The position numbers and the translations under genes were made by a program. Below are positions 1-64,000 of a stretch of DNA of 64,000 nt, one piece after another. The first letter of the stretch is position 1. Each line of letters opens with the position of its first letter. The notes under the pieces are model-generated. The model did not search any database. It worked only from the letters and a program-made list of their open reading frames with translations, and had not been told where the DNA came from. Source of the stretch: Gracilaria domingensis (taxonomy: Eukaryota > Rhodophyta > Florideophyceae > Gracilariales > Gracilariaceae); contig VCMS01000106.1 in assembly GCA_022539475.1 (NCBI GenBank), forward strand, positions 1-64,000. The letters are read 5' to 3'.

Positions 1-403
1 TCCAAGCTTCTTTAATAGGCCTGTTTAATACAGACAGCACTTCCCTTCGCACACTTTCGTAACAACTGTCATTAACGATACGTCGGAATCATGCCATATG
101 GATAGCGTTATTGCTCCTAGTTCGCAACATTTGCTTCTCCGCCGGCGCTTTCCATTTACACTGAACCGATCCTAGGTTCGATAACATACAATGTTCACCC
201 ACGGTGGAAGCATAACGGTGCATCCTTATGAACGCACAACCCAGATGAGGAGGCCATATCAACTATTCAGTTCATCTTTGAGAGAATTTCAGTAAACTAA
301 ATCTTGCTTATAAGACTGCAGTGTAACCACCATTGAGAAGGCCAAAATCCGCTGTATGTTACTCACGGCTGAAAGCGCAAATTCAGCACCATTTAATAAA
401 TAA

Positions 404-885
404 ACGCAACGCATGTTTACAGTGGAGGTCACGGCGTGATCCCCAACCATACACCCTATTCCAACTAATCAAATGCAACTCATTCTTACACTTGCCGTGA
501 ACGCGCAATCCCTCACCTTGACACCTCGGCCCGGCTACACACACGCAACTCATTCTTGCAGTTGCCGTGAACGCGCAATCCCTCACCTTGACACCTCATT
601 CCAGCTAATAACACGCAACTCAATCTTGCAGTTGCCGTGAACGCGCTATCCCTCACCTTCACACCTCATTCCAGCTAATCACACGCAACTTATTCTTACA
701 CTTGCGGTGAACGTGACATCCCTCCATTAACACCTCATTCCAGCTAATCACACGCAGCTCATTCTTGCGCTTGCAGTACACGCGACATCCCTCACCTTGG
801 CATCTCATTCCGGTTACTAACACGAAACCTATGTCGACAGTTGCGATGAACGCGTCATCTCTCACCTCAACACTTCATTGCAGCA
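404..885. repeat. ~67-nt tandem minisatellite, about 7 units
   Basis: Each unit contains a variant of CAACTCATTCTTGCAGTTGC, then GTGAACGCGCAATCCCTCACC and CACCTCATTCCAGCTAATCA. The middle units agree best and the outer ones decay. The reading frames across it are a by-product of the repeat. No gene is seen in 1-403 or in 886-1190. Confidence 0.8.
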
Positions 886-1440
886 CATCGACCCGTCGTC
901 GTCGTCCTCACGTATAATCTAAACTCAGCTCCGTATCCCAAGGTGCTCAATGTGTAATGCTTCAAGTCAATCACACAATTGCAAAGTTACCTGCGATCTA
1001 CATTTCGTACCAACTCTAGTTAACGTACACATTGTAAAATATTCTTTCCTAAGCTTTACATATTACATTTCATTGGAACGTTTGGCACCGGTATTACGAC
1101 AACGCCAACCAACGCCTTCAACAAACAGCTTTCCTTAGTTTAGACCGCTGCGAGCGCCTAGTCACTAGTAAACTCTGCACTTAATTATGATCAAGTGGAA
1201 ACGCATTGCTTTCTTGCCTCACCGATACTTGCACAGCGGATCGGTGATTGCCTCTGGAGATTCGTAGTACCTCCGTCGTCCCATGGCATGGCATGGACCT
1301 TTCTTACGTCATGCCTTCTACAAAAGTAAAGGACTGGTGCAAATTCCGAGAATGTAAACGACAAAAGTGGCGGCCGGGAAAAGATCGTGCACAGCGTCCA
1401 TGGAGCCCGAGAGCCCTGAGATTCAGTGTGCATGATATCA

Positions 1441-1507
1441 AACCCCGCCATGCGCACTGCGCAGCATGTGTGGCCAAGACAGGCAGCACAGTGCGCATGA
1501 TGGGGTT
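1441..1507. other. 19-bp-arm hairpin
   Basis: The left arm 1441-1459 (AACCCCGCCATGCGCACTG) is the inverse of 1489-1507 with only two mismatches, around a 29-nt loop. The right arm overlaps the tRNA-like B box described next, so the structure may be part of the same small element. Confidence 0.7.
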
Positions 1508-1572
1508 CGAACCACGATTTCCGGCGGGGCAGCACAGCCAGCATGGCCATTACCAACTGTGCTACGCCAACG
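1492..1572 (-). other. tRNA-like / SINE-head sequence
   Basis: On the minus strand there is an A-box-like stretch (TAGCACAGTTGG, about 1545-1556) and, about 40 nt further on, a B-box-like stretch (GGTTCGAACC, about 1508-1517). This is the spacing of an internal RNA polymerase III promoter. The cloverleaf stems do not pair well (the T stem has only two good pairs), so a working tRNA is unlikely. It may be a tRNA-derived SINE head or a dead tRNA. Confidence 0.4.
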
Positions 1573-1614
1573 GATTTCGCTTGGCTTTCGGTCGACCACA
1601 TAATCACTTTAGAG

Positions 1615-2300
1615 GAATAACTTGACACTTTTCCAGGACGATTCCGGGGGTCAAAGCGTCCAACCAACTCGAACCGCCACGTACACAAGTGTACACGGCT
1701 GCCACTAAGAAAACTTACCCACTGTACACGTTGCAATCATTGCTTACACTGTAAACAGTAGACGCGAAAAATCCGGAACACCGTCCCGCATTTTAACATT
1801 CTCAATCTTCATTGTTCAATTTACGCAACCCAAATGAGTACCATAGTCCTGGAACAATATGCCGCAGGGTGGAATTGGGCACTATCTCTTCTTTATGGCT
1901 CAACAGCCGCGACTAATTTCCGTATTCTGGAACTGAATCGAGCATTGCGCAAAATGCAGGACAGTGTCCCGCATTCTGGCTCTCCCAATTTAAAGTGATA
2001 TTTCAAAGACCAGACATATAGCGATATTATGAAACTGTGTCGTGAGATGTGCAAGAATGATTTGACGCCTTTGGAAGACGATTCCCGGCTCAAAGCGTCT
2101 AACATACTGGATCCGACACGTATACAAGTGTACACGTCCGCCACATATAAGATTACCCACTGTACACGTTGCAAACATTGCTTACACTGTAAAGAATGCG
2201 CATATTCCGGAACACGCTTCTACATCTTGACAATCTTAGTCTTCAATGTCAATTTACCGAACCCAGATGAGACTTGTGCAAAATGCAGGACAGTGTCCTG
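1615..2300. repeat. direct repeat pair of ~240 bp (1615-1860 and 2055-2300)
   Basis: Both copies carry CAAAGCGTC, the small palindrome ACAAGTGTACAC, then CCACTGTACACGTTGCAA and TTGCTTACACTGTAAA in the same order. They then run into copies of the GCAGGAC palindrome family. Divergence is roughly 20-25% by eye. No convincing gene is present; frames on both strands are short. Confidence 0.75.
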
Positions 2301-2560
2301 CATTCTGGCACTCCCAATCCAGATTACTGCATTGATGTAACAAAGGCCCGACTTACTGCGGTTTCATGGAACTGTTTTTTTCTGCAATATGCAAAATGCA
2401 GGATGGCGTTTGGATTTCTGGAAACCCAAATAGAAACTCGCAAATGCAGGATATCGTTCGGAATTCTGTCACAGTGCCCCCCAGTAGATGCAAAAACGGC
2501 GTGCATCTCCCGGTCGTTCATGGCCGGAAGAGAGCGAGGTCGAGGAAGGTTTCCTGCATT
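1951..2560. repeat. cluster of palindromic GCAGGAC...GTCCTGC motifs
   Basis: Copies lie at 1951-1979, 2280-2308, about 2395-2420, about 2440-2470 and about 2545-2560. The best are close to the palindrome AAATGCAGGAC-n-GTCCTGCATTCTGG. Further copies lie near 4140, 4918-5290 and 9838-10535. Confidence 0.75.
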
Positions 2561-2699
2561 CTGCCAATTGTGGCGAGCCATGTCGCGGTTTTAGCACAGG
2601 TGTTGTATTCTATCATATTTATAACGTAAAATGACGTCCTCAGACTGCCTTCTGCCGTACGTTTTCCCGCCTACAACCAGACAAATAAATTTGGAACAA

Positions 2700-3351
2700 A
2701 TTTCAAACGTTTACACATATGGATGTATTTCTAAAGCTACCTTGGGTCTGAGCAAGAAACACCTCAATCGAAACCTGTATAACTACGGGCATCGTGTCAA
2801 TGTGATAAGAATTTGACGGCACACACTTCTCGTTTCTCTCACTGCATAACAACGTAACGAACGTAAAAAGGAAACGGAACGTCGGTGCGATTCTGGTCAT
2901 AAGCGAACTCTATGCGTTCATTTGGATGCGTTTCCATACGAGCAATGTATCCCCGAACTTCTGCGGCGTAGGTGCTTTCCTCCGGCAAATGTCCGAAACG
3001 GCCAACAGCGAAATGATAAAAGAAGAATATAAACTCATAACCCACCTCGGTACATACAGGTTGACAGAGTCGCCCACAGAGAGCCGTCAGCAGATTAAAC
3101 GACTCCTGATCGAGAAAGGGTCCCTTGATGTGAATAAACGCGAGAAAGAGATGAATGAAGTTCCACAGGACCCTTTCCTGCCCAGATGGTCGGAGATAAA
3201 GCGGTGCTAACCAAGATCCAAGCGTCCTGTCCGCAACCGGAAGATTCCGATACATCACCTGGCCCGTGACCTGAGTGTAGTCAACTACAATTCGGAGCGG
3301 AAGACCATTGTTCGCCATGGTTGACTTTCGATATGGATGAATTGTAGCCAC
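2700..3351 (-). pseudogene. kinase-like protein, diverged copy A (fragment)
   Basis: An open frame of 170 codons (3351-2839) starts from ATG and ends just after RYVVMQ. I recognised it only by comparison with the kinase-like gene at 8552-9418. Both have a [HK]FAV segment about 55-60 residues before the end, a Phe/Tyr-E-M stretch, and the same F-[IV]-RYVVMQ, which in kinases would be the strand entering the hinge. After the stop, another frame (2835-2703) resembles the next helix of the other copy (T...V...QV...VF). The first ~100 residues show no kinase features, so they may be another domain or a different exon. No ATP-binding glycine loop is visible. Catalytic activity is improbable. Confidence 0.4.
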
Positions 3352-4917
3352 GGCGATCGGTGTTGAGGTTGAGAGGAAGGTAAGTAGAGCCCTAAAAGTT
3401 CTCTTCCCAGTGTTCCGACTCTATTCGGATCATGTAGCGAGTAGTTTACTTTAAAAAAACCCTAGCTGGTGTCATTAAGAGAATACATTGACGCATTATG
3501 ACAATTTTATAATATTATTATATCGATTAATGCTGGGCATCCGTTTTGTAACATCCTTTGTGCAACATCCATGCATCCTTTTCGGATTCATATACCGTTA
3601 CCTAGGCACTCCTCCGCGGAACACCAATTAGTTGCCATTGATGTTGCGTGGCAGAGTTAAAAAAAGAGATTATACGATCCGAATTTGCGCCGTCGGAATG
3701 CGCGTTGCTACTTTTACCGCTCCCACACTGTAAGCCTGCATTATGCGCGTGTCAAAAACTGCTCAATAACTTATAGGTTATACGGCCTTGCCCAAACCTT
3801 CCCTTCAATTCTCTACATCAATCGTCCGCTTGCAATGCCTAGTATGACAGAGAGGTCTAACACACGAGTATTCTACACGTGCTACTAAGCAAACAACAAG
3901 CTAACGTGTTACATGCCGCCGTTTCATAAACTGAACAAGGATATTGGTGTTCTGATATTTTTTTGTTTATCATTTCTTCATTAAATTACTGCCCGAATGT
4001 GCCTCACCGTTCACATGAAGTCGCATATTGAAACTGATTTACCGCGCATCCTATGTCGCTGATATCTTCTTGCCCCAATTTCATAATGGGACCACCCACG
4101 TTCTGGAATTTTATACTGCCCCATAATTTTACAAACACCTGTGCCAAAAACAGAACAGCGTTCTGCATGTTGCGTTTAGTTCAAGCCGCGCAGTGAAACC
4201 AATTAACCTCATGTTCCACGTCCATAAAATATTTCCGAAAATGCTACCGCACCCAAATATTCGGATATTTATTTGGTGCTAGAGTTTCAATACAGTTCGA
4301 TCAGAATGGAACAAAGCTTGAAGCTTTGTGCTCATCGTTGCATTTACGAACTGCAAAATGTAAACAACCATTCCTTCCTCCGTAAATTATATATAGAGTT
4401 TTGGCTGCTTCTGAAATAATTATTTTCCAATTTTGCCCAACTTCCGACCATCCACTATGCTAGAATTGAAAGGAACCGCCCAGAACTGACAGAAAAGAGG
4501 CAGGAATTAGCTTCATTTTATGGTTATGGTGTCTTTGAAATATGCCCCCCCCCCATTACAACTGGTAGAAATATATATTGCCAAGCGAGAAAGAAGGAGG
4601 TCGTCCCATATTTCCTACGTAGTGATGATCCAGAATAAGACCGTATATCCACCACACCTTTCGAATTTCCAACCTTTGTTTCGCTCTTGAAGACTATAAC
4701 GCATGCAATCCGAACTGTAATTATAATACCCGGAACCAACAGCTTTGACTAGAATCTTGCCGTAATGCAGAATGCCTTTGCGCACTGCAATACTGACTGA
4801 TGTCGTATGTGATGTCGTATACTACGTTGTTGCATAATGCGACATATGCACACATTCGCTATATTATTTCTCCTAACATTTTCTCATATTTTACAGCATC
4901 CCTACGCATATTTGCTA
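3352..4917. other. no gene recognised
   Basis: AT-rich sequence with only short, unconvincing frames on both strands. A degenerate copy of the GCAGGAC palindrome lies near 4140-4160. Confidence 0.6.
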
Positions 4918-5290
4918 CGCCCAAAGCCTTCGTGCCAGAATGCCGGACGGCGTCCCACATTTTGGATTGCAGACACGCACTGCGAAACGTGTCGAGTCGA
5001 GCGCACCCCTGCGCTCGAAAAATTATTTCCATCCTTTTCTCCCGAATTTACAAATTCCATTCAAACTTTTCCTTTGCCCAAAGCGTTCTTGCCAGAATGC
5101 AAGACGGCGTCCCCATGCTCAAAGAAATCGGGCCAGAATGTAGCCCCGCGCTACGCATTTTGGATGGCAGTGACGTTCTGCGACAAGTATATATATTACT
5201 AACCATTTTCTACAGCCTTTTCCGACTCAACTCCGAACATTTTCTCTACCTAAAGCTTTCGTGCCAAAATGCAGGACGCCGTCCTGCATT
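4918..5290. repeat. three ~165-bp units, each with a GCAGGAC palindrome
   Basis: The lead-in (C)CAAAGC[CG]TTC[GT]TGCCA recurs at about 4918, 5078 and 5247, each followed by a palindrome copy. The copy at about 5260-5290 is perfect in its core: GCAGGACG-C-CGTCCTGC flanked by CCAAAAT and ATTTTGG. A further degenerate palindrome lies at about 5131-5165. The intervening sequence also contains a GAGCGCA...TGCGCTC hairpin near 5010. Confidence 0.75.
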
Positions 5291-5551
5291 TTGGCTACGG
5301 ACTGGTGTCGCACTCTCCGGACATTTGGACGACCCTAATCCCCCCGCTGACTAAATTATTTCTCGCAAATTCTCCCTTATATTGTGATACGTCATAAAGC
5401 TACGCTACACCACCATACTACCGATTCCATGAGAATAAGTTGCAGTGAAACTGCACACCGAAGCTTTATTATCTTCCCTTCGATACTACAATCGATAAGA
5501 ACTCATAAAAAGAAGGACCTCAACTACTGTTAAGCTACTATTCCTTAAACC

Positions 5552-5890
5552 CCTCCAAACCCACTGAGTCCTCCAAACCCACTGAGTCCTCCAAAAACCC
5601 ATTGAGTCCTCCAGACCCACTGAGTCCTCCAAACCCACTGAGTCCACCAAATCCAGAGAGCCCACCAAACCCGTTGAGTCCTCTGAACCCGTTGAGTCCT
5701 CTCAACCCGTTGAGTCCTCTGAACCCGTTGAATGCCCTAAATCCACCAAGTCCTCCAAACCTACTAAGTCCTCCAAAACCCCTTGAGTCCTCTGAGCCCA
5801 CTTAATCCTCTGAACCCACTGAGTCCTCCGAGTCCTCTGAACCTGTTGAGTCCACTAAACCCACCAAGTCTGCTGAGTCCGTTAAATCCC
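5552..5890. repeat. 18-nt minisatellite, about 19 units
   Basis: The unit is CCTCCAAACCCACTGAGT with drift to CCTCTGAACCCGTTGAGT. Because 18 is a multiple of three, both strands stay open and yield Pro-rich (+) or Gly/Leu-rich (-) frames. These are products of the repeat, not genes. Confidence 0.85.
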
Positions 5891-6122
5891 CTAAACCTAC
5901 AGAAACCTCCGTACAGAAACTTCCCTTAACCCGCTAAATCCGCCAAGTCCGCACTTCTTACAGCCCCTCAACTCACCACCCCAAACCCCAAAATCCTCTC
6001 CGCCTCTCTAAATCCTTAGACCTAAATCCCCAAAAACTCCCACTTCCCTTAGACACAAAAATCCCTAAGTCCTATACTATAGTCAATAGAACCCCCTAAT
6101 CCCCTAAATCCCCCTAATCCCA
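5880..6122. repeat. degenerate telomere-like CCCCTAAAT/CCCCTAAT stretch
   Basis: The minisatellite grades into scattered CCTAAAC, CCCCTAAAT and CCCCCTAATCCC repeats, densest at 6060-6122. They resemble the C-rich strand of plant/alga-type TTTAGGG telomeres but are irregular. The same motif recurs at 7905-7930 and at 10286-10305. Confidence 0.55.
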
Positions 6123-6179
6123 CAAGCCGACCGTCAGGTCCAGACCTATCACCGCCTCCCATTCATTTATCACGGGAGA

Positions 6180-7410
6180 GTTATCAAGGCAACTAAGTAC
6201 CATCCTCAACAGAAAGGTGCTTAGTATACCGGCAATTACGGTGAATAGCTGGCAGATGGTACGACAACTGGAACAGATGCGCCTTCCCTCGGACTCTGTC
6301 TTCCTGACGTATGACGTGGAAAGGTGCTACCCCACCATCGACATCAAAGACGCCATACGAGTGTTAATCCGTGAACTACCCGAAATATTCATGGTTGACA
6401 ACGGCTTTTAGTGTCGAGTGTTTCAGTTCAGCATGGCAAACAACTACGTCTCTGATGGAGAAGGGGTACATAGACAGCTTATTGGAACCGCAACAAGGAC
6501 AGCAGTAGCCCCTGCCTTTGCCAACCTCTATCTGTTCTATAAGTTCCGAAGGATCTTCAAAGAACTTGTCAGGAGTGTCATTATGAACCGCCGTTACATT
6601 GAGGACGGATTCGTGATACTTCGAACCAGATTGGCTGCCGAACAACTCATGGAGAAGCTGAACACCTTTTCTAACTTACGCCTCGCATGGGAAATCAGCG
6701 ACAGAAAAGCAGTCTACCTGGATCTGGAAATCTACAAGGAACGGAGGTTCATGTTCCACAACATCGTGGACCTACAGGTCTACACCAAGCCTATCTCCAA
6801 GTTCCTGTACCTCCATGGCAAGTCTAACCACCCCACGCACACGTTCACTGGAGTTGTGAAAGGAGAGATGATCCGCTACCTCCGAAACACCAGCGATGAA
6901 CGTACGTGGAAGACCAAGGTCAGCTTCCTGTTCTGAATGTTGGCATAGCGAGGATACACTGGAAAACACCTCTGTGCTGCGCTGAACTATGTGAGCTACC
7001 GCGACCGGGCGAAGTATCTTGAGAAAGCCGTCAGAGAGCCCCCTGACTTGGATGGACTGGTGAAATGTCGGTTCCACGCAAGGATAAAAGCAATATTGGC
7101 ACCGGTTCGAAGAATGGATCGAATGCCAGCTGCCACATCATGGCATACGAGGGAAATGGCCACGCACCCTGCTGTTCTCACAAGGGGATAGTGTCCGCCG
7201 CCAGGCCATCAGCGCCATACCATATTCCTTAAAGTCTGCAGAATTTGGGGAACGCCGACGTAGCCTCCGTGGCCACGTAGGAGGACGGAACCGCCACAGG
7301 GCCAACACTCGACTGCCGCGAAATCGTCGGATTCAAATCTACAAGACGTTTTGGCGCGAATTTGGTGAAAATCAAAAACGGGCCACGCGACCCGAGAGGC
7401 CTTGAAGGAT
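6180..7410 (+). mobile_element. Penelope-like retroelement, reverse-transcriptase remnant
   Basis: Two open pieces (6217-6411 and 6418-6936) read in order as the palm and fingers of a Penelope-type reverse transcriptase. Visible family marks are a TYDVERCYPTI segment, a GTA-T-AVAPAFANLYL segment, the RYI-D-GF active-site region, a WE-S....LDLEIYK segment, and the family-typical KP....YLYLHGKSNHP....GEMIRYLR. Downstream (to about 7410) an Arg-rich frame continues with no GIY-YIG nuclease visible. The remnant is 5'-truncated and degraded. It lies between telomere-like repeats, as endonuclease-lacking Penelope elements often do, and is followed by a hammerhead ribozyme motif. Family assignment is fairly firm; lineage within the family is not. 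Confidence 0.75.
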
Positions 7411-7434
7411 GCGCTTGCACGACATGCTGTCAGT

Positions 7435-7585
7435 GTTTACAGGACATCGCCGTGACAACTTGCTGTAACATCTTGTTACTGTCACGTTGTAACGCTTTGT
7501 TGCAACGTCGTGCTGTCACTGCAACGTAGCAAGGCCTTGTTGCAACGTATTGTTGTAATGACGAGTAGCAACGTTGCGATTAGAT
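7435..7585. repeat. degenerate short repeat rich in TTGCAACG
   Basis: TTGCAACG, TTGTAACG and TTGTTGCAACG recur about every 15-20 nt between the Penelope remnant and the ribozyme. It is probably untranslated sequence of that element. Confidence 0.5.
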
Positions 7586-7712
7586 ATCTTAGATGTGTAG
7601 GTTCCCGCCTGCGGGATAGAAGTAAAAGCTCAGCGCCCCGAGGGGACGGGAGTAGGTCTACTTAAGGAGCTCCGGACTCGCTTCCGTCTCCATCTGCTCT
7701 TCCCCATCCTCT

Positions 7713-7764
7713 CAACCCAAGGCACTGAAGAGTGGTAAAGACGAAAGCGCTCTGCCCATCGTTG
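7713..7764 (+). ncRNA. type I hammerhead ribozyme motif
   Basis: The core is complete. CUGAAGA (7725-7731, consensus CUGANGA) is followed by a short stem II closed by GU/AC (7732-7742) and GAAA (7743-7746). Stem III is the self-complementary A-GCGC-U, and the UH cleavage site lies after C7752. Stem I pairs GGCA (7721-7724) with UGCC (7753-7756) and, beyond an internal loop, CAAC (7713-7716) with GUUG (7761-7764). A tiny palindromic stem III, favouring a dimeric ribozyme, is the known form in Penelope-like elements. The position just downstream of the RT remnant fits. Stem II is weak (two clear pairs), so activity is uncertain. Confidence 0.72.
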
Positions 7765-7904
7765 TCTCCCTCCCTTCTACCGCCCCCCTCCCTCTCCTCC
7801 CCTCTCCCTGTCCCTTTCCGAGGACTCTCTAGTCCTTAAGCCATCTCTCTCTCCCCCCCCGGTCCTTTATTCTGCGCGACGCCGCACACCCTCAACCGCA
7901 ACTT

Positions 7905-7935
7905 AAGCCTAAATCCCCTAAATCCTCTTAATATT
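7905..7935. repeat. telomere-like CCTAAATCCCCTAAATCC
   Basis: A short run of the same C-rich motif as at 5880-6122, now on the 3' side of the Penelope remnant and ribozyme. Confidence 0.5.
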
Positions 7936-8551
7936 TCCCACGTGTACACCATGTAAACGTGTAGTGTGTGTTATTTTGGACACGTCTTCATATGTGTTAC
8001 ATGCGCACATGTCCTTGTTTCTTGCATGGTATGTAGTGTATACGTTTGCAACGTATTATTAATGTGGGTTTGCTTTCTATCTGAAATTTGTTTTCAATCT
8101 ATATGAAGTAAGTATATGACCACACCTGTGCAGGTCTTTTACATATTCTTTACGACACCCTTGAGATGTACATGCAATTTATGTCTTCGACTCTTATCGA
8201 TCATTGGTAAAAATTTGTTCTCCTTGTTTCATTAATTATTACTTTCTCCTTTTTTCTCAAATCAACTTGCGCAATTTTAGAATTGTTATACATGTGAAGG
8301 GTTCTTAATTGATAATTTCTCTACTACCAATGGTGTGGTATGAACCGTGGTTTTCACAAATAGGTTCAATTCGTGATGAAGCACGGTCTTTTTAATCGGC
8401 TGCCGTTTTCTCTGATATGTTCTCTGAAAAATATGGATCTAGTGTAGTAGTATTCAGTTTTTGTACGTTTCTATTTCCTTTATTTTCATTTTTCTTCAAT
8501 TTCTAGATTTAGTAACTGCTTTATATTTTCAGTTGTTTCTCATCGAAAATC
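7936..8551. other. no gene recognised
   Basis: AT-rich sequence without a supportable frame, lying downstream of the minus-strand kinase-like gene. Confidence 0.6.
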
Positions 8552-9418
8552 TCAATTTGTTGGGGGCTCACCCGGTTGTCCCCATCCTATGTGCCAACTA
8601 AAGTCAATCTGGCTTTCGATCGCAGTCGAAAGCAACTCTAAAATATGGTTGTAATTCAAGTCGGACTCATCCATATTGTGCGATGAAACTATATTCAGAA
8701 CTGTCTGCAAGTTTCTTCTAGCTCCTTCACTCACATCCTCTCTGGCTTCCAGAGCGTTCAACAAAAGGTTGGACATATAGTTTCTCTGATTATTCGTCGG
8801 CATCGCTCCTGTGGACGGATTACTTCGGAAGCAGTTATTGTGCTGCTCGGAAGTGTTGCCCAACAACCTAATAATCATTTCTATCCATCGCAGAATATCT
8901 TTCATCCTCCCAACATTTGTTACTACATCCGAATCCGTAAAATCAACGAGGTACAGATTTAAAGATCCTCCGTGATCCGATAGATCACTCATAATATGTT
9001 TCTCATCAATGGATCCATGATAGAAATCTTGGGCGTGCAATTTTGCAATATTTACAAACACTTGCATGGCAACTTTGAGAACAGTTGTTGTTGGCAAATT
9101 GTTGTTTGACCGATACAAATGCTCTTACACTGTCGCATGAAACTGTTGCATAACCACATATCTAATCGTAAAATGTTCTCCTGTATCCCATACAACAGGA
9201 ATTCGGACGGTGCCATCCTCAAGCTTCATATCCCGCATATTTTCGAAAGATTCATGAAGCTTTTGACCACCATTCTCCTGACCTTCCTCATCTGCTCCGT
9301 AAGCAACTGCGAACTTGATCACAGCATCTCCGCCAAAATGGAGAGCCTCAAAAGCTTCATATACTCTTGCTTTATCCGAGTAGTACAATTTTTGTCCAGC
9401 CCTCCCTCTGTTGTTCAC
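8552..9418 (-). pseudogene. protein-kinase-like gene, copy B, one in-frame stop
   Basis: Two frames (9418-9125 and 9124-8552) are in the same phase, split only by a TAA at 9127-9125. Together they give about 288 residues laid out as a small kinase. The AVIKF segment supplies a Lys, a helix has Glu, and RYVVMQQF corresponds to the hinge. The C-lobe helix VF.NIAKLHAQDFYHGSIDEKHI stands where kinases have LH..g..HRD....NI, and LYLVDFTDSD stands in the DFG position. HRD is HGS and DFG is DFT, so it is a pseudokinase by sequence. The C-terminal half is helical and unrecognised. The stop falls between hinge and C-lobe, and could be a C-to-T change in a Gln codon. A diverged relative lies at 2700-3351. 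Confidence 0.6.
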
Positions 9419-9830
9419 AGTCTAACCTTCAAAATTCATTTCGGTTTTCTTTATAATCTTTCTTTTGATTCAACTAGCTGTTGATTTGCTTTCTATCCGT
9501 ACGGTTCTTGCAAATATAAGAGGGTATTTTCCTTCTATACTTATACCCCAGTAGAAACAGCAACTAAAAGCCTGAATCATATTTCTGGAACGAAAGTGTT
9601 GAAACATAATTTATGCTATTCTGGAACTTATTTTTTCTTGATGTCATAATTTTTTATATCTACAAAACTCTTTGTTTACATAATTTATGACAAGTTGCCT
9701 TCAAACAAGGAGACACAAGTTGAGTATGTTGTATCCATATCGATTCTGCGCTTTTGGGACACGTTATCCAAGTTATGAAATATTACAATACCATTTTAGA
9801 CACACGGTTTAGGTTTTTTTTCCTGTTAAT
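9419..9830. other. no gene recognised
   Basis: AT-rich upstream side of the kinase-like gene. No promoter can be called with confidence. Confidence 0.5.
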
Positions 9831-9837
9831 TCCCTCT

Positions 9838-10535
9838 CGAGGACACTGACCTGCATTTCGCCACTATAATGTTTCTCTTCCGTATGATTCTCTCGAGGGA
9901 ATCCAGGACGCTGCCCTTCATTCTGCCACTACTAGTGGCTGTGCAAGAGGCAAAGATTGGTGGAAGAGGAGACGGTGAAAGGAGGTGTGGAGGGAAAGAC
10001 GGAGAAGGGAAGTGTGGGAAGGGTGGCGGTGCAGAAGGGGTCTCCTGTGACACCGAAGACAAAGGGTGGTGGGGTTGGGGATGGGAAGAGCCGTCTGAAG
10101 AAGAGGCGTAAGGAGATGAAGAAGGTGGAGGAGGAGGTGCCGCGGGAGGGAGTGGGAGCTCCGGTGGTGACTGGGTTTAGGAGTGCGGCGGAGGTAGCGC
10201 GGACTGCGAAGGGGATTCTGAGGGGACAGGAGGAGAGAAGGATGGGAGGGATTTGAAGCCGTTTTGGGGCGAGGCGGGTATATACGGCTAAATCCCCTAA
10301 TACCCCCTCGCGCGCCCTAAATAGCCCCAAAACTAGCTTAGTTTCCAAAGCGAACAGACTATATTCCACTTTGCAGAACACAGACGTATATTGCTTCTTG
10401 TCATCTGTACTTTTTCTGTTCTGTACCTCCGACTCCACAGAATCCAGGACGCTGTCCTGCATTCTGTAACTGTAATGTTTCTCGACTGTAACTCCGCCAC
10501 GACAGAATCCAGCACTCTGTCCCGCATTCTGCAAC
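9838..10535. repeat. GCAGGAC palindrome copies and an internally deleted dispersed repeat
   Basis: Segment 9939-10275 is almost identical to 32774-33112, and 10302-10384 to 33441-33525. The roughly 330 bp between these parts in the other copy is missing here. Palindrome-family copies lie near 9898, 10437 and 10503. Frames here are fragments of the coding repeat at 31985-33112. Confidence 0.85.
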
Positions 10536-10990
10536 TGTAATGTTTCTCGTCTGTCATTGACTGTTTACGGAATTGACGACACTAACACTTCCAATTGTTC
10601 GTGATGAAGTGATTCCTGCTCGGTGGAGACCACAACGACAGTCACAAAGTTGGGTTTCTCTATTCGGGGCTGCTTACCCGCAGTCTTATTCACGGTTGCA
10701 CTTGTTGCAGCCGGCTTCTTCTTAGCCAACGGTCTTCCTTCGGTCACGGTTTTCTCCTTTGCACTTCTCCCCACGCCTGCACCCTAAGCCAACTTCTTAT
10801 CAACGACATGCATTTTCCCATCGCTCCTCCTCTTCCTTTTCACCTCAACTTCACCATCATCGCCAGCAATGTCGTCCTTTCTGTTACTCCTGGCACTGTC
10901 TTCACTGTCCTCACTGTCCTCACTTCGTTCACTCTGGTTGCTTTCGTCGCTGTCCGCGTCGCTCTCTTCAACTACAGGTCCGTCTGTCTC

Positions 10991-11115
10991 TTGCAGATGC
11001 TAGTTTTTGGCGAGGGTCGTCCAGAAATTGGCAAGGGTCGTCCAGTAAATTTTTTGAAAAAATATCGAGATCAATTATTTCAAAATTTGCAGATAATTGC
11101 TTGGGTCGTCCAGAA
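10991..11115. repeat. dispersed repeat shared with 61313-61408
   Basis: Both copies run CTTGCAGATGCTAG, GGGTCGTCCAG, TTGAAAAAATATCGAGATCA, then AGATAATTGCTTGGGTCGT. This copy holds three GGGTCGTCCAG blocks. Confidence 0.8.
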
Positions 11116-11412
11116 TCTCTGTGCAGTAAATACTGGGGGGTTTTCCACTCGTGCTAGTTCTTTAGTCGAGGGCTACCTGAACCGTATTTCGCGAAGTCTA
11201 GGTTCAGTTTCCATTAAGGTGCACATTACACGATACCTTCTGCGGAATGATACCCTGCAACGCATGGAATACTAGTGCTAGTACAGATGATGCCCATTCT
11301 GAAATCATACCGTTTTATTCGTATCTATTCTTCTATCGACCGCTTTTGCTAACCACTACTTCGCTATATTACATGTACCATTTCCCCATAATGGAGCGGG
11401 TGTAGGCGCAAT

Positions 11413-11564
11413 CTGCGGCAGATGCCGCAGAAGGCACCTGCACGAAATTGCGGTATCGGTAGAACACATACGCACTCCGAGAGGATGAGGCGCGAAGCGC
11501 CTCATCCTCTCCGTTCCTCATGTAGGGAACCATGCCCAGATGCATGGTTCCCTACTTGAGGAAC
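11413..11564. other. three consecutive strong hairpins
   Basis: Hairpin 1 is 11413-11430 (7-bp stem CTGCGGC). Hairpin 2 is 11480-11510 (perfect 14-bp stem AGAGGATGAGGCGC, loop GAA). Hairpin 3 is 11513-11564 (23-bp stem with one mismatch, loop CCAGAT). No reading frame or known element accounts for them. Confidence 0.85.
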
Positions 11565-11606
11565 CTGCACCTGCAACTCGTGAGCTACGTCCGCATCAAA
11601 AGTCAT

Positions 11607-12390
11607 TTACCTGTATACGCAAGCAGAAATTATCCATAAGTTAGTCAATGATCCGTTAGATACATTTGAAATGCGATGGAACGTACCATTGATAAAACGA
11701 AACAGAAACGTTGCGCTAGAAAAGTCGAGGGACCTGGTAACTCGCAAACGGAAGAAGAAGCAGGAAAGGGATCGGTTAGATTACCAGCCCACCATATCAT
11801 CGTAAACCGCGAAAGGTGTCGAAGCGAGAACTCACAAGCAAGGACACCGAGAATGCCCATGCAGCAAACATACCGCAAGACGCGATAAACGAGAATCTAG
11901 CCTATATCCCAAACATTTACCAGAATCGCCTATCCCGAACAGTCAGACAGTAAAACGACCAATTTCATTTTGTCTCTCAAGATCGATGATGGATCTGGAG
12001 AGATGAAATAAAATTGGTCGTTTACCTGTATACGCAAGCAGAAAGTATCCATAAGTTAGTCAATGCTCCGTTGGAAACATTTGAATTGCGATGGAACGTA
12101 CCATTGATAAAGCAAAACAGAAACGTTGCGCTAGAAAAGTCGAGGGACCTAGTAACTCGCAAAAGGAAGAAGAAGAAGGAAAGTGATCGGTTAGATTACC
12201 AGCAATCCATTCATCGTAAAACGCGAAAGGTCTCGAAGCAAGAACTCACAAGCAACGACACCGAGAATGCCCATGCAGCAAACATACCGCAAGATGCGAT
12301 AAACGAGACAGAAACCTATGTCTCAACCAAGTACCAGAATCGCCTATCCCGAACAGGCAGAGCTAGAGCCTATGGCGCAACGAAATGAAC
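11607..12390 (+). repeat. tandem duplication, offset ~415 bp, with a Lys-rich frame in copy 2
   Basis: Copy 1 is about 11607-11945 and copy 2 about 12022-12370, both beginning TTTACCTGTATACGCAAGCAG. Copy 2 is open from 12014 to 12388 (124 codons: KSRDLVTRKRKKKKE, then an Asn/Thr-rich tail). Copy 1 carries several frame-changing differences. The protein is not recognised. It is basic and could be a remnant of a DNA-binding protein. Confidence 0.75.
11949..12024. other. imperfect ~27-bp-stem hairpin at the duplication junction
   Basis: TAAAACGACCAATTTCATTT at 11951 pairs with AAATAAAATTGGTCGTTTA ending near 12023, and the stem continues through GTCTCTC/GAGAGAT. The inner AGATC/GATCT also pairs. 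It sits exactly between the two tandem copies. Confidence 0.75.
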
Positions 12391-12443
12391 TATTGTTCGC
12401 GTACTTACAGTCGTCGGTTTGGGTTACCGGGTTCCCGTTTTCA

Positions 12444-12500
12444 CCCTTCAACTCGTTCTATATCTTGAACAAATAGAAGAAGTTGAGGGTGATTAGCTTA
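12444..12500. other. inverted repeat TCACCC(T)TCAACT...AGTTGAGGGTGA
   Basis: Arms of about 20 bp with a short loop, near 12444-12464 and 12475-12496. Confidence 0.6.
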
Positions 12501-12634
12501 TTTCCTGCCGTTTCCATGTCGCAGAGCGCGAAGAAACGCGGTGAGGATTGGTTAGTTTAGAGCAAAGATACGTGGAAGGATATGGAAGAACGTACGAAAA
12601 GACTGCACGGAATACATCCCTGAGATACGGATGA

Positions 12635-12710
12635 CTCCGTTCTACTTTCTTCCGCCCTCTACTTTATGGAGCCTCCATAAAGTGGAGGGCGGGAAAAAGT
12701 ACGACGGAGC
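12635..12710. other. near-perfect palindrome, ~37-nt arms
   Basis: CTTTATGGAG-C-CTCCATAAAG forms the centre near 12672. The arms extend through CCGCCCTC/GAGGGCGGG and ACTCCGT/ACGGAGC with few mismatches. It lies about 270 bp upstream of the zinc-finger/transposase frames. Confidence 0.75.
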
Positions 12711-12982
12711 GGAGTATAACGCGATGATATCGATGGCATGGCTCACGACGGTAACGGAAGTTCGGACGTCGGAGGCGCGGCGGCGGCGGCGAAGGGAAGA
12801 GATTTATTTTTCTGTGCGAGATTGGACAAGTGTACAGCGTACAACGTTGGGAAACCACAGGTTTATAACCAGTGGTAGATAATACGAGAAGTACACCCTT
12901 GTGTTGAGGTCGACGTGTACCTACGTTCCTTTTTGAACGAAAGCACGTGATTTAAACTCAAAATATATTCTCCGTTCTCAGC

Positions 12983-13450
12983 ATGACGTCGATCTTGACT
13001 GTCGCTCGACCTCCTTCTCCCTTCGGACGCCCTTCCCTTGCAGTCTTTGTCGTCGTTTCTCGTTCAGTTCTTCTTCCCATGGTCTACTACTGTACACATA
13101 AGAAGCGTGGGTGCCCCTTCGTTACTCGCCGAGGAGTCTTATCCCTTCAACAGCATGTCAACCATTGCCCGTTTCGTCTGAAAGCAGCGCTGGAAGACGA
13201 CAATAGCCGGCCCATTCGGAGAAGCAAGCGTCTCAAGCTTTCCGCACCCGCGCCCACATCTTCCGAAACGGTCACTGCCCCTTGTCGCCTTCCCGAGCCT
13301 CCAGTGTCCGAGGACATCGTCGACCCCACTCCGTGCGCCCCTCCCATTCCGGACACTTCGCATTGTGCTTCTCCTTCCCCGGGTCCCGCGTCATTAGAGC
13401 GAGAACACGGAAGCAGTTCCCCCCAGTGCCTTCTGAGGGGCCCTCGGTGA
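12983..13450 (+). CDS. zinc-finger N-terminal part of the CACTA/Plavaka-like transposase
   Basis: This 155-codon frame has a zinc-binding pattern near residues 37-60 (C....KRGCPF......LQQHVNHC), then a Pro/Ser-rich linker. A leading C..GC....H...C module is usual at the N-terminus of CACTA/Plavaka transposases. The frame ends two bases before the long transposase frame in a different phase. A short intron whose length is one more than a multiple of three (for example a GT near 13416 to the AG at 13487-13488), or a single-base shift, would link them. The ATG of VYYCTHKKRG (13079) is an alternative start. The two frames probably encode one protein. Confidence 0.65.
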   Translation: MTSILTVARPPSPFGRPSLAVFVVVSRSVLLPMVYYCTHKKRGCPFVTRRGVLSLQQHVNHCPFRLKAALEDDNSRPIRRSKRLKLSAPAPTSSETVTAPCRLPEPPVSEDIVDPTPCAPPIPDTSHCASPSPGPASLEREHGSSSPQCLLRGPR

Positions 13451-13451
13451 T

Positions 13452-16256
13452 TTGCATATGGATTATCTCACGGTTTGTCTGGCTTCAGTAGCTTCCAACC
13501 TTGGTCATCGTGAGGCGGACGAGCTAATTGGGCTACTTCGGGACCCGCGATTCTCGCAAAAGCGATTCAACGAGACCATAACAAGTTCCAAGCGCTGTAC
13601 AGAACTGAAGAAGGCCATTTTCGAACGATACGCCTCAAAGGACGGTTTCAATCGCAGAACTGTCTCGCCAGAAGGATGTAAGTTCAGCGCCACCCTCTAC
13701 ACGAGAGAACCCGTTCAGACACTTGTGAAACAGCTCCAGTTGGCTAACAACGAAAACACATTCTTCCACCCTATACCTCAGACCCACTCCACGAAAATAT
13801 CTCACCCCATGTCCGGCTCTCTCGCAAGAGACGCCACCTCAAAACTTAAGGAAATGGTCATGGGCTCTTTGGATAGTAGAATAGTGTGGTACTCCCAAGA
13901 AATAAGTTACAGTGAATCTTTCGTAGGTCTTCTGCAGGTATACACCGATAAGTCTTCAACAACTCTAAAGCAAACATCGGTTACCGCCTATCCTCTTCAC
14001 CTCATATTTCTCAACTTCTCCGACCAGCTTCGCCGTAAGTGTATCCGTGATGACCTCACAGTAGTGGCATACTTCCCTACCACACTGATCGAGGTTTCCG
14101 CATCTGAAGCAGACGCAATGCCATTTGTTTCTAGCAAGTCTCTACGCGAGTCCAGGATGCAAATCCTTCAAGAATCTCTTCGTCAAGTCCTGGAGCCCAT
14201 TCTAAATCTCACGCAGAAAGGTTTTCAGTTCATCGGGGAAGACAAACTAAGTCGAGTGTGCCATCCTCTGCTTGCAAGTTATTGTGCGGATATTCCTGAG
14301 GCTAAGGACATTCTGTCCATTCTTCATGGGACCAAAACGGAAAGCCCGTGTCATAGATGCAAAGCCCCTCGCTCATCTTTATGCAGTCCTATTCCCACCT
14401 CATTCAACGGACGTTCTCAAAAGCACACGAAAAGCATCCGAAAGACATACACAGCTATCTTGCAACATGCACAAAAAGACGAGGCGGAAAGACGTCCACG
14501 TCGTGCGAGGGAGAGGAGATCTCAAGCGGATACTCTGATGCGTTCAAATTCCATATCTCTCATTCCTTCGTTCCTCGAAACTTCCGTAAGCCTTGGAATG
14601 ATCCCGGGATTGTCTCCATACAGTCTGTTCTCATTCGAACCATTACACAACTTGCATCTCGGCATCTCAAAGTTGATAAAAACGGCCACAATCGAGAGAC
14701 TGCAGTCAGACACCCTGTGCACCACAATAGGAACATCTGCATCGCGTTCATTTCGAACGATACGCACCCAACTCCTCAACCATGCAAACGCAATTCTAGC
14801 TGCCATAGAACGCGATTCTCCTGCCAAAGGTTTACATATCGATTTCTCCACGCAGGAGAAAGGCAAATCTTTGAATGGTATCTTCACGAAAGACGGTCTC
14901 CGTGGAATGCTGGAGGCCAAAAACTACAAAGCACTTGACATGGTCTTTCCCTTCATAGGAGCATTCTTTGACATATGCTGTGGAGAACAGGACGTTGCCC
15001 CAGTCACAACCGTTTTCTCTCAGTACTCGGACTTGCTCTCGACCTTATTCAGATACAATCGTGACCCGTATTGGACTGAAAGCTCTCTCCTGTGTCTTAG
15101 TTCGGAGATTGAAGCCTTCAAGCGTTCCGTAACAAAGACTCTGGCGGATTTTCATCCCTCCAGACTGGGAACTCTGAAGTTTCATCTTCTCGATCATCTC
15201 GTGGACGATATTCGCCGTCTGGGAAGTATCAAGTATTACGACGCAGGCATATACGAACATGCACACCTGCTATTTAAAAGACACTACAAAAAGACGTCCA
15301 GAAGAACAGCAACGGCTGTGGAGGAGACTATTCGCTCCATTGAGCACGGACATGTTAGAAAGCAATGGAATGGCAATACTCCTTACCAGCGTAATCCAGG
15401 TTTACCAGGAACTTCCACACAGCTTCCTCGGTTTGCAATGAGAGGGCGTTCTTTCACTTTACGAGCTCTTCAACATTGTGTTTCAAGTATGTCCAGTTCA
15501 AAAACATGGACTGCTGTTAGAGAAATGTTCTCAAGTACGGACACAAGGTCGATTCTTGATCAAATTGGTGAACAGGCCCTTCCTCCTTTCCTCAGTCTCG
15601 TGAAAGAAACACTGGATGAGCACTCTATTACATACTTCCCAGAAAAGACAAGGATAACTCTAGTGAATTCGGCCGTCGTGAAAGGCGGTTTCGTTCCGAC
15701 TCTTGAACACTTCGATTCGTCTTCTAAGGCACTTAAGCTGGGACGACCCAAATACCCCATCATCCAACGTGTCTTCACTTCTTCAGCATTTGGTCCCAGT
15801 AGAAAGCCAAAGTTTTCCACTGTATTGGTAAGCGGAGAATATTCAGAGACTTGGGTTGCCCAGGTAGTCGCTCTGATTCGAATATCTCTCCTTGATTCTG
15901 CACTTACCGCACCAGAGGTGGCATTCGTCCGGTATTTCGAGGTTTTACCCCCCGCAACAAACATCGACCACATATTGAAATGCATATCTTTACGGTGGGC
16001 TACAAACGATGAAAAGAACCACACTCTTCCGTTCCCTCGTCATTCCAAAGCGGAGACTATCGTAGAGTTAACTCCTTGGTACGGGATGGTTCCGGCTTCT
16101 GCACTACAGGGAACTGTCCATGTTGTTCGATCAAACTACCCTGCTCCACCTTTTTGTCCTCCACTTCAATGGTTCCAACACCGATTCTACATCAATCGAT
16201 TCTATCATGATTCAGATGAAGGACCAACTGAGCACGTTGATCTTGTACAGCCTTAA
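13452..16256 (+). CDS. CACTA/Plavaka-like DNA transposase, intact
   Basis: An uninterrupted 934-codon frame. Tnp2/Plavaka marks in order are: Y-T-D-K-S-S-T-T-L (about 160-168) followed by AYPLHLIFLNF (about 179), as in the family's D....T.....AYP..L...N; then LRRK...DDLTVVAYFPT; the zinc knuckle CHRCKAP (about 300); LFSFEPLHNLHLG (about 395), matching the conserved D..H..H.G block though Glu replaces the usual Asp; and a long helical C-terminal half. The enzyme would cut at the element's ends and move it. Its TAA overlaps the stop of the convergent gene on the other strand. The preceding zinc-finger frame is probably its N-terminus. Terminal inverted repeats were not found. It is the longest clean frame in the window, so this copy may be recent. 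Confidence 0.8.
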   Translation: MHMDYLTVCLASVASNLGHREADELIGLLRDPRFSQKRFNETITSSKRCTELKKAIFERYASKDGFNRRTVSPEGCKFSATLYTREPVQTLVKQLQLANNENTFFHPIPQTHSTKISHPMSGSLARDATSKLKEMVMGSLDSRIVWYSQEISYSESFVGLLQVYTDKSSTTLKQTSVTAYPLHLIFLNFSDQLRRKCIRDDLTVVAYFPTTLIEVSASEADAMPFVSSKSLRESRMQILQESLRQVLEPILNLTQKGFQFIGEDKLSRVCHPLLASYCADIPEAKDILSILHGTKTESPCHRCKAPRSSLCSPIPTSFNGRSQKHTKSIRKTYTAILQHAQKDEAERRPRRARERRSQADTLMRSNSISLIPSFLETSVSLGMIPGLSPYSLFSFEPLHNLHLGISKLIKTATIERLQSDTLCTTIGTSASRSFRTIRTQLLNHANAILAAIERDSPAKGLHIDFSTQEKGKSLNGIFTKDGLRGMLEAKNYKALDMVFPFIGAFFDICCGEQDVAPVTTVFSQYSDLLSTLFRYNRDPYWTESSLLCLSSEIEAFKRSVTKTLADFHPSRLGTLKFHLLDHLVDDIRRLGSIKYYDAGIYEHAHLLFKRHYKKTSRRTATAVEETIRSIEHGHVRKQWNGNTPYQRNPGLPGTSTQLPRFAMRGRSFTLRALQHCVSSMSSSKTWTAVREMFSSTDTRSILDQIGEQALPPFLSLVKETLDEHSITYFPEKTRITLVNSAVVKGGFVPTLEHFDSSSKALKLGRPKYPIIQRVFTSSAFGPSRKPKFSTVLVSGEYSETWVAQVVALIRISLLDSALTAPEVAFVRYFEVLPPATNIDHILKCISLRWATNDEKNHTLPFPRHSKAETIVELTPWYGMVPASALQGTVHVVRSNYPAPPFCPPLQWFQHRFYINRFYHDSDEGPTEHVDLVQP

Positions 16257-18650
16257 ACATTAAGGGCTCCATCTTCTACATGTTCACCTTGTGGTGCCTT
16301 TTCTTGTGATCCTGTGTTAATTCCGAAATCGTCCATGTCCATTTCCTTGAACTCCATATCCCCTTCCTCGCATTCACCAACGAAGCAATCGCTAATAGAC
16401 CCCAATCTTCGGCTCACACTGTCAATAAAAAATTGTTCTTTCACAGTGAGGTAAAGTCTTCCGTTCGACGGCATTCGATATCCAAATGTAGCCTCTCTCA
16501 TGTCATTACCAAGAACCTTAGTCCAATCTTCCGTTGTCGTTCCAAAATTATGAAACTCGCTGGAATTGGTCCTCAAGACATGTTGCCTAACATCCCCAGA
16601 ACATTCTTTAAACACAGAGGTAGCAGTTCAGCAAACTTCTTTGTAAACATTTTCTGTCTCTGGCCACCCCTTGACACATCCGTACTTAGAAGGCTCACAA
16701 CCGTCAACACCCAAGCGTCCAAACGTGCGAGCAACAGTATTGTGCCATCTAAAAAGGTGCCCGTATCCTTGTCTTCCACATCATACCCAATAAACTCCTT
16801 CAGCACTTGTACCCCGACACGGTTTCGGAAGAACAAGTCTTGATCTTCCGTCGGCATATCCTCGACATTGTCCGCATTGGAGTACTTTAGACGAACAAAT
16901 GGGGCTTTTCTCCACCATGAAGTGTTCGGTACACCATTTTCGTCAACACGCAGTATGTTCTCCTGCGCTTCCTTCAACTGCATTGTGAGTTCGTCAGCAT
17001 TCTCTTCTACCAGCTTTGTTCTTCTCCAAATCAGATCGTACCCCAGGAGCAGAAATAGTTTATCCCTCGTATTTCTCTTACGAACGCCCACGACGTCACT
17101 CATGGTCTGCCGCATTCTCTGCCTAAGGCACATATCTGCACAAAGTTCCAGTATACACCTGTCGGTAAGAGATGCTTTTCTAATACCTTCCCAGCTCAAC
17201 TCCTTCAACTCGCTTTCAACCATTTTCTTCAGCAAAGCATCTGGCCCCCCTCTACCGACGGTGTGAACATGCCAAAACTGCCCAAGAGCTCCACGGGGTT
17301 TTTAGGAACCATGCATGAACCACCTTCCTCCGGCTCAATAAGCCCTTCGCCACTCTCAGTTGCGTCTTCCACCTTCTCGGCACGGTTACCCCAATTTCGG
17401 GTGAGCGACTCACCTTCGAGCCATAGCTCACTTGTTTCTCTCCTTGCCCACGTCAGCATGTTGTGATACACTGCACGAGCAACCCCTCGAAACTCGTCGC
17501 ACACCTCAATTTTATGCTTCTTTCGACCTGTTTGCCCAGGTTCACCAGCACGTGTACTCCTATCTCCCTCCTGTTTCAGTGCCCCTCTCTTAGCCCTTCA
17601 ATGACTACATCCTTCTCTTCAAGCCTCTTTTTCAAAGCCGTACTCTGCTCTTGGGCGACCTTCACTAGAATTCCCCGAACCATCAAGTCCTCTTGTAGCG
17701 TCTTAACCTTTTCTTTCAAGCAATTCAGTTCATTTAAAAGATCAGGTCTGTTCATAGAGCTTGAATTCACACCAGTTTGGATATCTTCCGTTATTTCCCT
17801 AGCTTCTTCGGCGACAGGCCCCGGTAATGCCGCAGGATTCGGTGTTATTTCGTTATCGGAACTATCCTCATGTGCCATAGCCTTAGCCACGAGAGGCTGC
17901 AGGCGTTCTGTGTCCACCCTTGGCACGGCTCCGAGCTCCAACTCCCGTGTATGTCCTCCTCCATGGCATGGTATATCAGATGAATTGGGCCTCGTACGAG
18001 CTGCAACGGCCCCGTTCTGGAAAGAGGGGAAGGTCGAAAAGTAACTCGTCTATCAGTTGTCTCTCGATTTCTTATTGTGTTTCTCCCTTGTCCGGACCCA
18101 TTGCGAGGCATGATACGATTCATAGCGGCCCCAGTTCTAGAAGAGAGGGATGGACGTGACGATCTTAATATACTAGGACTCTCACGACTTCTCGTCATTG
18201 TCCCTTGTTGTCCAGATCCACTGGGCGGCGTAACCCGCGCCCCAGTAGCTCCGGTCTTCGATATCGGCCGGGGACATGAAGGTTTTGGTGTCATACGAAC
18301 CTCTTCGGTTCCAGTTGTCATGCCCTCCTGTCCTGACCCGCTGGGCCGAGTTACCTCATCTTCTTGAGGAGCAGAGACAGATGCACGATTTGCATTATCG
18401 GCAGTTGACGGCACGACATCGTTCGCTGATCCACGAATTCTTGACGCAATCCCGGAAGACGCTCCGCTGCGAGATGGGCGAGAGAGTCCTGTAGAAGGAC
18501 GCCCACTGACTCTCTCCTTCGTCGAGGACGACTTCCGTTTAGGAAGTGCGGTGCTTGTAGCCTGATTCGTATCATCCGATGCTCTTCTCTTCTTCTGTCC
18601 ACTCTTGTTCCGCTGCGTACTATTTCGCTTTCTCGGCGTTATACCCATGC
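16253..18650 (-). CDS. second protein of the CACTA-like block: basic repeat region plus coiled coil
   Basis: Minus-strand frames follow one another from an ATG near 18650 (MGITPRKRNSTQRN) to 16253 with single-base phase changes and no internal stops. Three of the changes fall in G runs. In order there is a Lys/Arg-rich nuclear-localisation-like start; three ~50-residue repeats with PSGSGQ.G..TR.RE...RPS..SRTGA; a coiled coil (17576-17940, heptads such as LNELNCLKEKVKTLQEDL); and an alpha-helical region with LTWARRETSELWLEG and LFLLLGYDLIWRRTK. There is no match to a known enzyme. Convergent position with overlapping stops suggests an accessory (TnpA-type) DNA-binding protein; that role is inferred. 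Sequencing error is the likely cause of the phase changes. Confidence 0.55.
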
Positions 18651-18897
18651 TGTGGAGATAAACAGGGTAATGAAACGAAATTGTTGGGGAGGGGGGAGGG
18701 GGTGGGGGGGGGGGTGCATGGTTCAGATATTCCGGGAGACTCCGCAGTTCCTGCTTTTTAGGAATTTGAGGTGCCCAATGGGTCGCAAATATCGCCGTTA
18801 CAGATGAAGAGCTCCAGTGTACATGTACAACAACGCGTATTGCAGGCAGCTGCAACACTCACAAGCATATTTACTTTCTATTCGCTACTGAACTCAT

Positions 18898-20700
18898 CTA
18901 TTGCTCCAATGTCAGAGCCCAGTCCCAGGCGTACTGCTCTCCGTAGTCGAAATACAACTCTTCGCCCCTCTCAATATCTCTTACTGCTCTACAACGAAGT
19001 AGAGCATAGTTAGAAAGGTCTGACTTGAACTGTATCACGGACTTCGCTTCCACCACCTGCACATTGGCACTTCGAGTCCTGTTTGACCGGGGCTCCGATA
19101 AATCGGGATCCCCGGCATGATATCCGGCGTCGTTAATGTAGCCCCCGATACAAAAAGGCGCCGGGACAATGTAGACTTCGCTCTCCTTTCTATCCTGAGC
19201 CTGTCCTGGTCTGTTCCTCAGGTGCAGAAACTCCGTACCAGTCACAGTGACCATCATAGAAAACAACTTGTACCGCACTGGAGTTGCTCCGAGACAGCCA
19301 CTTCCATACGTTAAGTGTCTTTCCTTCCGGTTCGTCAGATCCGTGTATACCAAAGTTCCATAGAAATGACAGATAGTTTCCCCAGCCAATATCTTATGTT
19401 CCGTGAACACCCCCATACCAGCACGGGGATGTCGATCTTAGAAGATGCTATATGTAAGCGATAGCGATTGGCTTCAACAGTCAACAGCATATGCATATCC
19501 ATAAGATTCAGAGCTCCTCGGTACTTCCCCTCCCAAAGATCTACAGTACGCTCTCCACACTTGTCGACAAAGTCCCAGTCCTTCCAGTATCTTCCTAGGA
19601 ACTGAGTAATATGTCCAGGCATCACTTGGTACTGGGGGTAACCAAATGGAGCCTCCCATTCAAGCCGACCTCGGTCCCGATGTGGAACCCGTTCATAGGT
19701 CGTTGAAGCCGCATCCACCACCTCCTGTTCAACCAGGATGTCATTCTTCCCCCCCCGAATAACTTCGGCCATAAGAGTCGTTAGATGGTGCTTCGCATGG
19801 CTGAAACATGGCCTATTCTTCTCGCACCCCAAGAACTTCCTATGCTTTGTCAGCGATAGGCACGCCATACCCGTAGAAAAAGTTCCCGCGAACATGTCCA
19901 TGACAAGATCACCCGGTCTTGTGAAGCGACATATCAACTCCTTCATCAACTCCCTCGACTTCTGCTCCGGTCTTATGTACTGCCCACCTGGTACTGAGCT
20001 ACCTGGCTCATGTACCTTCCATGTCAACCACTCCCCCGCCCTCGGTTTGGGCACCCGGTCAATTACATTCCTGTTAGCCGGGAAAGTGGAAGGAATGAAA
20101 TTGTTCTCCTCAAATGGAGTAAGACTGGCTTCCTCCGATGGTCGCAATCCACGCTTCACCCATGAACGGCGTACTCCGTTACGGGCTGTATCCCAAACTT
20201 CCGTGGATTCCCTCCAACATTACTGCGATCCCGGATGAACACCAGTGGATTCGCATCCACTTTAAACGAAGGCATGAGTTCTGGTTTACCTTCGCTTCCA
20301 GCTTCATCTTTCGTACTCGCCGTTTCCGAAAGTATCCTGTGCCACACATGAAACTGTGCCATGGCACAGAATATAATGAAGTGCCCACCTGACCGAAGCG
20401 CGGAACTTATTAAGTCAGCCGTACGGATCATGTCTTCCTCACTGAAGACATCGTGACCACTATTCCGTTTGTTCCTCTTCCTTCGAGTGTTAAAGGGAGG
20501 GTCTGTTAGGACAAGCTGTGCCTCACCCCATAAAATCTCACTCTGATTCACAAACGTTTCGTGTGTGTTGCCTCAGGTCCTTCATGTCACAGTTGTACGC
20601 TACAAAGTGTGACTTTCTCATCCCTTCCACACCTTGTCCATATTCATTCGAAGGAGACTGGATATCCCCTTCATGGGCGGCTCCAATACCAGTCTTTTGG
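18898..20700 (-). CDS. DNA N4/N6-methyltransferase joined to a SET domain
   Basis: The N-terminal part (20551-20156) has the catalytic motif TDPPFN (motif IV of beta-class m4C/m6A enzymes) followed by GGHFIIFCA. The middle (20159-19335) has RPEQKSRELM and DLVMDMFAGTFSTG, the AdoMet-binding motif I. The order IV then I is that of the beta class. The C-terminal part (19416-18898) is a SET domain: GMGVFTEHKI..GETICHFYG, then YINDAGY (the N-H-type pocket), and I.RGEELYFDYGEQYAWD. Three frames are linked by single-base shifts in C and G runs with no stops, and the amino-acid sequence reads smoothly across them, so one ~590-residue protein is likely. It would methylate adenine or cytosine in DNA and lysine in protein. 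A bacterial or phage origin of the methyltransferase is inferred. Confidence 0.75.
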
Positions 20701-20779
20701 ATGTTGTAAACCAGCAACCGTAGATTTCATACTTCCGCAAGATTCACCGCTTCTCGACTCGTCGCCGATCGGAGCTTCC

Positions 20780-21330
20780 ACGAGCGTTCATATAACTCTC
20801 GACGAGGTTGGGCTGGTGGGCAGAACTTGATCGCAAGAAGCGCTTCGCATTACCGAAGTTTTAGGGGTTTTTCGTCAGTTCAATATCAGGTTTCGCAACC
20901 CGTGAATGCCGGACATGGAACCCTTGCCGCCATGACGGCATATCCTGTATNNNNNNNNNNNNNNNNNNNNNNNNNNNNNNNNNNNNNNNNNNNNNNNNNN
21001 NNNNNNNNNNNNNNNNNNNNNNNNNNNNNNNNNNNNNNNNNNNNNNNNNNNNNNNNNNNNNNNNNNNNNNNNNNNNNNNNNNNNNNNNNNNNNNNNNNNN
21101 NNNNNNNNNNNNNNNNNNNNNNNNNNNNNNNNNNNNNNNNNNNNNNNNNNNNNNNNNNNNNNNNNNNNNNNNNNNNNNNNNNNNNNNNNNNNNNNNNNNN
21201 NATACTCTCGACGAAGTGGGTGGGCGAGACTTGTCGAAAAGGTTGGCTTACTAGGAGAGTTTAGGAGTTTTTGTCAGTTCCATATCGGTTTCGCGGACTG
21301 CGATGACCCTGCGATGACGCATATCCTGTA
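20780..21330. other. assembly gap (N, 20951-21201) inside a direct repeat
   Basis: Before the gap, ATAACTCTCGACGAGGT...TTAGGGGTTTTTCGTCAGTTC...CATATCCTGTA. After it, ATACTCTCGACGAAGTGG...GTTTAGGAGTTTTTGTCAGTTC...CATATCCTGTA. The gap therefore lies in a tandem repeat of roughly 150-180 bp that was probably collapsed, and its true length is unknown. Confidence 0.8.
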
Positions 21331-21544
21331 GTTGTTTCCTAAGCACTCCGAAACTTATGTTAATCGAGCAGGCAACTCACCGGAGTCAGAACCAGATACG
21401 GTATTCATTGATCCGTATTCCGAGACTATCAGTTCTACATCTGATCAGCCCGTAAGCTATAGGCTATCGGGGTGCTATGGTTTCGAAGTCTGTCAAAAAT
21501 TCCTTAGCCAGTATTTCGGTAGGTTTTGTATCGCAATTCATCAC

Positions 21545-21965
21545 TCAAGTCCCACCGATCCACTGAACTGCTTCTGTGGCATAAACATCCTGTGTGTTGA
21601 ATGAGTACTCTGGACTCGCCGGGCATAACCAGACTCCCATGTCCTTAGCGCTGTATACTTCAACGTCTGCATATTCATGTAATGTGGTTTTCACCATGTC
21701 GGAAATTCGTGTATCCAGATGAGCCGCAAACAACTCCATGCGCCATACGGCCTCACTGAAAGCGAATCCCGTCGATCACAGTTGTCCTTTGGAGACGCGT
21801 AAAAGTGGTAGTGTACACAGATGGTGCAATGGTTTCACTTTCGTTCTTTTCGGTTGTTTCTTCTTCAATCATTCGGATATTGTGTTCTCCTTTCATTATG
21901 TGGTTGCGAGGTATAAGTATTAAGACCTCAAAGGGTTCACGAGCCTGCCTTTGGTGGATGAACAC
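21545..21965 (-). CDS. hypothetical protein (minus strand)
   Basis: Two frames (21965-21753 and 21739-21545) abut with one phase change at a T run: ...VIDGIRF then SEAVWRMELFAAHLDTR. The product would be about 135 residues, charged and without a recognised domain. It lies upstream of, and on the same strand as, the methyltransferase-SET gene across the gap, so it could be an upstream part of that gene. No start signal decides between the possibilities. Confidence 0.35.
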
Positions 21966-22489
21966 TGTTCGGTCCTTCAGACCGTGTTTCTCCTGTCATG
22001 AATCCAACCAGCTCGCACCGGTAGGTATATACCATATCCATAGAGAGAAGGAAAAAATTGCGCATCCTCTTGGTGCCTCTCGTTTCTGTGTAAGAAGCTT
22101 GTTACAAGAATATACGGTTGTTTCACAGAGTTTGTTATTCACACACTTTTCGCAGCTGTTGCAGTGTCAAGTTCTGGAGTTCTTGAGTTAGTGCCTCTCA
22201 ATAACATCTCCTTGCCGTCGATATCTTATAGTTCGGCGCAGAACTCTATTTACTCTAATCCCACGTCCGTGACCGATCAGGGCCTCCATCGCTGTGCAAA
22301 TGCATGCGAAGAACCAAGAAAAGTCTGACTATGCATGGAACGCCGGAGGCGGAGCACTCATGTCGAAGATGCATCTCTCGTCCATCATCGGTGACATCCA
22401 TACGCTTTCAGCGCAAACAACGGAATGCGAGCCTTTAAATTGGCTTACGCTGGCACCCGCTTTCGGCAGCTGCTCCCAGCGACATGCAA

Positions 22490-22990
22490 GTCTCGTCGTG
22501 TCGTGTCCGCGTCGGTGCGATAGCCGCGCGTGTCGGCCACGTCGCGACTCGGGACTATTGCCAGAAGTCGCGTTTTGGTGCTAAAAGTCGCGGATCAAGT
22601 GGGTGTGCGCGCTAGTTTTCTCGGTAGTTTTGATATATGTGCACGGCGGTGCCGTAAATCATCGCCGGAATTGTCCGGTAGAGTGTTGGGATGTCTCCGA
22701 GGCGCCAATGTGTACAGAACGTGCCCGCGGGCGGGGGGGGTCGGGCGTGTAGGGTACATACATAACAGACCGACCTCCCCGCGGCACGTTTTGGGCGAGT
22801 TTTTGAAAATGTGGATTTTATGCCGCGGGCGGGGGGTGGTCGTGCACGCCCCGCCGCGGGCAGTTCTGGACATTCCGGCGCCTTCCCGGGACTCCGCAAC
22901 ACACGCGCGCCACAGTGATTTCGCTACATCCCGGCCGCCGGTACGTTGGCGCGTGTCCACGTGTATTGCGGCGTAGGCTGTATGAAGTGA
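22490..22990. promoter_or_regulatory. GC- and CpG-rich block upstream of the ParB-domain gene
   Basis: The region is far richer in G+C than its surroundings. GCCCGCGGGCGGGGGG (about 22720-22740) recurs as GCCGCGGGCGGGGGGT (about 22821-22838), with CCCCGCCGCGGGCA and CCCCGCGGCAC nearby in the other sense. It lies some 300-750 bp upstream of the ATG at 23279. A promoter role is inferred. Confidence 0.4.
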
Positions 22991-23278
22991 TATGAGTGTA
23001 CTCTTGACCTCTATGCAAAGCATTGAGAGCATCGATTAGCGGAGCGCGACCATTGCTCGCGTGGACGTCATCATTGCGCGAACTCACGAACTCAAAGCGT
23101 ACCATCAGCGTGCGAGCGACGGACAGGACACGGACGAGACTGGCAGTGCGCTGGGGAGGAGCTGCCGAAAGCGGGGGTGCCCAGCGTAAGTCGCCTTTTA
23201 AAGGCTCGCCTCCGTTGTCGTATCGTCCAGAGCTAGCGTATTGTTGATATACACCTTTCACTGCAATAGCTGTTCAAC

Positions 23279-25299
23279 ATGAAGCCAACTCGTGTTCGAA
23301 AGCGTACGCAAAGCGTGACTCCTCGCACTCGGCGGAGCACTCGATTGTTGCAAGGTGGAATGCGGGTTTCTCTGCAGATGGATATTGAGGATGAAGGAAA
23401 GGTGATAGTCGGGGAAGCGTTGTTGCACGGAATTGGAAGTGTTCTACGCCGCGAGTTGCACGGGAAGCAATTGGACCCAGGTCTTGTGGTGGTTCATAAT
23501 ATTCTCATCAGTCGAAGCGGTCAGACGTTCTACCCTTACCGGGCGGAGGGCCTGGATCTTCCACAATATATCCAGGATCTCTGGACGGCCGCTCCTTGGG
23601 ATGAGAAAATGATGGAACCGGTGGCAGCCAGCATTCCGGCGTCGAAGCGAGGAACGGTGAGCGCTATGAGTGAGGTGATGACGCCGACAAGCCGCACGGA
23701 GCCAATTCGAAGTTCATCAACACCGAGAGGTAGCGCATCAGTAGCACCTCCGCGGGCAGGTCCGTCGTCTGTTACGAAGCGGTCTATGGAGACGAGAGCA
23801 TCCCCAGCTACGAAGCGGACAGGTCAAACAAAGTCTACCTCCGCTACGAAGCCCACTGCGTCGAAAAGGGCTTCTCCTGCGATGAGTCAGACCGTCGACA
23901 CAAGGGGATCTTCTGCGTCGAAACAGACGGTTCAGCAGGGGACGGCTGTGCAAGAGGAGGAAGATGAAATCATGAAAGGTCCCCTTCCAGACGCGGATGC
24001 GCATCCGCGCAAGGAGCTGGTCCATCTGTACCCCAAACTGCACCAGAAACTGCGAGCAGCAGAACGATGACGTTGTGCTTCTATCCGCAAGAATGGCACG
24101 TTCAAGTGTTTCTGGCGAGCGGTCTGGAACACAAGGGACACCTACTCGGAGCAAGACGTACAGACGAATTCGTCAGAAGGTACCAAAGGTGAACCTCAAT
24201 CAGTACCGGATGGTTGTTGTTACTGTTGACATCACTCTGGTGGACACTCCGCCCAATTTACTCCGTGGAGTAAGTAAACGCCACGTTGAAGCCCTTGTGA
24301 AGAGTATGGAAGAGCGGGGGATATTGCAGTCGATGGTTCTCCAGTGGTGGCCTTACAAGATGCTACTACGGGAGAGAGGGATACTGACAAGGGACGCCTA
24401 ACGAAGAAGTGCTTCATTGTAGATGGTTTGCATCGTCTGAAAGCTATACAATATTTGGCAGCGACTGGTGCACCGAAGTGGAAGCGATTAGCCAAGTTTT
24501 GGCGTTGCAATCTGCTGATACGAAGAGATGGGAGGCCCATTGGGATGAAGGAATTGTTATGTGTTGCTTCTTACCTCAATGAGTCGACGAGTACCATGCG
24601 AAGGATGATGTTTGCAGACAAGATACACTCTATAGTTAGTGTGGTCGCCATTCTAATTGAAGATGTTGAGGGGGTGACGCCGGCAGACGTGGATCCTGCA
24701 GAAGTGACAGAAGTGTTGAAGGAGAGCCAACTGATTGGGACTGTGCAAGAGCGTCAGTATCTGAGATATGCCAATGTCGCCCTGCAACTCATGTCTCGTG
24801 AGGGAATGCTGGCCCATTTCGAGGATATATGTGAGACTGTGAGTGACATAGGTCTCACACATCTGTCCATACTCCGCTATATGTTTTGGATGCGGAGGAG
24901 TTTTCCTTCATTCTTGATTGTCTTCAGATGTTTCTATTGAAGGGCAAGTCGACGAAGACAAAGCAATGGAAAAGCTTTGAGGAGGTTCGAGGTTTCTTTT
25001 ATGATAGAGCAGTGTCTCTGTTCCGCGCGGCTAGAGCAGTGAGGAATGAACTGAACGAGGAAGAGTCCATGGAAGTGTTCCTGAAACGCGAAGTCAGTCT
25101 TTCTGCTCCATCGAATGAAGATGACGTTGAAGACCCAGACAACAACGCAGCTGTGTATCAGTTCCTTTTGGGACAAGTTGTGAACTTCAACACTTTGCCG
25201 CGTGTTCGGAGCAGGACGAACTCAATTAGAACTGCCACGACTTCCGTTCAGAATCGATTGCGGACGATGCTCAAGGTAATTCCGCCCCCGCACCAGTGA
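23279..25299 (+). CDS. ParB/Srx-fold domain protein (N-terminal part of a larger product?)
   Basis: Frames 23279-24070, 23997-24401, 24344-24940 and 24886-25299 follow on with single-base phase changes and no internal stops. The start (MKPTRVRKRTQSVTPRTRRS) is basic, followed by a Ser/Thr/Ala-rich linker with repeated SATK.T.. units. From about 24200 the sequence has the ParB layout: VDITLVDTPPNLLRGVS..HVEALVKSMEERGIL..MVL, then CFIVDGLHRLKAIQYL, where the DG.HR motif is the nucleotide/phosphate site of the fold. A helical region follows. Such domains bind or nick DNA, or hydrolyse CTP as a clamp, in plasmid partition and phage systems. The next frame (dioxygenase) continues within a few bases in the same manner, so a single ~1300-residue protein is possible. 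Confidence 0.6.
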
Positions 25300-27210
25300 A
25301 GCAGTCCGTGACAAAGAGGAGGACTCCCGCTGCTGCTGCTGCGACTCCCGCTGCTGCTGCTGCAACATCTGACAGTGAAGAAGGGGAGCCGCGAAGAAGT
25401 GCACGAGAACGGGCGCAGGTGAGTTATAGGGAAATTGAGCACGGCCGAAATCGAGGTGCCATAGAAGTTCTGGATAGCTCTGAAGAAGAACAACGGGCTC
25501 CGCCGAGGAAGAAACGGAGAAAGACTTTCACACAACAGATGAGATCTACTCTGAACAGCATGACACCGGATGACCTGATGTCTCAACTAAATGAACATGT
25601 GCTGAGAGGAAGGTCGATGAAGGTTCAGTTCGTGGCATTGGGAGAGGGAGCGAATGCAGAGAACGCAGGCAGTTCTGCATTTGTGGATGACGATGAGCTT
25701 CTTTCTGTGACAGTTCCACGGGTTGTCACCGTCGAGAAAGATGCTGCGCCAGACGATCAGCAAGAGACAGGTGGGGGGTCATTTGATGACGAGTTACCTA
25801 CAGCTCTTCCGGAATCTGAGGAGCACGGACTTGTTCGAGGTGACCCATATGATGGCCCACTGAACCCATCATGGTGCGGGTATGCCAGGCTGAGACCGCA
25901 GGAATGGCAAGGGAAGAACGTAATTGAGCACAAGGACCCCTGGCTCAGAGTCATTCACTTGCCGAAGGGACATAGGTCGGAGCTGCTAAGTGTCTCGAAT
26001 CTCAGAGATGTACACCATCTTGTCTTTTGGCACGCTGCAAGGGCTGAACATCGCCTACGGGCGGAGACATTTGGTATGCAGTATCCTCGTACTCGACCGA
26101 CAGGTATGGATGATGAAGAGGTGCTGTGGGTTGCTGCGAAGGAGCATGACGAATTTGGGCAAATGTTCTTCGCCCGAATGCAAGCTGAGCTAAGGCAGAA
26201 TGGATATTGCGTGCTTGATGGTTTTGCGACGGATAATGGTGTCCCTAAATGGGAGAAGTTGGAAGAAGTTCGGGAGTTCGGAGATGTGTCGGGAAGTTGG
26301 TGGACTTCTTCGAGAATGAGTATGGAGCGATGCCGGATATACGGAAAGGAGAGGAACAGAAGTCGTTTGTTCAAATAATCAACGATGATGAAGGATGGAA
26401 GGACGGTAGCGATGGACCATTTGAGGGGAGAGTGATGTCGACACGTTGGGGTACGGTGGAGAAGCCGGAGGATAATGAGGAGCTCAGGTGGGTTGTAAGG
26501 TCGCGTGCTTTACTTGATGTTCGAATGGGTACAATTGCTGCGGCTTTGGACTATGGGACAATGAAAGGGAAGCTGTGAAGATGTACACTCCGAAAACTGG
26601 TGGTCGATTTCTGGGGACGACGAGAAAGTGCAAGCGCCAGACGCTGCACACCGACTTCAGTGGTCTGGTTACGAAGGAAACAATGAATACTGGCAACCCC
26701 GGATACTTTGTAATGGCCTCTGGGAAAGAGGGCTTTCCTCTCTGGGTGAGCGCTGGAAGCCATCAACTGGTGGGGATGAACAACCAACAGTTGCGAGTGA
26801 TGTCGGAGGTGTATCCAGCGAAGAAGATAATCATCCCACCGTACTCTGTATTCGTGGGCCGTGGTGATGTGACACATGCTGGAGCAAGTGGGACGGACAA
26901 GGTGGATAGGCCCGAGTCTATGGATTTGCTGGTTAGATACCACATGTACATGGTACCAGAGGGCTACGCACTACCTGATGCTGTTCATCGGGTGCGGGAT
27001 TTCCGACCCACGTTTGTCAATGGTGACGAGGAGGAGGAGGCGGAGGATGAACTGTTGTCCGATAAGGAGGGTGGGGCGGTTGACATGGACGAAGACCAAG
27101 TGGTCGTGGAGATTGGTGTGGAAGCGGACGCCGGTAGAACCGAAGTGCTCGAGAGTAGTAGTGATGACGATTTGCCAATAATGAGGCTGCGAGCGCCTCG
27201 AAGTGGATGA
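25296..27210 (+). CDS. 2-oxoglutarate/Fe(II)-dependent dioxygenase
   Basis: Frames 25296-26378, 26249-26578 and 26575-27210 run on with two single-base phase changes and no stops. The first ~150 residues are an Ala-repeat plus acidic/basic linker (EEGEPRRSARERAQ, PPRKKRRKTF). The catalytic part starts near ELRQNGYCVLDGF. The iron site is visible as LHTDFSG (His-X-Asp, about 26647-26661), then PLWVSAGSHQLV, and FVGRGDVTHAGASG, which supplies the distal His. A following R.H.Y segment (LLVRYHMYMVP) would bind 2-oxoglutarate. The tail is acidic. The family hydroxylates bases, nucleotides, peptides or small molecules. With a ParB domain just upstream and a DNA methyltransferase nearby, a nucleic-acid substrate is a reasonable inference only. 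Confidence 0.65.
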
Positions 27211-27510
27211 GAATGAGATGATTAGTAAATTATGTGTGTCTTGCGAGTATTAAGAGTAGTATACTATTACAAGGCTATACATATGAACATAGAAAAGGTG
27301 CGGCAGGCTGGTAATTGAACAAATGTCAAACGTCTTTGGTCCAGTTGCGTCTAATTGCAACATGCCAAATGCTCGGTATCGTTAACATCATTGGTGGCAC
27401 CATTCAATTCGCAATTGAACATGTAGCGTCCTAACACTTCTGAAACTGCACTTAAGGTTGCTTTTAAGAGAAGTATATGCAGTTCCTGTCTATGCGGTAC
27501 TTGTGGCAGT

Positions 27511-28350
27511 ATGGTGACTGTATCAGGAAAAATGGCAGAGGAACAGAGAGACTTGGCGGAAATTTCACCAAATACCTTGTCTAAGTTCATGTATGCCAAT
27601 GGTTACGGTATATTAAGTTCCGTTGATGGAACGTTGAGAAGAGAAGGAGAGTCAATTCCAGAAGAAGTTGTGAAGTGTATGAAGTTCATTGACGAACGTG
27701 TTGGTTTCGGGCTTGTCACAGGGGGTGATGTGGGCGACGTGGAGGGGAAAATGGAAGGACTCGGAGACTATAAGTTTGGTGTCTCGGCGAATCATGGAGC
27801 TTTCATGCGTTTCTCTGACGAGAGGGAAATTAAGGGTGCATTCAATGATCACACCCTTGACCACACTGTTGACGGACTACTGTTCCTGGCAAGGGATTTG
27901 AATAGGAGGCATGGTATTGTGAATGATGATGACAAGGGGTTCGTGGAGACCAGAAGTGATAGTGGCCTTCCCAATTTCGTGTACAACAAACTGTGGCAGT
28001 GGAGAGAAGAAGTGGATTCTGCTATTGGGGACCTGTTGCAGAAGATGGATGCGTTTGTTATCTATCCCGGCGATAAAAGTTGCGAAATTGTGGACAAGCG
28101 ATACACAAAAGGAAGCGGAGGAGAAAATCTTGTGGATAATGAACCGAGATTTATTGATACGGATGACGTCGTGACGTTCGGAAGTGCTTTGAGCGACGGG
28201 CCTTTGCATGAGGTAGGCGTGTACGGCGTTCACGTCAAAGAAGATTGTATCCCGGTGGAGTACACAACCTGTTCGAAAGCGTGGAGGATGTACATTCGAC
28301 AATTATGTTGGTGGCTCTGTTGTACGGCTACGAGGAAAAGCAGCAGATAA
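27511..28350 (+). CDS. HAD-superfamily sugar-phosphatase-like protein, nucleophile missing
   Basis: A 279-codon frame close to the copy at 28399-29405 (-). Motif I reads S-V-D-G-T where the other copy has D-V-D-G-T, so the Asp that forms the phospho-enzyme is Ser here while the second, acid/base Asp is kept. Motif II is VTGGD, followed by FGVSANHGAFMRF, as in trehalose- and mannosylglycerate-phosphate phosphatases (HAD subfamily II). Motif IV is FGSALSDGPLHEV, against FGNASNDGPLYEM in the partner. The last ~25 residues look out of phase with the partner. It is probably a non-catalytic or regulatory paralogue, or a decaying copy. MVTVSGKMAEEQRD is the first ATG context; MYANGYG is a later alternative. 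Confidence 0.65.
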   Translation: MVTVSGKMAEEQRDLAEISPNTLSKFMYANGYGILSSVDGTLRREGESIPEEVVKCMKFIDERVGFGLVTGGDVGDVEGKMEGLGDYKFGVSANHGAFMRFSDEREIKGAFNDHTLDHTVDGLLFLARDLNRRHGIVNDDDKGFVETRSDSGLPNFVYNKLWQWREEVDSAIGDLLQKMDAFVIYPGDKSCEIVDKRYTKGSGGENLVDNEPRFIDTDDVVTFGSALSDGPLHEVGVYGVHVKEDCIPVEYTTCSKAWRMYIRQLCWWLCCTATRKSSR

Positions 28351-28398
28351 AAACCACCATGATCATAAAAGGGTATTGAGATATATACGACACTTTTA

Positions 28399-29405
28399 TT
28401 ACTGAGATCTCATATCATAGCTAAGTATTAAAGGCATCGTAGCACTTGAAACAAATTCCAAGAGCATTTCTAAACCATTGACACTTGCATTTTCTGTACC
28501 CGTACAGTTCTGCCACCCTTCTGATGGTCTCATGCACGTCCCCACGCCATCAACAAGATATGTTACCGCTGCTGGATGGTCTTCTCCCTTCACATGAACT
28601 GCCAGGGTTGCCATTTCATATAGAGGGCCATCATTGGAAGCATTCCCGAAAGCAACGATTAAATGTGTGTCGAACTGGGGTCGTTTTCAACCAAGGCTAG
28701 CGCCCTACTATTTTTCGTGAAACGAATGTCCCCTATGTCACAGTTTTCATCTTGAGGGTGCGCAACCAGGTTCGGAAAGGATGTCAACAATTTTGAAATA
28801 CCGGAGTTAACTTCTGTTTTCCACTTCGACAGTCCATTGTACGTGAAGTTAGGGAGTCCACTGTCTTTTCTAGTGCTCACAACTGCTTGTTGACGCTCTT
28901 CGTGAAGTCCGTGCGATTCATTTAAGGAGAGTGCAAGTCTCTCAAGTTCGGCTGCACATCTTTCGTACCTTCCCTGTCAAGGTCCTGATCAATTTGGTAC
29001 CATTGGATAATCTCACCCGTGCGCCTTGGTTTCCAGAGATGCCAAAAGTGTAGCCACCCAGGTGCTCCATGAAACTCTCGGCATCCTCTATATCTCGCCC
29101 AGTAGCAATTCCGAAACCAACGCGTGCGTTGATGTACTTCATGCATTTGACTGTTTCGGCAGGAATGTTTCCCCAGCTCTTTTCAGAGTACCGTCAACAT
29201 CACTAATCACGGCGTAGCCATTTTCGAATATTTCGTTAGCCAGCTGCTGAGGAGTTACTTCTTGGGCTCTAACTTCCGAGTTATACATGTTTTGAAAGCT
29301 TTCGAAAGGGTTCGTTTTGCAAATGGGTGTGGGTATAGGAATGAGAAGGATGTGATTGATGTTCACAAGGTGTTTCGTAGTATAAAAGAGTCTAAGAACG
29401 ACCAT
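28399..29405 (-). CDS. HAD-superfamily sugar-phosphatase-like protein with complete active site
   Basis: Four minus-strand frames in order give a protein of about 290 residues: ISDVDGTLKRAGE (motif I with both Asp), MKYINARVGFGIATGRD (motif II), YTFGISGNQGARVRL, SGLPNFTYNGLSKWK, the Lys-motif region NCDIGDIRFTK, and FGNASNDGPLYEMA (motif IV). Phases change by single bases, at least one in a T run, and no stops fall inside, so the gene may be whole in the organism. It would dephosphorylate a sugar phosphate; trehalose-6-phosphate or mannosylglycerate phosphate are the closest families by motif. It lies tail-to-tail with its paralogue about 50 bp away, an inverted duplication. Confidence 0.6.
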
Positions 29406-29940
29406 ATACGGGTATTGTAGTACTGTTTTAAAACGTTACTAGGAGGAGAAGTTTTGCATCGATTTGAAGTAAAGAAAGGATGAGTTAGTCATAAATTATA
29501 TGTACGGTTCAAGTGGGTAAAGAAAACTGTAAATATCTTTAACATGAGCTTAGAAATCAAGAAGAGTAAAACAACCTCCATTATGGGTTGAAACCCATAA
29601 AAGGTTTACCTTACTTTATACGGGTGCCCCAAGTAATGCAAACGCTTAGTTCTTCAGAAATATCACAATTTTGTACTTGTTTCGTTACTAGTATCGTGCA
29701 CTTTAATGATATGGAATGACCATTTTCTATCTAGCAAAATCTTAGCGAAGTATTAGTGATAAGGGATGTAGGATTTAAAGGGGCATATTTGAACCACAGA
29801 AGGACGAACAATATAAGTAATGTAATAGGAACAGGTCATTTCGATAAAGTAACTTTTATGTTTAACTATCTCTAAAAGGTTTACAACACCGAAAAGTCAT
29901 GTGTTCTAACCTCAAAGCTGGGGAATGGGGAGGGGGATAA
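29406..29940. other. intergenic, nothing recognised
   Basis: AT-rich. It contains one hairpin, ATGGGTTGAAACCCAT, near 29581-29597. Confidence 0.5.
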
Positions 29941-29949
29941 CTTTTCCTT

Positions 29950-30815
29950 AACAACGTTGACGTAGTTTGTATGAAAAGGAGCGGGGTCACCGCCTACAAT
30001 GTTTCTTTCTTGGCGGGAAAAGTCGTAGAAGTACGCGTTCCTAAACTGAAAGTCGGAGAAAGAAGTAGGGAAGCCAACGAGAGTTTTCCCATATGCAAGA
30101 AGTCGCCCAACGGTCTCTTCCAGGTGAAAGTAGTACCTGTCTTAAGCGAAACTATCTTCAACAGCTCTTTCATTATTGTGAGCACAACCGTACTGCACTC
30201 CGTAGCGACTACGTCCATAGGAATGAAACCTCTTGAGGCCCCGACGATGTTGAACGCTGAGAGCCACACGAGCTTCTCGTAATAGCTTACGAGAAATGTG
30301 TCTTCGTCGACAACCCCGCAAGTGAGACCCATAGACCTAAACCTGTCTGCAACGTTGGAGGCCCACTTTCCTGTTGCGACAGTGAGACCATCCGGACTTT
30401 GAGGAGTGACACCATCCTGCGGAGCTGCGTTTCTTGAGGGGACACCAACGTATAGGACAACTTTTGAACATTTGTCCACACCGAGCTTCGAAAGCAATGG
30501 TATGATGTCTCCATTCTGGAAGAAAACGAGATTATCTCTGAGCGAATAAGGGCAAGCCTGAATTACGGTCTCCAGGGTGTTCGTTCTTCCACAAACTAGT
30601 ATCGGTACATCAAAAGATGAGAGGTAGCAGCCATGCTGCAGAATTCGTGTGCGGAAATGACCGTATCTTCTTCGTTCGCCAGCATGGTACCTATACGCCC
30701 CCTTCCAACAATAACGGCCCGAGTCCTTCGGGCGGGAGATGAGGCCTGAGGGACGTCAGAGTATCTGGGACTCGGAGGCGGAGTCGGAGGCATGTCGGAC
30801 TGGGAGTTCATTGCA
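29950..30815 (-). CDS. ketopantoate-reductase-like (PanE/ApbA-type) NAD(P)-binding protein
   Basis: The start MNSQSDMPPTPPPSPRYS is followed by AVIVGRGRIGTML, a G-X-G-X-X-G Rossmann loop. Then come VPILVCGRTNTLETVI, LVFFQNGDIIPLL, KVVLYVGVPSR, GLTVATGKWA, and the helical-domain signature YEKLVWLSAFNIVGASRG, followed by YGKTLVGFPTSF..FQFRNAYFY. This set matches a plant/alga/cyanobacterial group of ketopantoate-reductase-like proteins of uncertain substrate. Phases change by single bases without internal stops, as in the neighbouring genes. It is transcribed away from the epimerase fragment. An NAD(P)H-dependent reduction is expected; the substrate cannot be read from the sequence. Confidence 0.6.
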
Positions 30816-31207
30816 AGTGTTCGATTGTTTTTGTGTGACGATAAAAAGGGAAGATGGGGCGGAGAACTGCTGGGGTAAAGAGTGATACTAAGTACAAACG
30901 GTTGGGAAGCGCAGAACGGGAACATGGTTCACTTTGTGAAAGTGAGCGAAATGTATGATATGTGATTGTACTGAATGAATGATAGGGCTTGTATGAGACG
31001 ACAAGCCACAAAGTGTGATGATGTTTTATGAAAAGTAGGTGGAAGAGTAGAAAGTGTACAATGAATGAAACTGATTTCGAACCTGAGTTGTAAAGTAGTT
31101 GTAAAGTACGAGTTACGGGAAGCTTGAATACAGGATGAAAGGAGCCATTTTGGCTTCATAAATGACGTGAACGGGTTTTATAGCTTCACTCGGATTGCCA
31201 TAATTAA

Positions 31208-31527
31208 AAGGATGGAGTTGGGTTGCGCCCGAGTACGTCTATAAAGGTCGTAGAAGCACTTATGAAGGAAGGAGTTGTAGACATGTTATTGTTGATGACG
31301 GTGGAGCCAGGGTTTGGAGGACAGGCGTTTATGGAGGGTATTCTTGATAAGGTGCGACATGCAAGGGAGTTGTACCCAAGAATAGGGATACAGGTGGAGG
31401 GGGTATTGGACTGAGTACTGTGAAAGGAGTAGTGAAGGCCGGTGCAAACATTTCAGTTGCAGGATCTGCCATCTTTGGCTCGAGTAACCCAGCTCATGTC
31501 ATAGCTGGTTTTCGAAAGGTTGGTTAG
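31208..31527 (+). pseudogene. ribulose-phosphate 3-epimerase, C-terminal third
   Basis: GVGLRPSTSIKVVEALM, then MLLLMTVEPGFGGQAFME, YPRIGIQVEG, and in the next phase LSTVKGVVKAGANISVAGSAIFG, ending at GFRKVG-stop. The MTVEPGFGGQ.F loop is diagnostic of the pentose-phosphate/Calvin-cycle epimerase. Only residues corresponding to about 140-225 are present. An AG directly precedes the homologous part (about 31210), so a 3' exon after an intron is possible, but no upstream exon is visible before the divergent PanE-like gene begins. One base is missing in a G run at about 31397-31403. Confidence 0.7.
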
Positions 31528-31594
31528 AGATAGTAGCATAAATTTATTGTTTATTACATTGTTACCTTTACGTGTTATCACGACTATATTCTCC

Positions 31595-31930
31595 GTGTCC
31601 ATTGGAGATGTATTTCTCTTGTATCACAACCGGGAAAGGATGTGAGAGAACATAAATATATCCCCAGTGGACGCTGAGAGGGAGGATGAACTACTCTACG
31701 TGCTATCATTGTTATCCATCCGGTGTCGAGTGGTGACATATTCTTTTTTTGTCACAACCCACAAAGGATGTGACGGAAGAAGAACATGCCCCCAGTCGAG
31801 ACAGAGGGTGAGCAACTCTAAGTACAATCACTAGTCCTAGCTTGCCTCCACTGGCAATATCTTCCTGTTTTGCTATAACCATCGAGTGGGGTTATGGTGG
31901 AAGAGAAAAATATCGCCGGTCGAGGCGAGG
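31595..31930. repeat. three tandem ~125-bp units, each an imperfect 35-bp hairpin
   Basis: Hairpins lie at about 31595-31672, 31722-31808 and 31848-31926. In each, GTC-[CG]A-TGG...CACAACC (or TATAACC) pairs with GGATGTGA (or GGTTATGG)...CCAGT-[CG]-GAC. Arms diverge between units while pairing is kept, suggesting that structure matters or that each arose as a foldback. Confidence 0.75.
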
Positions 31931-31984
31931 TGGGTGGGGACTATGTGAAGAGGGGACAGAGAGATGGCGCTTAAATAGTGGAAG

Positions 31985-33112
31985 GTGCGGAGGTGTACAG
32001 TGGATGTTTTGGCGGGAAATGGGATGAGGGAAACAGGGACAATCATGGTGCTGGATATAGCCCGTGTGGTTGGACAGTGGGGGTGGACAGCACAGTTTAG
32101 CTCGATTGCACTGTATCGCAGCGGAAACTTCGATCCAACTACTACTTCTTTTCTGAAGATGTCGAACGGATACGTGAAGGATGAGGAGCTGTGGGTGCTG
32201 TTGGAGGGGAAGGAGGTACCGCAGACGCCGTCACCAAATCGGGAAGAGGACGTGATTACGGCGGCTGGTCGGATGTCGCAGAAGAAGGAAGTGGCCGATG
32301 AAGGAAAGAAGTGTGAGGCGAGGAGAGGGGATGGTGATGAGGTGGAGAAGGGGTAGAATTGGAGGTGGAGGGGGTCGCAATGGAGAGAAGGGGTGCGGTG
32401 CATCTGAGTCAGTTAGAGGTTGGAGACCAGATAGAGAGTGGGGGCGGAGAGGGTGACAGGGAGATGCGGTTTGTGGGGGAGATGAAGGCGAGGGTGGGGA
32501 TGTTGGGGTTGGTGATGAAAGAGCAACTGGACGATGGAATTGTGGAGATTGTAACGGAAATGGGCGGTGTGGTGCTGAGTGGGGGTGGTAGTGGTGTTTC
32601 GGTTGAGGCGATTTCGAGCCTGCGGAATTCGTTGTCGGTATTGAGAGTGGAGATGAGAAATCATGTGTATGGGATAGTGGAGTGTGCGGGAAGGGAGGTT
32701 GGAGAGTTGCGGGAGGAGAATAGGGTTCTGAACGAGAGGTTGGACGTGCTGGAGAAGGAGGTGAAGGAGCTGTGCAAGAGGCAAAGATTGGTGGAAGAGG
32801 AGACGGTGAAAGGAGGTGTGGAGGGAAAGACGGAGAAGGGAAGTGTGGGAAGGGTGGCGGTGCAGAAGGGGTCTCCTGTGACACCGAAGACAAAGGGTGG
32901 TGGGGTTGGGGATGGGAAGAGCCGTCTGAAGAAGAGGCGTAAGGAGATGAAGAAGGTGGTGGAGGAGGTGCCGCGGGAGGGAGTGGGAGCTCCGGTGGTG
33001 ACTGGGTTTAGGAGTGCGGCGGAGGTAGCGCGGACTGCGAAGGGGATTCTGAGGGGACAGGAGGAGAGAAGGATGGGAGGGATTTGAAGCCGTTTTGGGG
33101 CGAGGCGGGTAT
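31985..33112 (+). mobile_element. dispersed coding repeat: acidic/coiled-coil protein of unknown family
   Basis: Frame 1 is 31985-32356 (123 codons, contains LYRSGNFDPTTTSFLKMSNG). Frame 2 is 32359-33087 (242 codons), with a coiled coil VGELREENRVLNERLDVLEK and a basic stretch KSRLKKRRKEMKK. They differ by one phase and may be one protein. Bases 32774-33112 recur almost exactly at 9939-10275, and 33441-33525 at 10302-10384, so this is a mobile or recently copied unit. No polymerase, transposase or capsid feature is visible. It could be the first frame of a longer element or a non-autonomous one. The unit ends near 33525, where the gypsy element's 3' side begins. Confidence 0.5.
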
Positions 33113-34378
33113 ACGAGAAGGGGGAGAGTTGTGCACCTGACTTCTACAAAATGAACGCGTGATGGGCGAGAAATGGGTAAATAGCGGGGGTGGTGTGGAC
33201 TGGGAAGAAGTGATGGGATGATTGAGGTGGGATGAGTTGCGATTGGCATTGCAACATGGGAGAAAATGGAAAGGCAAACTAGCACGAGTGCAGTTTTGAG
33301 AGAGGGTCGCGGAAAAGAGTGAATGGGGTGGTGCGGCGAAGTAGAACCTCTACAAAAACTAGGGGACCCAAGAACTAAACTGCGCGAAATGGAATTTAAT
33401 ATTCCAAAATTTCTTAATTTTTTGAGTGCCAGCCTCTGCTACCCCCTCGCGCGCCCCAAATAGCCCCAAAACTAGCTTAGTTTCCAAAGCGAACAGACTA
33501 TATTCCACTTTGCAGAACACAGACGATGCGTTCGATAACGAATTCTTGTGGGAACACTTCCCGTTCGCGGGACTCCATGGCGTATGGGTCACTCCTGCTG
33601 ACGCAGTTTCACCTGGAGAGGTTCTGTAGCTGCCTAAAATCACGCAGGTGAAGCTTTTCAAGCGTTGGAGACGGGCTCACTTCCGCGGTTTTCCACGCAT
33701 GCCGCTGTGGCGGCCGTACTGTAACTCGCGTCCTACGCGTCCTATCCTGGAGCTAGAGAGGTAGTTGCAAAGCTCTTGAACAGACGAGTCCAACGGTATC
33801 ACGTTATTCGACGAGAGTCGAGAGACTGACAAACGGTAGTACTTCCGGTTGACGAATCTCCCGGCCTTCACGGAGATAACCGTTTCGATGACGGAGGTGC
33901 GTACCGCACTCCCTTGGCAGAGCTGCGGTTCACCCGGTCCACGGGGCTTGTGCCAAGAGCTCTGATTAGCTCTACGCCACAGATTGGCGACCACGACAAT
34001 CGTGCGCGTGCCGTGCTCTGCCATCCGTTCGCGAAACGTCGCCAACCGCTCATTAGGGCTTTTCACGTTGTAACGTGCGTCGCGTGGCACGCGCCTGGTT
34101 CTGTGGCCCCGTGTTACGGAGATTGCACTTCTTGCAGTGGTGGCGGAGTTCCAAGTCTCCACACGCGATGTGGTTCACACTGTAGAGTGTCGGCTTCCAA
34201 GAAAGCGCTAAAAATCCCACAAGGGAATCCATAATGAGTGGTAACACTCAGCACAATTCGTTCACGAGGTTTTCCATTTCAGGGTTGCAATGCTATTCTT
34301 CCGCGTGCAGCGGCTGGTCCGGATCAGCGGAAACCGTTTTCACAGTTCGGCTATGCTCCTCAGCGCGGATAAGCGAGT

Positions 34379-37300
34379 TCAAGCGGTTAGAGTCCCAGAG
34401 TGGGTACCTGCTTCTGCGGCAGCGTCGCGCCTCTCGCGGGCACATTCCGTGGTAACGGAGACCAATACGGAGGAGTCCTCACGGTTGGGGTGCGGCAAGG
34501 AAACTGTGCCACTAGATTCTCCCACGGGAGCGACTGGACTATCAGTGTGGATCACATTTCCCGTGGTTGGGGAACAGGGTGACACCGGAGCGTCAATGCC
34601 ATTCGCAGAAGCTGCGGTATCCTTCCCCTCCTTAGGTGGCGCCACGGGCTCCATCAAGAGATGAAGTGGGGGGGTTACTCTTGTAAATACTCGTGCAGAG
34701 TCGTTGGAATTCGTCCAAGTAGTAGGAAGTTCAGTTCTGTGGTCAGACGTACCTACTGTAGGTAGATCAATTAATTCTCGATCCGGATGCGGAAGAATCG
34801 CCGGGCGCGACGGTAGTGTAGCGGCTGTTGACGGTTCTGTCTCCTGTTGAGGATCCCCTGATTGGGTATTGGTTGAGGTGGGCCCGGTTGCGGTGGGTGG
34901 CGTTGGGGCGGGCACAACGCGGTCGCGCGAGATTCGTTCATGACGTCCGTCAATGTCGAGTACGACGGTATCCGGATTGACGGAAATGACGCGATATGGT
35001 CCATCAGCGATGGGGGAGAGCTTATGTCTCTTTTCCTTGTCAGGATTATAATACTCCTTCCGAAGGAAGACAAAGCTGTTCGGCTCTACCACCACTGGTG
35101 TACCGCGAATTCGGCGATCGAAATTAAGCTTGTACGTGAGCTGTGCCTTTTCCATGGCCTTCCGGGCTACCGGTACCATCTTGGTTAACCAATTTTCCAG
35201 GTGTCCTTGTACATCCGTGGTGACGGGAAAGACGCTAGCGTCGATTGTGATTCGATTGCTACCGGTGGCGGTATCCTCGAAAGAACGAGTTCAAACGGCG
35301 AAAGCTTCGTTACCCGATGCACCTGGGTGTTATACGCGTACGCAATAGCATCGGTGTACAAGTCCAATCCTTTGGGTGATCCGCAACATGGGATCGTAAT
35401 GCGTTAAGCATTGTACGATTAAATTGTTCTACCTGCCCAATACACTGGGGATGATAGGTTGTTGTAAACTAATTCTTGACATCTAAGATACGGCATACGT
35501 CCATAAAGAACTTTGACGCAGACTGCGAGCCATTGTCTGAAAGCAGATTAACGGGTGGCCCGTAACTGAAGACCCAATGCGTCACAAATGCTTGTGCAAC
35601 TGCTGCTGCAGTGATCCGTTTCAACGGAACCGTTCGCATTAGCTTCGAAAACCTGTCCGTGATAACCAGAAGTACCTGTGACCGCGTGCGGTTCGAATTA
35701 ATTCGCCCAGAATGTCGATAGCAACGAACTCCAAAGGAGCCCGGGCTCGGAACAGCGTCATCGACTTCGAATTTTGTCGGAGTTTGAAGTTGTTCCTGGC
35801 ACATTCCGTGCATGAACGGCGTACTGCGTAGCAGTCGAATGCCATAGCTGGCCAATAAAAGTTTCTTCGGAGAGGTAGATACAACTTCTTGCCACCAGGG
35901 TGTCCCCCAATCTTTGCATAGTGGGATATATGGAAAACCCTCCATTGTAGGGAGTGTGAAACCACAATTTGAGGGCGTAGCCCAAAATCCTAACAAGGAA
36001 TCCCTGATCGTTGATTAGAAAGGATATCTTGAAACCCCCGTTGAGTCGGGCCCTTATCTGGTACAGAAAGGATCCCCGTGTTGTTCACGTATTACTCTTC
36101 AGCGGTAATGGGTTCAAATGAGCCAAGCGGTGGTTCGGCCGTTTCTGTGGCGAGAATATCGTCACAGACGTCATCCGTAATTTCGGGTCTTCCTCCCATT
36201 CTTCCACCAAGAAGCATGGTATGTCGTCGTCGTCGACAGGTTCTGCTTCACCAGACGTTCCTAGGCGGGAAAGCGCATCAGCCTGCATATTCAGGGTGCC
36301 CCGTTTGTACGGACGTCAAAGTCGAATTCCGATAAACGGAGACGCCAACGCATGAGGCGACCGACGGCTCGGAGATCTCCATAAGCCAGCGGAGAGGCGA
36401 ATGATCCGTATGTATCTGAAAATGGGTTCCCATGAGATAGGGTCTTAAGGTAGACAGCGCCCAAACGACGGCGAGACACTCTTTCTCAGGGACTGAGTAA
36501 TTACACTCATGCACGTTCAATGAACGGAAGCAGTATCTAACTGGACGTCGCTCGCCTTCCTTCGAGACTTGAAACAAGGCAGACCTTACTTGGTGGTCGC
36601 TGGAATCAGTATCAACTTCATATGGAAGCCCTGGAGTGGGCAACGCTAAAATCGGCGGAGACGTAACAGCGTCGATTAAAGACGAAAAGGCGGATGCTTC
36701 CACATCGCCGAATGGTTCCAGTTTAACTGGCTGTCCTTTCCTGAGGAGAGAGTTGAGAGGAGCTGCAGTATCAGCGAAATTCGGGACAAACCGACGGTAG
36801 ACATTACACAAACCGAGAAATGATCGGAGTTCCGTGTGAGTTGTCGGATGTTTCGCTTCCTTCAGCGACTTCACTCTTACCTCGTCGACGGAGAGTTTCC
36901 CTGGGCGGATAATGTGGCCCTGGTTTTCACCGAGTCGGTAAAGAATTCGCATTTCTTGAGCTTCAAGGTAACAACTGCGTCACGCAGAACCTGCATCACT
37001 TCCCTCACATGGGAGATATGTTCATCCATACTGTTGGCAAATACGACAATGTCTTCGAAGTACACAAGACAAGTCTTCCACTTGAATCTGGCCAACAGAA
37101 TGTCAATCGCGCGCTGAAACGTAGCGGGGCATTCGTTAGCCCGAAGGGCATCCGTTTGAAACGGTACAGTCCTTGGTGACATACAAACGCGGTCTTGTCG
37201 CGATCTTCCTTTCGAATTGGAACCTGCCAGTAACCCCAATTGGCGTCGAGGGCGGTAAATACTCTGGCGCTTCCCAGCGAGTCGATGTACTCATCCATCC

Positions 37301-37900
37301 GTGGAATCAGATACACGTCTTTGACGGTAACGGCGTTGAGTCGCCTGTAATCGATGCAAAAACGCCATGATCCATCCGACTTCGGAACAAGTACAACGGG
37401 CGATGCCCATGACGACTGAGCTGGCTCAATTACGTCGGCTCGTAGCATCTTCTCGACTTGAGATTTTCTTCTTCCCGCGCTTTCGGGCCTGCCCGATACG
37501 GGTGTTGCGCGATTGGGCGAGTATCTGGGAGCAGATCAGTACGGTGCTCCGTAATTCCATTTGTTCCAAGGGACCCGTACCACATGGGAGTAAATTCTCT
37601 GAGCATGTCTCGCAACTTCTCGCGATGAGACGCTGGGACATGGTCCAGATTCAACTTCTCTAATTCCTCAACAGGATTCGTCTGTTCTGTGCCAGGGGGT
37701 AGCGCTGATTTAACCGGAATGAACGGTCGTTCTTGGCCCGAACTAACTAGGTTCACCTCTTCAGTAGCAACTGCTTCCGGTACGGCGGAGTTTCCCTTTC
37801 TGGAGGAATCCGATAAAACGGAGTTTTCAGGACGCACCTCCCCCTCCTTGGCTTCGGGCACACCGAGAACCTCGGACGTTGGGATTTTCGTCTGCATGAG
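34379..37900 (-). pseudogene. gypsy element: reverse transcriptase, RNase H and integrase region
   Basis: In order: RT palm segments (SPVVLVPKSDGSWRFCIDYR, FVYFEDIVVFA) at about 37450-36880; RNase H (about 36950-36280, with NYSVPEKECLAVVWAL); integrase zinc and catalytic core (about 35996-35185); and the GPY/F-type C-terminal module (about 35180-34900). A further frame to 33677 is unassigned. Degraded. Confidence 0.8.
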
Positions 37901-38053
37901 CGCCTTCGGATGCGGCAGGACCGAACCCAGTACCTAGTGTTTGACTACCCACTGAGTGGTTTTAGCAAAGTTGGCAACCAGTACCTTGAAAGGTTGACCG
38001 GGCTCTATAGAAACAACACCATTAGCTAAAGCGAGCTGTCGCTGATCGTACAA

Positions 38054-38833
38054 CTATGAAGACGGTTGAACTAGCCGAATTCCATGTTGTTTGGAGACGC
38101 ACTGCACCCATACCTGGGATTCCGGCGGGATTGAAACGGATTTCGCTATGCAAAGCTTTGTTGATTTCGGATCCACGTTTGGAACCTCCTGAGCCACAGG
38201 TAACGGAACGCGCTTCCGGATTGCGCGCCTCAACGGCTTCCGAACGATCGGAATGGTTGTACCGTCTTCCATTTCCACGGTTTTCGTCCTTGGGCGTATC
38301 GCTTCGACAAAGCGGTCGCAAAAATCACAACCGAGTATAACCGCTGCAGGTAGTGAATCGCAGACAACAAAGTCAAGTTTCACCACGTAGGTGCCAAGTC
38401 TCACTGTGAGAGTTAAGTAACCAGCCGTGCGCAACGGGTTATTGTTCGCGTCAGCGATATCCAAGCCTGAACCATAGCGAACGAATTCCCGAAGTGCCGG
38501 GGGCACTAACGAAGAGTGAATGAGATTTGGCGCAACCCCCGTGTCCAACACGGACAGTTGACGAACCATAAACTGATGTGATAAACCTAGGTCGGCGTAA
38601 ACCTTATAATTCCTCTTCGCCATCACAAGGACTCTATCCGGGATACGGAAATTTCGTGACCGTACCCACGGACGACGGAGAACCTTTAAAAGCTCTGAGT
38701 CCATGTCAGATTGAGCCATCGTCCTCGTAAGGATCTTTCTCTCAAGGAAAGAGACCTCGTAGCGAAGCGGCGGCGCCTCGGGTGTCTCCGACTTCGGCTC
38801 AGGAGACGCCCCTCCCGCAGGTGGAACTCCCAA
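38054..38833 (-). pseudogene. gypsy element: aspartic protease region
   Basis: The frame holds the retropepsin-like segment SVLDTGVAPNLIH and the later hydrophobic VILGCDFCDRF block, the usual two marks of gypsy proteases. It follows Gag directly. Confidence 0.75.
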
Positions 38834-38835
38834 GT

Positions 38836-40968
38836 TTAGTTTTTCTGGGCGGGGTTGGCCGGCGACGGCAAACTCTGCTCAGAGTGGGAAACAGAATTCC
38901 CGGGTTCGGGGTTGGTCACAGTTACCTGTTCAGCTTGGTTCCGAGGTTGCTCAGTTCGAACGTTCTGTCCTGTAACAGGATTGCCAAACTTGGCCCTTTG
39001 CTCTTCATAATTCTTACTCGGAACACGAGCACGGTCAGCTGGTGACAAGGACTCATACCACCTGATAATTTTTGGTAACTCCCGAGCGGGTAACATGCAC
39101 ACAGGTGCGATATGACTTGGTCGGTAACAAGTATGACAGATGGTCGTCACCGACTTATCGAAAGATCGATTACCATCTGGCCGTCGTTGCGGTTGCGCAT
39201 TCACGCATTCTGGGCGTGAGAAACGGCTGCCGTTGGTCGCGTAAGCGAGTGGAGCGGCCTGTACCCGTGTTCCTCCCATATAGAGTGCGGGGTCACCTTC
39301 CGAGGTCGGAGTCGACGACGACGGAATGTCAGAAGACCCGTACGAATCGCGAGCACATCCAACGAAGTGGACATTATCCAGATCCGGGTTCACGGAGTTT
39401 CCACATTCCAAGGAAAGAGATGGAGATAACTCGTTGACAAGCAACGCCCTTGAGCGACGGGGTTTCGGCGGGCGCCGAGCACGGAGGACTTCGCCTTCAG
39501 CCTGGGCGTACTGGACCAATTTCAGATACGTAATCCTACGTTTCTCTTCGCGATATCGCGCCACCAAAGCCTTGATAGAAGGGTCCAACCCATCCACGAA
39601 CATCGTGCATCTCTCCTGAGCGGAGTACACATTTCCACAGCAATGGAACGTTTTGTTCAACCGAGTTGAGTAAACCGATTCGGTCTCTTCAGTCTTCTGT
39701 TTAGTACCTCGTAGAGCGAGCGTCGCGTTGTGAATCGCGCTTCCTGTTGCATAGGACCTCAGGAGGTATTGGACCGCTTCCGGCCAACAGCTGACCCCTC
39801 CCTCAGATGCACGGGACGACCCTCGGACCCAGTTAAACTGATCTTCAGCCATCCCTGACAGAAAATAGGGTAAAGAGAGAAACGCTTGCGCCTCGTTCAT
39901 ACCGAGAATGTCGGCTTCCTGCACAAAGCGGGCCAGAAAGTCCAGTACCAGAATTTGATCTTCGCCATCGAATTTCTTCGTGAAGACGATATTCAGTCTT
40001 CTGATGTGGTCCTTCACCTTACCGGTGCTTCGCGAGGTGTGACTTGACGATGAATCGTCCAATCGGTAATAACGATACGACAACAGGTTCCTGTAGAGGA
40101 GATTCGTTGGCTTCAACTCCTTGAGTCCAAGATGACGTCTACCTTTCTCGCGATAGCGAATCATTCCTTGAGTGGCATATGTCGCCTTCGACTTCGTCCT
40201 GCGGGATCTACTTCCATACCGTTCTCGGTCTTCTTCACTGTCCGAAGAACTGGAGGAAGTAGATTTCGCAGAGCGAACGCTAGAATTGGAACTAGACGAA
40301 TCCGAGTCGTAACGGAGTTCCTTTTTGGATCGCCGATTTCTTTGATACGGAGATTGGCGTGCCGAGCGCTTAGAGGCTTCTTCCTTAGCATTCTTCGCAT
40401 CAGATGCGTTATCCATCCGGATGATCTCTTCGAGAGTAGACAACCGAGTGGTTAGGTGATCGATTTCAGTTCAATGCTCCTGAATAGAGAAATGGTAAGC
40501 TTGAACAAAAGCGGCTGGTGCACCCAGACTTTCCAAAATGGAATTCACGTCTTCACGTAAGACACGAATGTCATTGGTCGGATCTCCGATTTCAGCTTGT
40601 TCAAGCTTCCGTCTGAGATACTGCAGATCCTCGAACAACGAGTTTTGCGCGAGATGACTGACACGCAGTTGAGCCTCGAGGTATGAGTATCCATGGGTTT
40701 CAACCATATCGTCTGGTCTCTCCGTGGCCGGAGTACCCGTAACGGGCGGAGCTCCTGCCGTAGAAGCGGCCATCGGACCCGACGTGACTGACGAAGCTCT
40801 CCGGGGTTCCCGGACCTGTTCATTGTCAGGCGAGCTTGCAGGTACGGAGGCGCGAGAACGCGGAGGCCTAGGGGGAGGCACACCAGTTTCTCTGGCCACA
40901 CCGTTTCGAGAGTTCGGCGCAGCTCGCGCCATACCGGGCCACGGTGTACCGAACTGGGGTAAGATCAA
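38836..40968 (-). pseudogene. gypsy element: Gag region
   Basis: A 535-codon frame (40443-38836) with a Ser/Arg-rich start, a Gag-like helical core, and a CCHC zinc knuckle (C..C....H....C, in CHTCYRPSHIAPVC) near its end. A second frame (40968-40471) with a Pro-rich start and a predicted coiled coil precedes it and probably belongs to Gag. Fossil of the element described above. Confidence 0.7.
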
Positions 40969-41750
40969 CTTAACAACGAGAGGTCTCGATACTCCAAAGA
41001 GTAAGTAACGAACAACAAATAAAACACTCTAGAGAGTCCACTGTTCCACAGTAGCTTCCCAAAAACCAATTGATCACTAATCGTGACACTTCTCGACAAG
41101 AAAGAGAACGAAAGAAAGAATCCAGCCCGTTCTAGGTCGGGAGACCACTGGTAGAGCAAAAACCCAGCGATGGGATCGTCTCTCAAGGCGTTCGAGTCCT
41201 TGCCCTCTAGACGAGGTGAACTCAGTGGTGAGCCCTCCGAACACGGATAGTGCGGGTGTAAGACCGCCCGTGGTACCGAATATACCTACGGAGGTTGATG
41301 GGTGAACGGGCCTGATCCAGGAATCCGGCGAAAAGCGACGGAATGGTTGAGGAGGGAGGTACCGTAGAGCGGTGTAAGCCCTAGGTAAAAGGGGGAAAAG
41401 GAAGGGAAACCAAAGGAGGAAAAGAGAGGAATTCCGCGGCGGGACGTGGGGCAAGCGGCAACAGACGCGGCGCCGGGAGACGACGAGGTGTATTAAGCCC
41501 ACGCGGCACAACTCTACACAGAGACGGAAACGCTACCAGTTGTGGTGAAAGCACTACAACTGCACAGTAAAAGAAACAGAAAGTCCGAAGACAGGGAGTG
41601 AATAAGCCCGAAGGCAAAGCCACAATGGTCAGTATTGCCTGAGTGATCCCAAAGGAATGAATCCAATCCCTACCGTACGCGGTGACCCTCCTGAGGGAGT
41701 TGTACACTTCGCACAGGCGAATTTGGTTCAGAGCCGAACTCGGTTACCCT

Positions 41751-42751
41751 TTACCGAAGAAGGAGGTGACCGGGAGGTCACCTCTTATATCGTAACCGAT
41801 AAATTAGTTAAACCAAATTAAATAATCTAGTGCACACCTAAGCAGGACCATACACGTGGTGCACATGACAACCCGCGGCAGCGGACAGTAAAATATCCGA
41901 CAATCATAACAAGACATGTGTGAACACACCCATTCCTACACACGCGTACACGCGACCAATACTCATCTGCGCCACGTCATGGCCGACCCCTCAGGGTGCC
42001 ATACCTCAATACTGCCAAAAAGTATCCCATCCGTGGGCCAATACTCATACCTTCCGAGTACCCGGAATCATCCTTACCAGGGGTTTATGAAATCCTTCCC
42101 CGTGTACCGAGCGAGAACGTTTTGCTCTACAATTGCACACGTTGACGCCAGAACGTTTCTGTATCCGTTTCCGCATCCGTTTTTGAAGACAACGCGAATC
42201 GTTTCGCCTTCATGGAAACGAAAGCTGTTTATGCCTTCATTCCCTCTGAAATGTAATTATGTTCGAAAATCTAAAATGGTTTCATGCTTTTCACCAAAAG
42301 AATTATATTTCACAATTATTGCATAACTGAAACACAAAATTAATTTTGTTATTTCGCTGAAAGCCGACAACAGTTTTTTAAAGGGGCATGTGATAACGTA
42401 TACTATTTGTTATCTAGAAAATATTCTTACCATTCGAATGAAAATAAAAATGCAAAATCTACTGAAAGCCTGGTTTTCATAAATCTAGTGAAGGACTTGT
42501 GCACAAGTTTCGGATATTTAGCATTATATCAACAACTGTTATGCTTTAAGAAACAAATTGCTTTTACATTATTAAGTCTAACCACTTAGTACAAAGTATA
42601 ATAGGCCAAACAAGAAACCATTTTCAAAGATAGTTAAGATGTGTAAACGCAATGCCAAAGATCGCACGCAGCGCGATCTTAACAAAGTTGGCAGCTCTGA
42701 TCTAGAAGTCTATGAGCCGGTACAGTCGTTGGATACCAGACATAAGTACAG
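41751..42751. other. no gene recognised
   Basis: AT-rich flank between the gypsy and hAT elements. One 8-bp hairpin, AAGATCGC...GCGATCTT, lies near 42657-42680. Confidence 0.5.
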
Positions 42752-43494
42752 ACTGTACCCAGGGCTGCGTCCAATATAATTGCAATTAATCGCACCTCAA
42801 AACGCAATAAACTATATTTTCATATATAGCACCCGATCTCGCTATAATAATTGCAATGATAGCGCCCTAAATCTCCAATTTAATTAGCAATAACCGAACG
42901 GGTTTGCAATAAACTAGCAATATTAGTATGATAACCAATGCCGATACATGCCAAAGAATACGTTCCAATCTTTAGCGTTTAAATTTCTATGTGAACTACA
43001 AATTTTAATTTGATATTAAAGCCTCTTTGCCGGCATGCTCTCCGAAACGATCAACAACTCGATCTGATCTTGCACCAAATCTTTGTCCCAAATTCTTTTG
43101 TCAATCTTTAAAAAAACTAATGCTTCGAAAATTTTTGACGTCATAGTTTTTCTAATGTGAGACAATATGTTCTTTGCGATGCTCCAAAGTCTTTTCACCT
43201 TGGCTACTGATCCTAAAATAAAGTCATAGTTTATGTATTTCTGTTTCTTGATAGACAAACTTTCATGTTTACGTGATATTTACATTGAATGGCAAAAGCT
43301 AAATTCAATACGGCATTTATTTTCAGAATGCAATAAATCCAGCAATATCAAAGCATTTTGCAATATGAGCTCCAATATGAAATGAAACTGTAATATGTAT
43401 TGCAATAGGCAATACTACTTGCAATATGCAATACTTATTGCATATTGCAATATATTGCAAAAGCAATTAATTGCAACACAGCCCTGACTGTACC
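42752..43494 (-). mobile_element. short hAT element with perfect 8-bp target-site duplication
   Basis: The element spans 42760-43486. Its ends are CAGGGCTG.GT...TTGCAATTAAT and the inverse ATTAATTGCAACACAGCCCTG, typical of hAT. ACTGTACC flanks it on both sides (42752-42759 and 43487-43494), an exact 8-bp duplication. Inside, the minus frame 43258-43016 matches the hAT C-terminal dimerisation domain (SVAKVKRLWSIAKNILS, R.TM....EALVFLK). The rest of the transposase is gone, so it is an internally deleted, non-autonomous copy. Subterminal GCAATA/TATTGC motifs are dense. The intact duplication suggests a fairly recent insertion. Confidence 0.9.
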
Positions 43495-43876
43495 TTGCTC
43501 CACATGTTATAAATAAACTATATTCTTTGTCCTTCGAAACGTCTTTTTTTGTACTCTCTCTATTATTTTCTGTATCATACTTTTTTTGCTAATAGTGTAC
43601 AAGCGTACTATCGTAATGGAAAACAGAATACTATGTATTGTGAGAGAGAAATGTGGACTGTATTTATGAAAATACAAAATTCTCACTGTGTGAAAACTGG
43701 AAGTGTTTCACTTTTGTCAAAAGATTGAAAATGTTTGACAACATTGAATGACCGCCTCATATTAATTTTTCAACTTAATAATTTCAACTTGTATAAAGAC
43801 CCGTAGGTTGGAAACAAGGAAAAATTGGGGTCTCAAAATTTCTGTCTCCTTGTTTCCTAAAGCCATAGAACGACCC

Positions 43877-44697
43877 TTAGCCCTTTTTAAATAAGAAGTT
43901 TTCCCCTTAGAGCTAAACCGTTGTTTCCAGCGCGTTTCTACATTTTGAAATAAGGGTCAGCCTTACGTCGTGTACACTTGGAGACAAGAAGAGAAAACAT
44001 TGCATAGTTTTAGTGTTTCAAGTCTGTATGGAAGCCCATTTTCATACAGAATCCTGCTACGAAGAAAACACTGCGCATAGTACGCACCGCTCACGGTGCG
44101 CGCAATTCGTTCTTGTTCATGCATTTAAATAGAGTTAACTACTTCTCCTATGTGCTCAAAACTCGCCGAACACGGCGATGCAATCGCGGATCGCATGAAA
44201 ACTGTCGCTACTAAGCGTTTAATAGCAACTAGCAGAAAGTGCTAGGTATAATGGTAGCGTCAACCGCCGTGCAAATGCGTGGGGCTGCAGTACACAATCT
44301 GTGAACTAAATCACAAATTTTGATCGTTAAAAGCATATTAGCAGGCGGAGGCAGCTAGTCCGTCATTATAAATGGCAATTTTGCGGCTCTCGGTTGTTGA
44401 CATGCTGCTCTAGTCGCCACAAAGAACATGGTTAGTAACCAAAACGTTTTAGAAACGCAAGCCAGACGCTTCTAATTAACCACTATTTCTCTACCTGTGC
44501 GAAATGAAGTAGTGGTTCGTATAAATTAAGCCTTTAATAAGTCGGGTGTGACGCGCATTGTTGTTTCCTGCCTTGGTTCGAAACTAGCCCAAATTTTAAC
44601 GTTTTGCCGTATCTTACTTAAACAGTGCGTTGCCGCAAACCGTCTCTTATTTCAAAACTAGACTCATCTTTCCTTATTTAAAAATGGCTGTTCGAGG
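43877..44697. repeat. left arm of a large inverted repeat (partner 52262-53000)
   Basis: It aligns over its whole length with the reverse complement of 52262-53000 at roughly 65-75% by eye. Examples are TTTCTACATTTTGAAATAAGG, TTGACATGCTGCTCT and TGTGACGCGCA. A 34-codon frame starts at 44028. The peptide MKTVATKRLIAT (44194 on) matches VKMTAVKRLIAT of the other arm. Confidence 0.75.
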
Positions 44698-44802
44698 AAA
44701 ACAATAAAATTTACTTAAATTCTGCAGACTTCGTACGTTGTGCACATCACGTGCGCATACAGTGCGTTTCATTGCTGAAATGCAATTCAAAGGCTCTCCG
44801 GC

Positions 44803-44953
44803 GTCTAACCGTGCAATAAGCGCGTTATATCAAAAGCCTCGTGCAATACCGGGTCACTTGACAGCAAAATTGGTTCCTCGCCTTCGGCTACAGCCCACGT
44901 TTTGCTGTCTCGTGCCCCGTTATCTGCACTCGGCTGTTGATATAACCCATACT
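44803..44953. repeat. terminal repeat of Crypton-like element, left (direct)
   Basis: About 150 bp, in the same orientation as 47218-47364. Each copy folds on itself: GTTATATCAAAA...GACAGCAAAATT pairs with TTTTGCTGTCTCGTGC...TGATATAAC. Subterminal sequence (about 44990-45080) repeats GCAATAACCAA and pairs TTGGTTATTGC. Confidence 0.8.
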
Positions 44954-45090
44954 TATCGCACTACCGCAGTGTTCAATTACCAATCGGTCCTTGGATATTG
45001 CTCTCTTTCAGTGCAATAACCAAATGGTCCTTGGTTATTGCCGTGGAAGAGGGCAATAACCAAATCAGGGTTTTATTGCTAGCCTCAAGA

Positions 45091-47188
45091 TTACACAAGC
45101 TCTATTATGCGCATCACATGGGCACACTGTACCCACTCCCTTCGCCGACTGCCGCAGCCACGTTGTTCCTTCGACTTTTCTCGCTCCACTTTCGCCGTCA
45201 ACCAGTGTTTTGGAGTCCATAACCTCTTCTCCGTACCAGAGTCTCCACTATGGTAGTTGATGTTCACGATGATCTGCCCTGACATGTTCTGTGTGGCGTT
45301 AAATGCTTCATTTGCTTCATTTCCTCTGTGTCGCTTCTGGTTCTCCTTCTGTAGATTTCTGCTTTTCGGCTCCTCGACAGCAACCAGTTCATGCCCCCCC
45401 ATTTCCTCTCTTTTCTGTCCAGATTTATCACTTCCGTGCGCAGATCCAGAACTCAATGGAGCAACAAAAACCGGTTGTCCAAATATAGCAGCCTGCTGTT
45501 GCTGCCCAAGTTCTCCTCCTAGATTATGATATGAAGAAAGTCAGCGATGATCACGGTGTCTACTGCAAAGCGCAACACTAGAATCATCAAATCTAGCAGC
45601 TTTCACCTGACTGATCACAGTCGCTCTAAACCTGTGCATTGTCACATGATCAAAAATGCCCTTTCCGTGTATACCAAGTGCCTTGCACTGCTCCAGTAAA
45701 TACTTGGGAATAGTGTTCTTTCCCAAGTTTCCCTTCTTGAAGAGGGACTCTTTGAGACTAGCTTGATACCTTAGAGCTGCTAGAAGATTATCATCAGGGC
45801 CACGAAATTTTCGAACGATGGCTAAGTACTCGCCAATGTCCACGAAAGGGTTCACTGCACCGTCATAAAAGTACATGTCAAACACAAACATCTCAAGAGC
45901 CCTTGCATTCACCATCGCCAATCCACCACTGTGCGTCTTACACGCACCATCTCTGTCACCAATGTGAGAGACAATTCTCCAAGCACGAATTCCATCTTTC
46001 TTTGTCTCCGTCACGTCCTTCATTCGCAGACTTCAGGGCTCCGTTCGACGAAAAGCGGTTATCAACACTAGATCGAGGAGAATGCGGGCCATGAAACCAC
46101 GGGGTGTGCTCTTAGAAAGATACTCCGAATTGTACAGCTTAATAATATCTGCAGTAGTAAGATTGTTATGACTTCTGCGAACCACACCGGCAACCTGACG
46201 CTGCCTGATCTTGTTATCAAATGCAGCGAAAACTCCAGTTCGTTTGTTGCCGAACACTTCTCCTCCAAAGAGATTCAAATCGTAGCCCCATTTCCTGGAA
46301 AAGGCACTTTGAATGCCAGCAATATATGCCTTGAGCATGCCCGGGACGAGTTCAGCGCCCGTTCGTTTGTTTCGATTGCGAGCCAGGAATTCAATACCAG
46401 CATGATTAACCTTCTTTAGCTGCCAATCCTCCCATTGTGTGTATCCAGAAAGCAACGGAATCCCGTTATTGTCTTTGAAGAGCTCAAAGCGTGTCAATGT
46501 AATCATTTGCTCTTGCAAACTCTTTTTCCGGTGCAGTGCGCTGTCCACATCTTCTAATTCTTTGAGCAGCTCATCAGGCAAAACCTTATAATGTTTCCCG
46601 TAAAAGGAACAAAACACTGACAAAGAGGACTTCGTAGATTGCACAGTGTTGCTTGGGACGTGTTGACCGAATAGCTGCTGGCCTGCTGCGGATAGTTGAC
46701 TCTCTGCATGCGGCGCAGACGAGGACGGTTCAGTGACAATCACAGTAGGTTGAGCAGAATGCAAAGGAGCTATTATTGTGGTGGGATTTATTGCGTTCCC
46801 AGAAAAAAATGTCATTCTGTTGTAGTAGTTGCCCTGAGTCCGAAGGAACCACACAAAGGGCATCTGCTGGTAATGTATCGCAGTCGCCATCGTCTTCCAG
46901 ATTAGAAGGTGGTAGAGTAGGAGGTACAAAGTCGCACGATGCATTTGAAGCGGACGCGTGATGTGCTTCTGGTGCTGCTTGTATCTCGCCTGTCGGTGAA
47001 GGTGTCGGCGAGATAATCTGATTGAAGGTAGACACCGTTGATGCTTCATATGCGGAAGGAAGCGAAGCCAACCGGTCTGGCGGGAAGAGAGGGGGTAAAA
47101 TAGTGTGCTCGGATACGCAAAGACCGCCTAATATGCATTCGTCACATGCATTGCATTCGCATGCAAATGGAGGTGACGGAGCTTCCAT
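45091..47188 (-). pseudogene. Crypton-like tyrosine recombinase, two in-frame TGA
   Basis: The N-terminus (47188 on) has a Cys cluster (CECNACDECILGGLC), possibly zinc-binding, and a Pro/Ser linker; a phase change at a T run near 46800 joins it to the core. The core shows RGFMARILLDLVLITAFRRTE with the first catalytic Arg, and MHRFRATVISQV with the H-X-X-R pair. Then comes SRHRDH, and after a TGA at 45543-45541 LSSYHNLGGELGQQQQ, which carries the expected catalytic Tyr. Another TGA sits at 46035-46033. All three frames 47049-45091 share one phase. Both stops could be CGA to TGA. The C-terminal 120 residues are basic. It lies between two direct terminal repeats, as expected for a recombinase-mobilised DNA transposon. 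Confidence 0.75.
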
Positions 47189-47217
47189 CGCTGGCTTTTG
47201 GTTGAATAGCTGTCCAA

Positions 47218-47364
47218 GTCTAACCGCGCGATTAGCGCGTTATATCAAAAACCTCGTGCGATAACGAGGCACTCGACAGCAAAATTGGTCCCTCGTCTTC
47301 TGCTAGGGCCCGAATTTTGCTGTCTCGTGCCCCGTTATCCGCACTCGGTTTTTGATATAACTCT
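47218..47364. repeat. terminal repeat of Crypton-like element, right (direct)
   Basis: Same sequence and orientation as 44803-44953. The fold is nearly perfect: arms of about 50 bp from GTTATATCAAAAACC to GACAGCAAAATT. Confidence 0.8.
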
Positions 47365-47864
47365 TACTAATGGTCTTCAAATTCCATTAAATGAAGGGCT
47401 CGGCCGTTCGTTTTCCGTCGGCACTTGAGCTTGAAAGCTCACGTGTCGGGCCATTTTCAGAGTGGCCGACGCTTCGTCTTGCCAACTGCATCTCTTTCTA
47501 TCCTTACATCTTCCTTTATAAGAAATTTTTGCGGCTTTTGGATCACGTGCGGATGTAAATTGGATGGTTTTTTAAAAGTAAAAGCGCATTATGTGGTGGA
47601 ATGGAAGATTAAAATCGCTTTCTACGACCTCATTTGGCGTGCCAAAAGGGAATGTTTTGTGAGTGTAAGAGGAGTGGAAAAGGATAGTGCAAGTGTTATA
47701 ACGCACTCACAACAGCCTACCATGCAATGAGAACAACTTTAGCACACCCTCATACGACATTCACAAAACTGAAAAAATTGATAATTTAATATGCACCGTG
47801 CCAAAATGGAGGTAGCACGGAAGGCTTAATGAATACAATATGATGGTCTACTTCATCCGATCGC

Positions 47865-50800
47865 CTTCATGTTACGTTCACAATTTTGAAAAACTTTCTT
47901 ATAGGTTTCCAGACTGACTATATCAAATGGCGATTGGTTCACCACAAGCGACTTCAACGAAAGACCTAGACGATAGTGGCGCCGAGCACAGGGAAGGCAT
48001 CACTGCTTCTCCAGCATCACCATCGAATACAACCCTTCGTCAGCAAACAGAGCTGCCGATAAAGAAGCGGACAGATTGGCCTTCAAGGACCTTCAATGAA
48101 TGATAGCGCTACACCGAAGCACCGTGGAACTGCATCACCCGACACCGATTTCACGCCTCCTGGGCGTCTACGATGGTTGTACATCGTCAGCAGGCAGTCA
48201 GAATATTCAATGAAACCAATTCCGACTCTCCTTATAAACCAACGCTGGACAGAACTCCCAGCAAACCATCAGCTGCCCCTTCTCAAACACCGATGAACAA
48301 ATAAAACAGCGCCTCGGCGGAAGATGACCAGAATACAGCAGCCGTGAAACCATCTGCAGAAGAACTCTCGAACGACGAACACAATTCGGGTAAACAAAGC
48401 GACGGCGAACAATCCAAACAACGCCTCGAAGACACCTATAAAGAGCGAACGTCATCGCATATTTCAGCTCCAAAGATCGAGGCAGAGGGTTCTGTTCTAA
48501 ATCAAGCTCCCGATTCTTCAACTAGTACGAAACGAGAGCACCAACCAGCGTCTAATACCGCTATCTGTCTTTCCAGTTCTGATAAACCAGAAACCAGTCC
48601 AACGGAGCCCCAAAGCATGAAAAGCGATGGAAACCTAAGAGAAGCAGAAGACCCTGTAGATTCCTTTAAGCACGTTCAATGACGATAAAGAACCACCACC
48701 TGGTCAAGCGGGGACCACTACTAACGGGAGGCAACACTATGGGTGCAAAGCAAACCAGAGCGCCCAACACGAGTTTCCGAGTTCTCCACAACATTCATCG
48801 AAGGGTCAGGTTGAAGATCTTATGGGAACAGACTCAATACCTGAAAAGGATTCCGGGACGCGTCAAGGGCAAATTGTGCTCAAGGAAGATGTAGAAGACA
48901 CACAGAAAGCAAAGAAAATTGAAGATCATCCGTCAGAAGCAAAACTTGCTGAGAAGACGGAGTATTTGTTTTCAACTGAGCACGAGGAGGATATATCGAA
49001 AAAAGAAAACGGCATAAGGGAAGCTGTTGCGGTTGAAAACACAGAGAGAGCTCCAGTAACGCGGAGTCGAACAATTCAGGAAAAGAATCCGTTGCAGACG
49101 TTGACAATCCTCTTGTTTTAGATCCCAAGCTCCATGACATTAACGCAGGCAACACGAAAACTGGAGACCTGCAAGACGGAGTCGAAAAGAGGGAGAATGA
49201 TGGAGGCATGCGGGCAAGCGCTGGAGATGAACCGCCTAATTCGAAACTAAATGCAGCACCCGCGGTTGAGGAAACAGAACCCATGGAAGAAGCACCAGCT
49301 TCAGAACAAGCTGCATCGCTAATGGAGATGGACTCAGCTAACCAGGAAACGGAATCGCTCGCAAAGAAATTAAAGGCGGGAGAGAGGAAAGACTCTTGAA
49401 AATATTAAGACACTTGCTTGGAAGAGTCCGATAGCGGTAGTAAGACGGGTAACAAGATTTCTGAAGATGTTGAATGGCAGGAAGTACGCTATCGAGGGAT
49501 GATATTAGTCTAGACACAAGCGGAGAATGAGAATATGGCGCACAACAAGAAGTCGCGAGACAATGTTCGCAAAGCTTTGCAATCCCAGTTGCTGAGGACG
49601 AGGAGCACAAGTAGAGGAGAGGCACATGATTCCTCGTTTGATTGTAACGGAAAGAAAGACTTCGCTCCTCAGGAAGCCGTAAAAGCGCCTATTCAGAAAA
49701 CGTCTGATACTGCGTCTCAGGCTTCAATATGAAAGGAAGGGGGTGTTCCAGGGAATTATGGCCCCCGTTCTGTCATTAAAGCTAAGGGGTTGACGATGAG
49801 AGTTTCAAACGCTGTGTTTGTGACCGAAAACCAACTTGACGAGCGGAAGATTTCTAGACTCAAGGATAAGAAAGTACTTCCGATCTAACGACTAACTTTC
49901 AACGCTGTCTATCATATTGGAATCGTGGAAAACAAAGATCTGCTCTACATGAATATCTGCCGACCAGCCGCCGCACTATTGATATAGATATATGAATTCT
50001 TCGGCGGAAATCTCAGCTCGCAACCGAATCAAAGTGCAGCCTCCTTGGGAGGTACTTCGTACGGTAGAGTCGATGTGAACAGAGGTTTCCGATCGAGGGT
50101 GCAGATGGCGTCCGGTAAGTATTGAAACAAACGAAATGGTGCTGGGATGCGTGGAAGCGGATCTAAGAATCTCCAGACTCTCCGTCGACTCCATCAGCAT
50201 AGAACGCAAACAGAAGCGCAAGAGCTAGGAGCACATGTGAAAGCACATCCAGAAGCCTACCGAGAGGATTTGGCACATCCTTCAAGCAAGGAGTGCAAGC
50301 AAAACAGGCAAGTGGAAAGTTCGAGGCGGCATACAATGGGACAGGCGGTACTGTCGTAAACGTTGTCGAGAATGTAGCAGCACATTTTGAAGGAAAGGAC
50401 ACACCGGAAGTCATAGGGGACTGAAAAAAGTCTTTTGCGCGATATCAATTCAACCTACACCTCCTCACTAAAACTTATGATGGCCCAATTGAAGAAGAGA
50501 TGGAATTTCCCAAGGTAGTCGTTGTTAAAGCAAAAGGGAAAATGGAAGGAACCACGGGGCAACAGGAGAGTAGCGATGATACAACTGGCCCCCAGTCCAA
50601 GACAGACATCATGTTTGATATTTCAAAACGTTTACCGTCGACCAAACGCAGTGCGCATGAAGCTAAATGAGACTCGTTCGAAACGAATCTTAACCGCGCA
50701 GAAGAGAAGGCTAAACATACGGAAAGACGGAGTATGCGTCTGTTTCAGAAGCTTGAAAGAACAGAAACCGTTGAGCAAGTAGAGACCGTTGAGTTCGAGA

Positions 50801-50973
50801 CAGAGTTTGGAACGCCCGTGGATGTCACTTCTTCTGCGGTGATCCGGCACAAAGGTGACAAGACATTACCTCCATTAGCAATGCCTGATGATCAGAGTCG
50901 AATTCTCCGGTTTCCCTTTCTAGTAAAATGTAAGACGTTCTGGTCATCGGGCGAAGCCCCGTCCGCCACATAG
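47865..50973 (+). pseudogene. degenerate Lys/Glu/Ser-rich coding remnant
   Basis: Short plus-strand frames (48096-48296, 48344-48682, 48822-49121, 49208-49399, 49535-49732, 50522-50973) share a composition rich in Lys, Glu, Ser and Thr (for example EETEPMEEAPASEQAAS, KLERTETVEQVETVEFETE). They are broken by many phase changes and stops. No domain is recognised. It may be the remnant of one long, low-complexity nuclear protein, or of a component of the element bounded by the large inverted repeats. Confidence 0.35.
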
Positions 50974-51192
50974 AGATTTGCTACTTTTGGCTTTCGCCTT
51001 CTGGCTTTCGTCAAGCAACTGAGATTCCGCTTAAAAGACGCGTGATGAGTTCGGATTCTCAATAAGAGCAAGGATTCAAAGCCTTTCTTTCGACCGAAGT
51101 TAACTCAGGGTTTCAGAATCGAATAAGGAGCACGTGGCGTTATTGATTCTCAGACTCATGTATTGCTTAACGAAAGAAACTGGTGCTGAAGG

Positions 51193-51768
51193 CTAGAGCT
51201 TTTTCGTTCTCCGAGTATCTTTGTACTGCTCCAACTTGATCCACGATTGATTTTCAAGCGTATCAAGTCCAAGATGCATCGCTAGGATGAAGTTGCAGAA
51301 ACCTATGCGGAGTTTTATACCTTTTCTCTGTACCTGTTTTGCGAAGAATGCCTCCACAAAAGAAACGTTCGTTTCCTCGCCTTTCAATGCACGCATCGTT
51401 TCAGCGAATAGCTTTACATTTACAGGGTCTCAAACTCTATCCTGCAGTGTTTGAAAGTGCAGCGCAAACATTTTAGATAGCCTCTTGCAGGCAGTTGGGC
51501 GCCAGTACGAAATGTAACGGGAAGGGTACACGGACACAGACCGACAGCCGCTGCAACATTCCCCAAGGCGCTGGATGGGGTTCAATAGATCTTGCAGACA
51601 AGAGCAAACAACTCGTCGCTCATCGAGGAGTCGTCGCAGAGCGGTCTCAGCTGCTTCTCTGCGCGTCAATGATAGATGCGCGTACTTTCTCTTCTGTTCA
51701 CGCGATGGGTGGTCGGACAAGACCTTTTTCGAGTTCCGGGCGTTTGCGTTTCTTTCCGGCAGCAGCAC
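51193..51768 (-). pseudogene. unknown protein, one in-frame TGA
   Basis: Two frames in the same phase (51768-51430 and 51429-51193) are separated by a single TGA: ...FALHFQTLQDRV, stop, DPVNVKLFAETMRALKGEE. The joint product would be about 190 residues, basic at the start. No family is recognised. The stop-only pattern matches other decayed copies in the window. Confidence 0.35.
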
Positions 51769-52261
51769 TGAGAGCTTGCGAGGTCAAGAAGACCATAGCA
51801 TCCTCACCGGGGTACATCGGCTGTTATGGAACTCTTGCAGGCGCATGGAAGTGCAGATGTTCAGCGGATGGTGGCGATAGCGGCGGCGGCTGAGTAAACC
51901 ATTGAAAGCCCAAATCTGATGATGTCCAATTTTTTTCGATACGGGAAATACTTCGCGCGCTTGATGTGAAGTAGATTCTTCACAATCTGATACATATGTT
52001 GTTCCCGCATGCGTAGCTGATAGATTCAGATGGGGCTTCCATCAGAACCCAAGCCTTCACGTAGCTCCTAATTCCAGGTTGGAAACTCTTATCAATATGT
52101 AGCGAAAGCCCCCAGCACATTTGGCCTCACGAACACACAACGGGTGCTGTTTCCAAGACGCCATGGTGTCCTCGACGGCCCGAGAGAGAACCATCCACAT
52201 CTCCACGAATATCTTGTGCACCTTGATGACAATGGGTGAGTCCGAAAATTACTAGAGTTCT

Positions 52262-53000
52262 AAATAGCCCTTTTTAAACAAGGAAAAATCAGCCTCTTTT
52301 TGAATTTCAAGGAAACAATAGTGCGCGTCACAGCCGACGGCCTAAAGGCTTAGCTCATACGAAGCACTACTACATCATGTAGAAATGATTTCGCATAGGC
52401 ACCGCATTAGTGGTGAATTAAAGGCGTATAGCTTGCGACTCTAAATCTTTTCGGCTAGTAACCATCTTCTACGTGGCTATCAGAGCAGCATGTCAGCAAC
52501 GGAGAACAGCATAACCGTGACCCTTCACGACGTTTGTACTCCTTTCGGCTGCTAACATGCAGCTTACGATCACAATTCGTAAATTAGTGCACAGTTTTTG
52601 CAGCGCAGCCAAAATCATATGCGAGACGCTTTGCGCCTTTTCTTTTTGTTGCAATCAGCCGTTTAACAGCAGTCATTTTCACGCACTCGACAAAGTGCAT
52701 TGCGCATATTGAGCATGCTTTGAACATATAAGAAAGATACTCGACGCTTTTTAAGTGCATGAAGAAGAAAACATTGTGCGTAATGTGCACACAGTGTTCT
52801 CTTTGTAGCACAAAACACTCGAATTTGTATGAAAGATGGCCTTTCATAAAGAATTAACACACAAAAAAACATGCAATTCTTTTCCTTCTTGGCCGCACGT
52901 GTACACGTTATAAGGTTGCACCTTATTTCAAAATGTAGAAACACTCTGGAAGCAACGGTTTAGATCTAAGGCGAAAACGTCTTATTTAAAACGGGCTAAT
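52262..53000. repeat. right arm of the large inverted repeat
   Basis: Inverse of 43877-44697. The minus frame 52847-52584 (87 codons, contains FFFMHLKSVEYLSYMFKA and VKRLIATKRKGAKRL) matches fragments of the left arm at the protein level (FLFMHLNRVNYFSYVLKT). This hints that the repeat once coded for a protein. Confidence 0.75.
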
Positions 53001-53786
53001 GTGACAGCTCTTGACAAATAAGAGCTGCACAAGCATATCATCGTGTGCAGTGAAACACAAGCTCAAAAAAATTTGTCACAAGCGTCTGCTTCTTGTTCGG
53101 AGCATTTCAAACAAAAAGCATAGGCAATCACGTTTTCTTCTAGACCATACACAGAAAGGGGCAACCTGAAATTATAGAAAACAAGCTTTTACGACACTTA
53201 CACCAATCTAAATCAGAAATTATGTATGAAAAAGATGCGAAGACACATTCCAGGAAATAAGAGTTTGTATCTCACCTTTCTATGAACTTTGCTTAACTTC
53301 AGTGTACAACACAGATTCCAGGTCGGGAAGAAACTCCTGGTAGTGAACAAAACAAGGAGCCCAATCAGCGAGAAAACCAGTTCGACATTGAACGTGCAAG
53401 ACCAAGAATCTCAACCCTCCAGAAGCAGGCTCTTATGAACTACAAACCGAAACGTTCCCGCTATTAGTCCGCTATACTTTCTAAATTACATCACAAGCGC
53501 CAAATGCAAATGTGGTCGGGAACGAATCTCTGCATTATGCCATAACACAGGTGGTTGTTTGTCGAACTTGATGTACGTATACGCAGAAAAACGTTTACCA
53601 TGACTCTTTCCAACACGAAAACAATTGTTTCAATTAGCTTTTTGACAACAGATAAACACAACAAATCCAAAACGCTAGAACGTTTCAACATTAAGAGTTC
53701 TGATCAGCTCTCAAAGTGATTTCGGTGCGTTCCATGGAGCTACGATGCCCATAATGCTATGTAAACGAGTCATGATACTTTGTAAT
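53001..53786. other. no gene recognised
   Basis: AT-rich. A short minus frame at 53691-53491 has no recognisable features. Confidence 0.5.
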
Positions 53787-54150
53787 TCACCATATTTGCC
53801 ATGACCCCGCATTCTTCTTCTCAGCATAATTGAAGTGTGCAATGAACATCATTTGCCATCTCAAGCTATAAGTTTTAGACCGCACTACTGCGCCTCCCGT
53901 ATCTATCCTTTCGATGTATTTGAACGCACTATTGTGCCTCTTGTCTTTTGCCGTAAGCTTCAGCTTCTGGTAGAAGAACGGTCCAGAGAACACAAACGCT
54001 CGCAACGGCTCTCCAGACATACCGCTGTACACAAAGTCATTTCCGTAGAAGTTGTATCCAGATCTTACCACGCTCTCCACGTAAACCTCAGCTTTGCCTG
54101 CATAGAACGCAGTTCCGTCTCCGCTTCTTTCTTCAAATACACCTCTGATT
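53787..54150 (-). pseudogene. RNA polymerase second-largest-subunit (RPB2/RPC2-type) fragment
   Basis: GDGTAFYAGK, then SGYNFYGNDFVYSGMSGEPLR, FVFSGPFFYQKLKL and DKRHNSAFKYIERIDTG. This follows GD.TPF....GY...G....Y.G.TG.PL.A.IF.GP.YYQ.LKH...DK.H of eukaryotic and archaeal second subunits, in the C-terminal hybrid-binding part. YSLRWQMMFIAH then stands where family members have G.LRFGEMERD..IAH. Only about 115 residues of some 1150 are present. The usual LKHMV reads LKLTA, so key contacts are lost. It is a decayed duplicate or captured exon of a host gene. Confidence 0.65.
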
Positions 54151-54908
54151 CAATCTCCACAATACTCAGAGGTCTTCTTACTCTCCAACTATCACCCTCG
54201 CCAGCACGCCTTCCCAATCTCTTCCTTCACCATTGGCAACGCTGTCATTCTTATCCGCTCCGAAACTCGATACATTGAAACAGAAAGGGGCCGTCAATGT
54301 GTCCCGGTCCCTGTCTTGCAACCCCCCGAATCCAACATCCTGCGCCGTATTTGTATGTATCGAAGGCAATCGTTGCCTAGAAGGTCCAACTGGGGCTGAA
54401 TTTGAGTCGAACACTTCACCCCAACACCTAAACCACAACGGACATCCAACTGCTCGACGCTCAACTTACCCGACGGCGCCATCTTCATCAATGAATGGTA
54501 CGCCTCAGTGCGTCGAGATAGGCTCTTGTGTATACCGGAGATCTTCAACCCTTCTTGCTGTAAGACTGCGTCTCGTAATGAGACAACGAGAAACGAATGC
54601 TTCTCTACGTGCGAGGCTCGCACTGCAAGCCTTCTGCAAGGTGTTCTGTTTAACCAGAATTTCCCGCGTCGCCTTTTCTAGAGGTATTGGTCGGTCTTGG
54701 AAGAATCATTATCGATGCACGGTAGTCGAGCATCGAGGTATTTGTCGTGATCAACTCCTGCCGCGTAAAGAGTGGCATATTCAACGCCAGAGAGGCCGGG
54801 TTGTCATCTACAGTCACAGAAGTCATCAATACCAGGTTCTAAACATTCCACAGGCTTCACCTTCTGAAGTCTCAATGGGACAGCTAGAAGGCAGACAGGG
54901 CGCAACCT

Positions 54909-55621
54909 CTAAGAGAAAAGTCGGCGCATACTTCCGGCGTCGGAAAGCGCAGCACCGCTTTCTTCCCCGTTCTCTATGTCGGAGAAAGCTGACTCGATAA
55001 TCACTTCCGTAAAGGCCTCCTCATCGTTCAACTCCTCATTTGTCGTGTCGATGTTGGGGTCCATATCAAAGTATGAACCGAAACCATCGGTGTCAATGGA
55101 AATTGTTGAAGGCTGCGGTGGTCGTGTATGGGTTGCGGGGCCCTTAGGAGCGTCCAGGCCGGGGGGCTCAACGGCAACAGTGGCAGTCAATCTTGAAGCA
55201 GTGCTACTGCTTCGTCGGCTTTGGAAAGACAATGCGCGGTTAAACGCGCAAAAAATCATTTTTCTACTTTGACGTGGTGAAGACTGTTCCGTGAAGTTGT
55301 TCTTATCCCGCCCTGGAGACTAAAACCCCTTTCCACACTAAAAGATGAATAACTCACCCACAAAATGCGGAGAGCAAAGTCCCGTAGCCACACATTTCCC
55401 CTAGAATGCATCCAATAAAGAACAGGAATGTTCGTGAACGCCATTAGTGCTTCCCTTTCGGCCGGCTTATCCGCTTGAGCTCTCCATGATAGTCTTGTAT
55501 AACTGAACTCTTCGAACAAACAGTGCACAGCAGCATCAATACCTCCGGAGGTCGAGAGTTTTTGCGTCGGAGGGAATACATCGGATGTTACGAACGCTCT
55601 CATATGCCTCAAGACATGCAT
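54909..55621 (-). pseudogene. hAT transposase C-terminal fragment
   Basis: PVLYWMHSRGNVWLRDFALRIL, SYSSFSVERGFSLQG and RNSLHHVKVEK match the hAT dimerisation domain (P..YW....., A..IL....SS...ER.FS...., RN.L). The reading then changes phase near 55258 into FCAFNRALSFQSRR and an acidic tail (DMDPNIDTTNEELNDEEAF), as in several hAT families that end in an acidic stretch. N-terminal BED finger and catalytic parts are absent. It belongs to a different subfamily from the short hAT element at 42.8 kb. Confidence 0.65.
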
Positions 55622-58360
55622 GTTGTACTCTGTGGCTGGCGAATCTTGTCAGAAAAGTCAAGCGTATATGGATTCGGAAGGAGTGCAAATTCCTGGCACT
55701 CTAAATAAAGAGCATGACTTTGAGCAGAATGAAGGAGTACAAACTCCCTACACTTCTAACGGGACAGCTTCTACATCTTCAAACTCGGATGTGAGCCATG
55801 ATCACAGTTTCGTAGATGGAAATATGTAAGGCGCTGAAGATGGAGCACGGGCAGAGCGAAGATCACATGAAGTATTGAAATGGTTGCTAGATACTGAAGC
55901 ATGGTAACGGTTTAAAGATCGTTGGAGAGTGCAAAGAGAAGGAATGGATGCCATCCTAGCCATTTTGAAAGCTCTCCTTCGACCTTGGAAGAGAGTGACA
56001 GCTAATCCTTTTTACCATTCGGGATTCAGGGACGTTGTCCATATGTATAAGGTTTGCGTTGATCATATGGCTTTTGTTCCATCAAAAGTAAAAGGCATTT
56101 TGTATGATCTGTGCACAGAGTGCGGGGCTTCACCGACGTCTTCTGGTCCAAATCAGCTCTGTACCTTTTGGTACATGCCTCTTCGTGATCGCCTGAGAGC
56201 CTTTATGCGTGACGAAGAGACCTGTACAGAGTTATACAGCTACAGAAGATGGAGGAAAGTGCATGATGGTTGGCTTCAAGACTAATTTGACGGAGATCGT
56301 TTCAAAAATCTCTGTTCCCATTCTGGCGGTGCGGATAAGCTGGAAAATGACTTCTTCGTGGCCGTTAGCATGAATCGATTCCAGCGACACAAGAATCAAA
56401 GTCATGGCGTTTGGGTCATGGCCGCCATCAACTATAATCTTGATCCGTCCCACCGATACAAACCACAAAATGTCTTACCCCTTTCATTCATTCCGGGGCC
56501 AAGTGAACGGCGAAATCTTCAATCATTTTCACTCCCACTAGTGGAAGAGCTTCTGAACACGATAGGAGACGGCTATCCTCTTGTGGTTTACGACGGCAAG
56601 ACGAAAAATGTTCCCATATATCTGATATACTTCTCAAGGGACCAGCCTGCCATATCGAAAGTGTCTGGTCTTGCTAGTCATTGTCCTGCAAAGGCATGTC
56701 GCAACTGTACGATTCAGGGAGTACTAGAAAGTGCATCTGGAAGGTCGTCACACTATTACTACCTTACTCGGATAAGGCATTCCAGAGAAATCGTTCAAAG
56801 AGAGAAAAATGCACGGAAGCCACCGTTAAGAGTTGCTCATGATGTTTTATATACTCTGGAAGAACTACAAGGTGCATCTGCAAGCAATAAGAAACGAATT
56901 CGAAAGGATACTGGTAGAAGAGAAGATTGTATCTTGTTTCGTCTTCGAAGCGAAGATCCGCGTCGTGATCCATCCAGACTGGATCCTTACGATCTTTTTC
57001 CACTCGACATTATGCACCTCTTCTACCACTTACAGAAGGATCTAATCTTTCTACTTAATTCTTTAGAAGAAGAGGATTATCACCTTGGCCAGGCCGCGAT
57101 ACGTTGCATGGATCAGGAGCTGAGCCTGTGGTCCAAACAGATATCAAAGCAGACCGGGATTATGCCGAACCTTTTCGAGAACTACCGCAGATGGAAGGCG
57201 GCACAGCACAAGTCTTTTACACTACTAATTTCTCTCGTCACGTTAGACGGAGTACTGCCCTTTCCCTATCTCGATGGCCTTCGACTTTTTGCAAGCATTT
57301 CAGACATTTCCTTTCGATCCAAAGTTCGTATTCCTGATTTCAAAGCTCTATCGCGCCTTTGCGTAAATTTCGTGGAGCACGTTGAAAAAGAATACTATCG
57401 TCTGGATCCCTCAAAAGTTCATCTGTGCAAATCTGTCTATCATGCACTGCTTCATATCTCAAAGACGCTGACAGACTATGGAATTTTTAAAGGCGTTTCT
57501 CAGTACTAGACTGAGGGTTTGATCGGTTGGATAAACAATTGTTCTAGTGCGAAGTCGAATGTTGCTACCGAAATGATCAACTTCTCTCTCCTTTCCAAAG
57601 CGTGCAAGTCCTTCTACCGGAAGCCATTTCTCACCGCCAACGATGATGTGGAACATATGATGGCAAAAGGGGGTTTTGTATGTCTCGGGCCAAGCAGTTC
57701 GCTAGCATGGACGAAATGAACCGAATTCGAAGGTTATTGAGTGACTACTTCTCTCGAAAGTACGGCAAACGCGAGGGGTTTGATGGCATTGCAATCTCTA
57801 AGGCGAAGAGAATGTCTAAATCTATTGAGCTCGTCACATTTAAGTCCCTTGTGCGCTTCGTTACATCCTCGGGCAATGTTCAAACCGAGAGTGTCCGAAG
57901 GCGAACCGCTTCATCACAACGCCTATCTCATTAAGTTGCCGTGAAAATGGACCTCACAGTGAACAAACTCGTAAACTGCTGCTACGGGCGTCTCCTCGAA
58001 GTACTATTGTTCACTCTTACATGGGCTCCTCCATCGCTATTGGAGCAGGACGCCTTCGAACGCATTCATATTGTGGGGGTGTTTGACTGGGCGGAGAAGT
58101 TGCAGGTGGGAAAGCAGAAGCAGATATTTAAGAGCGGTAATATTGAAAACGCTTTCCATGGCAAGAGCGTGGAACACTTGGAGATTATTAGAAGAATGAT
58201 TGGAGTGGTGCAACACAAGTGTCATGTCTCCGATTTGGACTCCTCCTTCGGAGAGACTCGAGTTTACTTTATCGATCCGATGGTATGGTCCGAGAGACTT
58301 CTGGATCCGTCGCATGTTGCTATCGATGGAATGAATCGACGGCTCCGTGGCAGACAGTGA
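55620..58360 (+). pseudogene. second CACTA (Tnp2-type) transposase, decayed
   Basis: Frames 55620-55829, 55929-56285, 56358-57509 and 57519-57719 all share one phase and are split by in-frame stops (TAA, TAA, TAA, TAG). From about 57680 the reading changes phase and continues to 58360 (FIDPMVWSERLLDPSHVA). Family marks: LYDLCTECGASPTSS (zinc knuckle), FWYMPLRDRLRAFM, FDGDRF, HGVWVMAAINYNLDPSHRY, SFIPGPSERRNLQSF..PLVEELL, CPAKACRNCTIQG and LFPLDIMHLFYHL. The last corresponds to the D.MH block. These are the order and motifs of plant/fungal Tnp2. It belongs to a different subfamily from the intact transposase at 13.5 kb. Confidence 0.75.
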
Positions 58361-58829
58361 GTGCTTCTGAAGCGATAACGTCGCTGTGAATTTCGTTCAT
58401 AGGCACATAATGTTCTAGAAAGCGTTCAGTCTGAACGAAGCGGTGGATAGGTGGAATTCTAACTAGGTTAACAAAAGAAAACATCCCAACTTCGTCAACG
58501 TATCGATGACGTCATTCACATCCATCGCTACTTCCAAAGATTTATGTGCAGTAAAACGCATCCAATTGATTCTATCAGCGCTGCATCAGAAACAGTGTTC
58601 AACCGCTTCTTGCCGGGATTAAAAGGATTTAGGGTGTCGGAAATGGTCACGATTGCTAGCGATCAGCGCATGTTTCTCAGGAGCTCGCGGGAAACACCAG
58701 AACTTGATATTGAAGGAGCAATATCTTGCAGTTGTTCAAGAAAGTACAACAATGTTCGTCCAATGAAAAGGTCTAATGTTTTATTAAAAATGTGAGCCTT
58801 TGTAAGTTGACAGGTAGTTCTATCACACT

Positions 58830-59345
58830 TTGGTATTGATCCAAACCTTTTTTTGAAAGGCCTATAACTTGACCGTACGTTCAAATTCTGTTTTCTTCCA
58901 AAGAATAGTTTTTTGTTCGCGAACATTCTGCCATAAGAGTAGCTTTATTAGACAAGGTAGTCTTCATTAAAAGTAATAAACTATATAGTTCAGAAGCATA
59001 TCAATACCTGTCTACACCTTAAACAAGGCTAGCGTTTTTGACTCCTACAAAAGAAGTATTCGCCACTTCAAATTCTGAAAAAACGACGATATTCGCGAAT
59101 ATTCGCAATATTCGGGACGCGAACATTACTTTTCTTTTAAACCATTATCTTATTCTTTCCTACAGTGAATACATCTATAACTGACCGTTACATTGAACAA
59201 AGAACGTCGGTGATACTGCCGGGCTTCTAGTAAAATTCGGGAGTTCTATTTTGTTCGTTCTTGAACTTCTGCTTTTTCGAACATTCGAGAATATTCGCAA
59301 TGTTCGCGAATATTCTTGAACATTTTCAAGATGTTCGTGCAGAAT
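58830..59345. repeat. AT-rich block with TTCGCGAATATTCG palindromes
   Basis: GTTCGCGAACATTC (about 58914), ATTCGCGAATATTCGCAATATTCG (about 59092) and GAATATTCGCAATGTTCGCGAATATTC (about 59290) recur in both senses. No gene. Confidence 0.55.
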
Positions 59346-59474
59346 AAAAATCATTTTTGAAACCTGAAATATCTAATGTGACGCACATCACGTCATTGTA
59401 ACGTTATTTGAGATACTTTCATGTAACGCTACAATTTCTTACATTTTTTCGTTTGTAAATTTACGTAGTTCATG

Positions 59475-60270
59475 TCAACAAGCGGAGATTTCCACAAGCT
59501 CCAGATATAATAGACTGAAATTCCGCTTATTACCAAGGAGTGGACAGTTGATGTACAGTAACAAATGCCACACTTTGCCGTGTGAAATATGTGTCAGATT
59601 TCCAGTAGGGTCAGCGCTGATCGAATGGCGTTCAATACCAAGAGAGGGAGAGAGAGAAATTCTGTTCAACTTTTTATTGATATCACATCCAACGATTATC
59701 CCTTCTTTTCTCACAAACACCCCACGCCCATTTACACTTGTCTGCTCTAATGGGTCGTTCGCTAGTTTGCTGATATGCGCACGGCGTTTTCGATATTCTC
59801 AAACCTTCTACCGTCACCATGATCAGTTTCGGGAGGAAAATACGTCATTGGGTGGTACCAGGACCCGGCGGATAACACAAGCCCTGCCTTGAACTGTACC
59901 AGCCCAAGAGAGGGTCTGATGAGATGACGAGCAGCAAACTGGCCACTTTCCTTTTCCCTGTACTTGAAATACGGATCCGTATAGAACACTTCCGGTTTTC
60001 TAATATGATTTAATCCACCATTTTCGAATCTATAAAGGTTGCTGCAAAATATGGGCGTCTCTCAACTTCAGGAATCGGGGTAAATTGTCCCCCAATAGCC
60101 GTTGCATTGAGAAATGAGATGTTTCGGTGACGTATGGCATTGCCGTGGACGGTTTCAGCTTCAAATTTCTTCCAGATTGCACATGAGGATATGGTCTCTT
60201 GTCGTGGCCTGCAGCATGCGGGCCTGTTTCCATGATTTTGGAAGCCCAGATAGCTGAGCGTCGTTTCCAA
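59475..60270 (-). other. short minus-strand frames, not recognised
   Basis: Frames 60270-60010, 59989-59762 and 59720-59475 could be pieces of one gene (for example GFQNHGNRPACC, FLNATAIGGQFTPIPEVERR). No motif supports a family. Confidence 0.25.
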
Positions 60271-61312
60271 TGGCTTCCGATTATTCAGCCGTATTTATCA
60301 TCAGCACCACGCGAGCTATTCAGTTTAAAACAATCTTGATGTAGGGCTTTCTGTTCTTATCCGAGGTTCCAGATAAAAAGAGAGCCTCTAAACGTGAATA
60401 TGAGTGGTTGAGTGTTTAGAAGAGTTGAACTGGTGGGGGGGGCACTGCCGGCCCGGAGAGACATCATGATGTTCCGAGTGACCCGCCCAGATGTATGTCG
60501 GATATTCATTAGATCCTTTGGATATACGTTGAAGCGACTAATGATATTCCCAGAATGTGTGTAAGAGATACCCCACGGTTACCCTAGCAAATCCCATTGT
60601 CATTGAATCATCATGCGGCAGTAAATGAAATTGATGCCTTTCAACAAAGTGTAAGGGCACTTTTCAGGAATTTAGTTTTTTCAAAAAATCACACTCATGG
60701 AAATGTCAGTGAAACAAAAACTTACTTACCTTTCAATGACGTTGGTCATATTACCTTACTACACCAGTCATCTTGTCTGCAAGTCTATTGAAATCTCTTT
60801 TAGTTTTCCCTTAGCCAGTTTTGCCTGGGATATCCAGCTGATGTGCAATAATAGGTCCTTCAGATAGTCAGTAGATATCCATGAGGCACTCCTTAGATGC
60901 ATCAAAACGTGGAAAATATAAAGTACGTATTATTGCATATCTGGTGTATCTCGCAGAGATATACTTCGGATATTCAATGAGTATCTCTTAAGTTCATCAG
61001 TAGGACATATAGAGGATATCAGATGGTTATCATATTTACATCGAGAATATCTATCAGGTGTGCAGTGGATGAACACTAGATGCGCATTTGAAACATCTGA
61101 TCAACACTATCATACTATATAGAGGTTGTCAAATCGTGCTTTTCGGTAAACATAAGGTAAGATGGAATCATCATAGGTTGAATTCCATGCTTTTCAGGCT
61201 GGTAGCATATGGGGTGTTCCGCGAAATTGTATTGCGAGAATGGAATGGCAGTGGCAGTTGGAGTAAAGATATAGTTGTGAGAACAGCGGGAAAGAACACA
61301 ACGTCTCTCTCT
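60271..61312. other. no gene; scattered GGATAT/ATATCC motifs
   Basis: GATATCC, GGATATTC and GAGATATAC recur loosely between 60490 and 61060. This may be a worn repeat. Confidence 0.4.
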
Positions 61313-61408
61313 TGCAGATGCTAGCTTTTCGCCAGGGTCGTCCAGTAAATGTTTTGAAAAAATATCGAGATCAATTATTTAAAATTTTGGAGATAATTGC
61401 TTGGGTCG
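61313..61408. repeat. second copy of the dispersed repeat at 10991-11115
   Basis: Starts CTTGCAGATGCTAGC and ends AGATAATTGCTTGGGTCGTG. This copy has one GGGTCGTCCAG block instead of three. Confidence 0.8.
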
Positions 61409-61911
61409 TGCGCGGTGGTGACGCGAGTTGTACTGCGCCCAGGGGCGGCGCGTCGATTCAAAATGAAAGTGGAGCTACAGGTGAGGATCGGGGCTGAGCA
61501 GTGACGGCTGCAGGAGTGGACACAACGAGGTGAGGATGGAATGATGGAAAGTAGTATGTATGATGTATTTGCTGCTGGAGATTGTTCTCGTGTACGTCCC
61601 ATCAACTGCCCAGACTAGTTGCGATTGCCTCTATGGAGCCAAGCGTTAACAGCAGAACCTGTCGTAGCACGAGCATTGCGGCAAGACTGTTGCGGTGAAG
61701 CTCACAAGGGCCTCGACATTGACCCATTTGTGCATGCGACGAAGTTCTTTAGGAAATAAATTACTGTTCGGAAAATATGAAGCTAAAGAAGTAAGAAACG
61801 GTTCAAAGAAGATGAGAGACACGGAGATGGTTGGGAGAAGCTGCTCAGTGGCTACACCACCCATGAATTCGAGTCAGGAAAGAGAACCGGTGTTGGAAAG
61901 CATTCCTTCCA

Positions 61912-63583
61912 GTGAGGACAAACGGAATCCTGACTCCCATTGTGGCGGCGAAGATGACGCGGAGACTCTGCCTTACGAGATTTGATGCTCCTATCACTCA
62001 ATATTTCGAACTATACTTTGAAGAACTACCTCACAAGTCTACTGCCCAAAGAAGTTTGAATAGCAGGTGGCAGAACTCAATAAGCGATTCCAAGGCGGCG
62101 ATATCTTCAAAAAAGAGTGCAGTAGAGGTGTTGCTGCAGATGGATTTTCGGAGTAGGCGCGATCTGTTTGGGAGAACATTCGTGCACTTTAGAAGCTTGA
62201 TATTCCATCACAGAAAGAAATGCTGGCTTATGTTCGATGTGAACAGATTGCAAAAGATGTGTTCTTCATCTTTGAAGATGCAATCGCTCCCCTCAAAGAG
62301 GACCTGCTACCCGCGGATCGCTCAATGCCCTCGATTGTTCCTGTATTTTTCAGCTCTTTGCTAGAGAATTTTGATGGAGCTTTGAACAATTACATTGAAG
62401 GAGCTTCACGTTACTCGAAAACGGTCGCTCACATGAAGGCAGAGGAGGTTCGTGCCCACCTATCATCCGAGTGCAAGATGTTGTTTGATGGTCAAATTAC
62501 TGCCGCACACAGATGCGGCCGCGAAACAGTTTCAAGAGATCGTGAACTATCGAGAGAACGGAACTGTATCCGAACGGTGGCTGAACTGGAATCAGAACTC
62601 CAGGAATGCTACAGAAAGAGCTATGAAAATGTTTGATGATGCCTGTACAACAACGATACTTCACGGAAGTGTTTCAGATTCGTCCGAAATGAAGTTACAT
62701 CCTCTTGGGTTCGCTATCACTTCGTCCGCAGTGACTCGTAAGAGGCTTCAATAGACTTTAGACACTGAGCTCAAGCGCGAGACGAACACGGTACTTTCGG
62801 AGTCCAAGACGCATTGCTTGGAGACTTTCCAGTCAGAGTTTAAGGCTCCGATGACCATTGTGTTGGAGAGCGTTTCTGACGATCTATGGAGGTGAACATC
62901 TGAGGTTGCAGATGTATCTTGGGAAGCCACAGTGAAAGAGACCAAGACTGTGTATGGTGAGAGGGGACTTGCATTGGAGGTGGAGCGGATGACGAATTTG
63001 GAAGATTAACTGAGGAGCGAGTGTCATAATTCCGCTGTAAGCGATATCAGGACTGCTTTCGGTACTCCATCCAACATGCTTTTGAGATTGATGAAGCGCT
63101 TCGAAGGTGCGTTCCACTTTGACGAAAGAGGTGTACCAAGGCATTTTGCGTCGAATGAGGATATCGAGGCTTTGTTCGTTGCTGCGCGGGAAAGGGGGGA
63201 AAAGCTTGCCAATTTGCTAGCAGTGGGGTAGTTGGAATGTTCGCTTGCAACTACCACTAATACGGCCAGCCGCAACCTGGGCAAGAAAGATAATCAGATG
63301 ACAATAATCGACTCGAACGCGAAGGCAGACCTAAAGGAAAAACTGAAGCGACAGAGCGGGGCGATTTTCATGGAGGCAAAGTGTGCGCAGTGGGCTGCAA
63401 GAATCAAAACCAAGGTTCCCATCTGACTTATCGGGGTACTATTGATTCTCGGTTGGAACGAGTTCATGGCTGTGCTGCGAAATGCCATAGTGCTAATGCT
63501 GACGATTATTGCTTTGCCAATTGTGTACGTTGGTTATACACTAGACGCGCCAAACTGGTTTCATCTGGTACAAGAAGCATAGT
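61912..63583 (+). pseudogene. RHD3/SEY1 (atlastin-like ER-fusion GTPase), C-terminal two-thirds
   Basis: RHD3/SEY1 proteins fuse ER tubules. Recognisable blocks in order are QVAELNKRFQGGDIFKKE; SRGVAADGFS; KLDIPSQKEMLAYVRCEQIA (family: DLDLPAHK.MVATVRCEEIA); the long helical bundle (EVRAHLSSECKMLFDGQI); FHFDERGVPRHFASNEDIEALF (family: F..D..GVPR.W...DI); EAKCAQWAARIKTKVPI; and the membrane part LIGVLLILGWNEFMAVLRNAIVLML. From 62452 to 63581 the phase never changes, yet there are five in-frame stops (TAG, TGA, TAA, TAG, TGA). One stop replaces a residue that is Trp in relatives (IPPW). More stops lie upstream, with phase changes. The GTP-binding domain is missing. It is a dead copy. Confidence 0.75.
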
Positions 63584-64000
63584 TAAAGAAGACGTGAGAC
63601 GTAAGAGTGTTCTTGTTGGGTCTATGCCGTTTATGAAAGTCTACAACCCTTAGAGGCAGCACAGTTCCCGGTGGCAACGCAGAGAGCAACTACGACGGAG
63701 TTCAAAGACAGCGAGTGCGGAGGCGCACCAAAATTTTGTGGGAAGCCGTAATTTGAAAGGACGACAAACGACACGGACAAGAGTGCTACAGATTTATCAT
63801 AAACGCGAAGAGTAGGCTCACAAGAGAGAACAAAGCACAAGCCTTCATATAACCCGACTTGTATATATTCGTATTGACGAAAAAGATCCTACGACATGTC
63901 ATTACGGCCCAACGACATCCCTAACCCAATGAAACACGTGATAAGAGCTACGGGTCGTCATCCATACAATCACCATCGAGACCTTGCTCCTTCACAATCT
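63584..64000. other. no gene recognised
   Basis: Sequence beyond the pseudogene's last stop has only short frames. Confidence 0.5.

Follow-up and report, generated by a model that had tools for sequence, protein, structure and literature searches.

Several DNA transposons that carry a single chromatin-modifying enzyme are already known. According to the available portions of Kojima 2025 (PMC12730594), fungal transposons of the KDZ, Plavaka and other groups carry TET/JBP genes, and HarbingerS and MuDR elements of Phytophthora carry SET genes. The same portions give the termini of Plavaka elements (CMC/CMCT clade) as TGT..ACA or CATCA..TGATG, with a target-site duplication of 2-3 bp. In rotifers, it has been proposed that a bacterial N4C methyltransferase and SETDB1 act together on transposons (PMC8885841, in the parts available to us). 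Finally, the genes in the Plavaka-flanked giant repeats of Amoebidium have red-algal matches (PMC11244446, available in part).

Here, we describe a locus of the red alga Gracilaria domingensis at which a DNA amino-methyltransferase is joined to a SET domain. The gene for this protein (hereafter MTase-SET) travels inside a repeat that has fixed ends and a Plavaka transposase. We consider it likely that the repeat is a multi-gene, Plavaka-like red-algal DNA transposon, probably autonomous, whose core genes include a bifunctional epigenetic writer. Such a protein would provide a ready-made coupling of a mark on DNA to one on protein, and the transposon encoding it might itself set epigenetic marks. 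The finding makes it testable whether 6mA or 4mC genuinely occurs in the DNA of red algae, by which enzymes it is written, and whether an epigenetic code can be owned by parasites rather than hosts. No report of a transposon-borne MTase-SET protein was found among the titles and abstract openings listed in searches of open-licence papers, and PMC12344493 has no mention of red-algal, SET or 6mA terms.

The fungal TET/JBP elements, as portrayed in the available portions of PMC12730594, are likewise Plavaka-type DNA transposons with a gene for a DNA-modifying enzyme. The present element differs from them in being red-algal, in encoding an amino-methyltransferase fused to SET where theirs is a 5mC oxidase, and in having ends of the form CGTCTGT..ACAGACG with no 2-3 bp duplication seen. 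An initial annotation of this DNA had drawn the TET/JBP analogy; it is apt as to the kind of element, but the host is a red alga and Pfam Tet_JBP had no match in the genome (the control genomes were silent as well). The Phytophthora HarbingerS and MuDR elements are also DNA transposons with a captured SET methyltransferase, but they belong to other superfamilies, and fusion to a DNA methyltransferase is unmentioned in the portions of PMC12730594 at hand. The rotifer N4CMT/SETDB1 system similarly places a bacterial-type, SET-linked amino-methyltransferase in a eukaryote without canonical C5 methyltransferases; as far as that partial source goes, those proteins are the products of separate host genes acting on transposons, whereas here there is one transposon-encoded protein. 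The Amoebidium repeats resemble the present element in being large clusters of genes with few introns, next to a Plavaka transposase, but the cargo described in the available parts of PMC11244446 consists of tyrosine recombinases, with MTase-SET unmentioned there.

The window, i.e. the whole stretch of DNA that was analysed, comprises positions 1-64000 of contig C106 in a genome of 77.9 Mb and 680 contigs. Its features are collected in Table 1.

Table 1. Positions of the transposon, its ends and its genes within the 64,000-base window
Feature	Position	Strand	Basis
Whole element, 22.5 kb, Plavaka-like DNA transposon (likely)	10981..33525		Match to C164; flanks unrelated outside
Left terminal inverted repeat, CGTCTGTCTCTTGCAG	10981..10996	+	Left ends of 15/15 fetched loci
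Plavaka transposase	12956..16256	+	N-terminal piece 12956-13450, main frame 13437-16256; PF18759
Coiled-coil-like gene (label by eye)	16253..18640	-	ORFs; 834-aa frame in another copy (P0006)
MTase-SET gene (damaged copy)	18898..22430	-	Pfam and comparison with intact copy
SET domain	18940..19419	-	PF00856
Beta-class amino-methyltransferase domain (outer edge approximate)	19806..20530	-	PF01555, motif alignment
Assembly gap of N within the MTase-SET gene	20951..21201		Flanks overlap by ~143 bases of intact copy
ParB-like first part of divergent neighbour gene	23270..25299	+	phrog_3264, E 7e-4
Second part of the same neighbour gene, 2OG-Fe(II)-dioxygenase-like signature	25230..27210	+	HTD...HAG...R, presumed motif
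HAD-family hydrolase-like cargo	27427..28350	+	PF08282, E 7.5e-5; likewise in copy C164
Reductase-like cargo gene (label by eye)	29994..30755	-	Window ORF; longer frame in C164; no Pfam match
Second coiled-coil-like ORF (label by eye), adjoining right end	32341..33087	+	ORF; 342 aa in C164
Right terminal inverted repeat	33510..33525	-	12/16 bases match left end

A single minus-strand gene, damaged in the window, encodes both PF01555 (N6_N4_Mtase) and PF00856 (SET). The initial annotation had placed an N4/N6 methyltransferase and a SET domain on one strand within 18898-20700, joined across single-base shifts. Profile searches recovered both domains on pieces in that span, but the gene extends to about 22430, past the assembly gap. 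The SET piece (18898-19437, minus) matches PF00856 with E 5e-9. The methyltransferase domain is divided between 19335-20219 (minus), which holds the C-terminal half with DMFAGTFSTG (PF01555, E 1.8e-11), and 20156-20572 (minus), which holds the N-terminal half with TDPPFN and which alone falls below the family cut-off (E 0.0076, 16.7 bits). An intact copy (L011:3823-6987, minus strand) has both domains in one frame of 1055 aa, with PF01555 at residues 516-753 (E 3.6e-15) and PF00856 at 883-1042 (E 1.4e-7). The two families score above their cut-offs in the MTase-SET protein P0001 (57 bits against 26.7 for PF01555, 32.3 against 22.4 for PF00856). A 1055-aa frame is present in six fetched loci of the window subfamily (L009-L014), and frames of 1118-1170 aa occur in L020, L021, L023 and L025, which represent three divergent lineages; these loci were mostly picked for frame length, and such counts give no rate of intactness. 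The uninterrupted frame in intact copies supports the proposal, made from the window alone, that the methyltransferase and SET domains form one polypeptide.

Introns are ruled out as the source of the frame shifts in the window, because the intact copies have a single frame. From 18898 to 20570, where 1668 bases align with the intact copy, the window shows four substitutions relative to that copy and three length changes of a single base, at 19434, 20161 and 20569, which bear out the single-base shifts noted earlier. A further 23 length changes fall at 20624-20938, on one side of the gap, and 103 at 21202-22426, on the other. Since the length changes cluster at a gap whose flanks overlap, the frame breaks are probably for the most part errors of unpolished sequence rather than biological lesions. 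The dense one-base length differences at 20624-20938 and 21202-22426 could mislead gene calls in those stretches.

Beta-class methyltransferases carry motif IV, [DNS]PP[YFW], ahead of motif I, FxGxG, and canonical SET domains have an NH motif and a catalytic tyrosine. Motif alignment identifies TDPPFN of the window as motif IV and DMFAGTFSTG as motif I, and motif IV precedes motif I in the domain. Motif I of P0001 reads FAGTF, the final position of which departs from FxGxG. Across an alignment of 35 MTase-SET proteins, motif IV is DPP[FY] in 32. The SET asparagine is present in all 35; the next residue is aspartate in 34 of them, giving ND for the canonical NH. The catalytic tyrosine is found in each of the 33 proteins that reach that position.

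The ends of the element were set at 10981 and 33525, beyond which the flanks of the window and of a second copy (C164:25417-44240) are unrelated. The two copies are 96-99% identical over most of their length; the C164 copy is without the segment corresponding to 14753-18819 of the window. The terminal inverted repeats are short and imperfect (CGTCTGT...ACAGACG), and GGGTCGTCCAG occurs three times just inside the left end as a subterminal repeat. Of 612 first-look candidates for left ends and 623 for right ends, the best 40 each were scored; the 40 scored left ends are all 99-100% identical, and the 15 that were fetched all start with CGTCTGTCTCTTGCAGATG. Two of these 15 (L031 and L038) have the same flank. 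Two left ends are inserted in other copies of the element, that of L037 in the SET part of an L023-type gene and that of L045 in a transposase gene. Counted from the ends of the element, TGT..ACA lies four bases inward. CG was considered as a target-site duplication and rejected: in two intact target sequences no CG stands at the junction, so the CG is part of the element. The ends on C250 were dropped as a pair from one element, as their flanks fall in other element copies. No target-site duplication was seen in any of four paired ends (window, C164, C65 and C218), and none of three exact pattern searches found an empty site; these two results fall short of proving a transposition event. Outside the element, 9938-10386 is a 99% copy of pieces of the right-end stretch 32769-33525, some 0.6 kb beyond the left end, and is probably the remnant of a second element copy. 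Another stretch, 61328-61409, matches the left-end subterminal stretch 11028-11109 at 93% and is perhaps a remnant element end.

The transposase was assigned by its Pfam match: PF18759 (Plavaka) scores 66.7 bits, with a cut-off of 26.3 bits, on the plus-strand ORF 13437-16256 (E 2.8e-18). The N-terminal piece at 12956-13450 is continuous with this main frame in copy C164. Between the transposase and MTase-SET lies the first coiled-coil-like gene, for which no Pfam family was found at E<=1 and which has relatives in six divergent loci. The right third of the element holds HAD-like hydrolase genes and the unclassified reductase-like gene; nothing scored above the Pfam cut-off on the second coiled-coil-like ORF.

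The association of these genes was examined across the genome. There are at least 150 matches to PF01555, at least 123 to Plavaka and at least 150 to SET. Co-localisation was counted over every one of these scored matches, and the linkage counts are lower bounds because they cover the best 150 of 328, 123 of 672 and 150 of 311 first-look candidates, respectively. For 76 of the best 150 MTase matches, a SET match lies 350-450 bases downstream on the same strand. A convergent Plavaka match lies 2-9 kb downstream of 31 of these 150 (0.8 would be expected under even placement), and the distance is 5.0-6.0 kb in 28 of the 31 cases. Conversely, 42 of the 123 scored Plavaka matches have an MTase or SET partner. 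Eight SET matches of at least 49.9 bits were kept apart as host-like by score, and none of these eight lies within 5 kb of a scored MTase match. The remaining 142 reach 38 bits at most; for 76 of them, an MTase match was scored directly upstream on the strand of the SET match. A scored convergent Plavaka partner is absent for 119 of the best 150 MTase matches, which could reflect candidates left unscored, contig ends or loss. The CACTA-like transposase reported alongside the gene is a Plavaka transposase (CACTA superclade), linked to it well above chance and within a repeat that has defined ends. A single-copy host gene never found beside transposases, the outcome named beforehand as contrary to the transposon reading, is excluded in the G. 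domingensis genome.

The partner genes recur in divergent lineages. In L017, L018, L023 and L026, whose MTase-SET proteins are 31-45% identical to P0001, the coiled-coil-like gene, the ParB-like gene and the transposase all lie beside MTase-SET. The coiled-coil-like gene and the transposase were found in L024 and L025, and in L019 the ParB-like gene alone of the partners. L020 and L021 (C382 type) have the dioxygenase-like gene; neither the transposase nor the coiled-coil-like gene was matched within the 10 kb fetched. In this subfamily, the dioxygenase-like gene is upstream of MTase-SET on the same strand rather than divergent. Contig C382 (115 kb) has three equal-scoring MTase matches, and the two that were fetched are nearly identical.

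A comparison of L023 with L025 gives pN 0.155 and pS 0.774 in the MTase domain and pN 0.151 and pS 0.636 in the SET domain (dN 0.169, dS 1.413). There is thus a strong synonymous bias in both domains between these two divergent copies. Between close copies, dN/dS values are noisy, and some of them approach or exceed 1. The set behind these values, in which 12 of 29 aligned frames were compared, is biased in that most loci were picked for long open frames and the alignment was limited to frames containing no more than 20 X. The element subfamilies are old, because synonymous sites are near saturation between L023 and L025 and the proteins are conserved. The conservation of motifs and the constraint on codons are compatible with two working enzymes of the predicted activities.

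Relatives of MTase-SET exist outside this genome. Both Pfam domains are present in 22 of the 31 homologues from elsewhere. One homologue is named as Chondrus crispus and another as Pyropia vietnamensis; the Pyropia entry is a partial record in which Pfam detects only PF01555 but whose C-terminus is SET-like. A fungal origin, which the Plavaka transposase had suggested, was rejected on account of homologues named as Chondrus, Pyropia and G. domingensis. In a phylogeny of 35 proteins, with good support for 18 of 32 inner branches, four G. domingensis subfamilies branch separately, at four positions interspersed with genes of other provenance. In a profile search of the PDB, the nearest solved methyltransferases are DpnA, CcrMI, MboIIA and RsrI, which are adenine enzymes; chains named as DNA cytosine-N4 methyltransferases score lower (E 0.0012). 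The SET part matches EZH2, SET8/KMT5A, KMT2C and a viral SET protein (PBCV-1) by whole-sequence E-values only, with no single stretch passing.

The beta-class adenine methyltransferases of phages and bacteria (DpnA, CcrM and YhdJ; phrog_67) share sequence similarity with the MTase domain and likewise have DPP[FY] before FxGT. They differ in that, among the matches listed, the viral, prokaryote and phage collections hold relatives of the MTase domain only: the SET part was matched in none of 80 viral loci (the best 80 of at least 101 confirmed), none of at least 67 prokaryote loci and none of 15 phage records (of 66 found), in scans of viral and prokaryote contigs that used mostly MTase motifs and could miss relatives. 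The MTase domain itself probably came from bacteria or phages. So far, the MTase-SET fusion has been seen only in sequences grouping with those of algae.

Divergent from MTase-SET lies a gene of two parts. The first has a weak match to the ParB-like family phrog_3264 (E 7e-4 for P0007) and includes VDGLHRLKA, which we take to be a ParB motif. It has no Pfam ParB match and no PDB profile match, and its divergent relative in L019 has no ParB family match. In the second part, the residues HTD...HAG...R, presumably the signature of a 2OG-Fe(II) dioxygenase, are invariant in all six aligned sequences, and relatives exist (P0043 and P0044). This part is without Pfam or PDB profile support, the PDB profile search having yielded chance-level matches. 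A fungal-style TET/JBP identity for it was rejected, as no profile, Tet_JBP included, supports it.

What might such a protein do for the transposon? The MTase domain would methylate exocyclic amino groups in the DNA of the element. Its target would more probably be N6-adenine than N4-cytosine because of the DPP[FY] motif, which points to an adenine target, and because of the nearest solved enzymes. The SET domain, for its part, would methylate a lysine of a chromatin protein. New copies of the element would thus carry paired DNA and protein marks in cis. To these putative marks we assign, as their most likely use and with a little less than even confidence, the maintenance of element chromatin in an expressible and transposition-competent state despite host silencing. 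Other conceivable uses are self-restraint of copy number, or the timing of excision through hemimethylated termini.

As to the host, a search for C5-cytosine methyltransferases (PF00145) had no match in the 77.9-Mb genome and was positive in 10 of 14 control genomes, although a gene broken up by many introns may escape such a six-frame search. MT-A70 likewise had no match in the genome, and there the controls were silent. A bolder proposal, which we regard as doubtful, is that the transposon's MTase-SET proteins write the DNA methylation of the genome (6mA or 4mC) together with a paired lysine mark, with the ParB-like/dioxygenase-like neighbour helping in both targeting and erasing. If true, this would be a parasite-owned epigenetic system, with a writer and a possible eraser in one element.

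Several observations count against the main reading: the missing target-site duplications and empty sites, the C382-type loci with no transposase in the 10 kb fetched, the MTase matches with no scored Plavaka partner, the noisy dN/dS of close copies, the ND of the SET domain, and the matches of that domain to PDB chains by whole-sequence E-value only. The proposals have also to be weighed against other accounts of the same genes. The writer may silence its own element, combining DNA amino-methylation with repressive lysine methylation to limit copy number, much as the rotifer N4CMT/SETDB1 pair would do for its host. We judge this unlikely. In rotifers, N4CMT and an expanded SETDB1 have been proposed to couple 4mC and H3K9me3 in transposon silencing (PMC8885841, in the parts available), and the SET profile matches here include EZH2-type repressive enzymes, though SET8/KMT5A and KMT2C match too and the scores cannot tell the class of substrate. 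The many near-identical copies (every one of the 40 left ends scored out of 612) speak of little restraint. Alternatively, the fusion could be a passenger that hitchhikes while one or both of its domains are inactive. Many copies are indeed broken, with stops and open frames below 500 aa, and dN/dS among recent copies is noisy; but the synonymous bias in both domains between divergent copies, the motifs kept across 35 proteins and the retention of the gene with its partners in divergent loci make this reading improbable.

Two further accounts deny that the gene belongs to a transposon. That these genes are what remains of a giant virus or phage that once integrated is very unlikely in our estimation. 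It gains from the resemblance of the MTase, and weakly of the ParB-like part, to phage protein families, and from the Plavaka-flanked giant repeats that Amoebidium has beside endogenised viruses (PMC11244446, in the portions available). Yet the element has matching ends and a Plavaka transposase, its scanned proteins gave no family for capsid, polymerase or packaging, and the viral-contig relatives (the best 80 of at least 101) match the MTase part without the SET part. A host chromatin gene that adjoins a transposon by chance has no observation in its favour and is refuted for this genome, and we give it almost no weight: the MTase matches are dispersed and number at least 150, the spacing to SET is fixed at 350-450 bp in the 76 with a scored partner, and convergent Plavaka matches at 31 of them and common ends tie the gene to the repeat.

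The remainder of the window holds other mobile sequences and repeats. A Gypsy-like LTR retrotransposon, labelled by eye, occupies 34379-41532 on the minus strand, with RT_RNaseH at E 1.9e-27 and an integrase core at E 1.2e-6, just under the cut-off. Minus-strand ORFs at 45541-47127 are tyrosine recombinase-like by eye (HxxR motif), with no Pfam match at 0.1; they are of interest beside the recombinase-carrying Plavaka repeats of Amoebidium. The stretches 43877-44569 and 52310-52999 form a 0.7-kb inverted repeat with 68% identity. A second, different CACTA-type transposase is encoded at 56286-57509, where an ORF matches Transposase_21 (tnp2) with E 9.7e-11.
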